49,605 bases of DNA from a virus: positions 1 through 49,605 of the IMG/VR virus record IMGVR_UViG_3300031673_000082; one strand, written 5' to 3'. Below, piece after piece: positions 1-49,605 of the stretch. Numbering within the stretch: position 1 is the first letter of the stretch; each line of letters begins with the position of its first letter. A program made the position numbers and the translations under genes. Under the pieces are notes generated by a model. It had not been told where the DNA came from and searched no databases. It worked only from the letters and a program-made list of their open reading frames with translations.

Positions 1-31
1 ATTAGGCAATTCTGTCAACGACGACCAGGTT

Positions 32-298
32 ATGCGGTCCATGAAAATAATTGAGAATCGACTTCCTATTTCGTGGGACTGCCTGAAGCCGAGCCCGCTT
101 CACATTCTTTTATCGCATTCAGATTGTGACGGCGAGATAGAATGGTCATATTGTGGGGAGATAGCTTACTGCCTTCAGGAGCTGGTAGATAGTGGAACCA
201 TTGAATGCGACGAGTTATATCCGATTGATTTAACTGTAAAGTTTATAGACGGACTAAGACTAGCGTATTCTTTGCAAGAAAATGTTGATTTTCATTAA
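32..298 (+). CDS. hypothetical protein, 88 aa
   Basis: I do not recognise this small acidic, soluble protein. It has no signal peptide or membrane segment, and carries a Cys/Asp patch (SDCDG at about residues 30-34). It is the first gene of a tight rightward series and ends 11 bases before the next start. The start is uncertain: an in-frame ATG at 41 is an alternative, and neither ATG has a well-spaced ribosome binding site (an AGG lies at 27-29). Its promoter must lie upstream of the window or within the first 30 bases. Confidence 0.55.
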   Translation: MRSMKIIENRLPISWDCLKPSPLHILLSHSDCDGEIEWSYCGEIAYCLQELVDSGTIECDELYPIDLTVKFIDGLRLAYSLQENVDFH

Positions 299-309
299 GG
301 GAGACAGAA

Positions 310-1014
310 ATGCCAGAGTTCAAAGTAGGTGATCGAGTACGGCTGGAGGGGATTGTGGTGCGAGCAAACACGAAAACACTGTTGGCGGGCATCATATTAG
401 ATGGAGCACGATTCCCTGTAAATGTATCCGATGAAGTGATGGCCCACGCCACGCTAATCGAGCCAGAGCGCTCGGAGTTGAGAGCTGGACAGGTATGGTT
501 GGACAGGTCTGGACAAGAAGTTCATATAAGTGAAAATCCTGTATATGAACTTCTCTATGATGCCGAGCATCCGTTTTACGGAAGCCAAGGAATCCACCCG
601 CCGCGCTGGAGAAGCTACACATCCAATGGCGTTCGTTTCGACGAAGACGAAACAGGTCCAAGTTATTTGGTGCGACTTATTAAAGACGTGGAGGAGAAGA
701 AAGTGGAACTGGATTTGAGCAAGCCGGTGCGCATTAAAGTGCGCCAAGATGTGGAAGTAAGGGAGGTTTTTGGGCCATCTTCAGGCGGGTTTTGTTTGGT
801 AGAACGAGCAGACGGAATACTTGATGTAAGGCTGGTCGAAGAACTGGAAAACATCCCAGAACCGAAGAAAACCACCAGCATCGACGTAACCTTGATAAAA
901 GATGAAGATAGTCGGTTTTTTCATATTTCTGAGACGGTCTTGCCACGGGCAATCTCCAAAGCCCGCATAACCCACACAGAAGGCCAGAGCTGGTCGATTG
1001 AGGAGGTGATATGA
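310..1014 (+). CDS. hypothetical protein, 234 aa
   Basis: Unrecognised protein rich in charged and beta-prone residues. The N-terminus (EFKVGDRVRLEG) looks like a small beta-barrel of the KOW/SH3 type, but that is only an inference from the GDRVRL pattern. A similar segment, AGQVWLDRSGQEVHI, follows at about residue 58, so the protein may contain repeated barrel units. No membrane segment or catalytic motif is visible. The start follows a good GGGAGA ribosome binding site. The end overlaps the next gene by 4 bases (ATGA), which suggests coupled translation. Confidence 0.65.
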   Translation: MPEFKVGDRVRLEGIVVRANTKTLLAGIILDGARFPVNVSDEVMAHATLIEPERSELRAGQVWLDRSGQEVHISENPVYELLYDAEHPFYGSQGIHPPRWRSYTSNGVRFDEDETGPSYLVRLIKDVEEKKVELDLSKPVRIKVRQDVEVREVFGPSSGGFCLVERADGILDVRLVEELENIPEPKKTTSIDVTLIKDEDSRFFHISETVLPRAISKARITHTEGQSWSIEEVI

Positions 1015-1397
1015 ACGCACCAGAGAAGATTTACAGGGGAGAGCAATCGTTTCTTTCCGAATCAGCAAGAAAGACCTATCTATCTGAAGCTAGGCTGCAC
1101 GATGGGGACGTGGAATACATCCGCGCCGATATTCACGAGAAGGTCAAGGAGGAGAGATTTACCGCTGGAGCAAAAGCAGTATTTGACCAGCTTATATTCA
1201 ATGTTGCAAACAACTGGCACGGAAATCCAGAGGTAGACAGTAAATGTCAAGAAGAGAATGCCATAATTACAGCATGGGCGACGGATGCGCTGGAAGATGT
1301 CTCCCCGGAAAGCTGTGATGAATGGAGAAACATTAAAGAAATGTCTAAAAGAATCATGGAACTTGAAACGGAATTGGCAAGCAAGGAGCCGAAATGA
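1011..1397 (+). CDS. hypothetical protein, 128 aa
   Basis: Unrecognised, acidic, mostly helical protein. The C-terminal third (NIKEMSKRIMELETELASKE) is a short predicted coiled coil, so it may self-associate or bind the product of the next gene, which also has a coiled coil. The start is preceded by AGGAGG, and it overlaps both neighbours by 4 bases as part of one operon. Nothing in the sequence gives a function. Confidence 0.6.
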   Translation: MNAPEKIYRGEQSFLSESARKTYLSEARLHDGDVEYIRADIHEKVKEERFTAGAKAVFDQLIFNVANNWHGNPEVDSKCQEENAIITAWATDALEDVSPESCDEWRNIKEMSKRIMELETELASKEPK

Positions 1398-1684
1398 AAC
1401 TGCAACGAAGAAACGGATTCGGCGATTATATTGACGAATACGAAAAGAACGATGAAGGAGATTTAGTCCTGTACTTGGACGTTGCAACTCTCGAAGCAGA
1501 GAGCGAACGATTATCCGCCGAAAACGAAGCCCTAAAAGCCTATAACTCCGAATTGCGAGAGATTCTGCAAGACGCCATAATCTCTCATGGAACATTTATT
1601 GCATACAATCCGCTGGAGGACGCTTGGCAGTTTAGACGGATTGAATCTCGTGCTCGCGAATTGTTAGAAAAGGTCTGCTCATGA
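1394..1684 (+). CDS. hypothetical coiled-coil protein, 96 aa
   Basis: Unrecognised small protein. Residues about 30-58 (ATLEAESERLSAENEALKAY onward) form a clear heptad pattern, so the protein is likely a coiled coil. It overlaps the previous gene and the next by 4 bases each, and AAGGAG precedes its ATG. The coiled coil may pair with that of the preceding gene product; this is inference only. Confidence 0.6.
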   Translation: MKLQRRNGFGDYIDEYEKNDEGDLVLYLDVATLEAESERLSAENEALKAYNSELREILQDAIISHGTFIAYNPLEDAWQFRRIESRARELLEKVCS

Positions 1685-1815
1685 ACGACGAAAGCGCCGT
1701 CCAGTTAATCCTGCTTCTGGCCCTGATATCGGCAGCCGTAATACTTGTTGTAACAGGCCATTCTCACGATGCGATTTATGCAGTATTGGGTATTTTAGCC
1801 ATAATTTTTCTTTAG
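1681..1815 (+). CDS. small membrane protein, 44 aa
   Basis: A short reading frame whose ATG overlaps the preceding stop as ATGA. The protein starts MNDESAVQ and is otherwise almost entirely hydrophobic, with two short membrane segments (about residues 8-25 and 32-44) separated by TGHSHD. The size and topology fit a small phage membrane protein, but no family is recognised. It is placed in the operon by the overlap upstream and by the next gene's TAGGAG site, which begins at its stop codon. Confidence 0.5.
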   Translation: MNDESAVQLILLLALISAAVILVVTGHSHDAIYAVLGILAIIFL

Positions 1816-1824
1816 GAGATTGAA

Positions 1825-2034
1825 ATGGGAACAACAGTCAAGGAAGTTTCTGTAATGTTGTGTGGAAGCTGTGTATATTACGAAAGCAATCAAGATCATT
1901 TCTCAGAAGATTATCGTCAGGACATGGGCGCTTGTCGCCGCCATGCTCCGACGCAGGAAGGATGGCCAAAAGTAATTGAAACGATGTCTTGTGGAGATTA
2001 TGTTTTTAACGAGCTTATTCCGTATGAAGATTAA
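1825..2034 (+). CDS. small cysteine-rich, probable metal-binding protein, 69 aa
   Basis: The protein has the spaced cluster C13-x2-C16-V-Y-Y, C37-x2-H40 and C56-G-D-Y. This pattern is typical of small zinc- or iron-sulfur-binding knuckles in phage proteins. The same arrangement is found at the C-terminal tail of the large terminase encoded just downstream (C564, C567, C576, H579, C589). A role linked to packaging is therefore possible but not shown. The ATG at 1825 has a TAGGAG site; an internal ATG at 1855 (MLCGSC) is an alternative start. The end overlaps the next gene. Confidence 0.65.
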   Translation: MGTTVKEVSVMLCGSCVYYESNQDHFSEDYRQDMGACRRHAPTQEGWPKVIETMSCGDYVFNELIPYED

Positions 2035-2224
2035 CTTCAACTATGTAATATTTGTTTCCATGCTTTTGTTCGTTGGACTAAAGCTGGGACACATGGTAGT
2101 ATGGCCGTGGTACGATATTTTTTGGTGCATTGCGCTGCCATTTGCAATGTTTGCTGGATTCTTATCGGTAGCATTTCTGTTCTTTGTGTTACTGGCGGTT
2201 CTTGAGGAAATAATCAGGAGATAG
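2024..2224 (+). CDS. small membrane protein, 66 aa
   Basis: Two strong hydrophobic segments (about residues 5-22 and 29-58) ending in a charged tail (EEIIRR). I chose the ATG at 2024 (MKINFNYVIF), which overlaps the preceding stop by 11 bases; the frame is open further upstream to 1976, but that part is coded by the previous gene. It could be holin-like by topology, although the recognisable lysis genes lie about 37 kb downstream. No family recognised. Confidence 0.5.
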   Translation: MKINFNYVIFVSMLLFVGLKLGHMVVWPWYDIFWCIALPFAMFAGFLSVAFLFFVLLAVLEEIIRR

Positions 2225-2226
2225 CA

Positions 2227-2397
2227 ATGATATTTTATGCCATCGGGATTATTCTGTTTTTGGTGTATGCGTATGGATGGCGTGCCATTTCCAAAAAGGG
2301 GATGATTCCCGATGGTTGGTTGATTTGTTGGGGGTTTGTTGGTTCGGTTCTCTTGATGTGGTTGATTATTGCTATGGTGAAGGTGTTCCATGGGTAA
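2227..2397 (+). CDS. small membrane protein, 56 aa
   Basis: A short frame two bases after the previous stop, with AGGAG upstream. The protein begins MIFYAIGIILF, has a membrane segment at about residues 2-16, a basic turn (RAISKKG) and a second, Trp-rich membrane segment at about 31-52. Its stop overlaps the start of the terminase small subunit gene by 8 bases. It is the third consecutive small membrane-protein gene here and no family is recognised. Confidence 0.5.
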   Translation: MIFYAIGIILFLVYAYGWRAISKKGMIPDGWLICWGFVGSVLLMWLIIAMVKVFHG

Positions 2398-2776
2398 AAA
2401 TATCGGTCCCGGATTCAGGAAATTTAGCACGCCGGTTGAAGTGAATCAGCGGCTTATGAATATTGGAGAAGAGATTCTTCAGGCTGCTGAGGATTCTGTC
2501 AGGATTGCGCGTGAGATTATAAACGATCCTGAAGTGCCAGCCAATGTCCGATTGTATGGCGCGATTCATTTCATGGACCGAGTGCTTGGAAAGCCAACCG
2601 CGCGGCTGGAAACCGAGAGCCATTCGGAGCATGTGGTGTATAACATGGGCGGCGAAGAAGCGATGGAGAAGCAGGAACAACTGTATAGCAATATGCGGCT
2701 GCTGAATGGAAAAGAGCATGAGTCGGTAGAGGAAATGGGGTTTATCGAAGATGTTGGCGAGATATGCAGCGAATAA
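2390..2776 (+). CDS. putative terminase small subunit, 128 aa
   Basis: This gene lies immediately upstream of, and overlaps by 13 bases, the large terminase gene, the usual place for the small subunit. The helical core (DSVRIAREIINDPEVPANVR, then GAIHFMDRVLGKPTAR) resembles segments seen in many phage small terminase proteins, with the idea 'planned deletion of few residues, then helix ending in GKP'. The acidic C-terminus would be suited to contact the large subunit. The small subunit recognises the packaging site on the DNA and regulates the motor. The assignment rests on context plus weak motif similarity. Confidence 0.6.
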   Translation: MGKNIGPGFRKFSTPVEVNQRLMNIGEEILQAAEDSVRIAREIINDPEVPANVRLYGAIHFMDRVLGKPTARLETESHSEHVVYNMGGEEAMEKQEQLYSNMRLLNGKEHESVEEMGFIEDVGEICSE

Positions 2777-4575
2777 GCAAAGAGGCGGTTGATGTAGCAA
2801 AGACGCGCGATGCTAATGGCCTTGCGCGTTTTTATGAATTGATATTTCCAGAATGGGGTCTCCCTACGCACTTGTTTCCGGTTATGGAAGCGTTGGCTGA
2901 TGACCGCATAAATAAGCTAATGCTAATAGTTGGCCCCGGCAGTGGAAAGAGTCAAGGAATTTCTATACTTTATCCAACATGGGTGCTGGGCCACGATCCT
3001 ACGCAGACCATTCTGAACATCGGTGCCGCCGAAGATTTGACACAAGGCTTTGTGCAGGGTGCTGGTGAAATCATTGAACACAATCCGGCATACAAGGCCA
3101 TTTTCCCGCGCACCAAGCCATCCAAGGAAATTGGCTGGTCCAAAGGTGCCGGTTTGAATGTGACGGGTCGTATGCCCGGTATTCCTGACCCTTCTTATTG
3201 CGGATACGGCATCTTTTCTTCGGCGCTAACAGGAAAGCATGGCCGAACGATCATTCTGGATGACCCGCACAATGCTCAGAACAGCCAGACGCCGGAGCAG
3301 ATAGAGAAGGTCGTTAATCTGTATTACAACAACATTGTCGGAAGGCAAGACCCGAAAGGCGCACGGTTTATCATTGCTGGCCGCAGATGGGCCGAGAATG
3401 ATTTGTATGGTTCTTTGATGGCCAGCGATGAATATGTCGTACTTCAGCTTCCGGCATTGCAGCACGTCAATGATTATTTGTCCTATAATCTATATGTTCC
3501 AAAAGAGCTGGATTGCGTATTTTCGGAAACGAGCGGGAAGTGCGGGTGGCAGAAGTGGATTTATGATGTAGCCATGCCGGATTCTGTGGGGGATTCTTTT
3601 TACTGGCCTTCCATGAAGATGAAAGAGGCGGAAGTACGGATGGTCCGCCGCAACAGTCCTGCCATTTTCAGCGCGGTATATCAAGGAGACCCGATAGCTT
3701 CTGAAGGCCGCGTGTTCGACGAGGAAGATTTCCGGTATATGGATTTCACTGATTCCTTTGTGGATAGTATGCGTGCCAATGGCGGCATTGTCATCCAGTC
3801 TTGGGATACCGCATTCTCCAAAAACAGTGAAGCGGACTTTTCCGTGGGAATTACCTTGTTGTTGGTTCCATGCGATGAATGGCATCGTGGAGAAGACGAA
3901 GAACAAAAAGAGAATCATTGGGACGTGTATGTAGTAGATGCGTATAGAGGAAAGCTGGACTTCGCTGAACTGGTTCCGAAGGTTCGTGATTACAGTAGAC
4001 AATGGAGGCCAGAGTTCGTCTTGATGGAAAAGAAGGCTACTGGAACGCCGCTGATGTCGCTGTTGAAAGCGGAAGTGCCTTTGGTCGCCGTTGATCCGGG
4101 TTCGTTGTCAAAGCGTGCGAGAGCGGTTAATGGGGCGAATACGGGATCGGCGCAGGGCTGGTTTCGGTTGGGCCGCGTCATTTTCCGCAAGGGCGCTCCA
4201 TGGCTGGATGCGCTAAAAACGGAAATAGTGGCGTTCACAGGAAAGACCGGAGAAACGGATGACCAAGTAGATGCGCTGGTGTATGCCATCAATTACGCCA
4301 TAGACCTCACGAAAGGCGAGGGTGCGTTGCCGACCAATGCCGAAGACATGATGCACAATGTTAAGGTGGAGTCCATAGAAAGCAATCCCATGTTTCAGGA
4401 CCAGCTTCGGAACATGTTTGAGATGGATATGGTTAACCCGTTTGACGGGAATTGTGCAACTTGTGTATATTTCAAGAATCAGAAATTTTGCGGGTTGCAC
4501 AACAATGCAACGAATGCCCTGAATGGTTGTGATTTTTGGTCGGATGGATTTTCAGCGAGTGATATATGGCTATAA
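2764..4575 (+). CDS. terL: terminase large subunit (packaging ATPase/nuclease), 603 aa
   Basis: The motor that cuts concatemeric DNA and pumps it into the prohead. Visible motifs are Walker A GPGSGKS at 57-63, Walker B TIILDD at 162-167, a coupling-type motif AGRRW at 205-209, and an RNase H-like nuclease with SWDTA (D348), VVDAYRG (D392) and DDQVDALVY (D499/D503). The length fits the family. An extra C-terminal tail carries C564-x2-C567-V-Y-F, C576-x2-H579 and C589-D-F-W, a probable metal-binding knuckle that resembles the small protein at 1825. The gene overlaps the upstream small subunit by 13 bases and the downstream HAD gene by 10. Confidence 0.95.
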   Translation: MQRISKEAVDVAKTRDANGLARFYELIFPEWGLPTHLFPVMEALADDRINKLMLIVGPGSGKSQGISILYPTWVLGHDPTQTILNIGAAEDLTQGFVQGAGEIIEHNPAYKAIFPRTKPSKEIGWSKGAGLNVTGRMPGIPDPSYCGYGIFSSALTGKHGRTIILDDPHNAQNSQTPEQIEKVVNLYYNNIVGRQDPKGARFIIAGRRWAENDLYGSLMASDEYVVLQLPALQHVNDYLSYNLYVPKELDCVFSETSGKCGWQKWIYDVAMPDSVGDSFYWPSMKMKEAEVRMVRRNSPAIFSAVYQGDPIASEGRVFDEEDFRYMDFTDSFVDSMRANGGIVIQSWDTAFSKNSEADFSVGITLLLVPCDEWHRGEDEEQKENHWDVYVVDAYRGKLDFAELVPKVRDYSRQWRPEFVLMEKKATGTPLMSLLKAEVPLVAVDPGSLSKRARAVNGANTGSAQGWFRLGRVIFRKGAPWLDALKTEIVAFTGKTGETDDQVDALVYAINYAIDLTKGEGALPTNAEDMMHNVKVESIESNPMFQDQLRNMFEMDMVNPFDGNCATCVYFKNQKFCGLHNNATNALNGCDFWSDGFSASDIWL

Positions 4576-5033
4576 ATAAAATTATATGTTTTATGGACTT
4601 TGATGGAGTGGTTCATAGTTGGCATGACAAGCGTGCCAATACTAATCTGTTTTGTCATTTTTCCAGAATATCAGATATTCTTGATCGTTACATTCATGTT
4701 GATATTGTAATTTCTTCCAGTTGGAGATTTGAAAAATCTTGGGAAGAAATAATGAATTACATTCCAAAAAATTATCATGATCGCATTTTGGGACATACCC
4801 CCCCAGACAATCTTCATGGCGGAGAATGTCTATATGGTAGATATAGAGAGATATCGCGCTGGCTGGATTCTGAGAATTATCCAACAAATAACAGGTGGAT
4901 AGCCATTGATGACGCCGACGATTTCCCACCGGAAATAAAAGATGCCCATGTGTGCCTTACCGATTGCTGGAAGGGGTTCATGCCGGAGAATGAATCTCGC
5001 CTGATTGAATTGATAGAAAGGTATGCCAAATGA
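4566..5033 (+). CDS. HAD-like hydrolase of the RNA-repair (SAK) type, 155 aa
   Basis: The sequence shows HAD motif I FMDFDGVVHS (residues 9-18, catalytic Asp pair D11/D13), motif II VISSSWR (about 48-54) and an acidic motif WIAIDDADDFP (about 111-121). This pattern matches the compact HAD domain found in 'Swiss army knife' RNA repair proteins and in stand-alone phage proteins. Family members are expected to be phosphatases acting on small phosphorylated molecules or nucleic-acid ends. It is wedged between terminase and portal, overlapping both by 4-10 bases, so it is expressed with the packaging genes although it is not a usual part of them. Substrate unknown. Confidence 0.8.
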   Translation: MAINKIICFMDFDGVVHSWHDKRANTNLFCHFSRISDILDRYIHVDIVISSSWRFEKSWEEIMNYIPKNYHDRILGHTPPDNLHGGECLYGRYREISRWLDSENYPTNNRWIAIDDADDFPPEIKDAHVCLTDCWKGFMPENESRLIELIERYAK

Positions 5034-6781
5034 CTTCTCTTCAGGAACTTATCAAAAAAGCCATCCAGTTTGACGACGAAGATGCCATTAGTGCTGGCAA
5101 AGCATTGCTACCCATGGTATTTGATGAAGGGCTGGCTGACGAATATGCCAGCCACTTCATGTCCATGGAATATATGTATCGCAACACGCCGATTGCGGAT
5201 GTTTTTGGGGCTTCAGACTTCATAGACCGAGCATTGTCCAAATCGGTACCTTTAATCAGCGCTGAAGCCATGCAGAAGGCTGTCCCACCGGCCATGCAGT
5301 CCTATTCATCCATGTCCTACCAGCCGGAACAGTACACGTCCGGCACGTTGACGTGGCCTGGCATTCCTCCGCAGAGCATTTCCAAAATTGTTCAGGATAA
5401 CTTGGCTCCTCAGTTGATTTTGGGTATGCGTGTAGACGATGTGTTGTCGTATGCACAGCACTCGACGCAGCCATGGAAGCCGGGATGGTCCATCGAGCCC
5501 AGATGGTCCGGCATGGAAGTGTCGAAGGCTATGCGAAAGAATATCCGTGAAGCTGAAGAGTTCATCATGAACTCCAGCATTGATATCAAAGACCCCATGA
5601 GCCGAGTCAAGAAACAGTTGATGGGATTTCAGGAAATGTTGGCGGCTATGACGCGGGATTCGTTGACTTACGACGGGATTGCCTTGTGGACGGAGCGGGA
5701 TCGTCAGGGAAAGATTATTTCCTACAAGCCATTGCCAGCGGGGAATATTCGGTTGGTTGATCCGTTGACGGGTTATCAGGGAGACAAGGAAATATTCGCC
5801 GTTGCCATTGATGAGTTAGGCAACGTAATGCACACGTTCAAGCATGATGATCTGTGGTGGTATGTCCGCAATCCGCGCTTGGATGTTGGCGTCCATCAAT
5901 ATGGATATTCAGAAATTGAAGTGGGCATTCGCATGATTCAGGGGTATTCCAATGCGCTTGGACTGAATCTTGACAAGTTCAACAAATCGGCAACGCCTAA
6001 CGGTATCCTGAAATTGTCTGGCGCATGGAACCAGCGGCAGTTGGACTTTATGAACCGGTTGTGGATGAACCTGAAGCGCGGCATGACGAAAAGCTGGGTT
6101 CTTCCTGTGGTTCGATTGCCCGATGAAGGCGACATTGAACTGATGGACTTGTCTGCCATTAGCGGAATGGAAACCCTGTATGGCGACTTCATCAATATGT
6201 TGATGGGCGGATTTTGTGCGGTATATCGCTTCCCTCCTCACCGGCTTGGGTATCGGACCTCTGGCATGCAGGGCGACAATGCCAAGACTACTGACACGAA
6301 CAAGGATTCCATCGTCGACAATACGGACATTGGCCTGATTGCATTGTTGACGCATTTTGAAAACGTATTGAACGATGCCTTGATATGGTCTCGTTGGCCT
6401 GATCTGAAGTTCCATTTTCAGGGAAAGAACCCGCGTGAAGATGCGCGGCAATATGAAGCGCAATATCAGGCGATGACTTATGGAGAGCGACGTGCGGCTG
6501 CTGGTCAACTGCCTTTGCGCGACATTGCGCCAACGTCTGAATTGAAGGATATAGCGGACATTCTTTCGATGGCTCCGGGCGATCCGGCTTATGGCAGCAT
6601 CTATCAAACTGCACTTTCTGCCAAAGGATTGGGTGGACAAGCACGGCAAAGCCCCGGACAAGGCCCCGTAAATCCTGAAATACAGCCAAAACGCGACCCA
6701 CAGAAAGGCGTGGATCATGGCCATGAGGCAGGGGTGCGAAGAGAAACGCGGCGCGATGCAAAAAATGCTGGCAAAGGGTGA
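5030..6781 (+). CDS. portal protein, 583 aa
   Basis: Dodecameric portal that forms the DNA entry/exit pore at one capsid vertex and docks the terminase. Position (after terL), length and the core pattern support this: SYKPLPAGNIRLVDP (about residue 236 onward), then HTFKHDDLWWYVRNPRLDVG and YGYSEIEVGIRMIQGYSNAL, typical of HK97-like and related portals. The C-terminal tail (after about 520) is Gly/Pro/basic-rich and probably disordered. The gene overlaps the HAD gene by 4 bases and is the last protein gene before the tRNA cluster. Confidence 0.88.
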   Translation: MTSLQELIKKAIQFDDEDAISAGKALLPMVFDEGLADEYASHFMSMEYMYRNTPIADVFGASDFIDRALSKSVPLISAEAMQKAVPPAMQSYSSMSYQPEQYTSGTLTWPGIPPQSISKIVQDNLAPQLILGMRVDDVLSYAQHSTQPWKPGWSIEPRWSGMEVSKAMRKNIREAEEFIMNSSIDIKDPMSRVKKQLMGFQEMLAAMTRDSLTYDGIALWTERDRQGKIISYKPLPAGNIRLVDPLTGYQGDKEIFAVAIDELGNVMHTFKHDDLWWYVRNPRLDVGVHQYGYSEIEVGIRMIQGYSNALGLNLDKFNKSATPNGILKLSGAWNQRQLDFMNRLWMNLKRGMTKSWVLPVVRLPDEGDIELMDLSAISGMETLYGDFINMLMGGFCAVYRFPPHRLGYRTSGMQGDNAKTTDTNKDSIVDNTDIGLIALLTHFENVLNDALIWSRWPDLKFHFQGKNPREDARQYEAQYQAMTYGERRAAAGQLPLRDIAPTSELKDIADILSMAPGDPAYGSIYQTALSAKGLGGQARQSPGQGPVNPEIQPKRDPQKGVDHGHEAGVRRETRRDAKNAGKG

Positions 6782-6807
6782 TTTTGTGATGTAGAATATG
6801 TTTTGTA

Positions 6808-6870
6808 TCTGGGTGTAGCCCAATCTGGTAGGGCGCGTGGTTTGGAACCAAGAGGTTGCCATCCAGACCA
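6808..6870 (+). pseudogene. tRNA-Pro(TGG) relic lacking the T arm
   Basis: 63 bases that fold as a 7-bp acceptor (TCTGGGT with ATCCAGA, one G-U), a D arm, and an anticodon arm with loop TTTGGAA (anticodon TGG), followed by an encoded CCA. Between the anticodon arm and the 3' acceptor strand only AGGTTGCC remains, where a normal tRNA-Pro has the variable region and a 17-base T arm. The anticodon stem has one mismatch (G-A). An intact tRNA-Pro(TGG) lies at 7165, so this copy is probably a dead duplicate. Confidence 0.7.
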
Positions 6871-6875
6871 ACACA

Positions 6876-6951
6876 GGACAGGTAGCTCAGTTGGAAGAGA
6901 GGCGGTTTCATAAGCCGTAGGTCGCTGGTTCGAGTCCAGCCCTGTCCACCA
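6876..6951 (+). tRNA. tRNA with CAT anticodon (Met or Ile2)
   Basis: Complete cloverleaf of 76 bases including CCA: acceptor GGACAGG/CCTGTCC, T arm GCTGG-TTCGAGT-CCAGC, anticodon loop TTCATAA with CAT at 6909-6911. The first base pair is G-C, so it is not an initiator. Phage CAT tRNAs can be elongator Met or, after lysidine modification, Ile reading AUA; the sequence alone does not decide. It begins 5 bases after the tRNA-Pro relic. Confidence 0.9.
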
Positions 6952-6953
6952 AT

Positions 6954-7029
6954 GCAACGATAGCTCAGACGGTAGAGCTTCGGTTTGAAGAACCGAGAGT
7001 CGTGGGTTCGATTCCTACTCGTTGCACCA
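6954..7029 (+). tRNA. tRNA-Phe(GAA)
   Basis: Complete cloverleaf with acceptor GCAACGA/TCGTTGC, discriminator A and encoded CCA. The anticodon arm is TCGGT-TTGAAGA-ACCGA with GAA at 6987-6989, and the T arm is GTGGG-TTCGATT-CCTAC. It is separated from the preceding tRNA by 2 bases, so both are surely processed from one transcript. Confidence 0.92.
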
Positions 7030-7034
7030 ATTTT

Positions 7035-7109
7035 TGGGGTGTAGTTCAGCGGTAGAACAACCGGCTGTTAACCGGTATGTCGTAGGTTCGAGTCCTACCT
7101 CCCCAGCCA
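7035..7109 (+). tRNA. tRNA-Asn(GTT)
   Basis: Cloverleaf of 75 bases with acceptor TGGGGTG/CTCCCCA (one T-T mismatch), discriminator G and encoded CCA. Anticodon arm ACCGG-CTGTTAA-CCGGT with GTT at 7067-7069; T arm GTAGG-TTCGAGT-CCTAC. Five bases after tRNA-Phe. Confidence 0.9.
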
Positions 7110-7143
7110 AACATACCGACCTATGGCCGGTGTTGTTGGGATG

Positions 7144-7164
7144 GCGCTTCGGCGCTTTCTTTTT
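7144..7164 (+). terminator. weak intrinsic terminator or processing hairpin inside the tRNA cluster
   Basis: A 4-bp GC stem, GCGC-TTCG-GCGC, extended by one G-T pair, with a stable UUCG-type loop and followed by TTTCTTTTT. It lies in the 55-base gap between tRNA-Asn and tRNA-Pro. The short stem argues for partial termination or an RNA-processing signal, not a full stop, because more tRNAs follow with no clear promoter in the gap. Confidence 0.45.
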
Positions 7165-7238
7165 CGGAATATAGCCCAGCCCGGTAAGGCGCATGGTTTG
7201 GGACCATGAGACCGCAGGTTCGAATCCTGCTATTCAGA
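7165..7238 (+). tRNA. tRNA-Pro(TGG)
   Basis: Complete cloverleaf with acceptor CGGAATA/TATTCAG (one mismatch), anticodon arm CATGG-TTTGGGA-CCATG with TGG at 7199-7201, and T arm GCAGG-TTCGAAT-CCTGC. After discriminator A the DNA reads CAA, so CCA is not encoded and must be added. It shares the D-arm and anticodon-loop pattern with the truncated copy at 6808. Confidence 0.9.
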
Positions 7239-7255
7239 CAAATTCGTCTCATCAT

Positions 7256-7344
7256 GGAAAGCTGGCTCAATGGTACAGCAGCGGGTTGCTAACCCGCCGT
7301 CATCGAAAGGTGGCATACAGGTTCGAATCCTGTGCTTTCCGCCA
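7256..7344 (+). tRNA. tRNA-Ser(GCT)
   Basis: Class II tRNA of 89 bases with acceptor GGAAAGC/GCTTTCC, discriminator G and CCA. Anticodon arm GCGGG-TTGCTAA-CCCGC with GCT at 7288-7290, then a long variable arm (about 7296-7314) typical of Ser. T arm ACAGG-TTCGAAT-CCTGT. First of three serine isoacceptors in a row. Confidence 0.92.
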
Positions 7345-7347
7345 ATG

Positions 7348-7392
7348 TTGTGTATCACAAAATACAAATTGTCATACACAAGACATTTTGTG
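7348..7392 (+). repeat. two interleaved perfect 8-bp inverted repeats between tRNA-Ser genes
   Basis: TTGTGTAT (7348-7355) is the exact complement of ATACACAA (7374-7381), and CACAAAAT (7356-7363) is the exact complement of ATTTTGTG (7385-7392). The arms are ordered A-B-A'-B', which in RNA would mean either a pseudoknot or two mutually exclusive hairpins. The 10 bases between B and A' contain a small palindrome, ACAAATTGT. It sits in the longest spacer of the tRNA cluster (7345-7422), which has no other recognisable content. Confidence 0.6.
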
Positions 7393-7422
7393 GACGGTGC
7401 GTGAGACACAAAGAGCAAATAC

Positions 7423-7510
7423 GGAGCGTTGCCGGAGAGGCTAATCGGCCCTGTTTGGAAAACAGGTGGTCAGAAATGGCACGTAGGTTCGAACCCTACA
7501 CGCTCCGCCA
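7423..7510 (+). tRNA. tRNA-Ser(GGA)
   Basis: Class II tRNA of 88 bases with acceptor GGAGCGT/ACGCTCC, discriminator G and CCA. Anticodon arm CCTGT-TTGGAAA-ACAGG with GGA at 7457-7459, long variable arm after it, T arm GTAGG-TTCGAAC-CCTAC. Confidence 0.92.
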
Positions 7511-7517
7511 ATTTCAC

Positions 7518-7607
7518 GGAAGCGTGGCAGAGCACGGTTTATTGCACCGGTCTTGAAAATCGGTGGCCAGCAATGGTCCATGGGTTCAAATCCCATCGCT
7601 TCCTCCA
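7518..7607 (+). tRNA. tRNA-Ser(TGA)
   Basis: Class II tRNA of 90 bases with acceptor GGAAGCG/CGCTTCC and encoded CCA. Anticodon arm CCGGT-CTTGAAA-ATCGG with TGA at 7554-7556 (one G-T pair), long variable arm, T arm ATGGG-TTCAAAT-CCCAT. The discriminator base is T, unlike the G in the two other serine tRNAs here, which might weaken charging. Confidence 0.88.
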
Positions 7608-7612
7608 ATTGC

Positions 7613-7686
7613 GCACGGTTAGCCAAGCGGATAGGCGACAGGTTGCAACCCTGTAGAGATCGGTTCGACTCTGGTACCGTGCTCCA
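7613..7686 (+). tRNA. tRNA-Cys(GCA)
   Basis: 74 bases with acceptor GCACGGT/ACCGTGC, discriminator T (normal for Cys) and CCA. Anticodon arm ACAGG-TTGCAAC-CCTGT with GCA at 7645-7647. The T stem ATCGG/CTGGT relies on two wobble pairs. Last tRNA of the cluster. Confidence 0.88.
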
Positions 7687-7697
7687 ATTCGTAATGT

Positions 7698-7727
7698 TTG
7701 CACTTTACTCTCTGGATGGTATATACT
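7698..7727 (+). promoter_or_regulatory. sigma-70-like promoter for the glycosyltransferase gene
   Basis: TTGCAC (7698-7703), an 18-base spacer and TATACT (7722-7727), 58 bases before the glycosyltransferase start. The same TTTGCACTTTA element and TATACT box recur at 14820. The promoter is enclosed in nested inverted repeats: outer ATTCGTAA/TTACGAAT (7687-7694 and 7757-7764) and inner GTATATA/TATATAC (7719-7725 and 7747-7753), the inner one overlapping the -10 box. These could be operator sites or an mRNA leader fold. Confidence 0.6.
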
Positions 7728-7784
7728 GTTTGTGCGATAACGCAGCTATATACGGTTTACGAATAATCCAACCCCGGAGGTGTA

Positions 7785-10625
7785 ATGAAACTTCATTTGC
7801 TGGCTCATCCCGTCAACATGGAAGGAAACGGATATTACCGCGTAGTACTTCCCATCAACAACATCAAACAAGAGTATCCAGAAATTCTCATGCACCATGA
7901 CATGCGGTTTCCTCCTCTGGAAATGGCGCAAGGTGCTGATCGAATATTGTTTCAGTGGCAATACAAGGACTTCCAGCTTGAAATTATGAAAAGCTTCAGG
8001 AGGCACTCGGGCGCGAAAATCCTTTTCGAGATTGATGACAACATTCTTGCATTGCAGAATGGCAACTTTCTGGCTTCTCAAATGCCGAAAGATGTGGTAA
8101 AGCGGGTGCGAGAAGCTTGCGCTATGGCCGACCACATGATTGTCACTACCGACTATCTTGCCGATAGCCTTTCCAGCTTCCATAAAGATATTCGTGTTGC
8201 TCCAAATGCCGTTCCTCCTGAACTGTATCGCCCCGTTCCAAAAGACCGCGATGGAAAGGTTCGCATTGGCTGGGCTGGGTCCATTAGCCACGGCGCCGAC
8301 CTGTCCATCATTGAAGATGTCGTTAAGAACACGGCAGACAAGGTCCAGTGGGTGTTCTTTGGAATGGTTCCAGAATCTATCAAGCCATTAGTAGAGTTTC
8401 ATGACGGTGTGCAATTTGCCAAGTATTATGAAACGCTAGTGAATCTTGATCTCGATATAGCCATTGCTCCTATTGATGACAATGAGTTCAATCGGTGCAA
8501 GTCGCCGCTCAAAATGCTGGAATATGGCAGTATCGGTTGTGCGGTTATTGCTTCTGATGTTCCGCCGTATTCTGGATGGCCTGCGTTGACCGTAAAGAAC
8601 CGATACAGGGACTGGTTGAAAGCGGTCAATGCGCTGGTAGATGATCGTGAAATGCGATTTGAATTGGCTTCCAAGTTGCAGGAAAAGGTAAGGGCGGACC
8701 ATCTTGTCTCGTACCACACGGATACATGGATGAAGGCATGGGACTTGCCCGATGAAGTGGATTGCAAGGACGCACCCATCATCAAGAACTATTACGACGA
8801 AAGTTCCGAAATCGTGACTTCTGAACAACCCAAGGTGTCGGTCATCATTCCTGTATGGGCTGGTAATATTGCGGCCATGGAAGCTACGGCACGTTGCTTT
8901 GAGTCCATTGCTACTGCAAAGGTAAACACGCCATTTGAATTGATTGTCGTTTTTGACGGCATTGCGAATGAACCTCTGGAAAATCAGGCGCATGATCTAG
9001 GCGCTCTCGTGTTGTTCAACGAAAAAAACCTTGGCTTCGGTGCTAGTGTCAACTCGGCAGCCGTCATGGTTGGCAACCATGACTTCGTTATCCTCAACTC
9101 GGACACCCAAGTAACTGACGGGTGGTTGGATGCCTTGGTTGCGTGCGCTGAACCGGAAGATGTTGCCAGCGTAACGCCGTTGTCCAACAACGGAGAATTG
9201 GCTTCTTATCCTATTCCGTTCACCTATAACGACAAGCCTATTGACGCGAGCAAGTTGCCGCCTGACCGCGCCATTGAAGTTCCGGTTGGCGTAGGCTTCT
9301 GTATGTATATCAAGCGTAAAGTGTGGGATGAAGTGGGCACGTTTGATGCCAAACTGTTCCCAGAAGGTTATGGAGAGGAAACGGAATGGTGTCTTCGTGC
9401 GGCGGAAAAGGGCTTTAAGCATCTTCTCTGTGGTAGTGCATACGTTTGGCACGATGGCGGCGTTAGCTTTGGCAGTCGCAAAAAGAAGCTGTCTATCCGA
9501 GCTCTGGATATCATCAAGACAAAGTATCCTGAGTACCTTGGGCAAGTTATGTCTCTGCCACAGAAGATGATGGCGTTCCACCGTGATACGGATATTTTTA
9601 TGTACGATCCCAAGTCGGGACCAAGTACTTTGTTTATCGGCCATGCGTTAGGCGGTGGAGCGGAGCACTGGCTGCAAGAGGAAATGAAGAAGTGTGATCG
9701 TCCTTTGGTAATGCGCCCAGTTCCAAACACGACGCATTGCTGGATTGACACGTTCCGTTCGCTTTCGTCATTCGATTTGCAGACAGAATATGGCCATTCG
9801 TACTTGGAAGCCGTTCTACGCGCTTTGAATGTCACCAAGATCGTCGTTAGCGAAATGGTAGGGTATCCGTTTGGAATCCTTCAGTTCCTTCAAAAGACGA
9901 TCATCCCGTATGAAGTGCAGATACATGATTTTTACATGGTCTGCCCGGAAGTACACATGGCTGAAAAAGGCGACTTCTGTAACGCGCCCGATCTCCGTGG
10001 CTGCCAGATGTGCATGAAAGGCCGCGTAGACATGGAAAACTGGCGTAACTGGTTTGGCCCGTTTCTTGCTAAGGCCAAAAAGATTCAATCACCAAGCGAA
10101 GATACTAAACGCTGGTTCCTGAATTATTATCCAGACTTGAAAATTTCCGTTAAGCCGCATGAACCGGACATTGAAATTCCCGTTTATCCGGTTGCAAAGA
10201 ATGGGAAGGTTTTATTGATTGGCACGATTCATCCCGTTAAAGGGGCATCTTTGATCGTGGATGTTATCAAGTATGCTCACGAAATAGGCTCCAAGGTTCA
10301 TTTTGAAGTGCTTGGTCAGCTTTATGGATGCGATGCCGTAGCGGAGCTTCCCAACGTGACTTTGCATGGCCCTTATGAAAATTGGGACGTGAAAGAATGT
10401 ATTGAAGAAATAAATCCGTCTTGCGCGTTCTTGCCGTTCTTGTGGCCTGAAACGTGGAGCTATACATTGTCCGAATTATTTTCTTCTGGAATCCATCCAG
10501 TGACATTTGACATCGGCGCTCCGGCTGCTAGAATAAGAGATAGAGATTTTGGTACTGTTCTTCCTTGGTCATCCAGAAAGGATGTCTCAAGGATTCTTTC
10601 CACACTGGAAAGCCTAGCTTTTTAA
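7785..10625 (+). CDS. three-module glycosyltransferase (GT4-like, GT2, GT4-like), 946 aa
   Basis: Residues about 1-320 form a GT4-like GT-B domain (IGWAGSISHG at 161-170; KSPLKMLEYGS at 239-249, the nucleotide-sugar binding region). Residues about 350-600 are a GT2 domain (VSVIIPVW at 351-358; NLGFGASVN; LNSDTQ at 437-442, the metal-binding Asp; EETEWCLRA at 531-539). Residues about 612-946 are a second GT-B-like domain (IHDFYMVCPE and a four-Cys segment, later GTIHPVKGA). Such multi-domain enzymes assemble surface polysaccharide with several linkages. Substrates are unknown; virion or host-surface glycan is possible. It has its own promoter upstream and a strong terminator downstream and has a GGAGG site before ATG, so it is an independent unit between tRNAs and head genes. 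Confidence 0.88.
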   Translation: MKLHLLAHPVNMEGNGYYRVVLPINNIKQEYPEILMHHDMRFPPLEMAQGADRILFQWQYKDFQLEIMKSFRRHSGAKILFEIDDNILALQNGNFLASQMPKDVVKRVREACAMADHMIVTTDYLADSLSSFHKDIRVAPNAVPPELYRPVPKDRDGKVRIGWAGSISHGADLSIIEDVVKNTADKVQWVFFGMVPESIKPLVEFHDGVQFAKYYETLVNLDLDIAIAPIDDNEFNRCKSPLKMLEYGSIGCAVIASDVPPYSGWPALTVKNRYRDWLKAVNALVDDREMRFELASKLQEKVRADHLVSYHTDTWMKAWDLPDEVDCKDAPIIKNYYDESSEIVTSEQPKVSVIIPVWAGNIAAMEATARCFESIATAKVNTPFELIVVFDGIANEPLENQAHDLGALVLFNEKNLGFGASVNSAAVMVGNHDFVILNSDTQVTDGWLDALVACAEPEDVASVTPLSNNGELASYPIPFTYNDKPIDASKLPPDRAIEVPVGVGFCMYIKRKVWDEVGTFDAKLFPEGYGEETEWCLRAAEKGFKHLLCGSAYVWHDGGVSFGSRKKKLSIRALDIIKTKYPEYLGQVMSLPQKMMAFHRDTDIFMYDPKSGPSTLFIGHALGGGAEHWLQEEMKKCDRPLVMRPVPNTTHCWIDTFRSLSSFDLQTEYGHSYLEAVLRALNVTKIVVSEMVGYPFGILQFLQKTIIPYEVQIHDFYMVCPEVHMAEKGDFCNAPDLRGCQMCMKGRVDMENWRNWFGPFLAKAKKIQSPSEDTKRWFLNYYPDLKISVKPHEPDIEIPVYPVAKNGKVLLIGTIHPVKGASLIVDVIKYAHEIGSKVHFEVLGQLYGCDAVAELPNVTLHGPYENWDVKECIEEINPSCAFLPFLWPETWSYTLSELFSSGIHPVTFDIGAPAARIRDRDFGTVLPWSSRKDVSRILSTLESLAF

Positions 10626-10649
10626 GTTTCTCCTGCGGTCCCTCCGATT

Positions 10650-10675
10650 GAGGCCATGAAAATGGCCTCTTTTTT
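10650..10675 (+). terminator. strong intrinsic terminator after the glycosyltransferase
   Basis: Perfect 7-bp stem GAGGCCA/TGGCCTC (10650-10656 and 10663-10669) with loop TGAAAA and a run of T from 10670 to 10675. It lies 25 bases after the stop codon and just before the repeated promoter at 10682. Confidence 0.85.
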
Positions 10676-10681
10676 ATGCGC

Positions 10682-10719
10682 GATAGACAAAAATCTTTTT
10701 TTCGGACTATATAACCATA
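10682..10719 (+). promoter_or_regulatory. 38-bp duplicated promoter element, copy 1
   Basis: All 38 bases are identical to 23403-23440. Within it TAGACA and TATATA are 18 bases apart, a plausible -35/-10 pair, with a conspicuous run of seven T and CGGAC in the spacer. It follows a terminator directly and precedes the head-maturation genes by 25 bases. The downstream leader also resembles copy 2 (GGAAAACTAT, then CTGGAG as ribosome binding site). Likely a late promoter recognised by host or phage-modified RNA polymerase. Confidence 0.7.
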
Positions 10720-10743
10720 AGGGAAAACTATCTGGAGATAGGC

Positions 10744-11154
10744 ATGTTCAGCGTAGAACGAAATGGCTTTACCATCGTATCCACAGAATCCGAACTGAAG
10801 GCACTTGTAAAGAAGGGCGAATCTTGTCGAGTCGAAACGATCAAGGCTGGCGTCAGTACGGTTGATGGAGAGATTATCTATTTCGTTGAAAAGGCGTTGA
10901 AGCAAGGCGAACACAAAACTCCCCCTAAAGGCTATCCAGAAAAGCGCAAAGAATATGCGGTTCCTTCTGTTTATGCTTTCCCCATTGATGACGAAGAGCA
11001 TGTGCGTGCCGCTCTGTCCTATTTCCACAAACATCGTTTTGACAGCAACGAACAGAAGAAAGAAGCTGCCAAGCGTATCATGAGTGCTGCCAAGAAACAT
11101 GGCGTTGATGTTAGCACTGATAGTGACGTGGCTCATGCGGCAAAGGGGAAATAA
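10744..11154 (+). CDS. DUF6582-like protein linked to the prohead protease, 136 aa
   Basis: The C-terminal two-thirds (YAVPSVYAFPIDDEEHVRAA, then a helix AKRIMSAAKKHGVDVS) match the small domain often found next to or fused with phage prohead proteases, in which a Phe-Pro/Leu-Pro motif is followed by HVRxAxxxF and RIxxAAKKxGV. Its function is not established; a role in head assembly is suggested by the conserved neighbourhood. First gene after the duplicated promoter, with a TGGAGATAGGC leader before the ATG. The stop overlaps the protease start by one base. Confidence 0.65.
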   Translation: MFSVERNGFTIVSTESELKALVKKGESCRVETIKAGVSTVDGEIIYFVEKALKQGEHKTPPKGYPEKRKEYAVPSVYAFPIDDEEHVRAALSYFHKHRFDSNEQKKEAAKRIMSAAKKHGVDVSTDSDVAHAAKGK

Positions 11155-11969
11155 TGCAACTTGCCCATAAATATGACCCAGTAGTCGTAGATATTCCTTG
11201 CACTGTCCGCGTGATGGTCAAGGGCGGTAAGCGCATGGTGGCTGTAGAGGCTTCATGCGAAGCAAAAGATTCTGAAGGCGACATCATCCTTCAAAAGGCG
11301 TTACTGGATTCCGCCGCGTCTTTTATTCGTTCAGGCGACTTGGATATCGACCATCTTTCCAAGATTGGTGATCGAGTTGGTGCCAAGGACCCGATGCCAT
11401 CTTATATCGTTGGCGAGCCCACGGAAGTGAATGACATTGGCGGTGGACGTACAGAAGTCATTGGCTTTTTGTATCCAGAAAATCCCAAATCGGATTGGTT
11501 GTGGAGCAAATTGCAGTCTGAGCCGGATCGCTGGAGATCATCCATTTATGGGTTCCCTACCGACATGGACGAAGGAACAGGCGGTGCAAGCCGGTATTTG
11601 GTTAAAGCGATGGATTGGACCAGTTTGGCTTTTACGCGAAATCCGGTAAACGATGCTATCAAAGGCCATGCGCGAATCATTAAGGCGAATGCTTTTATGT
11701 CAGAATTAGTGAAATGTGGCATCACCTGCGAAAAGGGAATGCCAGAAGGAATGATAAATAATTCATGGGAAAGTGCCACCCTGAATCAGCTTTATGAGCG
11801 ATACTTGGCACATCGCGCTGAAGGTTGTGATCTTTTGAAGTCCCACAGGACGACATATCACATCCAGAAGCACATGGAGGTGTGCGAAGGAATGCCCCTT
11901 GAAAAGGCTGAAATCGTCGCCAACGCTATAGCAAATCTTGTCAAACGGAGTATTAAACATGGATATTAA
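11154..11969 (+). CDS. prohead protease, 271 aa
   Basis: HK97-type serine protease that trims scaffold and capsid proteins during maturation. Visible signatures are an early EASCEAKDSEGDII segment (32-45), catalytic His in DIDHLSK (H67), catalytic Ser in WRSSIYGF (S129 or S130) and MDWTSLAFTRNPVN (153-166), the usual last strand. The C-terminal extension has C/H residues (CDLLKSHRTTYHIQKHMEVC) that might bind a metal. It lies directly before the scaffold-like and capsid genes, and its stop overlaps the next start. Confidence 0.88.
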   Translation: MQLAHKYDPVVVDIPCTVRVMVKGGKRMVAVEASCEAKDSEGDIILQKALLDSAASFIRSGDLDIDHLSKIGDRVGAKDPMPSYIVGEPTEVNDIGGGRTEVIGFLYPENPKSDWLWSKLQSEPDRWRSSIYGFPTDMDEGTGGASRYLVKAMDWTSLAFTRNPVNDAIKGHARIIKANAFMSELVKCGITCEKGMPEGMINNSWESATLNQLYERYLAHRAEGCDLLKSHRTTYHIQKHMEVCEGMPLEKAEIVANAIANLVKRSIKHGY

Positions 11970-12957
11970 TCAGCTTTCTGCCGCTGTTGCGAACCTGAAG
12001 GCGGATGAGCTTGCAGTCGTCCTGAAGAAGAGCACAGGAGGCTTGAAGCGTATCCGCGAAATTCTGGATATGTGGGATGATCCCGACGAGTTCCTTTCCA
12101 AGGAACAGATTGGCCTTGGTCCCGTTGAAAGTGCCTCTGGCGAGGGACTTGACCGCATGCTTGACCGCTATTCGCATCCCCAGAAGCAGGAAGGGATTGC
12201 GCTGGCTTATGACAAACTGGCTACTCGTCTTGACCGTATGGAAAAGGCCATGAGCGGACTCTTGCTGACTATGGGCAAGGCCGAGGAAAAGGAAGAAGAG
12301 GAAGAGGAAGAGAAGGAGCGCGAAGAAAGTGCTAAGTCTCTGGCCGAAAAGGTTGCCTCTGAAGTCCTTCGTCGCATGGGAAAGGCCGAAGACAAGGAAG
12401 AAGAGGAAGATGAGAAGGAAATGGAAAAAGCCCTTCGCATCATCGCTCAGAAGGCCGTAGAGAACGGCAATACCACCGAGTTCATGGCTGCCATGAAAGC
12501 TATCTCCGCCATCAAGGCAGAAGCCCGTGACGAGTCGGAAAACATGATGGAAGACGAGGATACCAATCAGGCTGATCGCGCTGCCGACGCTCGCAAGGCG
12601 AAGGAAGAGGATAAAGATGATCTTGGTAAATCGCGCATCAAAGCCCTTGAGAAATCCTTGGCCATGACCACATTGGAACTGGACAAGTTGCGCCAGACCA
12701 TCATGAACGCTTCCACCGGCAACCCCACCGCTCCCGTGATCCCGGCTTCTGTTCGCGGTAACGGCGACGTGAGTCCCATCGCCAAGGCCCGTGCCGACCA
12801 CGATGCAGGCTTGCTTGAAATGGGCGCTCTGGAAGAAGTGGAAAGTCTGATGCAGATGAAGGGATATGTGGATAACGGACAGCTTCCGGCTTCCGTGTTC
12901 GAGCGTAAACTAGAGAGTGCTTCGATGGGTGCTCGCCGTTGTTTTGAAGGGGAATAA
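11959..12957 (+). CDS. putative capsid scaffold/prohead core protein, 332 aa
   Basis: The protein lies between protease and major capsid protein, the usual site for scaffold. It is strongly acidic with Glu/Lys-rich coiled-coil segments (about residues 75-150 and 185-255), fitting a scaffold core that the protease degrades. I chose the ATG at 11959 (MDINQLSAAV), which overlaps the protease stop as in coupled genes; an open extension to 11938 exists but lies in the protease gene. No known family motif beyond composition is visible. Confidence 0.7.
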   Translation: MDINQLSAAVANLKADELAVVLKKSTGGLKRIREILDMWDDPDEFLSKEQIGLGPVESASGEGLDRMLDRYSHPQKQEGIALAYDKLATRLDRMEKAMSGLLLTMGKAEEKEEEEEEEKEREESAKSLAEKVASEVLRRMGKAEDKEEEEDEKEMEKALRIIAQKAVENGNTTEFMAAMKAISAIKAEARDESENMMEDEDTNQADRAADARKAKEEDKDDLGKSRIKALEKSLAMTTLELDKLRQTIMNASTGNPTAPVIPASVRGNGDVSPIAKARADHDAGLLEMGALEEVESLMQMKGYVDNGQLPASVFERKLESASMGARRCFEGE

Positions 12958-12959
12958 TC

Positions 12960-14729
12960 ATGGATAAGCGCGAAATTGGTTTTCTTCGTGAGAAAGCGCT
13001 TGCACAACTGGCTACTCAGTTTGGGCAGCACATGGACCAGCCGTTGCCACAGGCTATTATGGCATTGGCTGGAAGTCTGGGTAGCGAGTCCTCTTCGGAA
13101 ATCGGGCGTCGGGCAACCGAAGCCATGGCCAAAAGTTCCGCCGCTGGATGGAACAGTGGTTGCGGTGGTACAGCCGTAACAACCGATCAGGGTACTCCTC
13201 TGAAAGTCCTGTCAAAAGCCGTCTATCGTCAGGAATTGCTGAAGGCCGATCTTGACGTTGGCAACTTGACCAACTTCAGCCAGATCACAGGCGGTCAGGC
13301 ACTTGGCTTCGTGTCCTTGGATACGCAGCTTGCTCGTGGTACCGTGCGGCCCAAGTCGTTCACTCTGCATCAGGCGCTCAAGAAATCGGCGGCTTACCAG
13401 ATTGTCGATTACTGGTCCTACGCTCAGTCTACTGGCGGCCCTCTGCCCGGTCAGGCGTTCGCCAACTACAGTTCCGTTACCGCAGGCGCGTTGAACACCA
13501 GCGCCGGTCTGTACGAACTGAAGAACATCACCTTGAAGATGGCTCTGGATGGACGTGCGATTACCACCGCGCTGGCCGCTCAGAACAGCTTCGTCAACAT
13601 CGGTGAGCAGGAAACGGCGAATGCCAGCTTGAGCGTGTTGGAGTCGGTGAACTGGACTAACTACTGGGGCAATGGCGCTATCTATAGCAACCAGCCTACC
13701 GGTATCTATGCCCAGCTTCCTTCTCAGAACGTGTTCAACTTCTATGACTACTACAACACTGTAGCGAGTCCGAAGGGCGTCAGCCAGCCGCAGGCGGTAT
13801 TCGACTTCATTTATGAAGGCGTTGCCCAGATCAACAGTTATCGGGCTTATGGTCGGCCTACCCATGCGTTCATGGACCCGACTGCTTACGGTAGCTTGCA
13901 GGGTCTGTCCACCACGTTGCTGAACAACATCGTCAATGACTTCAGTGAGCGGATGAATACCCGCGCCCTGACCATCAACGGTGATCTGCGTGGCATGCGT
14001 ACCGCGTTCGGTGAAATCGGGTTTGAAATCGACATTTTCATCAATGCCCGTCAGTATCCCGCTCAGGCGTTCTACAACCAGCAGACCGCTACTTCGTATG
14101 CCACCACGAGCAATCCGTGGGCACCTGTCAGCGTTACCGTGGCAACTGGCACTGTAACTCCTTCCGGTCAGGTCAACCAGTTCGATAGCAACTACGGCGG
14201 CGGCGACTATGCCTATGCGGTTGCAGGCATGGATGCTTCCATGACCGAGTCCGAACTGACTTGGGTGAACGTGACTGGCGTTCCGAGTGGCGGCGTAGCT
14301 ACGCTAACCATCAATCCGTCCACCGCTGGCACTGTACAGGCGTTCCGTATTTACCGTTCCGGTAAGGGGTACTCGTACAGCAGCGGCGATGCTACCGCAC
14401 CTAATCAGGTTCGCTACATTGCTGATGTTCTTGCCAATGGTTCGAGCGCCGTGACATTCACGGATAGCAACCAGAGCATTCCCGGTTCCAGCACGATCTT
14501 CTTGCTGGACTTGGATGACGCTGACAATGCGTTGGATTATCGTTACTTGTTGCCGCTGTCTCGGGTCAACCTGTTCCAGAATAACCTGCTTATGCCTTGG
14601 GCGGTTGTCATCATCGGTGCTCCTCGTGTGCGGATTCCTAAGTTTCATGGCGCAATCAATAATTTTACGCCGGAAAACCCCAACTGGAATCCGTTGTCTG
14701 CAAATAACCCTAATGCACCTATGGGTTAA
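12960..14729 (+). CDS. major capsid protein with an Ig/FN3-like insertion, 589 aa
   Basis: Main shell protein, placed after protease and scaffold and followed by a strong terminator, as expected for a highly expressed gene. The body (about 70-385 and 515-570) carries capsid-like features such as THAFMDPTAYGSLQGLSTTL and, near the end, LLMPWAVVIIGAPRVRIP. Residues about 385-515 are a beta-rich Ser/Thr/Gly segment (YAVAGMDASMTESELTWV, AFRIYRSGKGYSYSS, VTFTDSN) that looks like an Ig or FN3 domain inserted on the outer face. Its codon use is strongly biased to abundant codons compared with neighbours. No alternative assignment competes well. Confidence 0.85.
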   Translation: MDKREIGFLREKALAQLATQFGQHMDQPLPQAIMALAGSLGSESSSEIGRRATEAMAKSSAAGWNSGCGGTAVTTDQGTPLKVLSKAVYRQELLKADLDVGNLTNFSQITGGQALGFVSLDTQLARGTVRPKSFTLHQALKKSAAYQIVDYWSYAQSTGGPLPGQAFANYSSVTAGALNTSAGLYELKNITLKMALDGRAITTALAAQNSFVNIGEQETANASLSVLESVNWTNYWGNGAIYSNQPTGIYAQLPSQNVFNFYDYYNTVASPKGVSQPQAVFDFIYEGVAQINSYRAYGRPTHAFMDPTAYGSLQGLSTTLLNNIVNDFSERMNTRALTINGDLRGMRTAFGEIGFEIDIFINARQYPAQAFYNQQTATSYATTSNPWAPVSVTVATGTVTPSGQVNQFDSNYGGGDYAYAVAGMDASMTESELTWVNVTGVPSGGVATLTINPSTAGTVQAFRIYRSGKGYSYSSGDATAPNQVRYIADVLANGSSAVTFTDSNQSIPGSSTIFLLDLDDADNALDYRYLLPLSRVNLFQNNLLMPWAVVIIGAPRVRIPKFHGAINNFTPENPNWNPLSANNPNAPMG

Positions 14730-14748
14730 GTCAGGAAGTTCTGACGAA

Positions 14749-14770
14749 GGGGCCGAAAGGCCCCTTTTTT
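14749..14770 (+). terminator. strong intrinsic terminator after the major capsid gene
   Basis: Perfect 6-bp GC stem GGGGCC/GGCCCC (14749-14754 and 14759-14764), GAAA tetraloop and six T (14765-14770), 20 bases after the capsid stop codon. A textbook rho-independent terminator. Confidence 0.92.
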
Positions 14771-14819
14771 AATTATCTCATTATAAATCTTTTCTGTTTA
14801 ACCCCGCACAAGCCCACAT

Positions 14820-14847
14820 TTGCACTTTATACAACTTTGGTTATACT
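14820..14847 (+). promoter_or_regulatory. sigma-70-like promoter for the speD/neck operon
   Basis: TTGCAC (14820-14825), a 16-base spacer and TATACT (14842-14847), 29 bases before the next start codon and 50 bases after the capsid terminator. It shares TTTGCACTTTA and TATACT with the promoter at 7698, defining a second promoter type in this genome. Confidence 0.6.
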
Positions 14848-14876
14848 AGTTAAATTATGTATATGGAGAATACACA

Positions 14877-15167
14877 ATGAAGATTGTAGGCACTTTGAAG
14901 CGTGGATGCGAAATTCATAATCGTTGGCTTCGCAACAACAAGAGATATGGCACTATATGCGACGTTGTATTTCGATTGCATGGCGCGGTTTATTACACGG
15001 ATGACCTCATTCCGAATCAGTATGATCGCATCAAAGACCATGTAGATATGGAATTTGAAATGACTAGCGTGGAAGTGACGCCAGAGAAAGCCGCTGAAAC
15101 CGTGGATGAAATTGAAGAGTCCACGAAACGGCCTCGTGGACGGCCTCCGCGCTTGGTTAAGGAGTGA
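14877..15167 (+). CDS. hypothetical protein with AT-hook-like tail, 96 aa
   Basis: Unrecognised protein. Residues 1-65 are mixed alpha/beta. The C-terminus, KRPRGRPPRLVKE (84-96), contains the RGRP core of an AT-hook, a minor-groove DNA-binding motif, preceded by an acidic linker. This suggests DNA contact, perhaps inside the head or at the neck, but no experiment is implied. It is the first gene after the promoter at 14820 (GGAG site before ATG) and is followed 4 bases later by speD, so the two are co-expressed. Confidence 0.6.
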   Translation: MKIVGTLKRGCEIHNRWLRNNKRYGTICDVVFRLHGAVYYTDDLIPNQYDRIKDHVDMEFEMTSVEVTPEKAAETVDEIEESTKRPRGRPPRLVKE

Positions 15168-15171
15168 GTAT

Positions 15172-15522
15172 ATGGCCTATCTCGGCACTCAGGTTCTTGC
15201 TGATTTCTATGAATGCGAAGAAGATGAATTAAAAGATTCTGCGAAGATTCAGGAAATCATGCTGGAAGCAGCGCGGATTGCTAAATGCACGATTGTGACG
15301 CACACGTTTCACACGTTTTCGCCGTATGGCGTGAGTGGAGCCGTGATCGTGGCTGAATCGCATTTGGCCATCCATACATGGCCTGAGCACCGATATGCGG
15401 CTGTAGACATATTCACTTGTAGTGATTCCATGGAAATCGACAAGGCCATAGAATATATTGGCAGAGAATTGTATGCCATGGATACCGTACTGACGCGATG
15501 TGAGCGCGGCGGAATTGGCTAA
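15172..15522 (+). CDS. speD: S-adenosylmethionine decarboxylase proenzyme (class 1b), 116 aa
   Basis: Pyruvoyl-dependent enzyme making decarboxylated AdoMet, the aminopropyl donor for spermidine synthesis. The sequence AESHLAIHTWPEHRY contains the self-cleavage site Glu62-Ser63; Ser63 would become the pyruvoyl group. His68 (IHTW) and Cys83 (DIFTC) are the other conserved processing and proton-donor residues, and their numbering equals that of the Thermotoga-type enzyme. The start at 15172 has AAGGAG seven bases upstream and gives the typical length; a longer frame from 15106 lies in the previous gene. No spermidine synthase is visible nearby, so the product would feed the host pathway or a different reaction. 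Its location among head genes is unusual. Confidence 0.93.
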   Translation: MAYLGTQVLADFYECEEDELKDSAKIQEIMLEAARIAKCTIVTHTFHTFSPYGVSGAVIVAESHLAIHTWPEHRYAAVDIFTCSDSMEIDKAIEYIGRELYAMDTVLTRCERGGIG

Positions 15523-15573
15523 TTATTTTTTGTAGTGCTACCATAGACAGACCATATTTTTGGTGAGATTGCC

Positions 15574-16566
15574 ATGCCACAAACATTTTATCCGCCATCA
15601 AATCAGTCGCAACTCCAGACTACGGCCTTGTGGCATTGGGACACGACCAATCCGTATAACCCGAAAGTTTTGGGATTTTCTCAATCCTATTTCGATCAGT
15701 ATGGCGTTGATCAATTAACCAAAACGGGTCTTTTGCCCACAGACTTGGAAAATTTTACAGGCGTTCCTCTTGTTTTTCAGGGCGTAACACCCACTCCAAT
15801 CCCTTCTGGCCAGATACTTCAGTATATTCGTTATGCAGAAGATGAAATAGAGCGATATGCTGGCGTTCTCTTATGCCAGACGTGGGTTGCGGCACCACCG
15901 GAAATTACCAACCAATACGCCATGGCCGCGGGGCTAGCCGGAAGCGGCCAAATGCTCGGCGTCAACTATGACTATGCGGAAGCTGCGTATGACTTTGACT
16001 ATTCTCGGTATAAGGATGAAGGCTGGGGATATATGCTTTTGAGAAACCGCCCTGTCCAGTCTCAGTTTTATACGCAGACGGACTATACGGCAGTTAAAAA
16101 CATGGTTTACATCTATCCGCTTTTGAGCCAGTTTTTCGCTATTCCTATTTCGTGGTTTGTGGAAGATCACCGCTCTGGATTCTTGCGCGTGGTTCCTTCT
16201 GAAAACGTGCAAATGTTGCCCTTGTTTACCATGCAGTTAGCTTTGATGGGATTCGCTGAAACCTTGGCTGGGGCCATCCATTTGCAATATACGGCTGGGT
16301 TCACGCAACAGGATTACGACGGAGAATATAGTTTTATCAAACGGCTCGTGTTGACCAAGGCAGCCATTCTCGCTTTGGCAGCCATACAAGGCACGATCAA
16401 TTTGGGCGCTACCGAGACTTCCACGGGCGTTGACGGACTTTCTCAGCGCACACAATACCAACCTGGCGCGTATGTCGGCATCATCAAAGAGTGGCGTGCT
16501 CAGGAAAAGAATTTGATGACGCAGTTAATCAATCACGTGGCAGGGCCAATGGTCGGGACATTCTAA
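15574..16566 (+). CDS. putative head-tail connector/neck protein, 330 aa
   Basis: Between the capsid and the neck genes, and of suitable size for a head-completion adaptor. It has the helical segment ILQYIRYAEDEIERYAGVLL (about 90-109), a pattern common in head-tail adaptor proteins, and late helices VLTKAAILALAAIQGTINLG. The middle is aromatic-rich (YDYAEAAYDFDYSRYKDEGW). No enzyme motif. Its TAA is followed immediately by the GTG start of the next gene. Confidence 0.6.
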   Translation: MPQTFYPPSNQSQLQTTALWHWDTTNPYNPKVLGFSQSYFDQYGVDQLTKTGLLPTDLENFTGVPLVFQGVTPTPIPSGQILQYIRYAEDEIERYAGVLLCQTWVAAPPEITNQYAMAAGLAGSGQMLGVNYDYAEAAYDFDYSRYKDEGWGYMLLRNRPVQSQFYTQTDYTAVKNMVYIYPLLSQFFAIPISWFVEDHRSGFLRVVPSENVQMLPLFTMQLALMGFAETLAGAIHLQYTAGFTQQDYDGEYSFIKRLVLTKAAILALAAIQGTINLGATETSTGVDGLSQRTQYQPGAYVGIIKEWRAQEKNLMTQLINHVAGPMVGTF

Positions 16567-17355
16567 GTGGCCATCCCGAATCCATATTTCTACAACAACA
16601 CCACTCGTGATCCGTGGACGTATGATTTCCCCGGAACGAATTTTGATATTATCATTGCGCGTTATGGCGTTTCTATGGCATGGCTGCAATCGCATCAATG
16701 TGCTTGTGTTGGGAGTAATGGAGTGGATGAAAATGGCATTTATACTCCAGAAGGAACGCCTAGCCCTACTTGTGCTACTTGCGCTGGAAGGGGAACGTAT
16801 TATGATGACCCACAAGGCCCATATACGGTTCTCATGAGTCACTTGAATGTGGCGAATGGTCAGGTTCCCGGATTCCATAACAACGAGCAATATGGCGGCA
16901 TAGTAAACGCTGACCCGATATTAACTATCCCTTCCAATCTGTCTCCCGTGTGGGAAAACGCATCCATGATGGATGCTTTTATTGAATACAATAATGACAT
17001 GCGATTTGAATCTGTTCTGAATGTAGGGCAAAATGAAATATTGCCGTATCGGTATAATGTTGGGTTCATTTCAGCAAGCGTTTATGATTCTCAGACGCAA
17101 AGAACTATTCCAGTTCCAAGCGGAAATGTTGTCGCGTCCGGGGCGAATGTGGTATTGTCTGGATATGCGGTTGGTACACCTTATGTGGTATCTTATACAG
17201 CATGGCCGATTTACATAGCTTATGCAAAACATGGAGGTTCACCACAGGTTAGACCGCTTATTCAGGGGCGTGGCTATCCACGGCGTTTCGTAGTGCAGTT
17301 GCTTGATCTATATCAACGGAATAACGGAAGTGGATTGAATGGTGGTACACTTTGA
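16567..17355 (+). CDS. putative neck protein with Cys-rich zinc-ribbon-like segment, 262 aa
   Basis: GTG start directly after the previous stop; translation is probably coupled. Residues about 42-80 contain CACVGSNG and CATCAGRGTYYD, a CxC...CxxC arrangement resembling a zinc ribbon (the C-x2-C-x-G-x-G end is like that in DnaJ-type knuckles). The rest is beta-rich with YVVSYTAWPIYIAYAKHGG and a basic C-terminus. Such Cys-containing proteins occur in the head-tail joining region of many myoviruses; the exact role is not known. Confidence 0.55.
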   Translation: MAIPNPYFYNNTTRDPWTYDFPGTNFDIIIARYGVSMAWLQSHQCACVGSNGVDENGIYTPEGTPSPTCATCAGRGTYYDDPQGPYTVLMSHLNVANGQVPGFHNNEQYGGIVNADPILTIPSNLSPVWENASMMDAFIEYNNDMRFESVLNVGQNEILPYRYNVGFISASVYDSQTQRTIPVPSGNVVASGANVVLSGYAVGTPYVVSYTAWPIYIAYAKHGGSPQVRPLIQGRGYPRRFVVQLLDLYQRNNGSGLNGGTL

Positions 17356-17395
17356 ATGTGCGCGAATTTGATTATTTAGAACTGAGGTTGAAAGC

Positions 17396-20068
17396 ATGAC
17401 GATACCAACATTTAATCCCGGAGAAGTATTAACGGCGAGTGGTCTTAATACGGCGCTTAGTGCAACTGCTGTTGAACCAACATTGACCGCTAACACTTGG
17501 ACTGCGCCGCAAACCTTTGACGCGCCCATCATCCAGACCCCCGGACAGGGCGCGAACAACTCGTCTCCCTTCGCTCAATACGGCGATATGTGGACAGATG
17601 CTCTGCTATCCGGTGGCGTCCTCGGGGTGCCATCACCCGCGTCCCTGAGTGCTACATTACCACTTGGGACGGCTGCTGTTCTGGGTCAGCGTGTGCCATT
17701 TCCAGCTACCCCGTTCAGTGTAGCAGCGTCGTCCACGTCCTATCTTGACCTGAGCAATACTGGAGTGCTGGCGGTTTCGACTTCGGCGACGGTTACGGCC
17801 AACTCGCTGCGGCTATGGGAAGCGATCTCAGCGGCCATATTGTCACCTGCTCCGTCTCTTGCGCCGTCCACAGCAGCCGGAACGCTGGCACTCGGAACTT
17901 ATGATTACGAGTTGGTGGCGCATGACGCTACCGGATACGGATTGCCTGGCACGGCAGTATCTGTTGCGCTTGCTTTGACCGCCCCTACCCCCACGCTAGC
18001 GGCGTCCACGGCAGCGGGAACCCTTGTTGCTGGGACTTATACCTACGGTCTGGTGGCGCATACCGCTACTGGCTACTCCCTGCTTGGCACGACCGACGCC
18101 ATCACCACGACCGCGACTGGTGAAGTTGTCCTGACTTGGGTATTCCCGCCCGATGTTACTTCGGTAGATATTTATGGGCGCGTAGCTGGGTCTTTGGGAT
18201 TGTTGGCGTCCGGCATCACGGCGACGACCTGGACAGATGATGGCAGTGTTACGGTTGGTGCAGCGGCTCCTACCACGGCAACTGCTACTGGCGAGGTGGT
18301 GGTGACATGGGCCAATCCGCTCAACGAAACCAGCATGGACATTTACGGGCGCATCTCCGGCTCCATCGGGCTGCTCGCGTCTGGGGTGACTGGCACGACT
18401 TGGACGGATACCGGAACTGCTACCGTTGGGGCTGCTCCTCCGACCGTGACTACGAGTAATGCTATTCAGATTATCAACCCACGGGCAAGAATTGGGTATG
18501 ATAGCTTAATGTTGAATATCCTGGACTTTGGGGCAGACCCAACGGGGGCAACAGCATCAGACGCTGCATTTATACTGGCAAATAAATATTTGGCGCGTAT
18601 ACAGCAAGTGTTGCCAGTCTATATAAATGTGTACACTCAAGGCATTAAAATAATACTCCCACCGGGTACATACCTACTAACGGAGCCCAGCTCGTTTCTT
18701 AATTCAGATTTATTTTACCACAACGAATTTGGGGTAGAATTCGAGGCATCTGGACCAGTAGGATCGGTTGGGATAGTCTATAATCCGGCGACGGTTGGGC
18801 CTCTCATAAACAATCAAAATACCTTCTTATTTTTGAGGTTCAACAAGATTGTTTTTTATGGGGAAAATTCTTCCTGTGATATTATAGACAGCTATTCTAC
18901 GGGGGAGGCACAGGACTATGCTTTTTTTGACTGCTTATTTAGTGGGTCATGGAACTATGGAGTAAATTTAACTGGCTCGAACACTAATAGCGAATGGAAG
19001 TGGGATAGATGTGCCTTTACCGGGGCTTGGAGTAGTTTCTTGTATGTCGGAGATACAAACACCTCGGACCAGTTCTTAAACTATTGGTTTATCCACTGTA
19101 AATATGATACCAGTTATCCTTGGATAACGATGTACCATGGTGGAAGCATAAGACTTGTGGATTGTGATGTCAGTGGGTACTCTCCGTCGTCTCAAACATA
19201 TATTTTCAATTTGTTGAATGTTGTACATGATGACGGAGTGCAGAGTTTTAAAGCTTCTGGTGTAAGGTTTGAGCAGAAGACCCAGTATGCCGGAATCATG
19301 AATTGCGAGTGGGGTGGCGGGATCGTTAAATTTGATACTTGTGATTTCAGTTCGCAGGCATTTAATTCGTTTGCTCCCACCGTATTGTCAGCATGTTTTA
19401 ATCCAGGGAACAGTGCTGGACCTTCCATACACTTTGATACATGCAGCATTATGGGACAGCATCAGTATATTTCTGGGGTAGGAATTAACCCATCCGCCGC
19501 CGCGATAAAGTATTCTTGCTGTATTTTTGATAACCACGCATACCCGGAAGACGCATTTATTTTCACCCCTACAAATGGTGAGTATGGACAGTTGAGTGTG
19601 GTTAATTTAGATAGATGCAAAGGTAGCGGTTCGCAATTGTCGCAGGTAGTAGGGGAGTATCTAGACGCATCACTAAATTGGCAGAATTCGCTATCCGGTA
19701 CAACTGCAAGACGGGTTATTTCCGTACGGAACATTCTTTCTAATCTGCCGTCCGCCACGAGTGGTAGTATAACCGTAGGACTTCCGCTGAATGCACTCAT
19801 TACGCGTGTTAGCTTTATACTACCGAATGGGTGTTGTACCTCTACTAGCACAACCGCTGGATTTACTGTCCAAACTGGAGAAACCACGCCAACTGTTCTT
19901 GCTTCAATTTTGCTAAATAATCCAGACTATGCGGCAGGAGGAACTCTTATAAAAGAAATTGCCTTCCCGTGCTCGACAAGAGAAAAGGCGACTATAACTC
20001 TGGTCCCCAACTCGGGCAATAACCAACAGGCCGCGTATTCTTATTGCCTTATTGAGTATATAGGATAA
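17396..20068 (+). CDS. tail or neck spike with beta-helix (pectate-lyase-like) domain, 890 aa
   Basis: Residues 1-150 are a virion-attachment-like region. Two tandem internal duplications follow: AAGTLALGTYDYELVAHDAT at about 160 with a related copy at about 206, and two 53-residue units at about 241-293 and 297-349 (SVDIYGRVAGSLGLLASG / SMDIYGRISGSIGLLASG), which look like FN3 domains. From 373, LNILDFGADPTGATASDAAF and IKIILPPGTYLL mark a right-handed beta-helix of the pectate-lyase superfamily, typical of polysaccharide-degrading or -binding spikes. Base composition changes near 18480 from GC-rich to more AT-rich, a sign of mosaic origin. It sits among neck genes, not tail-fibre genes, so it may be a neck or head appendage. 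Confidence 0.8.
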   Translation: MTIPTFNPGEVLTASGLNTALSATAVEPTLTANTWTAPQTFDAPIIQTPGQGANNSSPFAQYGDMWTDALLSGGVLGVPSPASLSATLPLGTAAVLGQRVPFPATPFSVAASSTSYLDLSNTGVLAVSTSATVTANSLRLWEAISAAILSPAPSLAPSTAAGTLALGTYDYELVAHDATGYGLPGTAVSVALALTAPTPTLAASTAAGTLVAGTYTYGLVAHTATGYSLLGTTDAITTTATGEVVLTWVFPPDVTSVDIYGRVAGSLGLLASGITATTWTDDGSVTVGAAAPTTATATGEVVVTWANPLNETSMDIYGRISGSIGLLASGVTGTTWTDTGTATVGAAPPTVTTSNAIQIINPRARIGYDSLMLNILDFGADPTGATASDAAFILANKYLARIQQVLPVYINVYTQGIKIILPPGTYLLTEPSSFLNSDLFYHNEFGVEFEASGPVGSVGIVYNPATVGPLINNQNTFLFLRFNKIVFYGENSSCDIIDSYSTGEAQDYAFFDCLFSGSWNYGVNLTGSNTNSEWKWDRCAFTGAWSSFLYVGDTNTSDQFLNYWFIHCKYDTSYPWITMYHGGSIRLVDCDVSGYSPSSQTYIFNLLNVVHDDGVQSFKASGVRFEQKTQYAGIMNCEWGGGIVKFDTCDFSSQAFNSFAPTVLSACFNPGNSAGPSIHFDTCSIMGQHQYISGVGINPSAAAIKYSCCIFDNHAYPEDAFIFTPTNGEYGQLSVVNLDRCKGSGSQLSQVVGEYLDASLNWQNSLSGTTARRVISVRNILSNLPSATSGSITVGLPLNALITRVSFILPNGCCTSTSTTAGFTVQTGETTPTVLASILLNNPDYAAGGTLIKEIAFPCSTREKATITLVPNSGNNQQAAYSYCLIEYIG

Positions 20069-20071
20069 AAT

Positions 20072-20527
20072 ATGGACATTTTAGACTTTTCAGGCTTTTC
20101 TATTAACTCAGGTGATAATGTTGTAACGGGACAAGCTGCATCCACTTTCGGCCTAGCCTCCACGACAACGGCAGGTGCAATTATCGTAACGGCAGCACAA
20201 CTGTGGGGTCGGTACTTCTCGAATGGTGCAACCCAGACGGGGGCATTTACGCTAACGACTGATACCGCAGCAAACATTTTAGCTGCTGTGCCTAATGCAG
20301 TGGTTGGCACGTCTTTCAAATGGCGCTTTATCAACAATGACCAGAGCGCCGCGGGATATGCCGGAACGCTGGCAGGTGGCACGGGCGTTACGGTCGGGAC
20401 GATCTTGCCTAATCCTGCGGTGCCGAAAGGTGGTCTTATGGACTATGTATTCACCTTCACTGCCATCGGGGCTACGCCTGCATTGACCGTTGAAGCAGTT
20501 GGCGGTAACTCGGCGGCGCTGCTGTAA
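20072..20527 (+). CDS. putative virion decoration/appendage protein, 151 aa
   Basis: Small, Ala/Gly/Thr-rich, beta-predicted protein without signal or membrane segment (for example GAFTLTTDTAANILAAVPNA, then FKWRFINNDQSAAGYAGTLA). The style is that of exposed virion proteins. It begins 4 bases after the spike gene and so is probably its partner or a separate decoration protein. GC-rich like the first third of the spike gene. No family assigned. Confidence 0.55.
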   Translation: MDILDFSGFSINSGDNVVTGQAASTFGLASTTTAGAIIVTAAQLWGRYFSNGATQTGAFTLTTDTAANILAAVPNAVVGTSFKWRFINNDQSAAGYAGTLAGGTGVTVGTILPNPAVPKGGLMDYVFTFTAIGATPALTVEAVGGNSAALL

Positions 20528-20550
20528 AGCTGATCCAGTCCGCCAGCAAC

Positions 20551-20566
20551 CCCCGCTTCGGCGGGG
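20551..20566 (+). terminator. GC-rich hairpin after the decoration gene
   Basis: Perfect 6-bp stem CCCCGC-TTCG-GCGGGG, followed only by TT and then CAAAGGAG. The lack of a T run makes it a weak terminator at best; it may stabilise the upstream mRNA 3' end. The next gene's ribosome binding site lies directly behind it. Confidence 0.5.
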
Positions 20567-20584
20567 TTCAAAGGAGCGCATTAA

Positions 20585-20725
20585 ATGCCTGAATTATATA
20601 GCTTGCAAGGATTTACATTGGCTGACTTGGCGCGATATACGAAAGAGGGCGCCTATTCTCCAAAAGCGTCTAATGACTTCCATTTGTTCTATGTTGGGCG
20701 TGATGATGTAAAGGAAATATTATGA
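20585..20725 (+). CDS. small hypothetical protein, 46 aa
   Basis: A short frame with a strong AAAGGAG site 8 bases before its ATG and a stop that overlaps the next gene (ATGA). The protein reads MPELYSLQGFTLADL at its start and ends GRDDVKEIL; no membrane segment or known motif. The good ribosome binding site and the overlap with the PLD-like gene are the main evidence that it is real. It might be a partner or inhibitor of the PLD-like protein, which is speculation. Confidence 0.5.
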   Translation: MPELYSLQGFTLADLARYTKEGAYSPKASNDFHLFYVGRDDVKEIL

Positions 20726-21267
20726 ATCCAATTTTATCAGCACTTGGAGTAATAAATGAAACCAGTCAATCGACTCGCATCATCACTCCTTACGCGGATG
20801 GTACAAAAGCATTTGTCAGTTTCTTAGCGAGCGCTTCAATATCTGGAGCAAAATTACGCACCATGATTTATGGATGTACATTGTCGTCATTCTTTGATGG
20901 CGTCTTATCAGCCAAAAAGTCAGGATGTGATGTAAAGATAATTTTTGACCATACGCAATCGACTGGTCATGCGGAAGCGCCAATGATAGCGGAATTGATT
21001 AAAGAGGGATTTGTTGACGGTTCGGATTTTTTAATTGGAACCAGCCCAAAGCATGAAATTGTCCATCTTAAACAAACAACAATATGGCTTCCAGATGGAA
21101 GTGTCACTACACTGGAAGGAAGCTGGAATTATAGTAAATCTGCGTCACTAGAAATGAATATGCTTTCATTCAACGATTCACAAGATTTAGCCAAATATAC
21201 CAGCGACACTTTTGATAAATTATGGGAATGGATTTCAACTCACGAGGAAAAATATCAGATTAAATAG
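20722..21267 (+). CDS. phospholipase D-superfamily protein with one HKD-like motif, 181 aa
   Basis: The chain has the layout of a single-motif PLD-family enzyme, which would act as a dimer: an N-terminal alpha/beta half with VKIIFDHTQSTG (71-82) and the motif H115-L-K117, then LEGSWNYSKS (131-140), corresponding to the GSxN part. The Asp normally four residues after K117 is absent at that position (W122); D125 is close. Family members hydrolyse phosphodiesters in phospholipids or DNA. Without a signal peptide, a cytoplasmic nuclease is more likely than a lipase. Located in the mosaic segment and followed by an antisense HNH gene. Confidence 0.7.
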   Translation: MNPILSALGVINETSQSTRIITPYADGTKAFVSFLASASISGAKLRTMIYGCTLSSFFDGVLSAKKSGCDVKIIFDHTQSTGHAEAPMIAELIKEGFVDGSDFLIGTSPKHEIVHLKQTTIWLPDGSVTTLEGSWNYSKSASLEMNMLSFNDSQDLAKYTSDTFDKLWEWISTHEEKYQIK

Positions 21268-21860
21268 CCCATCTCCTGCATAAAATCTATTGGATGTTTA
21301 GCGCTTTTTCTTAAATTGCATGAAGGATGCAGGAGTTGAATGTTTTCTGGGTTGCTTGTTCCTCCGCCATTGATCGGTATTATGTGATCTATATGATATA
21401 CATTATCCAATGGAAGATAGCAGGCGGTACATTTTCCTTTCTGCTGTTTATAAATTCGTTCTATGTCATTTTGAGTGTACCTGCCTCCAGAAGATTTTAT
21501 TTTTGCTCTTCTATGCGCGCAATAAGATGCCATTTTTATAGGATTATTTTTGTTCCAATTCTTGTTTGCCTCAAGAATTGAATTTCTATTTTTCAAGTAT
21601 CTAGCAGCAGAACTGGATTTCACCTTGTCTGGATTTTTTAGCTTCCAGCGCCTTGCCGCGTCAACAGCTTTTTGTTTGTTTGCTTCATAATGACGCTTGT
21701 ACGATATTTCGCGCTTTTCTCTGTTAGCTTCCGCCCATTCGCGCTTGGAAATATTATGACAATCTTTGCATAGGTTTGAAAATCCTGATTTGCTGTTAGA
21801 TTTTGCAAAATCTGATAAAGATTTTTCTAGGCCACATTTAGAGCATATTTTATATTGCAT
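21255..21860 (-). CDS. free-standing HNH endonuclease with N-terminal zinc motif, 201 aa
   Basis: Antisense to all nearby genes. The N-terminus has CSKCG and, later, CKDC, a Cys4 zinc motif; the middle is basic and repetitive; the C-terminus is an HNH nuclease: CTACYLPLDNVYHIDHIIPI (the HxDH core), GGGTSNPENIQLLHPSCN. Such genes are typical phage homing endonucleases that spread between genes. I chose the ATG at 21860, which has AAGGA seven bases upstream; an extension to a TTG at 21899 lacks support. Its 3' end overlaps the PLD-like gene tail by 13 bases. Confidence 0.88.
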   Translation of the reverse strand: MQYKICSKCGLEKSLSDFAKSNSKSGFSNLCKDCHNISKREWAEANREKREISYKRHYEANKQKAVDAARRWKLKNPDKVKSSSAARYLKNRNSILEANKNWNKNNPIKMASYCAHRRAKIKSSGGRYTQNDIERIYKQQKGKCTACYLPLDNVYHIDHIIPINGGGTSNPENIQLLHPSCNLRKSAKHPIDFMQEMGYLI

Positions 21861-21993
21861 TTGAGTATCCTTCTCAAATATCCAATGTGAACGTGGCAAG
21901 ATGGTGGATTTCCATCGGTTCAGTTGCGCAACCTAGCCACTGTGATATTATGTATTATATTTTTTGTAATGCAAATTTTGAGAGGCACAAAGC

Positions 21994-22557
21994 ATGGCGT
22001 CCTATGACGTTTATACCAATCTTCCAATGGACAAGGTAACCGACTTGGCCTTGGAGACTTTTGCCAAGTGGGCAGCATTTGCTTTGGGGAAGGAAGCGTT
22101 GAACGGGAAAATTCTGGCCAATCCGTCCGGCAAATACGCCAAGTCTTTGCGGATAGAGGAAAAGCAGAATTATGTGGCTGTATTTGCAGACGCCAAGGAA
22201 GCGCCTGAAGCGAATTGGTTAGAACATGGGCGCATGTCTACCATCAACTTGCAACGCTCGATGCTGGCTGGCGGGAAGGTGGCCAAGGACGGTTCAAAAT
22301 ATCGTGTCATCCCAATACCATCGGAAAAAAGCCACAGGGCTATTCCGCAACCTACTCAACTGGATGCCATAGGAAACGCAGTCGGATTGAAGATGCCTCG
22401 CTATCAGGCGTTTGCGCGTGTAAGTGGAACGAATTTTTACACCATGAGCAGCAAGAAGCCGGAAAAGTGGCATATTCCACCCATGGCGGCGTATAGTCCA
22501 GCAGAGATTCTTTCTGAATGGGCGCGATCAAAAGCAGCGGAGCAATCAAATGCCTAG
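21994..22557 (+). CDS. putative HK97 gp10-like neck/tail-completion protein, 187 aa
   Basis: Position before the tail terminator-like and sheath genes, size, and the features LRIEEKQNYVAVFADAKEA and EANWLEHGRMSTINLQRS (about 65-90) suggest the family of small neck proteins that join head to tail. The segment WLEHG followed by a Pro/Ser-rich C-terminal arm is typical. Its stop overlaps the next start by 8 bases. Direct homology cannot be tested here. Confidence 0.55.
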   Translation: MASYDVYTNLPMDKVTDLALETFAKWAAFALGKEALNGKILANPSGKYAKSLRIEEKQNYVAVFADAKEAPEANWLEHGRMSTINLQRSMLAGGKVAKDGSKYRVIPIPSEKSHRAIPQPTQLDAIGNAVGLKMPRYQAFARVSGTNFYTMSSKKPEKWHIPPMAAYSPAEILSEWARSKAAEQSNA

Positions 22558-23407
22558 CATAACCGCAGAAGCCGTACCGACTGGCGGAGCAATATTTCTT
22601 CAAATAGAAGCTACCGCACCATATACATTATCCCGTAGTGCGGATGGTGGACAGACGTGGACGGTTCTGGATACGACGAATGCACCGATACTTCCACAGG
22701 GCAGAGATCAACCTGTAGTTTGGATTGATGTGGGAGATGCCAATCCTACATTTTTGGATTTCTCTACCAGTTACACTTATGAGATTTCCGATGTAAATGG
22801 TACCGCCGTGAGCGCTGGGATTATCCCCGCAGCGCAAGTGGAAGTCTATTCGGATAATATGACTTACATGATGGTGAGACTGATTCAAGGGGCTGCACAA
22901 GGATTGGTTTTGGAGAATAAAAACTGGCAGAGGCCAAGCGTTGTTCAGGCCATGCCATTGGACCGAGTAACGGTAAAGTTTCCCCTTATTACCATCAATC
23001 TTGATCTTGTGCAGCAAGACAACGCGCCCATTGGCCGGAACGTGCCGAACACGATAACAAACCAGTGGACCATCCCCGGATTGGCGCACAGGAGATATTC
23101 CATCCACGTCCTAACTCAAACTGTGGCGGAAAGAGATTTTTATCATAATGTGATTATCGGATTGGTGTGTTCTGTAATGAACAACGCCTTTAGCCAGTTT
23201 GGCATCAATATGGATACATCCTATTCATATCAGGCCGTCCAAGGGCAAGAAGTTTCAAGAGATAGCGCTCCCGGATTCTATTATTCACAGATCATGTTTG
23301 ATATGACCGGGCCACAAAACATCAATGTAGTGACCACATATCCGATACCGCAGAATGTCATATTTCAAGACAACCCCACAGGGTATGTCCCAGTGGTTGT
23401 GGGATAG
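22550..23407 (+). CDS. putative tail terminator/tail-completion protein, 285 aa
   Basis: Residues 1-95 look like an Ig/FN3-type beta domain (APYTLSRSADGGQTWTVLDT). Residues about 130-285 resemble a tail-terminator fold: FPLITINLDLVQQDNAPIGR, then YSIHVLTQTVAERDFYHNVI, a helix and a closing strand region. It lies directly upstream of the sheath gene, the expected position. The stop codon (23405-23407) lies inside the duplicated promoter element, so transcription of the tail operon starts at the very end of this gene. Confidence 0.6.
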   Translation: MPSITAEAVPTGGAIFLQIEATAPYTLSRSADGGQTWTVLDTTNAPILPQGRDQPVVWIDVGDANPTFLDFSTSYTYEISDVNGTAVSAGIIPAAQVEVYSDNMTYMMVRLIQGAAQGLVLENKNWQRPSVVQAMPLDRVTVKFPLITINLDLVQQDNAPIGRNVPNTITNQWTIPGLAHRRYSIHVLTQTVAERDFYHNVIIGLVCSVMNNAFSQFGINMDTSYSYQAVQGQEVSRDSAPGFYYSQIMFDMTGPQNINVVTTYPIPQNVIFQDNPTGYVPVVVG

Positions 23408-23454
23408 ACAAAAATCTTTTTTTCGGACTATATAACCATATAGGAAACTATATG
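23403..23454 (+). promoter_or_regulatory. 38-bp duplicated promoter element, copy 2, with leader hairpin
   Basis: Bases 23403-23440 equal 10682-10719 exactly, including TAGACA-N18-TATATA. The element overlaps the previous stop codon. Immediately after the -10 region a perfect hairpin, CATATAG-GAAA-CTATATG (23437-23454), would sit at the 5' end of the transcript and may protect the sheath mRNA; copy 1 has only an imperfect version. A CTGGAG ribosome binding site follows before the sheath ATG at 23468. Confidence 0.7.
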
Positions 23455-23467
23455 CCTGGAGCATGTC

Positions 23468-25264
23468 ATGCCAAATCCGAATATAACTTATCAGGGCCAA
23501 ACGCTGGTCATCCCAGGCGTTTATTATGCTGACAATGTTTCCGCTGTTCAGGCTTCGCCTTCGCAGACTTCGCAGCCTTTGCTGTTTATTTGCGAGTCCT
23601 ACGGCGGCGTTCCGCAGACACCATATTCTTTTTTCAACCCGCAACAGATTTATTCATTCCTGCGCGGGAGTCCAGCCGCGCAACTGGTACAATTCTTGTA
23701 TAACGGCTCAAATCAGTTAAATGGAGCGCAGCAAGTTATTGTTATCGGCGTAAACCCGTCTACACAATCGTCCGCAAACATTGTTTCTTCTGGCGGCACG
23801 GTACTTATAAACATGCAGTCTGCGCAGTATGGAGCGCCATCTAATCTTCTGACGTATAGCGTTGCGGCTGGCAATGTGACTCCCGGTATCAATCTGACGC
23901 TGAATGACGGTTATGCACAGACTTCCGCACAAGGTCAGAATCTTGGCGTTCCGTTTGCGCTTGCATATACCGGCACTGCCACGGGCAGCGTAAATTATAC
24001 TGTTTCCGGCTCCGCTGGTGTAGCAACCAACTTCATTGTTTCCAGCCCGAACACTGGCGAGAGCTTCAATTTGCCGCTTGGGCCTTCTACCTATCCAAAC
24101 GTGCAGTCTATCGTTAGCTTCCTGAATGGTAGTGGCTACTATAGCGCGTATGCCGTATCGGAAAGCACGCTGACATCCACCTCTTTGGATATCACGTCCG
24201 CCCCCGTAACGCTGCCGCCGCCAACTGTGGCTTCTGGCCTAAAGACGTATACCTACGAAAATGCCACGGCTATTCTTGGGGACGTTGTTTATTGGTTGAA
24301 TACATATTCCGGAATGGCTACGGGAACGGTTGCTTCTGGTGTTGTTTCCAGTTCTTCGCTTGTCATTAGCCCAGTTACGGCACAAGGGTTTAGTGGCGCG
24401 TCCAATGGGACCACATCGCTTTCCGATTACGAGCAGGCACTGAACAGCACAATCAATACTCGTGTGTCCGTGTCTTTCGCCGACACTACGGCATTGGGTG
24501 TTCCTAATGCTGGTGTTGCTAACGCCGTTTATAGCAGCCAAGTGGCCCAAGGCAATCCTCGGCGCTTCGTGACGGGTTCCAATCTCGGCGATACCGTAAC
24601 GATTGCCGCACAAACGGCCCGTTCGTATAACGCTCTTCAGGCAACCTATGTCTATCCTGGTATCTATGCCAATAGCGTGATTACCGGTCAGAATACGCTG
24701 TTTAGCGGGCTGTACACGGCGGCTTGCGTGGCTGGCATGATGGCCGGAAATTCTCCGTGGATTCCGTTGACCAACAAAAGCATTAACGCTACCGCGATGG
24801 AAACTACGCTGCAAATTTCTGACGTGAATACGCTTCAGCAAGCAGGTGTCATGCCGGTATGGATTTCGCCCATTACGCAAGTTCCAACCATTATTTCTGA
24901 CCTGACTACATGGCAGAATGACAGCAATCCTGAAAATATCTTTAATCAGCAAGTGGCAGAACGGCAGGCTCTCGAAAATGCCATGATTCAGGGATTGCAG
25001 CCGTATGTTGGGACTCCGGTTGCAGCCAGTCCTAAAGTGCAGGGAATGGTGCTGAATGCGGCGAAGCGGATTCTGAACCAGAATACCTACACGGATCAGT
25101 CTGGCGGGATAATTTCTTCGTGGAATCCCAAAACACTGACCGCTGTTTATACGGGTGCTACGCAATCGTGGTATGTTTCCGTGGACGTGGTTCTTGTCGG
25201 ACAAGCTCGGTTTATTACAGTAATGGCTAACATCCAGCCGTTGAATCTCTCGCTGGCTGCATAA
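23468..25264 (+). CDS. tail sheath protein, 598 aa
   Basis: Contractile sheath subunit. The N-terminus (LVIPGVYYADNVSAV) has the PGVY pattern of sheath proteins. The central Ser/Thr/Gly-rich part is a surface insertion. The C-terminal domain, with ANIVSS-like strands replaced here by ALENAMIQGLQPYVGTPVAA, MVLNAAKRILNQ and a last strand WYVSVDVVLVGQARFITVMA, fits the conserved polymerisation domain. It is followed after 15 bases by the tube gene, the standard order. Driven by the promoter at 23403. Confidence 0.87.
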   Translation: MPNPNITYQGQTLVIPGVYYADNVSAVQASPSQTSQPLLFICESYGGVPQTPYSFFNPQQIYSFLRGSPAAQLVQFLYNGSNQLNGAQQVIVIGVNPSTQSSANIVSSGGTVLINMQSAQYGAPSNLLTYSVAAGNVTPGINLTLNDGYAQTSAQGQNLGVPFALAYTGTATGSVNYTVSGSAGVATNFIVSSPNTGESFNLPLGPSTYPNVQSIVSFLNGSGYYSAYAVSESTLTSTSLDITSAPVTLPPPTVASGLKTYTYENATAILGDVVYWLNTYSGMATGTVASGVVSSSSLVISPVTAQGFSGASNGTTSLSDYEQALNSTINTRVSVSFADTTALGVPNAGVANAVYSSQVAQGNPRRFVTGSNLGDTVTIAAQTARSYNALQATYVYPGIYANSVITGQNTLFSGLYTAACVAGMMAGNSPWIPLTNKSINATAMETTLQISDVNTLQQAGVMPVWISPITQVPTIISDLTTWQNDSNPENIFNQQVAERQALENAMIQGLQPYVGTPVAASPKVQGMVLNAAKRILNQNTYTDQSGGIISSWNPKTLTAVYTGATQSWYVSVDVVLVGQARFITVMANIQPLNLSLAA

Positions 25265-25279
25265 AGATAGGAGTCTGAC

Positions 25280-25774
25280 ATGCCCGGTTATAATGCAACT
25301 CAGCTTGAGTACAATGTAAAGAACGCGAACCTTGTTCAGGTGATGCTTGGCGACGCAGTGGTTGCCTATGCACAGACCACTAACCCTACACTGGACTTTG
25401 GCGCGGAGCAGCTATACGGTATTGGCAGCGCCAACCCGCAAGAAGTCCAGCAGCTTCGTTTGAGCCCCCAGATTACACTGGATGCTTTTGAGCTAACGCA
25501 GAAAGGCTTGACGGTTCTTGGTATGCCTGCAACGTATGCACAGGTGCTGGCCAATAACCAGTTCGACATACATTTGATGGGCGCTGACGGAACTACTTAC
25601 AACACCTATGTAGGCTGCGTATGTTCTTCGTTTGCACAGAATATTTCTACCAACCAGCCCATTACTGATTCTCTGGTGTTCTTGGCTATGGATATTCTGG
25701 ACCAGACTGGCGTATCTATTATGCAGGGCCAGAACGCTTATGCCACTGGATTTTTGACGGGCATCAATGCGTAG
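25280..25774 (+). CDS. tail tube protein, 164 aa
   Basis: Inner tube subunit, one gene after the sheath, of the usual size. Beta-rich with LVQVMLGDAVVAYAQTTNPT, a central helix FELTQKGLTVLGMPATYAQV and a C-terminal strand region ITDSLVFLAMDILDQTG. It polymerises around the tape measure to form the DNA channel. Has its own TAGGAG ribosome binding site and is probably the most highly translated gene of this operon besides the sheath. Confidence 0.85.
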   Translation: MPGYNATQLEYNVKNANLVQVMLGDAVVAYAQTTNPTLDFGAEQLYGIGSANPQEVQQLRLSPQITLDAFELTQKGLTVLGMPATYAQVLANNQFDIHLMGADGTTYNTYVGCVCSSFAQNISTNQPITDSLVFLAMDILDQTGVSIMQGQNAYATGFLTGINA

Positions 25775-25813
25775 GTTATGATGTCACGGAGTGGTTTCCT
25801 TTGGAGGTAATCC

Positions 25814-26188
25814 GTGGCTGATTCAAACTTGTTCAAGGACGAAATAACTGTCCATCATGATGGAAAGTCTTATACTTTCCGTATCCCTTCTCCTCGCGAC
25901 ATGGCTCGCGCTGGCATTCTTGCCAGAAATCTACGCATGGAAGATGACCCGGACAGCGGAGGATCGGCGGACGGCCTTGATCCGCTGACCGACAATCTCT
26001 ATTTTGCGATGGCCTATTTCAAGGCGTGTTATTTGCGCGGCGACAATAATTGGGTACACACTCCGAATGAGGATGGGGTTCCGGTAATAGAGCCAAAAGC
26101 GTGGGAACCAGATGCTCCGGTTCTGACCGTTTTTGAACTCTTTACCGACGAACTTACGCGATTTCGAGAAGGAAGGCATACCAACTGA
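25814..26188 (+). CDS. tail assembly chaperone (first frame), 124 aa
   Basis: GTG start with GGAGG site. Acidic small protein starting DEITVHHDGKSYTFRIPSPR, located between tube and tape measure, the position of tape-measure chaperones in most tailed phages. The second frame begins to be open at 26127 inside this gene and continues into the next gene; a +1 shift at TTT-CGA (26162-26167) would join them as in the G/GT chaperones of other phages. Confidence 0.7.
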   Translation: MADSNLFKDEITVHHDGKSYTFRIPSPRDMARAGILARNLRMEDDPDSGGSADGLDPLTDNLYFAMAYFKACYLRGDNNWVHTPNEDGVPVIEPKAWEPDAPVLTVFELFTDELTRFREGRHTN

Positions 26189-26486
26189 AACGGAAAACGC
26201 CCAAAGAATCTGGAGGGTATCCCAGATGCTTGGCGTAAGTCCGTTTGATGAATCCGTCTTGTCGTTGTCCAATGCAAGACTTGATTTCATCATGGATATG
26301 TTTTCCAAGGACAATCCAAAGACTTGGAAGTTCCATAAAACGCAAGAGCAGAAACAAAACAGGCTCAAGATTGGCGTTGAATGGGACAATGTTTTGGATG
26401 GCGTAGAATATCGCAAATTTGTAAAAACTGGATACCAGCGTTATATTCTGGGTAAGAAGAAGGCGGTTGAAAGGGCAGGCAAATGA
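26133..26486 (+). CDS. tail assembly chaperone (second frame, possible frameshift extension), up to 117 aa
   Basis: Basic, helical protein (NLRDFEKEGIPTETENAQRI; later DNPKTWKFHKTQEQKQNRLK) that ends in a Lys-rich tail overlapping the tape-measure start by 4 bases. There is no ATG until 26226, which has GGAGGG eight bases upstream; the coordinate 26133 is a TTG. So either translation starts internally at 26226 (86 aa) or the segment is reached from the upstream gene by a +1 shift. The segment between 26133 and 26226 looks like genuine protein, favouring the frameshift, but both are possible. Confidence 0.6.
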   Translation: MNSLPTNLRDFEKEGIPTETENAQRIWRVSQMLGVSPFDESVLSLSNARLDFIMDMFSKDNPKTWKFHKTQEQKQNRLKIGVEWDNVLDGVEYRKFVKTGYQRYILGKKKAVERAGK

Positions 26487-28885
26487 ATAATCCGCTGATT
26501 AGATTCCATGCTGGCACGGCAGGTGGCCAATCTGCACTTGGTGGCTATTGGAATAACTTCTTAAAAAACCCTTCTTTTCAAACGGGAGCCGTGTTTAATC
26601 AGGCTCTCTATTCTCGTTTGCCTTCCGAGAAAAATTTCATCAATCTTGGTGCGGCCAATACCAACGTCCAAGCGCAAGCACCCAATATGCGGCAACGGAT
26701 TGCAGGGGGCCGTGGAGGTGTTCTGCCTCCCGCTGGCGGTGGTGGCGGCATGGGATCGTGCTGCCAACAGCTTGTAGGCATAGGCAACGCGCAGCTACAG
26801 GCACTTAACCGTATTTCTGAGCTTCTGTCAAAAGGCGGCGGTACGAAAACGGCGCAACGTGCGGAAGATGCGGGGATGCGCTCTCGTGTACAGACGGAAT
26901 CCGTGCAAGAAGGCCAGAGTCGTACACAGCAAAACCAAGAAAGACAACGTGCAATTCGGACAAGGAGGTCAGTAATAGCTGGGGCAATAGGTCGCCATCT
27001 TCCTATTACATCCAGAGTCCACCGTGCGGTACGCGCATTTTCTGGTCTTGGCGGGATAGGAGAAGATATGGGAGTATTAGGCGCCGCTGACGAGGCGCTT
27101 GCCCCAAGTCCAATCATGGAAGTGGCTGGAATTGCAGCCATTGGCGGTGCATTAACCTATGAAGCAGCCAAGAAATATTACCGCGCTTCGCAGCCGTGGA
27201 TAAAGTCGCTACGATCTTCCGCACAGCTTTCAATGCTGACGGGAACTGGAACCAATCAGATATTGAAGGACTTCTACACCAATAGGCGTCTTGGTGCTCT
27301 GGGCGCAGGTGCGCTTCCTCAGTGGATGAGTGACTTGGGATATACCGGGCAGACAGCGCTAGGGCTATCTTCGGCTATAGGACTCCCGTATAAATCCGCT
27401 GGTATGGCAAAGACCATCATGCAGAAGTTCGGACGGGCTTCTTATATCGGAGGAATGCCATTAAATGATATAGGCGCAATGGTAGGATATGCTGGCAATA
27501 CTGGCGCGGTAAAAGAAAATCAGCAATCAGTCGTAAAGTATTTGCATACTTTTCAGAATGCGTTGAAAGGTGCCGCTCAACAGGGCATCGGAGTAGCTAC
27601 CACTTTCCGCAATCTGAATAATACGGTTCATTATCTGCAAGGTCTTGGACCGGGCACGTCTACGAGTGCGGACATTCGTTGGTTTAGCAGATTGCAGAAA
27701 ACTCCGTTCGCAAATATGCGAACTGGAACGGCTCAACTGTCCATGGCGCAACATATTTCCCATGCCATGATGAATCCTACGGGAATGATGTACACGCTTC
27801 TCGGGACTCAGGTTATGCAGGCGGCTGGTGGAAAATTGCCTACTACTTCGGCTGGATGGTCATCCGTCATTCAAAAGCTCGGATTCAAGAAGCCGCAATC
27901 GTTCAAAGCCATGGCTCCATATCTAAATCGTATGGGCAAAGGCGGCAACGCCATGGGGGCGTATGCCTATTTGTTTGAAATGCTATCTGGTCAGCCCGGA
28001 GCCATTTTGAAAATGACCACGAAAGCCGCCCAAGAAACGGTAGGGAAGGGATACGCTCCATTCGCCGTAGGGAAACTTCTTGGCATAAAGCCTTATGAAG
28101 CCATTGCAGACATGGCGGCTGTCAAGTCTGGTAAAAAACCTCCGTACCCAATCGCTAGCATGGGTCCATCCAAGGGAGCGATAACTAGCCAAGTCCGCCA
28201 AGGATACATGATAGATACAACCGCAGCGTCATTTACCATCAAGGCAAGCGAGGTTGTGTTCCGCATTCCGAACAATGTTATTAATGCAGCCAAGGGCACA
28301 GGAAAAACATTGTCGCCAGCAATTAGCGATATAAGTAAATTTTTCTTTTCAAAACAAGGTATGGTTCTCCCGCTGAAAAAACTGCATCAATATGAACACG
28401 AAGCTGCGAAGAAATACGGTGTTCCATATAGCATGATAAAATCTGTACAGACGGCAGAAAACGCGCCGAGAAATGTTATGAAAGTATCAAAGACTGGCGC
28501 TATCGGATTGATGCAAATTGAGCCGGGAACATGGAACTCTCTTGGAATGGCAAAGGGGCCATACTCTGCTAGCGAAAACATCAAAGGCGGAGCTAAATAT
28601 CTGCGAATGATGCTTGAAAAATCGCATGGCCATCTTGGTATGGCATTGCGCATGTATAATGCTGGTCCGAATAAAGATTATGCTGGTCTGCATACTCCTG
28701 GCGTTGATGCTTATGTCCATAAAATTGAGAGTGAAATGGGCCTTAATCCTGCACAGAGCCATGTATATAACTTCTCTACCCATACATTCTCCATCCCTGC
28801 AAGCCCCGTACACGGAAGCGGCACACTGGGACACCCAGTCCAAGGCGCTGTTACGCCAAATCATAATGGAGCGCGGAATACCTAA
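26483..28885 (+). CDS. tape measure protein with C-terminal lytic transglycosylase domain, 800 aa
   Basis: Longest gene between chaperones and baseplate genes, which is the place of the tape measure that sets tail length. The N-terminal 250 residues are Gly/Gln-rich; the middle is hydrophobic-helical. From about 627, YEHEAAKKYGVPYSMIKSVQ starts an SLT (soluble lytic transglycosylase) domain: catalytic Glu at about 658 (TAEN), GAIGLMQIEPGTW, then LGMALRMYNAGPN. Such domains cut peptidoglycan as the tube passes the cell wall. Overlaps the next gene by one base. Confidence 0.85.
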   Translation: MNNPLIRFHAGTAGGQSALGGYWNNFLKNPSFQTGAVFNQALYSRLPSEKNFINLGAANTNVQAQAPNMRQRIAGGRGGVLPPAGGGGGMGSCCQQLVGIGNAQLQALNRISELLSKGGGTKTAQRAEDAGMRSRVQTESVQEGQSRTQQNQERQRAIRTRRSVIAGAIGRHLPITSRVHRAVRAFSGLGGIGEDMGVLGAADEALAPSPIMEVAGIAAIGGALTYEAAKKYYRASQPWIKSLRSSAQLSMLTGTGTNQILKDFYTNRRLGALGAGALPQWMSDLGYTGQTALGLSSAIGLPYKSAGMAKTIMQKFGRASYIGGMPLNDIGAMVGYAGNTGAVKENQQSVVKYLHTFQNALKGAAQQGIGVATTFRNLNNTVHYLQGLGPGTSTSADIRWFSRLQKTPFANMRTGTAQLSMAQHISHAMMNPTGMMYTLLGTQVMQAAGGKLPTTSAGWSSVIQKLGFKKPQSFKAMAPYLNRMGKGGNAMGAYAYLFEMLSGQPGAILKMTTKAAQETVGKGYAPFAVGKLLGIKPYEAIADMAAVKSGKKPPYPIASMGPSKGAITSQVRQGYMIDTTAASFTIKASEVVFRIPNNVINAAKGTGKTLSPAISDISKFFFSKQGMVLPLKKLHQYEHEAAKKYGVPYSMIKSVQTAENAPRNVMKVSKTGAIGLMQIEPGTWNSLGMAKGPYSASENIKGGAKYLRMMLEKSHGHLGMALRMYNAGPNKDYAGLHTPGVDAYVHKIESEMGLNPAQSHVYNFSTHTFSIPASPVHGSGTLGHPVQGAVTPNHNGARNT

Positions 28886-30585
28886 TGGCGAACCAGATTA
28901 CAGCAACACCTGAATGTGAGGTGATAATTTACCCGTTCTTCGGTGGGAAATACTTCCTGAATGGTAGTAACGGGCGTCTATTGCGGGTATTGACAAACAA
29001 GAATATCCGCAATGCAACAGGTGGACATTTCCGCGTTGTATTGGCTCCGGGTGGACCAAAAGGAACTGACGATCCAGTAACATGGACTTCCGTTCTCGTG
29101 CCTAACTCCTTAGTCATTATTCGCATGGGGCGTGGGCAATATCGGGAAACCGTCATGATTGGAGTCGTGACAGGATGCGCGGAAACACAAGAATGGCAGA
29201 CTGGACGGAGCGCTGGCCGCAGCATATTAGTGGAAGGTCAAGACTTCACACGGTTCCTGACGAACTATAGTTACTATACACTACAGGCTTTTGGGTTGTT
29301 GGCATCAAATTTGCTTGGCGGTATAGGCGGCATTCCCGGATTGCAGGGTATATCTACCGGAACACCTGCCAGCGTTGCAACGCAGTGGTACACAAAGATC
29401 ATGGCTGGCAATCAAGGCATACTTGGAAGCATCAAATGGAATATCAATGGGGCGCTTGTCAGCTTTGACCAGTTGGTTGCTTATGGATTTCAAGACTACT
29501 CAGTCAGCGGAGAAAATCTTATCCCGGTTTCCCTAAACTTCATGAACAACTCTGGATCATGGTTTGAGAAGTTTACAGACCTTTTTCCATTCCCTGTATA
29601 TGAATTTTTTGTAAACACAGCACCTGTTTCAAAATATACAACTAGTGTTCAAGTATCTTTGGGAGGTGCAACTTCCAGTGCGGGACAGACAGTAAGGGGA
29701 TATTATAACTTTGCAGACTACAATGGGCTTTCTGGAATAGTTACCAAAGGTGACAACAAATATACTCCATCCGTTCCTACCATCATCGCTCGTGTCAATC
29801 CGTTGCCATATTCTTATTATGATAACGCGACATCTTCTTGGAAGTGGAATAATACCGCATGGAACAACCTTACGACATATTCGTTAGATAGTTATTCATT
29901 TGTCAATTCAACAGTAAAATATGATGCCAATGAAGCGCGTAATTTTTATGTCTACAAGCCAAGTTTTATATTGAGCCTTCTTGGAATGAGCAATTCTAAT
30001 CTGGTATCTGCCATGGACATTTTCGGGAGCATGATAGATGGGTCGTCCATTGACCGTTTCGGATACCGACCAGAGATCATGGAAACACTATGGTTTTCCG
30101 ACCCGAAGGGCCAAGCAGCCATAAAGAATACGCAAAATGGAAAGACTACAGAAACCTTTATCAATGTAAATACAGATATTCTTTCCCGTATCGCGTCTTA
30201 TTATGAACCGACTCCTAACATGCTGATAGGGCAGCTGAGTTTTCCTCTGCGCCCAGATATTATTCCTGGAAACAGATTCCAATATCAACCGTTTAAGGAT
30301 GGCTCGAATGATTGGATGTTCTACATAGAGGGCGTTACGCATAATTGGGAATTTGGCGGACAAACGCTTACTACTCTTGATCTAGCCAGAGGGCTTGCTG
30401 TTTCTGATTATACGAATACACAACTGATGATTGAGTTGCACACTGGAACAGCGCAGAGAATTGATGGTAAACTACAAAAGGTCAATGGCCTGAAAGGATT
30501 GGTATATAACGGTCCTTCTCAGACGATTTCACAGCAATACTTATCGGCGCTACCCGGTATTTATTCTTCTTATGGAAGCTCTTAA
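28885..30585 (+). CDS. putative baseplate hub protein, 566 aa
   Basis: Follows the tape measure and precedes the spike, the usual location of the hub (gp27/gpD-type). Features: an N-terminal beta domain TSVLVPNSLVIIRMGRGQYR, VMIGVVTGCAETQEW, then ILVEGQDFTRFLTNYSYY, typical of hub cores in which the protein senses ligand-like beta barrels, and a late region WMFYIEGVTHNWEFGGQTLT, like late-control D proteins. It forms the trimeric ring at the tip of the tube. Abuts the spike gene directly. Confidence 0.72.
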   Translation: MANQITATPECEVIIYPFFGGKYFLNGSNGRLLRVLTNKNIRNATGGHFRVVLAPGGPKGTDDPVTWTSVLVPNSLVIIRMGRGQYRETVMIGVVTGCAETQEWQTGRSAGRSILVEGQDFTRFLTNYSYYTLQAFGLLASNLLGGIGGIPGLQGISTGTPASVATQWYTKIMAGNQGILGSIKWNINGALVSFDQLVAYGFQDYSVSGENLIPVSLNFMNNSGSWFEKFTDLFPFPVYEFFVNTAPVSKYTTSVQVSLGGATSSAGQTVRGYYNFADYNGLSGIVTKGDNKYTPSVPTIIARVNPLPYSYYDNATSSWKWNNTAWNNLTTYSLDSYSFVNSTVKYDANEARNFYVYKPSFILSLLGMSNSNLVSAMDIFGSMIDGSSIDRFGYRPEIMETLWFSDPKGQAAIKNTQNGKTTETFINVNTDILSRIASYYEPTPNMLIGQLSFPLRPDIIPGNRFQYQPFKDGSNDWMFYIEGVTHNWEFGGQTLTTLDLARGLAVSDYTNTQLMIELHTGTAQRIDGKLQKVNGLKGLVYNGPSQTISQQYLSALPGIYSSYGSS

Positions 30586-31527
30586 ATGCACCAAATTGCG
30601 AGCATTACTATCGGGCAGGTTGTCGGCTATATCGAAGAAGATCATGCCGTAAGCGTAGTTTTGCCTTCGTCGCAAGGGCCTGCTATCGCCGTTAAGATTT
30701 TGGAGCCATGGCTAGATGGTGTGCGCGTTTGTCAAAACCCGCTTCCGACACGCGGTACTTATGGTGTTATTGCGTTCCCGTTTGGTGATGACAGGAATGG
30801 GGTATGGCTGGGAGCCTACGCCCCAGCGCTCATGGATGCCGTCAATGCCATGAATGACCCATTTCAAGAATACAAAGCTTACGGTAGCAACGTATATTCT
30901 CTTTTGGATGGCGCAGCGAATTTTCTATGGAGTCATCCCTCGGTAACTTCTCAATCTCCGGGTGGAACTTATTTCTACGTCAACCAAGATGGGCAGAAGC
31001 CAGCCACTTATAGGCATGTGGTAGACGGCCAGACGCAAGAACGCCAGCGCGTGCCGGTTACGGACGCTGAAAGAACGCCTACTCAACCAAGCCCGTATGT
31101 CGGCATACAGCACGCTTCCGGTTCCAGTGCTCAGATTGATCCAAGTGGAAATGTAACAGTTACACTGACCGGAAACCAAACCATCACCATAGACGGGGCA
31201 CAAACAGTAAATGTGACCGGAAATATAAACGTCAATACGCAGGCTAATGCCGTCATCCATGCCGATGGCAATGCAACGGTTTCCGCCGGGGGAACAGCTA
31301 CAGTTACCGGCCCATCTGGTATTGACATGAATGTCAACAGTGGCAGTCAGGTGAATGTGAGCGCGGGAGGCGGTTCGGTTAGCGATTTCGTAGTTCTTGC
31401 CAATTTGCTTGTGTCTGCATTCAATTCCCATATACATCCCGATCCGCAAGGCGGTGATACAGGGACGCCTGTAACTCCATTAACTTCAGCCGACATCGCC
31501 TCAAACATTATCGGAGCATCCAGCTAA
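30586..31527 (+). CDS. baseplate central spike (gpV/gp5-like), 313 aa
   Basis: The puncturing spike. Residues 1-95 form an OB-fold-like domain (IGQVVGYIEEDHAVSVVLPS; GTYGVIAFPFGDDRNGVWLG). Residues about 180-265 are a beta-helix with regular VTVTLTGNQTITIDGAQTVN and NVTGNINVNTQANA repeats. The C-terminus holds HIHPDPQGGDTGTP, resembling the His-rich iron-binding tip region of spike proteins. It overlaps the next gene by one base (TAATG). Confidence 0.85.
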   Translation: MHQIASITIGQVVGYIEEDHAVSVVLPSSQGPAIAVKILEPWLDGVRVCQNPLPTRGTYGVIAFPFGDDRNGVWLGAYAPALMDAVNAMNDPFQEYKAYGSNVYSLLDGAANFLWSHPSVTSQSPGGTYFYVNQDGQKPATYRHVVDGQTQERQRVPVTDAERTPTQPSPYVGIQHASGSSAQIDPSGNVTVTLTGNQTITIDGAQTVNVTGNINVNTQANAVIHADGNATVSAGGTATVTGPSGIDMNVNSGSQVNVSAGGGSVSDFVVLANLLVSAFNSHIHPDPQGGDTGTPVTPLTSADIASNIIGASS

Positions 31528-31745
31528 TGTCTTATACATGGTTTGCAGCGCCCAATGCGGTTTCCAATAGTATTTGTCTTGTTCCATCTGGTACAGGATA
31601 TGTTTTGGCTCCGTGGTGGGGAACCGAGTACTATTGGTATAACAACGGCGCGGCAAGTGGATATGTGGTATGGAATTTGAATACAGGTCCGTTGCTGGAC
31701 GCATCCGGAAACGTATTCACGCTCGATTCTTCAAGTTTGGGATAA
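31527..31745 (+). CDS. small hypothetical virion protein, 72 aa
   Basis: No known family. Aromatic-rich and beta-predicted (SGTGYVLAPWWGTEYYWYN). Its end LLDASGNVFTLDSSSLG resembles the blade-like pattern in the next protein (SLDQNGNVYGLNGALL), so it may be a split-off or related beta unit. One-base overlap with the spike gene. Confidence 0.5.
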   Translation: MSYTWFAAPNAVSNSICLVPSGTGYVLAPWWGTEYYWYNNGAASGYVVWNLNTGPLLDASGNVFTLDSSSLG

Positions 31746-31751
31746 AAAATA

Positions 31752-33242
31752 ATGGCTAATATTGATGCTGCTACAGGTTTTGCTGGAGCTTCACAATCTG
31801 TTTCTGGAGTCACACTGTTGTCTCATGACGGTGTGGTTAATTTTATAGAAAATAGTACCATGGTTTTTCTTCCAACCGGTGTTGCTTATACTGCAATAGC
31901 CAGCGGATATTCGCTTGACCAAAATGGAAATGTATATGGCTTGAATGGCGCTCTTTTGGTTGGTGCTCCATCATCTCCTGCGCCATTTCATGGTATGGGA
32001 ATTTATAATGGCGATTTCTATGCGGTCAATCCGGCATCTGGATGGGTTGTACCAAGTGGCGGAGGAAGCTGGTCATCCATTGCGTTACCAACTCCGGGGA
32101 ACGGGGCGTCTGTGACCGGATCATGTTGTCTTGAAACACCGTCTGGTGTCGGGTTTGGGTTGTGGTCATTGGTGCAAACCCCAAGCGGAGGAAACATCGC
32201 GGCACAAGCACAGTTAACCGGAGAAATATTGGTTTCTGATAACAGCTTAACTTATATCTATCCAACACCATATATAAATTATGCGCAAGCACTTCCCTAT
32301 GGCGCGAACTATCTGGCCGTATCGCCGGACAATACTTACGCCATGGCTGGCGTTTCCAGCGGGGTTGCGTTCTTTGAAAACAATGCCGGAACATGGTCTA
32401 TTGCCACATCTTTTAGTTTGCCTAATGTAAACAATTTGGCTATAGGAAATGGTGTGTCATTGGTATGCCAACAGGCTAGCGGGCAAGTGACTCCGATCAA
32501 TCTCGTCAGTGGCGCATGGACGGAACAAACCGTATTGCCTCTTTCTGGAACGTGCGCGTACATAACGTCTGACAATACGCACGCTTTAGTTGGAACTCCA
32601 TCGGGGATTGCCACACTTGAACTACTCTCCGGGGGATGGTTGGTTAATAGCCAAATAACACTGAACAATGATCCTATCCAGATCATGATGGATACGGTTT
32701 TGCAGAACGGTCTTGTTTATGCTCTGACACCTAGCGGCATGGCGATATATTCTTCAGACGCAAACTATGCGCTTACATACTATGGAAATCTCCCCGTTTC
32801 TGGTGTGTCGTCTTTTGTCATTCAGCAAGACGAAGTGATTACTCCGTCTGGGCTAGGAAGTAGCACATTTGTTGCACCTGCAAAAGCGCCAAACGTCATT
32901 GGTGGAAACTCATCACATGCCTATATGTATATGAATTATTCTCCGTATGTGTGGAATCAGTGCATTTTGGGTGGCGTTACTTTATATAATAGCACGTTTG
33001 GCTCTCCCGTCTGGAAAGTTAGTGCGTATCCAGATTCTATTGTTGCTGGGCCGTCTGGATCAGCGTATGCTCTTTGTCCACAAAATTTGTTATTTGGAAC
33101 AGACGGTAATACAATCAATTTGTCACCTCCTACACCTATGGGATTTTCAGTTCCCGTAGGGTTGTCTGCCGGAGTTTTTGACGGTACAAACTGGTATCTC
33201 ACGGGGTCGTTGATGGGTGGGATTGTCATGGTTTCTCCTTGA
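31752..33242 (+). CDS. beta-propeller-like baseplate-associated protein, 496 aa
   Basis: The chain has repeated beta units with Gly-Asp/Asn turns (for example YTAIASGYSLDQNGNVYGLN, VSPDNTYAMAGVSSGVAFFE, ITSDNTHALVGTPSGIATLE, YALTPSGMAIYSSDANYALT), a pattern of a WD40/YVTN-like beta-propeller. It lies between spike and a baseplate protein, so it may be a side fibre or receptor-contact component. No signal peptide. Function not known; not a usual myovirus baseplate gene. Confidence 0.65.
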   Translation: MANIDAATGFAGASQSVSGVTLLSHDGVVNFIENSTMVFLPTGVAYTAIASGYSLDQNGNVYGLNGALLVGAPSSPAPFHGMGIYNGDFYAVNPASGWVVPSGGGSWSSIALPTPGNGASVTGSCCLETPSGVGFGLWSLVQTPSGGNIAAQAQLTGEILVSDNSLTYIYPTPYINYAQALPYGANYLAVSPDNTYAMAGVSSGVAFFENNAGTWSIATSFSLPNVNNLAIGNGVSLVCQQASGQVTPINLVSGAWTEQTVLPLSGTCAYITSDNTHALVGTPSGIATLELLSGGWLVNSQITLNNDPIQIMMDTVLQNGLVYALTPSGMAIYSSDANYALTYYGNLPVSGVSSFVIQQDEVITPSGLGSSTFVAPAKAPNVIGGNSSHAYMYMNYSPYVWNQCILGGVTLYNSTFGSPVWKVSAYPDSIVAGPSGSAYALCPQNLLFGTDGNTINLSPPTPMGFSVPVGLSAGVFDGTNWYLTGSLMGGIVMVSP

Positions 33243-33251
33243 GGGGTTTTT

Positions 33252-34091
33252 ATGAGCGTTGGAAGTCTACTTAATCAGATTCCCAATACTTCTGGTGCAG
33301 CTTCCAATCTCCTTGGGAACGCCATAAGCGGAATAAACAACGCTATCGGTGTGGCAAATCCTGTAAAGGGTGTTTACCGCACGGTAATACCGACTCCATT
33401 CAGCAGCAATACTGGCGGTCCGGCACTTTTCCGGCTGTCCATATACGATCCAAACACTCAAAAAACATTGACGAGTAGTATTCCTGAGAACCCATTTGTT
33501 TTCGCTGTTTCTCCGCAGGATTACAGCAGGCGATTTGCGGAAATGACTACCATTTATGATACCCCAGGAACGGCAAAACAACGCGGGGTTCAAAGAGTGG
33601 CAGATCAGTATGGCGAAGGTCCGCCGATATGGACATTTCGCGGAACGACCGGTTATACCTATCACAATTTTGACAATTATAAAAATACAGGTATGCAGGC
33701 AATAAACAATCTGCGTAATTTTTTGTCGTCATTTGCATTGCTTAACAAATCTCAAGCGGATAATGGCCTCGAGCTGTACACTATGGAGATGGATGATTTT
33801 TATCAGGGTGAATACTGGCAAGTTGTTCCGATGGGGCAGCAATCCATCAACCGCAATTCATCCAAGCCTTTGTGGGGTTACTATGACATCACGTTGGCCG
33901 GGATAACATCAGTCACGTCTCCCGTAACGCAAACGGATCCGATACTGCAAGCTCTTGAAGTGCCGTTTGAAACTGCCCTACAAACCGCTGGAACATTTGG
34001 AGCAGGTGTTATTCAAGGGTTGTATCCATCAAGTATTGCCAATTTTTTATTGTCCTCCAGTGGCGCATTATCTTTTGCGACGGCACTCTAA
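33252..34091 (+). CDS. baseplate structural protein, 279 aa
   Basis: N-terminal Asn/Gly/Ala-rich linker, then a beta domain FRLSIYDPNTQKTLTSSIPE with FVFAVSPQDYSRRFAEMTTI and QRVADQYGEGPPIWTFRGTT, ending in ELYTMEMDDFYQGEYWQVVP. The pattern of 'F.V.P..Y' followed by 'Q.V.D.YG.GP..W..RG.TG' is typical of tail/baseplate proteins bearing a circularised beta domain (as in XkdP-like or gp53-like proteins). One-base overlap with the next gene. Confidence 0.6.
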   Translation: MSVGSLLNQIPNTSGAASNLLGNAISGINNAIGVANPVKGVYRTVIPTPFSSNTGGPALFRLSIYDPNTQKTLTSSIPENPFVFAVSPQDYSRRFAEMTTIYDTPGTAKQRGVQRVADQYGEGPPIWTFRGTTGYTYHNFDNYKNTGMQAINNLRNFLSSFALLNKSQADNGLELYTMEMDDFYQGEYWQVVPMGQQSINRNSSKPLWGYYDITLAGITSVTSPVTQTDPILQALEVPFETALQTAGTFGAGVIQGLYPSSIANFLLSSSGALSFATAL

Positions 34092-35458
34092 TGGCTATTA
34101 ATCCAATATTCGTCCAGCTATCAAAAAACCTCTTGACTGAAGGGATATTGACTTCTCTTAATTATCAGAATAGCAATACATCTCCTGAAATATATCAGGG
34201 GATTGCTAACACTATGATAGATTATTTATATATTTCAAATATATATATATGGCAGAATTATCTTTCTGAAGAATCTACCAAATTGCAACAGATATTGGCA
34301 TTTAACTTGCCGTTTCCAACGGCATCCCTTGTTGCCAGAATAAATGGTCTGAATGATTTTTTGCAGGCAATAAATTATAATTGGCTCAACATCCTGCAAA
34401 ATGTAAATTTCTCGCTTTTATATTCTGGAAGCTCCGCTTTGTATCAAACGCCAGACATAATACAAATATTTACTGGATTTAACTCGGAAATTCCTCAAGG
34501 AACTGATCTGGCAACCAGTTCTCAAGATCAGGTTGATGCTTGGTATAATGCTTGGCAATATGGATTAACAAATACCAATGTACCACAGGACGTAACGGAC
34601 GCCTGTAGCAGGCAATATTCTGTCAGCCAATCCTTAAACTATTTTGTACAACAAACAGTCGTTGCTAGTCCTAATGAAATGAATTTACAGACTATATGGA
34701 ATCAAGTAGTTGCCGTCCATTCATATCTTCAGACTGGAGATATTCTGGCGCAAGACTGGTCTAATGCCTTTTTGCAAAATATTATCACTTATAAATATAC
34801 GGCAACGCTGTTTGCCATATTGAACGCTGGTGTTTATGAATCTGCAATACAAGCGCCAACGACGCAGACTCCACGCGATCAACTGCGGTCAAATGAAAAT
34901 CTTATGCAGTTTTCGGCTAGGACTACGGGGAACTATGAAAACTGGAACATCATAGCCCAGATAAACAATCTGTCACCACCATACATATCTACCATGCAAT
35001 TTCCTGTGCCAAATACGGCTAAACCCGGAGAATATCTATACTTGCCTCCCGGCCCAACCATTATCCCAACAAGCTATGAAGGCGACATACTTGGTACTGA
35101 TATATATATTGGACCGTTCAACCAAGAAATGCCACAATGGGGTGGAGATTTTCAGACGGTTTCTGGGATACAAAATTATCTATACGCTATCACTAGACGG
35201 ATGCTTACAGCAGTAGGAAACTATTATTATGATCCTTTGTATGGCAGCAGATTGCCTGCGGAAATAGGCAATGCGAATACGGGCAATGCAGGGCGCATGG
35301 CGGCATACGCAGCCGGGGCGATCAACCAAGACGCACGAACTCAGACAGTAGACAACGTGGCTGTTATATATACTCCTGGAGTCGGATCGTACAGCATTAC
35401 AGCAGACGTAACACCGATAGGTACACAACAATCTCAAACCGTGACGGCGGCAGGATAA
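34091..35458 (+). CDS. baseplate wedge protein with LysM-like and gp25-like C-terminal parts, 455 aa
   Basis: Residues 1-270 are an unfamiliar helical region. Around residue 280, NYENWNIIAQINNLSPPYIS with PGEYLYLPPG resembles a LysM domain as found in baseplate proteins. From about 350, GGDFQTVSGIQNYLYAITRR and VGNYYYDPLYGSRLPAEIGN resemble the gpW/gp25-like wedge component, which normally is a separate gene before the J protein. So this appears to be a fusion of two baseplate parts; the neighbouring J gene supports it. Confidence 0.62.
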   Translation: MAINPIFVQLSKNLLTEGILTSLNYQNSNTSPEIYQGIANTMIDYLYISNIYIWQNYLSEESTKLQQILAFNLPFPTASLVARINGLNDFLQAINYNWLNILQNVNFSLLYSGSSALYQTPDIIQIFTGFNSEIPQGTDLATSSQDQVDAWYNAWQYGLTNTNVPQDVTDACSRQYSVSQSLNYFVQQTVVASPNEMNLQTIWNQVVAVHSYLQTGDILAQDWSNAFLQNIITYKYTATLFAILNAGVYESAIQAPTTQTPRDQLRSNENLMQFSARTTGNYENWNIIAQINNLSPPYISTMQFPVPNTAKPGEYLYLPPGPTIIPTSYEGDILGTDIYIGPFNQEMPQWGGDFQTVSGIQNYLYAITRRMLTAVGNYYYDPLYGSRLPAEIGNANTGNAGRMAAYAAGAINQDARTQTVDNVAVIYTPGVGSYSITADVTPIGTQQSQTVTAAG

Positions 35459-35461
35459 CGT

Positions 35462-36619
35462 ATGGCAAATCAGACCACCAACATACAACAGTATATCAAT
35501 TTGCCGTCACCTCCAACGACGTCGGAAATAGTTATTGGTATCATGCAGCTTATTGCTGCTCAGAGCGGCATATTGACCGATACAAACTCCGGCTCTCAGG
35601 TGCGTGCGTGGGGAACCTCCGTTGGTGCCGTTATAGAACAGCAAGGCATCATGAATCAGGTGGCCATGCTTCAATACGCTGTGCAGGGAGCATTGGGGAT
35701 ATTCGGCATCACGCAAACACAAGCGACTTATGCAACTGGCAACGTGACATTTACGATTGGCGCGGCGCAGCCAACGAATGTCTATATTCCAGCGGGAACC
35801 TTGGTGTCTACTTCTGGCGGTATCGTATTCTTTACGACTTCTGCATCCTACATCACGGCTGGCCAACTTTCGGTGACGATTGGTGTTCAGGCGCAAAATG
35901 CTGGAACGGCTGGCAATGTGGCCGCAGGAAGCATTATCCAAGTCATTTCAGCGTTACCTTATGCCATTACCGTTTCCAATGGGGCTGCAACGAGCGGCGG
36001 CGCCGATCTTGAGCCCATAACAGAAACGCTTACTCGATTCAACGCCGTTTCTCAAGCACTGGCCGCTTGTACTCCTGTAGCGTTAGCGGCTGGGGTCCTG
36101 AATTATACGCTTTCCGGCACAGGGGAAACAGTAAAGTATTCCACATGCTACGAGCCATGGTTGGCTCAGGCCGCAAGCGGGGTTACATCCGGCTTTACGG
36201 TTGGTTATGACATCTATGTGGATAATGGTAGCGGAACGGCTAGCAATGATTTGCTTTCTGGAGTAACGAATCTTATTAACGGGACTCCCGGGCTCGGACC
36301 CGCTGGCGTTCCATTTGCTGTATATGCCGTCAATGCAGTTCCGGTTAGCGGCGTAGTGAATGCCGTAGCAGCACCATTCTTTGTCACTCAAACGGCAGCG
36401 ATTACCACCGCCATACAAACAAGTGTAGATGCTTATTTCGCAGCACTCCAGTTTGGACAAGATGTATCTCAGGGAGCCCTCCTCGCGCAGGTCGCAGACG
36501 CCACTTATGGACAAGTGAGTTCTATTGAGGTAAATCTTACCCCAAGTGGTGCGTACATACCAATAGGTTTGACGCAACGGGCACAATTAATTGGTTTAAC
36601 GATCAACACTACAACATGA
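35462..36619 (+). CDS. baseplate J-like protein (gp6 type), 385 aa
   Basis: Wedge component that starts sheath contraction. The sequence has the family pattern: N-terminal helix region, ATYATGNVTFTIGAAQPTNV and IPAGTLVSTSGGIVFFTT, then VQAQNAGTAGNVAAGSIIQV and GGADLEPITETLTRFNAV (the GGxDxEs/tDxelR-like motif) and a closing alpha/beta end. Overlaps the next gene by 4 bases (ATGA). Confidence 0.85.
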   Translation: MANQTTNIQQYINLPSPPTTSEIVIGIMQLIAAQSGILTDTNSGSQVRAWGTSVGAVIEQQGIMNQVAMLQYAVQGALGIFGITQTQATYATGNVTFTIGAAQPTNVYIPAGTLVSTSGGIVFFTTSASYITAGQLSVTIGVQAQNAGTAGNVAAGSIIQVISALPYAITVSNGAATSGGADLEPITETLTRFNAVSQALAACTPVALAAGVLNYTLSGTGETVKYSTCYEPWLAQAASGVTSGFTVGYDIYVDNGSGTASNDLLSGVTNLINGTPGLGPAGVPFAVYAVNAVPVSGVVNAVAAPFFVTQTAAITTAIQTSVDAYFAALQFGQDVSQGALLAQVADATYGQVSSIEVNLTPSGAYIPIGLTQRAQLIGLTINTTT

Positions 36620-37272
36620 ACTATGCACAAGTAGCACAAATTATTCAGTCGCTTCCGGGGACTTTTCAGAGAACCGGAACGACTTTTAACGCGGTTGAAT
36701 CTTCCATTATCCAGCCGTGCTTTTCCTATACGTCATCTACTGACCAGCTAGCTCAGTCCATGATTGTAGATAACGCGCAATGGACCACATTAGATACCAT
36801 CGGTACAATTTGGGGAATACTTCGCCTTTCATCCGAGGGCGACGTGCAATACCGAAATCGGCTCATGGCTATATTTCAAAGCATGGCTGGTATTCCTTAC
36901 GGGATACAACAGTTCATTTTGGATGTGTTCAATCTGGATGCCAAGGTAAAAAATCAATCCATAGGAACAAATGGTGCAGGTTATAGTATCACCTTTTCTT
37001 CTTCGCTTGCGGTGTCACAACAAAATACCGTAGCCCAACAGTTGCAATGGATTCGCCCAGCAGGAGTTCCCTTTCAAATGTATGGAGTCGGTAGTGGATT
37101 CTTTTTGGGTACTATCAATTATGTCAACGCAGCATCCGTTACGGGAGCCTATCTTACAACGGGAACAGCATTGCTTCCGTTCTCCGCTTCAGCTTCAACC
37201 AATAGTCCATTGAATCAGTTGCCGACCACGTTTTTCACGAATCCGCTTTTGACGGGTGCTATTGTCCCATGA
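36616..37272 (+). CDS. baseplate/tail protein following J (tail protein I or XkdT-like), 218 aa
   Basis: Directly coupled to the J gene and before the tail fibre, where P2-type I or XkdU-like proteins lie. Early segment AQWTTLDTIGTIWGILRLSS with EGDVQYRNRLMAIFQSMAG resembles the 'R..EGD..YR.R' pattern of those proteins. The C-terminus is hydrophobic, Thr/Ser-rich, and likely contacts the fibre. Confidence 0.62.
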   Translation: MNYAQVAQIIQSLPGTFQRTGTTFNAVESSIIQPCFSYTSSTDQLAQSMIVDNAQWTTLDTIGTIWGILRLSSEGDVQYRNRLMAIFQSMAGIPYGIQQFILDVFNLDAKVKNQSIGTNGAGYSITFSSSLAVSQQNTVAQQLQWIRPAGVPFQMYGVGSGFFLGTINYVNAASVTGAYLTTGTALLPFSASASTNSPLNQLPTTFFTNPLLTGAIVP

Positions 37273-37302
37273 TAAAGTTTAGAAAAGTTTTGAGGTCATG
37301 CC

Positions 37303-38751
37303 ATGCGCCAACCCGTATATAACAATTATCAGTTTATTGATGCTACCGTACTTAACGATGGCGCTACTGAACTTTTGCAATCTACTCAAGAGATTGGGCA
37401 GTTTTTGCACGATCCAGGACTAGTTAGCCCTCAAGACGTGGCGTTCGCGTTCAATAACACCTTGCAAGTATCTGTCACAACGGCAAGTGGGTTTGCCGTG
37501 TTATTTGGTGATGGGTTAGTGGTTCAGGGACTCGGCACGGCAAACAACACAGTAAACAATGTTTATAGCGTTGATTTCGCTCCGCTGGTTCCTGTAAGCG
37601 GGTCAGTAACCGCTTACGTCATCGCATCAGTTGCAACCATAGGGTTTAATCCGTACATCGTGGTTGGCCCCCCGGTTGGTCATCCAGACTACAATCCCGC
37701 TTTCAACCCTTATACCGCGTATGCAGAGAATCGGTACACACTGAACATCGTTGCCAGCACTACGCCTCCAGATAATCTGACTACATTCAGCCTTGGACAA
37801 ACAACGCTGAATGCAGGCCAGACTGGCATTACGTCGCTAACGTACACATGGCAATATGTAAATTCCGTTTTGCGGCCTACCGGTGTAGTCGCTGGATCAT
37901 ACCCCGTGGCTACTGTCAATGTGGATGCCAATGGTCGTATTCTATCCGCTTCACAGACTCCAAATGTAGGATTTACCAACCAGGCTAATTCGTGGAGCGG
38001 GAATCAAGCGGTAAGCGGTAGTGTTAGCGCGACAACAGGATTCTCTACTCCTGCAAATGTGACTTGTGCTGCTGCTTCTACAGCGGGACAGGCCGTGAAT
38101 CTTGGTCAAGCATTCAAGCTGTTGCAGCCTACCGCATCTCAGTCTATTACACCTGCGGCATTAACGACTGTTGTAGAACCCGGTTCTTTAACGGCTGCTA
38201 TCACCTTGACCATAAATCCGGGCACAGTTCTTGGTCAAAAGATAACAATATATGGTGCAGTAGCCTATCCCGTAACTATTTCTTCAAGCGTGTCTTCAGG
38301 GTCGCCTTATTTCCTAGACGTAACCAGTATATCATTCTATAGCTGGACTATCGGGGCAGGATTTCCATCGCAATTTATAGAGCTTACTTGGGATGGGTTT
38401 AATTGGAAATTTGTCAGCGGTGGGAAAACTGTTGTGGCCGATGCAGTGGCTAACAATCAGGCCGTGAATCTTGGACAATTCCCAGCCACCCTGTCCGGGT
38501 CTGGATACCAAAAATTGCCCAATGGATACATCCGGCAATGGCTTGTGGTCGGCACCACTATCGGTGCTACAACTGCATTTACATGGCCCATTGTGTTCCC
38601 GAATGGCCCCCTATCGGCGGCTACGTCCGATACAGGAGCCGGCGCGCTTCGATATGGCGTCACGATGACTGCCGCTGGCGGAAATTTGTATTCAGGTGGC
38701 GGCACAGCGGGGCTTGCCGCAGCGGCCTATATCGAAGCGATAGGGAATTAA
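37303..38751 (+). CDS. tail fibre protein with gp53-like tip, 482 aa
   Basis: Residues 1-170 form the attachment part. The middle has fibre-like elements VATVNVDANGRILSASQTPN and two copies of QAVNLGQ (about 263-269 and 386-392, both coded by nearly the same DNA, CAGGCCGTGAATCTTGG). The tip SGYQKLPNGYIRQWLVVGTT and PIVFPNGPLSAATSDT match the gp53-like receptor-tip domain of tail fibres. Host recognition is the likely role. Followed after 2 bases by its accessory gene. Confidence 0.8.
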   Translation: MRQPVYNNYQFIDATVLNDGATELLQSTQEIGQFLHDPGLVSPQDVAFAFNNTLQVSVTTASGFAVLFGDGLVVQGLGTANNTVNNVYSVDFAPLVPVSGSVTAYVIASVATIGFNPYIVVGPPVGHPDYNPAFNPYTAYAENRYTLNIVASTTPPDNLTTFSLGQTTLNAGQTGITSLTYTWQYVNSVLRPTGVVAGSYPVATVNVDANGRILSASQTPNVGFTNQANSWSGNQAVSGSVSATTGFSTPANVTCAAASTAGQAVNLGQAFKLLQPTASQSITPAALTTVVEPGSLTAAITLTINPGTVLGQKITIYGAVAYPVTISSSVSSGSPYFLDVTSISFYSWTIGAGFPSQFIELTWDGFNWKFVSGGKTVVADAVANNQAVNLGQFPATLSGSGYQKLPNGYIRQWLVVGTTIGATTAFTWPIVFPNGPLSAATSDTGAGALRYGVTMTAAGGNLYSGGGTAGLAAAAYIEAIGN

Positions 38752-38753
38752 TC

Positions 38754-39299
38754 ATGAGCCAAAAATATGCAGCATACGATAAATCAGGGGCCATCACAGG
38801 CTTTTATGACAGCGTGGACAGCCCTGTACCACCGGGCACCACGGCTATCGAGATAACTCACGCGCAATGGCAGACCTGCCTGTCTACGCCAGGATATAGC
38901 GTGTCCAACGGGATATTGACGCCCCCATCCTCCGCCATGCTATTGACTCAAGCGCAGACGGCACAGATCGCCCTGTTGAGGGACGCCTACGAGGCCGCGA
39001 TTCTGGCACCCGTAAGCTTCACGACCGCTGCGGGCACGACGGCCATGTTTGCCACTACACCAGCCGCCATCGGTTATCTGCAGGGCGTGATTGATGCAGG
39101 AAGCGCTGCATGGACGGCGAATCTTTGGTTGAGCAATGCCGGAACGCCTATCACGCCATTTACATTTGCCGATGTGCAGGGGCTTGCGGCGGCGATTGAG
39201 GCGGTAGAGACGCCGGAGTATCAGGAGCTGCTGAAGCTTATTGGTGAAGTGATGGCAGCCACTACTGTCAGCACCGTACAGGCTATCTCATGGCAATAA
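38754..39299 (+). CDS. tail fibre accessory/assembly protein with DUF4376-like domain, 181 aa
   Basis: The N-terminus (KYAAYDKSGAITGFYDS) is typical of tail-fibre assembly proteins, and TQAQTAQIALLRDAYEAAIL, then VSFTTAAGTTAMFATTP, SAAWTANLW and TFADVQGLAAAIEAVE match the DUF4376 domain found with them. I chose the ATG at 38754, 2 bases after the fibre gene; a longer frame from 38538 lies inside the fibre gene. More GC-rich than its neighbours, consistent with exchange as a fibre-accessory pair. Confidence 0.75.
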   Translation: MSQKYAAYDKSGAITGFYDSVDSPVPPGTTAIEITHAQWQTCLSTPGYSVSNGILTPPSSAMLLTQAQTAQIALLRDAYEAAILAPVSFTTAAGTTAMFATTPAAIGYLQGVIDAGSAAWTANLWLSNAGTPITPFTFADVQGLAAAIEAVETPEYQELLKLIGEVMAATTVSTVQAISWQ

Positions 39300-39328
39300 T
39301 TTTTTAACCGCAAAATAAAGGGTTTTGT

Positions 39329-39649
39329 ATGGAACTAGAATCTCGCGTCTTCGTCCTTGAAAACAACCACCGGCAACTCGATAGCCGCATTTTAACTCTT
39401 GAACAGAATATTGAGTCTTTCCGTGAAGAGATTCAGAATATGCGTAACGAATCACGCAATGACATGCAAGATGTAAAGAAAACCATGACAGACGTTATTA
39501 TCGGAGCACAAAATGCACAGCCAGAATGGGCGGCTCGTGATTCTAAGCGCGTATATACAACGAATGGAATTTTGATAGGTGTCATTGTATCATTGATCGG
39601 CGTGTTAGCCACCATTGGCATAGAAATAATTCATGTTTACCCAAAATAA
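39329..39649 (+). CDS. coiled-coil plus C-terminal membrane anchor (lysis-region protein), 106 aa
   Basis: Residues 1-60 are a strong coiled coil (MELESRVFVLENNHRQLDSR onward), and residues about 80-102 form one membrane segment (GILIGVIVSLIGVLATIGIE). This layout resembles haemolysin XhlA-like lysis proteins and spanin-type partners. First gene after the fibre block and overlapped by the next gene for 17 bases. Confidence 0.6.
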   Translation: MELESRVFVLENNHRQLDSRILTLEQNIESFREEIQNMRNESRNDMQDVKKTMTDVIIGAQNAQPEWAARDSKRVYTTNGILIGVIVSLIGVLATIGIEIIHVYPK

Positions 39650-40016
39650 AACATCTTATCTTGAGAGGATGTCATCAAAAGTGTTGAATATACGCTTTTT
39701 GATGATATATTTTTTAATTTTCAACATTATTTTTGTATCATGGGTTTTGATGCAGAATATTTTGAGGCATCCATTTGACGCATATCCGTATCCCATGCTA
39801 AATCTTATGTTGGCATGGTTCGTGGCTGCAATGGATATTGTTATGTTGATGGCCAGCGTTCTTGGTTCTCGGCCAGCGGAAAGGCAATCTGTATACATGC
39901 TTGAACTTATGGAGTCTCAGCTTGCCATATTGAAAACCATAAAAGAAATGCAGGAAAACGAAGAAAAATGGGAAATACGCATGTTGGATATTGTTCAAGG
40001 GCTTAAAAATGGCTAA
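39633..40016 (+). CDS. DUF1003-like two-segment membrane protein, 127 aa
   Basis: HPFDAYPYPMLNLMLAWFVA followed by AAMDIVMLMASVLGSRPAER corresponds to the DUF1003 signature (FDPYPF-LLN then two helices and a basic region), with membrane segments at about 22-42 and 57-76. A long C-terminal helix follows. DUF1003 function is not known; here it lies in the lysis region and may work as a holin-like or accessory protein. Overlaps both neighbours. Confidence 0.72.
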   Translation: MFTQNKTSYLERMSSKVLNIRFLMIYFLIFNIIFVSWVLMQNILRHPFDAYPYPMLNLMLAWFVAAMDIVMLMASVLGSRPAERQSVYMLELMESQLAILKTIKEMQENEEKWEIRMLDIVQGLKNG

Positions 40017-40788
40017 AAATATTTCAGTGGCTTTGTCTGGTTCCGGGTTTTTGTTTCCGGTTCATCTTGGTGCATTACACGCGCTGGATGATTATGGATA
40101 TGCTGTGGATGAACTCATCGGTACTTCAGGCGGCTCCTTGGTTGCGGCCATGGTTTCTGGGAAAAAATATACATGGCCTCAACTGCAAGAGCTGGTCCTT
40201 GAAACAGACTTTTCGTTCGCCATGTCGAAAGACTTGCTGACACCTTGGAGATTTTTCCATAAAGGCGGATTGTGCTCCACTCGGCCTATAGTGAAATGGA
40301 TTGGCAAGCACGCTGGTCAGGAATGGCCTAAAATGAAAGTAGGATTCATCACTACAGACAGTCGCACATGGGAAAGCGTGGTCTTGCGTAGCGGCTCCAC
40401 TTCCATGACGTTTGCCCAATGCGCCGTGGCGTCCGCGTGCCTCCCTGCTATCTATCCACCGATGAACGGCATTTATCAGGACGGTGGCATACTCGAAAAT
40501 CTAGGGGAAAAATACCTTACGGGAAAAACAAAGGTCGGCATTCGATTGGTCGAGCCTCAAAAAAGCGTTACCAACTTTGGCATCCTTGATAACTTAACTG
40601 GCGCGGTTTCTGCCATGCTGGACAAGATTGAAACACTGGAAGTACATAACTGTCCAGACGTGCTCACTATTCCAGTGGATGTTTCCAATTACAGTTTTCT
40701 GGACACTGACTTGTCTCTTTCATCCAAGCAAAAACTATGGAACTTGGGGTATAATGCGGTTCAGGGCAGCCTGCATTTGGTTAAATAG
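40009..40788 (+). CDS. patatin-like phospholipase, 259 aa
   Basis: Serine lipase/acyl hydrolase. The oxyanion-type loop SGSGF is at 10-14, the nucleophile elbow G38-T-S40-G-G42 follows, and the catalytic Asp lies in DGGILEN (D158), the three landmarks of the patatin family. No signal peptide is visible. It lies between DUF1003-like and holin-like genes, so it could attack phospholipids from the cytoplasmic side late in infection. The ATG at 40009 overlaps the preceding stop; a slightly longer frame is less likely. Confidence 0.87.
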   Translation: MAKNISVALSGSGFLFPVHLGALHALDDYGYAVDELIGTSGGSLVAAMVSGKKYTWPQLQELVLETDFSFAMSKDLLTPWRFFHKGGLCSTRPIVKWIGKHAGQEWPKMKVGFITTDSRTWESVVLRSGSTSMTFAQCAVASACLPAIYPPMNGIYQDGGILENLGEKYLTGKTKVGIRLVEPQKSVTNFGILDNLTGAVSAMLDKIETLEVHNCPDVLTIPVDVSNYSFLDTDLSLSSKQKLWNLGYNAVQGSLHLVK

Positions 40789-40817
40789 TTGCAACCATTA
40801 GATTGGCGGCGTAAGAT
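40789..40817 (+). promoter_or_regulatory. sigma-70-like promoter for the holin-like/lipoprotein genes
   Basis: TTGCAA (40789-40794), a 17-base spacer and TAAGAT (40812-40817), directly after the patatin stop codon and 13 bases before the next start. Spacing is optimal and the -35 is close to consensus. It would give separate control of the small lysis genes. Confidence 0.5.
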
Positions 40818-40829
40818 GGAATATATGTA

Positions 40830-41135
40830 ATGTCAGAGGCAAATCAAATGTTCCAGATTGAACCACAGACTCGTCAATGGCTCGGAACGCTGGCTGTTGG
40901 TGGCGTTATCGGCACACTGATTATTACCGGAAAGATTCCCGTTACTGAATACAAGCATTGGGAAGGCCTGATTATCGGGGCTTTCTTTTATCATGTTGTG
41001 AAGATGCTGAATGCTCCTTCGGTTGCGCCTGACCATGTTCCTGACGGCGGGAAAATGGTTTCCACGCCGGATCATTTTCGTGACGCCACGAAAATGATCG
41101 CCCCAAACCCTACTCAACCGCCCAAGGAGGGCTAA
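40830..41135 (+). CDS. small membrane protein, holin-like, 101 aa
   Basis: Two hydrophobic segments (about 20-34, GTLAVGGVIGTLIITG, and 47-60, GLIIGAFFYHVVKM) with a short polar tail, consistent with a holin in this lysis cluster, but no family is recognised. Its 3' end contains two consecutive stable hairpins at 41045-41099, coding DGGKMVSTPDHFRDATKMIA. Followed after 3 bases by the lipoprotein gene. Confidence 0.6.
   Translation: MSEANQMFQIEPQTRQWLGTLAVGGVIGTLIITGKIPVTEYKHWEGLIIGAFFYHVVKMLNAPSVAPDHVPDGGKMVSTPDHFRDATKMIAPNPTQPPKEG
41045..41099 (+). repeat. two back-to-back perfect hairpins within a coding region
   Basis: First hairpin 41045-41069: CGGCG and GGAAA pair with TTTCC and CGCCG around loop ATGG, with a single bulged A. 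Second hairpin 41070-41099: GATCATTTTCGTG pairs with CACGAAAATGATC, 13 perfect base pairs around ACGC. They are adjacent with no gap. No T run follows, so they are not a typical terminator. They lie 40-94 bases before the lipoprotein start and could control translation or mRNA decay in the lysis operon. Confidence 0.8.
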
Positions 41136-41138
41136 ACG

Positions 41139-41495
41139 ATGAACAAACGACTTTTACCTTGGATCAGGAAACATTTGCCGAAGCTGGCTATGGCTGGAGC
41201 GGTGATGGCGATGACGGGATGCGCCACAAATATGAGCACGCCGGTAGCATCTTTGGCCGCGTGCAAGGGCCTTACAGCGACCACGAAAGCCATGACAGCC
41301 ATCAAGCCCCAGTTACCCGTCCCCACACAGCAAAAAGTCGGGTTGGCACTGAATACGGCGGCTGGATATTGTATTATGCCAAGTCCTCCGGCAAATGCGA
41401 ATGCTACTGTCGCCGGTATTTTGAACAGCCTCAATTCGTTGGCCACACAAGTAGCACAGGCCAAAGCTTCTGCCACAGGAGTTACCAAGCCATGA
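41139..41495 (+). CDS. lipoprotein, possibly outer spanin-like, 118 aa
   Basis: Basic N-terminus (MNKRLLPWIRKHLPK), hydrophobic stretch and lipobox AMTGC with the acylated Cys at residue 28, which predicts an outer-membrane-directed lipoprotein. The mature part is Ala/Thr/Pro-rich. In a lysis cluster such a lipoprotein is the expected outer spanin, though its length and low complexity are not diagnostic. AAGGAGG ribosome binding site; stop overlaps the next start by 4 bases. Confidence 0.65.
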   Translation: MNKRLLPWIRKHLPKLAMAGAVMAMTGCATNMSTPVASLAACKGLTATTKAMTAIKPQLPVPTQQKVGLALNTAAGYCIMPSPPANANATVAGILNSLNSLATQVAQAKASATGVTKP

Positions 41496-41746
41496 GCACT
41501 GAAACTACCATCGCCGCAGGAGAAACTATTGCCACAACTGCCGCTGGAATCGCAGGTGTAGCGACTGGAAATCCTGAAATTGTACCTCTCACATTGGCCG
41601 CCGAAGCTCTGCTTAATGCCATCATGAACATCCAGCAGGCGGCATCAGCAAAGGGTACGCTGACCACTGCCGAACTGGATACACAGTGGACTGCCAATGC
41701 CAAGGCTCTCGGCCTTGCGCTGAAAGCTTATAACGCTGCGCCATGA
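41492..41746 (+). CDS. small Ala-rich hypothetical protein, 84 aa
   Basis: Begins MSTETTIAAGETIATTAAGI and continues Ala/Thr-rich with helical segments (LAAEALLNAIMNIQQAASAK). No membrane segment of full length. The ATG at 41492 overlaps the lipoprotein stop; the frame is open far upstream, but that part is antiphase to the lipoprotein gene. Overlaps the next gene by 4 bases. Function unknown. Confidence 0.5.
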   Translation: MSTETTIAAGETIATTAAGIAGVATGNPEIVPLTLAAEALLNAIMNIQQAASAKGTLTTAELDTQWTANAKALGLALKAYNAAP

Positions 41747-42474
41747 CAGAATCAGTCTACGGAACAAAAATCTATATTCCAAACGGCAATGGATTTTCCG
41801 CCGCCGTTTTGGATTCTTTTGTCGCATCGGCAACTCCGTATGTGGTAGATTGGTCCACCCGATCTGTAGACAATCAGCAGTTCACGCCGCAGGGAATGTA
41901 TGTAAACAACGTAAGCGGAACATCGCCGTTAGCCATTTCGCTTTCTCCAGCCGGACTCAGTTACAATGTTCCAGCAGGAGAGCAGGCTTCATTTCCTATT
42001 CCCCCTGAATATGGCTTTTCCGCTAGTATTACCGGTTCCGGCAGCGCCTCTATATGGTGGACAGCGCAACCAGTCAATACATTTGTTCAGGAACCTATAA
42101 ACTATCCTGCTTACAATAAATATATTACGGTTGGTCCGGCAACTCCTAGCGGCTCAACATCTATTGTAACCACTTATGGAACAAATACTTATTTTGTTGG
42201 CGCGGAAGTCAGAGCCAGTGATGATTCCACTATTGGAACGGCTGGTGGTGTAAACTTTACGCTTTCATCCGGTGGCATAAATCTTCTTCGGTCTATGGGG
42301 TACCTTCCGAGCGCTGCAAGTGCGAATGCCATTGGCGTAACAGAACTCGGGAAGATATTCTTGCCAGAAAAGCATTTTATCAAATGCGGACAGAATCCAA
42401 CCATAATCTTGGCGACCAGCGTTAATCTTACGGCTGGCCGATTGTGGGCCAACCTCTATTTCGTGGACATGTGA
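41743..42474 (+). CDS. putative virion structural/decoration protein, 243 aa
   Basis: Beta-rich, Ser/Gly/Thr-rich protein starting MTESVYGTKIYIPNG with SPLAISLSPAGLSYNVPAGE and IPPEYGFSASITGSGSASIW in the first half, and a second part from about residue 130 (PATPSGSTSIVTTYGTNTYF). No signal peptide. The style is that of an exposed virion protein, yet it lies between lysis genes. No family recognised. The stop overlaps the endolysin start by one base. Confidence 0.5.
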   Translation: MTESVYGTKIYIPNGNGFSAAVLDSFVASATPYVVDWSTRSVDNQQFTPQGMYVNNVSGTSPLAISLSPAGLSYNVPAGEQASFPIPPEYGFSASITGSGSASIWWTAQPVNTFVQEPINYPAYNKYITVGPATPSGSTSIVTTYGTNTYFVGAEVRASDDSTIGTAGGVNFTLSSGGINLLRSMGYLPSAASANAIGVTELGKIFLPEKHFIKCGQNPTIILATSVNLTAGRLWANLYFVDM

Positions 42475-42977
42475 TGACGAATCAGGAATTGATTACGGCA
42501 GTAGAAGGACTTTGGAATCGTAGCGGCCCAGCAAAGGCGCTTCCGCTTCGTGGGCTTCAACAGATTGCCTTGCAAGAAGCGCTTGAAACGGAGGCGTATC
42601 AGGATAGCGAAGGGAATTGGACAATCGGCGTAGGCCACACTCCGAGTTATCCCGGAGAAGTGTGGACCATAAACCAGTGTTTGCAGATATTCATTCAAGA
42701 CGTTTACAAAGATGGCGTGAATCCCGTCAATGCACACATTCCTTGGGCAAAAGATATGGGCATCGTTCGCTGGTGGGTGTTCGTGAATATGTCCTATAAT
42801 GAAGGAATAGAACGTCTTATGGCCTTTACTGATACGCTTTCTGCGGCAGAGCGTGGAGATTGGTCAGGAACGGTCCAAGGAATGAAAGAAAGTCTTTGGT
42901 ATAACCAAGTGGGCCAGCGAGCTATTGAACTTTGCAAACAAATGGAAACGAATGAATGGATTTTGCCCAATGCCTGA
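42474..42977 (+). CDS. endolysin, GH24 (T4-lysozyme-like) family, 167 aa
   Basis: Cleaves the glycan of peptidoglycan during lysis. The catalytic triad is visible with the exact spacing of T4 lysozyme: E35, D44 and T50, in the segment EALETEAYQDSEGNWTIGVG. No signal peptide, so release depends on a holin. I chose the ATG at 42474; the frame extends 10 codons upstream into the previous gene. The usual length for the family is about 160. Confidence 0.88.
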   Translation: MTNQELITAVEGLWNRSGPAKALPLRGLQQIALQEALETEAYQDSEGNWTIGVGHTPSYPGEVWTINQCLQIFIQDVYKDGVNPVNAHIPWAKDMGIVRWWVFVNMSYNEGIERLMAFTDTLSAAERGDWSGTVQGMKESLWYNQVGQRAIELCKQMETNEWILPNA

Positions 42978-43491
42978 GCCAATCATGCAATATAAAGAAA
43001 ACCCTTCTCAAGCATTGATGGAAAAGATCATAAAGCAATATATGCCGCTCATTAAGAACCGGGCGAGAAAGTTTACCGGCGTAGATTACGATGACTTGGT
43101 TCAAGATGGCTGTATCGCCATTATGTCAGCCGTCAAGTTCTATGATCCGTCACGGCTGGAACGGTTCGACGGATATGTCAGCCGAGTGGTAGAAAATGCC
43201 ATGCGCCGGTCTGTTTCTGCCATTTACACGGTTCATCAGTACGAGGTGAAGATGGAAAACATGGATGAGTATGCCCATGTGTCGGAGCCTCATCCACAGT
43301 TCACCGATAACGATATGCTGTTTTCCATGCTTAATATCCCGCCAATTTTTGCTTATGCCGTTTATAGCGATCTGAGCGCCATATCAAATGGAACAAGCTT
43401 TGACGATTGTATGCCGAAGACCATAAGTCGGCCTGCTTGGCATGTGCATCGAACTAAGGGGTATGCTGCTTTGAAGGTTGAGATGGAATAG
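42970..43491 (+). CDS. sigma-70 region 2-like protein, 173 aa
   Basis: Residues about 26-80 match sigma region 2: LIKNRARKFTGVDYDDLVQD, then GCIAIMSAVKFYDPSRLERF and DGYVSRVVENAMRR, with the aromatic residues used to bind -10 DNA. The C-terminus has no recognisable region 4, which normally binds the -35 box. It may act as a small phage sigma or sigma-like factor for late promoters such as the duplicated 38-bp element. The ATG at 42970 overlaps the endolysin stop by 8 bases. Confidence 0.72.
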   Translation: MPEPIMQYKENPSQALMEKIIKQYMPLIKNRARKFTGVDYDDLVQDGCIAIMSAVKFYDPSRLERFDGYVSRVVENAMRRSVSAIYTVHQYEVKMENMDEYAHVSEPHPQFTDNDMLFSMLNIPPIFAYAVYSDLSAISNGTSFDDCMPKTISRPAWHVHRTKGYAALKVEME

Positions 43492-43747
43492 AATAGGGGA
43501 TTGGGCGTCCTTTGTTCGCCAGGAACACGGCAATTTTGGGGTCTCCTGCTTCAATGTTCGCTTCTTGAATCCACCAGAATACAGGGAAATCAGCGTGCTT
43601 TTTCCACCATACTCCGTTGCGTTCTTCTTCCCATTTTCTATAAATTGGCGTCAACGAATCTGACCGGGTAAATATTTCCGAAATCTTGACAACGCTTTCA
43701 ACAATATGCTTTACTTGTTTTGTGGTCATTAAAGGAGCCTTAGCCAT
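43454..43747 (-). CDS. antisense hypothetical protein, 97 aa
   Basis: Fills a 254-base gap between two rightward genes. The protein begins MAKAPLMTTKQVKHIVESVV, contains YRKWEEERNGVWWKKHADFP and ends with SIPSQPSKQHTP; composition is protein-like with no repeats. The start ATG at 43747 overlaps, on the opposite strand, the ATG of the rightward gene at 43746 (CATG), and AGGA lies about 9 bases upstream. The 3' end overlaps the sigma-like gene tail by 38 bases. A real but unassigned gene is likely, not certain. Confidence 0.5.
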   Translation of the reverse strand: MAKAPLMTTKQVKHIVESVVKISEIFTRSDSLTPIYRKWEEERNGVWWKKHADFPVFWWIQEANIEAGDPKIAVFLANKGRPIPYSIPSQPSKQHTP

Positions 43748-43913
43748 GTCGGACATTCCTGAATATAACGTGGAACAGTTTTTCAATCAACTTTTGACGC
43801 AAAAAGGTAACTCTGGCGGATTGGCACCCACACCGCAAGCGCCATTCAAACCTAATGAAAAAACGGCTGAAGAAGAAAGAAACCGCCACAAGACGGAGCA
43901 GGCCAATGGATAA
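43746..43913 (+). CDS. hypothetical protein, 55 aa
   Basis: Short hydrophilic protein, MSDIPEYNVEQFFNQLLTQK then Pro/Lys/Glu-rich. Its ATG has an AAAGGAG site 8 bases upstream. The stop overlaps the next start by 8 bases. No function is visible. Confidence 0.6.
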   Translation: MSDIPEYNVEQFFNQLLTQKGNSGGLAPTPQAPFKPNEKTAEEERNRHKTEQANG

Positions 43914-44304
43914 TATCTGGGATGAACTAGCGGCACTCGGAGGTACTTCCATTAAATCATTGGGATATGCCAATGGCGCTCCCGGAGGCGGATTTGGTGA
44001 CGGTACTGATTCAAAACAGAACATGGTATCAAAGATTCTTGAGGATCGGATATTGGCCAGCGATACGGGCGAGCAGGCGGCGCGGAAAGAACAGATACGC
44101 AACGCTACCGACAAGCTCAAAGACATTGATGCTCAGGAAGAAAAACTACTGAATGCAATTCATCGGATCGAGGATGAGGAAGAAAAGCAAAGGCAAAAAA
44201 TTGTTGAAGCCGTAAACGGCGAGCATCAGGAAAAGTCAGAAGATTGGCATTTCCCAGCGCTTCAGGACCAAGAGCTGGAAGGCGGTACAGCCGGGATTCA
44301 GTGA
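43906..44304 (+). CDS. hypothetical coiled-coil protein, 132 aa
   Basis: Starts MDNIWDELAALGG, followed by a Gly-rich turn and a long acidic/basic helix (LKDIDAQEEKLLNAIHRIED) that should form a coiled coil, then a polar C-terminus. I chose the ATG at 43906, overlapping the previous stop; the frame extends upstream inside the preceding gene. One base is shared with the metallophosphoesterase start. Its helical nature suggests a partner role for the neighbouring HTH protein. Confidence 0.6.
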   Translation: MDNIWDELAALGGTSIKSLGYANGAPGGGFGDGTDSKQNMVSKILEDRILASDTGEQAARKEQIRNATDKLKDIDAQEEKLLNAIHRIEDEEEKQRQKIVEAVNGEHQEKSEDWHFPALQDQELEGGTAGIQ

Positions 44305-45461
44305 TGATTGACACAAAACTGAAGGAATGGGCAACAGAAAGACAGAAGCAGTATATTGATGCAGTTAATGAACATGGAGGCATAAAGCCAGCGGCTAGGG
44401 CGCTCGGGATAGACCCTAAAAACATTCGTCGCGGAATCCATTCTGTAAAAGATAATGCGGAGAAACATGGGTATTCTCCAGAACATGATATGGTTCATTC
44501 TGTCCCGGATTCCTATATCGTTCGTGGGACTAGCACTCTATACGACGCAGAAGGGAAACCCAAAATCCAATGGGTTAAAACCAAGCTGGATGAAAACAGA
44601 GCGCAAGAAGTCGTTAGAGAAGCGATCAGCGTTCTTGTAGAAGAAATCCGCGGCCTTGGGCCTATCACTCCCAAGCCTGAAGTTGCTGTAAATGATCTTC
44701 TGGCAGTTTATCCTCTAGGCGATCCACACATCAATCTTCGCACATTTGCCGATGAAAGCGGAGCAGATTTTGACCTGAATATCGCCAAATATCTCATGAC
44801 GACATCCATAGACCGGCTAGTGGATGCAGCGCCTCCAGCCTCTCAAGCATTGCTTCTCCCTCTTGGTGATCTGTTCCACACAAACGATAGTTCCAACCAA
44901 ACCCCCCAAAGCAAGCATGTATTAAGCGTGGATGGTAACTATGTGCAAATGGTGAAGTCGGCCATTGAGATTTATCGCCATATCATTCTTAGGATGCTGG
45001 AAAAACATGAGCATGTATTGGTGCGATTCGTGTCAGGAAACCATGACCCAAATTCTATCTGGGCTTTAGCGCTCACCATTGACGCATATTTTTCTTCTGA
45101 GCCCAGAGTGACCGTTGATCTTTCTCCTGCCTTGCATTGGTTCTACAGGTTCGATAAAGTTTTTATCGGGGCAACGCATGGGGACAAATCCAAAATGGAA
45201 CAGTTGCCGGGGATTATGGCGGCTGAAAAGCCGTTGGATTGGGGAATGAGCAAACATCGTTATTGGTACACGGGCCATGTTCATCACCAGATAGTGAAAG
45301 AATACCCCGGTGCCGTGTGCGAATCTTTCCGAACTATTGCGCCTAACGATACCTATTCAGCAGGGCATGGATACAAGTCCGGCAGAGACGTAGTGTGTAT
45401 CGTACACCATAGAGAACACGGCGAAATTGAACGCCATAGAATAGACGTGGGAATGATTTGA
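44304..45461 (+). CDS. metallophosphoesterase with N-terminal HTH, 385 aa
   Basis: Residues about 5-50 form a helix-turn-helix (YIDAVNEHGGIKPAARALGI). The catalytic part has all five calcineurin-type motifs: GDPHI (D140, H142), GDLFHTND (D189, N194), GNHDP (N246, H247), THGD (H292) and GHVHH (H325, H327), which bind two metals. Family members cut phosphodiesters or phosphomonoesters in DNA, RNA or small molecules. The HTH-phosphoesterase combination is common in large phage genomes, often without an assigned role. Overlaps the neighbouring genes by 1 base each. Confidence 0.87.
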   Translation: MIDTKLKEWATERQKQYIDAVNEHGGIKPAARALGIDPKNIRRGIHSVKDNAEKHGYSPEHDMVHSVPDSYIVRGTSTLYDAEGKPKIQWVKTKLDENRAQEVVREAISVLVEEIRGLGPITPKPEVAVNDLLAVYPLGDPHINLRTFADESGADFDLNIAKYLMTTSIDRLVDAAPPASQALLLPLGDLFHTNDSSNQTPQSKHVLSVDGNYVQMVKSAIEIYRHIILRMLEKHEHVLVRFVSGNHDPNSIWALALTIDAYFSSEPRVTVDLSPALHWFYRFDKVFIGATHGDKSKMEQLPGIMAAEKPLDWGMSKHRYWYTGHVHHQIVKEYPGAVCESFRTIAPNDTYSAGHGYKSGRDVVCIVHHREHGEIERHRIDVGMI

Positions 45462-47485
45462 TGGACGAGAAGCAAATCGTAAAAGATTCAGGATATTTCG
45501 ATGCTGCATGGTATGTGAAAACTTACCAAGACGTACAGAAAGCGCGTATTGATCCTTTGCTTCATTATTGTAACTTTGGCCATATAGAAGGCCGCGATCC
45601 GGGTCCAAACTTTTCAACGTCTGAATATCGCGCCAAGAATCGGGATTGCGGACCAACAGCGAACCCTGTTGTTCATTGCGTGAACAGGAAGAAATCCATT
45701 CAAATTTCGGTTGCGTCCAAAGATATGCCTGTAGGCAAACGTCTTTTTGAGTTCAATAGAAAAGATCGTGTGTACAAACTGCTTCCGAAACTGCCTGAAA
45801 AACCATCCATATCTGTAATCATTCCTACCGCATGGAAGAAGCCTGAACTGACAGAGAAGATTATGGGATGGCTATCTGGTCATGGATGCCAAGTTATCAT
45901 GATAGACAATTCGCGCATTGCAAGCCATAAAACCAACCTTGCAACAGTCATTGTTGATTCTGGCGTATTTAATTGGTCCAGGCTAAACAATATAGGTGCA
46001 GGGATGGCAACCGGCGACATCCTGATATTTCTGAATGATGATACCGAGGTCGTTCAAGACGACTGGCTGGACAAGCTGATTGAGCCATTTGACGACCTTA
46101 CAGTTGGCTGTGTGGGGCCAGTGACGCTCAATCCAGACGGTAGCGTTCAGGGTGCTGGAGCACGCCTAAGAATGGAAGATAGCGGCGTTATTGGCCTGTT
46201 TGAATGCCCCGCCGAAATCGTGGAAAGTCAGACCATCGGCGGCTCGTGCATGGCCATACGGCGCGAGGTGTACGATGACGTAGGCGGGTTTGATGAAGGA
46301 TATATTATCACCCATTCGGACACGGAAATGGGTTTGAGGATTGGCCGACATTATAAAGTGCTGACCACTCCGCATTCCACAATACGACACTACGAACGCA
46401 GCAGCAGACCCGCGTTAGACCTTCCACAGGATAGAGACCGTTTCTGGGCAGAATGTGGGCTGGATATATTAAAGCACAGCGCAGAATATTATGCCCCATC
46501 AGCCAGCGTAACCTATCCAGAAGTGCTAATAGAAGATTCCATAAAGCATGTTTTATTGGTAAAGCTGGATCATTTTGGCGATGTGTTTATTGTTCTCGAA
46601 CAGGCGAAGAAGCTGAGAGACAGGCTTTCTCACGCCAAATTCACTGTCCTATGCGGCCCTTGGGCAAAAGGTATATTTGAAAAAGCTGGATTTAATAACA
46701 TCATTACCGCCGAGTTCTTTGGACCAGGAGGAGTCCTTGGCGGGAGAAAGACTCTTTCACAAGAAGCATTAAAAAAGATTGCAGACATCAAGCCTGATCT
46801 TGCCATTGATTTACGTGCAGAAAGAAGCACGCGGAATCTTCTGTCCACGTGTGGCGCAACATTTACTTGTGGATATGAAGGAATAGGATTTACTCCAGAC
46901 TTTTCGCTTCCATGTCTTGAGAAGCGTTTTCACAATGGCAAACAAATTGATATTCTTATTGAACGATTGCCTTTGATAAAAAGAAATGTGCGTCACAACG
47001 CGACATCAAAAACGATTGCTATCAACCCCGCAGCCAGCGCTGACGTGAAGAAGTGGCCAATAGACAGGTGGATAGGATTAGCTAAAAGGTTAAAATCTCT
47101 GGGCATGGATGTCCTTCTGTGCGGAGGGCCGGACGACCAAAAGGACTTTCAAAATATTGCGCGGCAATCTGCCGCACAAATCATGGGCATTGTATCAATT
47201 CAAGATTTTGCAGAAGCTATTGCAGAAAAATGCTTGCTCTATGTTGGAAACGACACAGGGCCAACACATGCCGTAGCGTCTTGTGGCGTACCAGTCGTGG
47301 AAGTCATGGGGGGAATGGTTCCATGCGAAGAATGGATGGCTTACGGACAAAATGTCATCACTCTAAGCATGTGGACACCATGTACACCGTGTTACAATAC
47401 GTCATGCCCACACGGCAAAAGATGCCTTCAAGTCAATGAAGATGACGTGCTGTGGGCAATAGGAACCATGCTCAATCGCCTTTAA
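45461..47485 (+). CDS. glycosyltransferase fusion: GT2 plus GT9 (heptosyltransferase-like), 674 aa
   Basis: The N-terminus has FDAAWYVKTYQDVQKARIDP and HYCNFGHIEGRDPGPNF, a motif found at the start of some surface glycosyltransferases. Residues about 116-330 are GT2 (SISVIIPTAWKKPE; FLNDDTEV, the DxD-like motif; SDTEMGLRIG). Residues about 360-674 are GT9 (VLLVKLDHFGDVFIVLEQAK; AINPAASADVKKWPIDRW; YVGNDTGPTHAVASCGVPVV), the family of heptosyltransferases that build the LPS inner core. The ATG at 45461 overlaps the previous stop. Ends convergent with the methyltransferase (14-base overlap). Confidence 0.88.
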   Translation: MDEKQIVKDSGYFDAAWYVKTYQDVQKARIDPLLHYCNFGHIEGRDPGPNFSTSEYRAKNRDCGPTANPVVHCVNRKKSIQISVASKDMPVGKRLFEFNRKDRVYKLLPKLPEKPSISVIIPTAWKKPELTEKIMGWLSGHGCQVIMIDNSRIASHKTNLATVIVDSGVFNWSRLNNIGAGMATGDILIFLNDDTEVVQDDWLDKLIEPFDDLTVGCVGPVTLNPDGSVQGAGARLRMEDSGVIGLFECPAEIVESQTIGGSCMAIRREVYDDVGGFDEGYIITHSDTEMGLRIGRHYKVLTTPHSTIRHYERSSRPALDLPQDRDRFWAECGLDILKHSAEYYAPSASVTYPEVLIEDSIKHVLLVKLDHFGDVFIVLEQAKKLRDRLSHAKFTVLCGPWAKGIFEKAGFNNIITAEFFGPGGVLGGRKTLSQEALKKIADIKPDLAIDLRAERSTRNLLSTCGATFTCGYEGIGFTPDFSLPCLEKRFHNGKQIDILIERLPLIKRNVRHNATSKTIAINPAASADVKKWPIDRWIGLAKRLKSLGMDVLLCGGPDDQKDFQNIARQSAAQIMGIVSIQDFAEAIAEKCLLYVGNDTGPTHAVASCGVPVVEVMGGMVPCEEWMAYGQNVITLSMWTPCTPCYNTSCPHGKRCLQVNEDDVLWAIGTMLNRL

Positions 47486-48083
47486 TTATGTTTTTCACTG
47501 CCATATATGCGTCGTTGTTTTTGCACAAAATGCCAAGTCCAGAAGAATGTGCAAACTCAAATGTGGAAGATGGAAATTCTCTGCATAGCTCTTCCCAAAA
47601 CTTATATACGCCGAAATCCCCATGGAAAACATGCGTATCATGGAACATGATAATATCTCTTACCTTATCATTCCATGTTTCGTAGTCGTGCTTTACGGCA
47701 TCATAAGTGTGGTATCCGTCTATGTGAAGCACACTTATATCATTTTCATCGAAATATTCCGCCGCCTTGTCAAATGGCATTCTCAACAAGCTAGAAAACT
47801 CTGAATATTTTTCATTCTGTTTTGAAACTTGAGAAAATACTGATCCGTCATAGAATCCTGTGTGCATGTCGCCATTCCATGTATCAACTGCTGTGCATGG
47901 TGTTCCCGTGTCGAAATGCTTTACCGCATGAGCCATGCAGAAATAGGAATCTCCATATTGCACACCAAGCTCTACAATTCTAGTTGGCCGGAAATCTCTG
48001 ACAAGACGCTGCGCGAATCCAAAGTGGCCAGTCCACGCGCTTTGCCCTGATTGATAAGGCACATCTATAATGGTCTTGATCAT
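47472..48083 (-). CDS. class I SAM-dependent methyltransferase, 203 aa
   Basis: Motif I RIVELGVQYGDSYFCMAHAV (about 35-54), acidic turn AVDTWNGD and HIDGYHTYDAVKHDYETW (about 120-137) are features of the Methyltransf_24 type, which often modifies sugars in surface glycans. No zinc or extra domain. Last gene of a leftward operon; its start overlaps the preceding gene as ATGA. Its 3' end overlaps the glycosyltransferase fusion on the other strand, which suggests a functional link as well as a spatial one. Confidence 0.82.
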   Translation of the reverse strand: MIKTIIDVPYQSGQSAWTGHFGFAQRLVRDFRPTRIVELGVQYGDSYFCMAHAVKHFDTGTPCTAVDTWNGDMHTGFYDGSVFSQVSKQNEKYSEFSSLLRMPFDKAAEYFDENDISVLHIDGYHTYDAVKHDYETWNDKVRDIIMFHDTHVFHGDFGVYKFWEELCREFPSSTFEFAHSSGLGILCKNNDAYMAVKNIIKGD

Positions 48084-48280
48084 CGCCGTTTACCCGGAGT
48101 TTCCAATGCTACGAAAAGAGCAACAAGCCAACCCAACAAGCTCCATCCGAACAAAACATTCAGCCAAAACACTGAATTCATGCGCGGATTGTGATTCACT
48201 TTCGCCACGATGATTGGCAAAAAGAAAATCGGAAGAAGCAAAACAAGCATGATTAAAAGACCCCATACGAAGTTTGGCAT
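48080..48280 (-). CDS. superinfection-immunity-like membrane protein (Imm family), 66 aa
   Basis: Two membrane segments (about 5-27 and 38-60). The second contains NVLFGWSLLGWLVALFVALE, matching the signature (LN-lfLGW-liGWv-AL) of the superinfection immunity protein family related to T4 Imm, which blocks DNA entry of later-arriving phages at the inner membrane. A strong AGGAGAG site precedes the ATG. It lies between a secreted lytic transglycosylase and the methyltransferase; an envelope role is likely. Confidence 0.8.
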   Translation of the reverse strand: MPNFVWGLLIMLVLLLPIFFLPIIVAKVNHNPRMNSVFWLNVLFGWSLLGWLVALFVALETPGKRR

Positions 48281-48291
48281 TACACTCTCCT

Positions 48292-48789
48292 TTAAATTGA
48301 CTTTTCTACTTTAAACACTTCTTTAACATACTGCTTGGCGCATATTGGGACTCCACCATCCTCATCAACCATTGTGGGGCCCACATTATACGCCGCCAGC
48401 GCCAGCTTTCTGTTGCCATGATATCGCTTTATTAAGCGATGAATGTATCGCGCTCCGCCCATGATATTCTGTTCTGGGTTCCAAGGGTTTACTCTCAATA
48501 CGTTCCAAGCTGTATATGGCATCAGTTGCATAGGGCCTATGGCTCCAGCATTTGATACCGCCTCCGGCTTACCATGACTTTCCACAACAATCATGGCTGT
48601 TATCAGCTTTGGAGACACCCCTGTTTTATCCGCCGCTTGTATTACATACGGAGTCATCTTGCCAGCTACCTTTTTCCAGTGGCTAACTACGAGGGGCTTT
48701 GGCTGTTGCTTAATTTTCGGAACGTCATTTATAGCCGTTACCGATGGAATGAACAAAAGCGCAAAGACCATCGTTTTTATAAAATTCAA
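48292..48789 (-). CDS. secreted lytic transglycosylase (SLT family), 165 aa
   Basis: Signal peptide at 1-19 (MNFIKTMVFALLFIPSVTA) followed by an SLT domain: catalytic Glu in VVESHGKPEAVS, then GAIGPMQLMPYTAW and ALAAYNVGP. The enzyme cleaves peptidoglycan in the periplasm without hydrolysis, forming anhydro ends. The start is a TTG whose last two bases overlap the TGA of the preceding HU-like gene; GAGGA lies upstream at suitable spacing. Its closeness to the immunity-like protein hints at a joint role in envelope modification. Confidence 0.82.
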   Translation of the reverse strand: MNFIKTMVFALLFIPSVTAINDVPKIKQQPKPLVVSHWKKVAGKMTPYVIQAADKTGVSPKLITAMIVVESHGKPEAVSNAGAIGPMQLMPYTAWNVLRVNPWNPEQNIMGGARYIHRLIKRYHGNRKLALAAYNVGPTMVDEDGGVPICAKQYVKEVFKVEKSI

Positions 48790-49061
48790 TCTCCCTTCCT
48801 CAATTTCTTGGTCCTGCTTGGGCGAAAACCCATAATGGTTCGATCAGGAACGCGGGTGTCCTGACCCGACACATAAGACTTGAACATGCGCCCCTTTATT
48901 GTCTTCGGATAGAAAACGCCGAATCCCGGAATGTTTATTTCATGCCCTTCTTTAAGCGTATCGTGAACACACTCAACAAAGAGACGAACAATATCTTCTG
49001 TTGCGGAAACATCTTCGCAAAGTCGTTCAGATAATTTCTGTGCAAATTCTTTTAGATACAT
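48786..49061 (-). CDS. HU/IHF-like DNA-binding protein, 91 aa
   Basis: Length and layout fit the HU family: helices FAQKLSERLCEDVSATEDIV and RLFVECVHDTLKEGHEI, then INIPGFGVFYPKTIKGR, the start of the beta arm with the family's G-F-G turn, and TIMGFRPSRTKKLRKGD at the end (the usual PxFxPSKxLKxxI). It likely bends DNA or aids packaging/transcription. I chose the ATG at 49061 with TAGGAG upstream; a longer frame starting at 49103 has no good site. The stop overlaps the next gene as TTGA. Confidence 0.85.
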   Translation of the reverse strand: MYLKEFAQKLSERLCEDVSATEDIVRLFVECVHDTLKEGHEINIPGFGVFYPKTIKGRMFKSYVSGQDTRVPDRTIMGFRPSRTKKLRKGD

Positions 49062-49071
49062 TTTTAATCTC

Positions 49072-49605
49072 CTAGTCAATTTCTTCAAATTCGCCACTGT
49101 CATTCAGGATATACCATGTATCTGCTTTCACTTCTTTCCCTGCAATGGCACCTCTGGCATGATTTATATTTCCATTCTTGTCTCGATTAACCAAGAAAAT
49201 AACGCTGCCTTCATTCGCTTTAGCCTTACCTTCAAATCCGCAAGCCATGGCTACAGAATGTTCTCCAGTAGCACTTGCAGCGCCACGGATTCCGGTAGCA
49301 CTTGCAGCGCCTTGGATTCCGGTAGCACTTGCAGCGCCATAGTCTCCAGTAGCACTTGCAGCGCCACGGATTCCGGTAGCACTTGCAGCGCTATAGTCTC
49401 CGGTAGCACTTGCAGCGCCTTGGTATCCGGTAGCACTTGCAGCGCCTTGGATTCCGCTAGCACTTGCAGCGCTATGGTCTCCGGTAGCACTTGCAGTGCC
49501 ATAGCTCCCTATAGCACTTGCAGCGCTATGGTATCCGGTAGCACTTGCAGCGCCTCGGTCTCCGGTAGCACTTGCAGCGCTATGGTCTCCGGTAGCGCTT
49601 GCAGC
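49072..49605 (-). CDS. repeat-rich beta-solenoid-like protein, C-terminal part, at least 177 aa
   Basis: The frame is open from the window edge to a TAG at 49072. The visible N-terminal part consists of nine-residue units of the form AASATG-x-x-[G/S] (for example AASATGDHS, AASATGYQG), about 13 of them, then a degenerate unit VAMACGFEGKAKANEG and a unique end VIFLVNRDKNGNINHARG, ADTWYILNDSGEFEEID. The pattern resembles phage/prophage proteins of unknown role in which ATG-G repeats are followed by such a C-terminal domain; the repeats should form a beta-helical fold. The true start lies beyond the window. Confidence 0.75.
   Translation of the reverse strand, partial: AASATGDHSAASATGDRGAASATGYHSAASAIGSYGTASATGDHSAASASGIQGAASATGYQGAASATGDYSAASATGIRGAASATGDYGAASATGIQGAASATGIRGAASATGEHSVAMACGFEGKAKANEGSVIFLVNRDKNGNINHARGAIAGKEVKADTWYILNDSGEFEEID
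49258..49605 (-). repeat. thirteen tandem 27-bp repeats
   Basis: The core TAGCACTTGCAGCGC (plus strand) recurs every 27 bases with variation mostly in the three codons between cores, through to the window edge. The period is a multiple of three, and on the minus strand each unit codes nine residues, AASATG plus three variable ones. Spacing is constant and the variable part is too short and similar to be spacers, so this is a protein-coding repeat, not CRISPR. The array probably continues past the window. Confidence 0.9.

Follow-up and report, generated by a model that had tools for sequence, protein, structure and literature searches.

In phages, promoters typically take the form of a single motif common to a genus. 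The closest described systems for the locus considered here are Mu and P2, whose late promoters are activator-dependent (C and Ogr, respectively), and T4, whose late promoters are served by gp55 with TATAAATA at -10. The promoters of T7-type polymerases are near-identical blocks that end at +1. We analysed a linear virus record of 49,605 bp, referred to here in its entirety as the window, which is probably around half of a ~90-kb genome, judging from its relatives. A preliminary description had claimed that a promoter sequence of 38 bp is duplicated ahead of its head and tail operons, and had suggested that more than a plain sigma-70 site is under selection. We propose that the two copies probably represent a paired late promoter with a -35/-10 architecture that host RNA polymerase reads, probably together with a phage-specific factor.

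The identity of the two sites is confirmed: both carry GATAGACAAAAATCTTTTTTTCGGACTATATAACCATA on the + strand, with 0 mismatches over 38 bases (Table 1). This is the longest exact repeat within positions 1-49100, that is, excluding the tandem array at the record's end; the longest exact repeat in Markov surrogates (n = 40) was 18. The array itself has a 27-bp unit (49148-49605), runs off the end of the record and is probably repetitive coding sequence. The element has no third copy in the 49,605-bp record, as no other site falls within three mismatches of TCTTTTTTTCGGACTATATAACCAT, and the record thus holds no extra copies at non-promoter sites. Scanning either part of the element separately, again at three mismatches or fewer, gave no additional site, and the next-best ungapped match to the 36-base core within the record is 22/36. 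Beyond the record, the exact 38-mer has 0 matches in IMG/VR. A DNA search of a phage collection with the element also returned 0, as did 397 genomes of the Acidiphilium MAG's family when scanned at three mismatches. A 15-mer core does have 13 matches in IMG/VR, all judged from their context to be due to chance. Among the phages found, no other one conserves the element.

The placement of the copies ahead of a protease-scaffold-capsid operon and a sheath-tube operon is likewise borne out, with the scaffold assigned by position and composition. Homologues of the DUF6582-domain gene sit 5′ of the protease in loci L023, L103, L124, L130 and L131, and protease homologues occur in every nearer relative whose locus covers that region. 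At the tail operon, homologues of the adaptor-like gene (L024, L085 and L103) align up to residue 264-270 of 285. The stop codon of this gene (TAG) forms bases 3-5 of copy 2, so that the overlap noted earlier is real. Several other features lie nearby. A cluster of eight tRNAs (Met, Phe, Asn, Pro, three Ser and Cys) occupies window positions 6876-7686, a consensus-like promoter (TTTGCA-N17-TATACT) lies at 14819, 3′ of the head-operon terminator, and the product of 15106-15522 resembles S-adenosylmethionine decarboxylase when judged by eye. At window positions 15544 and 21934, ahead of two more operon starts, TAGACA and TAGCCA are followed 15-18 nt on by a -10-like hexamer; these may be weakly related to the element, and lack significance taken by themselves.

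Table 1. Features around the two copies of the element and the candidate sigma gene, in window coordinates.
Feature	Position	Strand	Basis
Intrinsic terminator of upstream glycosyltransferase gene, directly 5′ of copy 1	10650..10675	+	8-bp stem, T run
Copy 1 of 38-bp element; putative head-operon late promoter	10682..10719	+	exact repeat
TAGACA (10684-10689), 18-nt spacer, TATATA (10708-10713) in copy 1	10684..10713	+	sequence
Leader 1 with CTGGAG ribosome site	10720..10743	+	homologous to leader 2, indels
DUF6582-domain gene, first of head operon	10744..11154	+	PF20223 E 1.8e-12
Head maturation protease	11154..11969	+	phrog_1028 E 1.4e-4
Probable scaffold	11938..12957	+	position, composition (acidic, coiled); no family match
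Major capsid protein	12960..14729	+	phrog_752 E 1.5e-32
Strong terminator ending head operon, 3′ of capsid gene	14746..14773	+	9-bp stem, T run
Adaptor-like gene; stop codon (23405-23407) within copy 2	22550..23407	+	homologues
Copy 2 of 38-bp element; putative tail-operon late promoter	23403..23440	+	exact repeat
TAGACA-N18-TATATA in copy 2	23405..23434	+	sequence
Leader 2 with CTGGAG ribosome site	23441..23467	+	homologous to leader 1, indels
Tail sheath, first gene 3′ of copy 2	23468..25264	+	phrog_279 E 4e-30
Tail tube-like protein	25280..25774	+	phrog_985 E 2.7e-20
Sigma-70 region 2 protein, 173 aa, candidate factor	42970..43491	+	PF04542 E 1.3e-12, residues 21-82

Both copies contain the TAGACA-N18-TATATA arrangement attributed to them. 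TAGACA matches TTGACA at 5/6 positions and the spacer is 18 nt, against 16-18 nt for sigma-70 sites; TATATA matches TATAAT at 4/6 and is missing the final T. A standard sigma-70 scan, which demands that final T, does not list the element. Other choices of -10 exist in copy 1, namely GACTAT at 10705 (spacer 15) and TATAAC at 10710 (spacer 20). The -10 is weak and off-consensus, and the choice of hexamer uncertain. If TATATA is taken as the -10, the unchanged block ends close to +1.

Similarity between the two sites extends beyond the 38 bp. The leaders, AGGGAAAACTATCTGGAG and TAGGAAACTATATGCCTGGAG, are related, with indels between them, and both show GG(G)AAA(A)CTAT followed by CTGGAG. Their similarity was equalled by 1/5000 shuffled pairs and 0/703 other leader pairs. 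This homology implies a duplicated cassette of ~55 bp, in which the first 38 bp are without any change and the last 18-20 bp have acquired indels. As the leaders are homologous yet carry indels, the core appears to be the constrained part, and an unchanged 38 bp beside a drifted leader is consistent with constraint on a promoter. A hairpin presenting the SD in both leaders was also considered, and was discarded as not significant and frequent in other leaders.

Relatives place this pair in a broader context. About 20 nearer relatives, with 47-57% capsid identity, came from alignment of the nearest capsids, and sheath alignment added more. None carries the 38-mer of the window, yet several have a repeat of their own near the starts of the head and sheath operons. 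In L121, the exact 20-mer ACCCGCTATTGGCCCTTCCC lies 3′ of the protease and 5′ of the sheath cistron. In L119, TTAACCCTAG[CT]CAAA occurs at three sites (5′ of the protease, 3′ of the protease and 5′ of the sheath cistron), with an 18/19 match. L120 has TAAC[AG]TA[CG]CTACTAG[AC]CGC at two sites (16/19 match), and three sites in L130 bear TTTCCTTTGGAAT-like blocks. Scored against a background of cross-genome pairings, the within-genome pairs of L119, L120 and L121 reach p ≤0.011, that of L130 is weaker (p 0.022), and that of the window, with its 38 bp, is far outside the distribution. Overall, a pair above background was found in ~5/14 nearer genomes, window included, the remaining genomes being unremarkable. 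In the records of L120 (87 kb) and L121 (89 kb), the private repeat occurs exactly twice each at three mismatches or fewer, as in the window. The head site in relatives is often 3′ rather than 5′ of the protease, so that positions match by operon and not by exact gene. Pair matches in L134 and L135 look coding or GC-rich and were left uncounted, and a seeming promoter pair in L085 is a terminator hairpin. At least three nearer relatives, and probably a fourth, possess a private repeat near the head and sheath operons.

These private blocks are followed by sequences resembling a -10. The best such hexamers in L119 stand at an equal offset after all three copies (TATTCT, TATCCT and TAAAGT), giving a consensus layout of TAG[CT]CA-N17-TANNNT at three operon starts. 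In L130, TATAAT, TAGATT and TAGGAT lie at offsets of 15, 14 and 14, and in L121, TATAAT follows one copy and TGTAAT the other. The private block therefore occupies the -35 side and is followed 3′ by a -10 of sigma-70 type, a layout that the element of the window also fits. A looser pattern, TAGNCA-N15-18-NANNNT, is ~fivefold denser at near-relative operon starts; this figure is biased by TAG stops and redundant loci, and was not counted. What is established is the repeat, with its boundaries and placement, and the presence in relatives of promoter-like repeats where the matching operons start.

From these patterns we infer that the element is a promoter, where its +1 lies, that it acts late and that it needs a factor. 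In our favoured reading, one late promoter would be used twice, for the head operon and for the tail operon, with the identical block reaching from around -38 to around +1, followed by a leader that has drifted. Host RNA polymerase would read the -35/-10 layout of TAGACA, 18 nt, and TATATA or an overlapping -10. A phage-specific factor, either a variant sigma or an activator covering the -35 region, would most likely set specificity, and head and tail genes would thereby fire together. Such a factor is likely, because the block is off-consensus and relatives keep a genome-private block at both operons. The claim of a promoter duplicated before head and tail genes is well supported by position, by identity ending near the expected +1, by the terminator 5′ of copy 1 and by the repeats of relatives. 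That the element is more than a plain sigma-70 site is plausible, given its off-consensus -10, its absence from the sigma-70 scan and an upstream block private to each phage.

The first alternative holds that the element is a plain host sigma-70 promoter which recombination has recently copied between the two operons, with no phage factor involved. The -35 match and 18-nt spacer agree with this, as does canonical TATAAT at one site each in L121 and L130. Further, two copies only, absent from relatives, are what a recent event predicts, and recent copying followed by slight drift may account for the unchanged 38 bp. However, the leaders already carry indels while the 38 bp do not, the -10 is poor, and independent private pairs elsewhere make a single accident less likely. 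We consider this explanation unlikely.

Specificity might instead reside in the phage's own region-2 sigma, acting in the manner of T4 gp55 or SPO1 gp28. The protein in question was previously described as sigma-like, and it is a genuine Sigma70_r2 member; the off-consensus late-operon promoters would also suit a sigma of this type. Its C-terminal half has no Pfam match and no recognisable region 4, no relatives of it occur in IMG/VR, and its structure model (pLDDT 44) is too poor to help. Against this reading, PF04542 is missing from the records of L119, L120, L121 and L130, all with private pairs, and its only other occurrence among near relatives is in L125 (locus L156), which shows no pair. 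This absence indicates that the general factor is not this protein. The protein is a candidate for a role confined to this phage, but as an explanation of the promoter it seems quite improbable.

It is very unlikely that the element is no promoter at all, and instead a recombination joint or a protein-binding operator common to two modules. In favour of this, 12.7 kb of head-completion genes lie between the copies, and exchange between phage modules does take place at short sequences they share. Nevertheless, the block ends near the expected +1 and faces the same direction at both operons, with matched leaders and ribosome sites, and the promoter-like repeats of relatives stand at matching operon starts. 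Nor is the element palindromic, and Rfam gave no match. That the element is a promoter for a single-subunit phage RNA polymerase of the T7 type is less likely still: its length, identity and end near +1 resemble that class, but PF00940 has no match in 14 records, comprising the window fragment and near-complete related records (weak evidence, as the search's control was also matchless), there are two copies only, and the copies in relatives are accompanied by sigma-70-like -10 elements.

More distant relatives exhibit a different pattern. Capsid alignments recovered ~80 of these, at 23-29% capsid identity, including Pseudomonas phage Dolphis, Yersinia phage fHe-Yen8-01, Bordetella phage PHB04, Aeromonas phage ST4 and Enterobacter phage phiT5282EW. 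The intergenic gaps of these ~90-kb myophages contain a near-invariant GTCGTGAC-type motif, GTCGTGA[CT]-N3-A-N2-[AC]T-N5-C, carried by L016, L017, L019-L022 and most of L025-L109. It lies just 5′ of the protease in 69/78 loci (median -25) and 5′ of the adaptor gene preceding the sheath in 53/61, compared with 4.6% of random windows, and also stands ahead of portal, terminase and baseplate genes. Dolphis has 12 full sites, all on the + strand and mostly directly 5′ of morphogenesis genes. The wider group thus marks the same two operons with a single shared promoter-like sequence. The start codon is frequently 22-25 nt past the first G of the motif, a distance which suggests near-leaderless late mRNAs in these phages. 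We found nothing relevant to the motif in the literature; it is absent from the operon starts examined in nearer relatives, and the motif, whose GTCGTGA[CT] would be expected ~22-25 nt ahead of a gene, has no match in the window. Homology between the element and the motif through their -10/+1 half was ruled out, since 22% of shuffles did equally well.

We tentatively speculate that a subclade of large myophages may use a per-genome late promoter, in two or three copies at head and tail operons, with the specificity of its factor turning over and the copies changing in concert, while the wider clade retains one fixed motif. The useful addition here, in terms of computed sequence patterns, is comparative: this fixed motif of the wider clade versus blocks that are paired and private in some members of the subclade to which the window belongs. 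If true, the blocks would form a naturally occurring series of matched promoter pairs with fast-changing factors, useful for studying the co-evolution of regulators and sites. They would then also yield late promoters specific to a phage, for use where expression is to be limited by host range. The GTCGTGAC motif, should its promoter reading hold, would flag late operons in many unannotated phages.

How, then, does this locus compare with known systems? Like the window, phages with the GTCGTGAC motif have a block ahead of the head operon and the adaptor-sheath region, copy 2 of the window being directly before the sheath. However, Dolphis has around a dozen copies of the motif versus two of the element, and GTCGTGAC is absent from the element. 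As in T4, one promoter sequence is repeated ahead of head and tail operons, and the phage has a sigma region 2 protein of its own. Unlike in T4, TATAAATA is absent, the element reading GGACTATATAACC, the upstream sequence is strictly shared between copies, and relatives have private pairs without the sigma protein. The locus differs from Mu and P2 in that its box varies between related phages, and no protein of the Mor/C family (PF08765) was matched in the window or in 15 near-relative records, mostly fragments. It resembles them in the proposed use of host RNA polymerase, in a -10 of sigma-70 type, and in a block specific to the phage, at or 5′ of the -35, that several late operons have in common.
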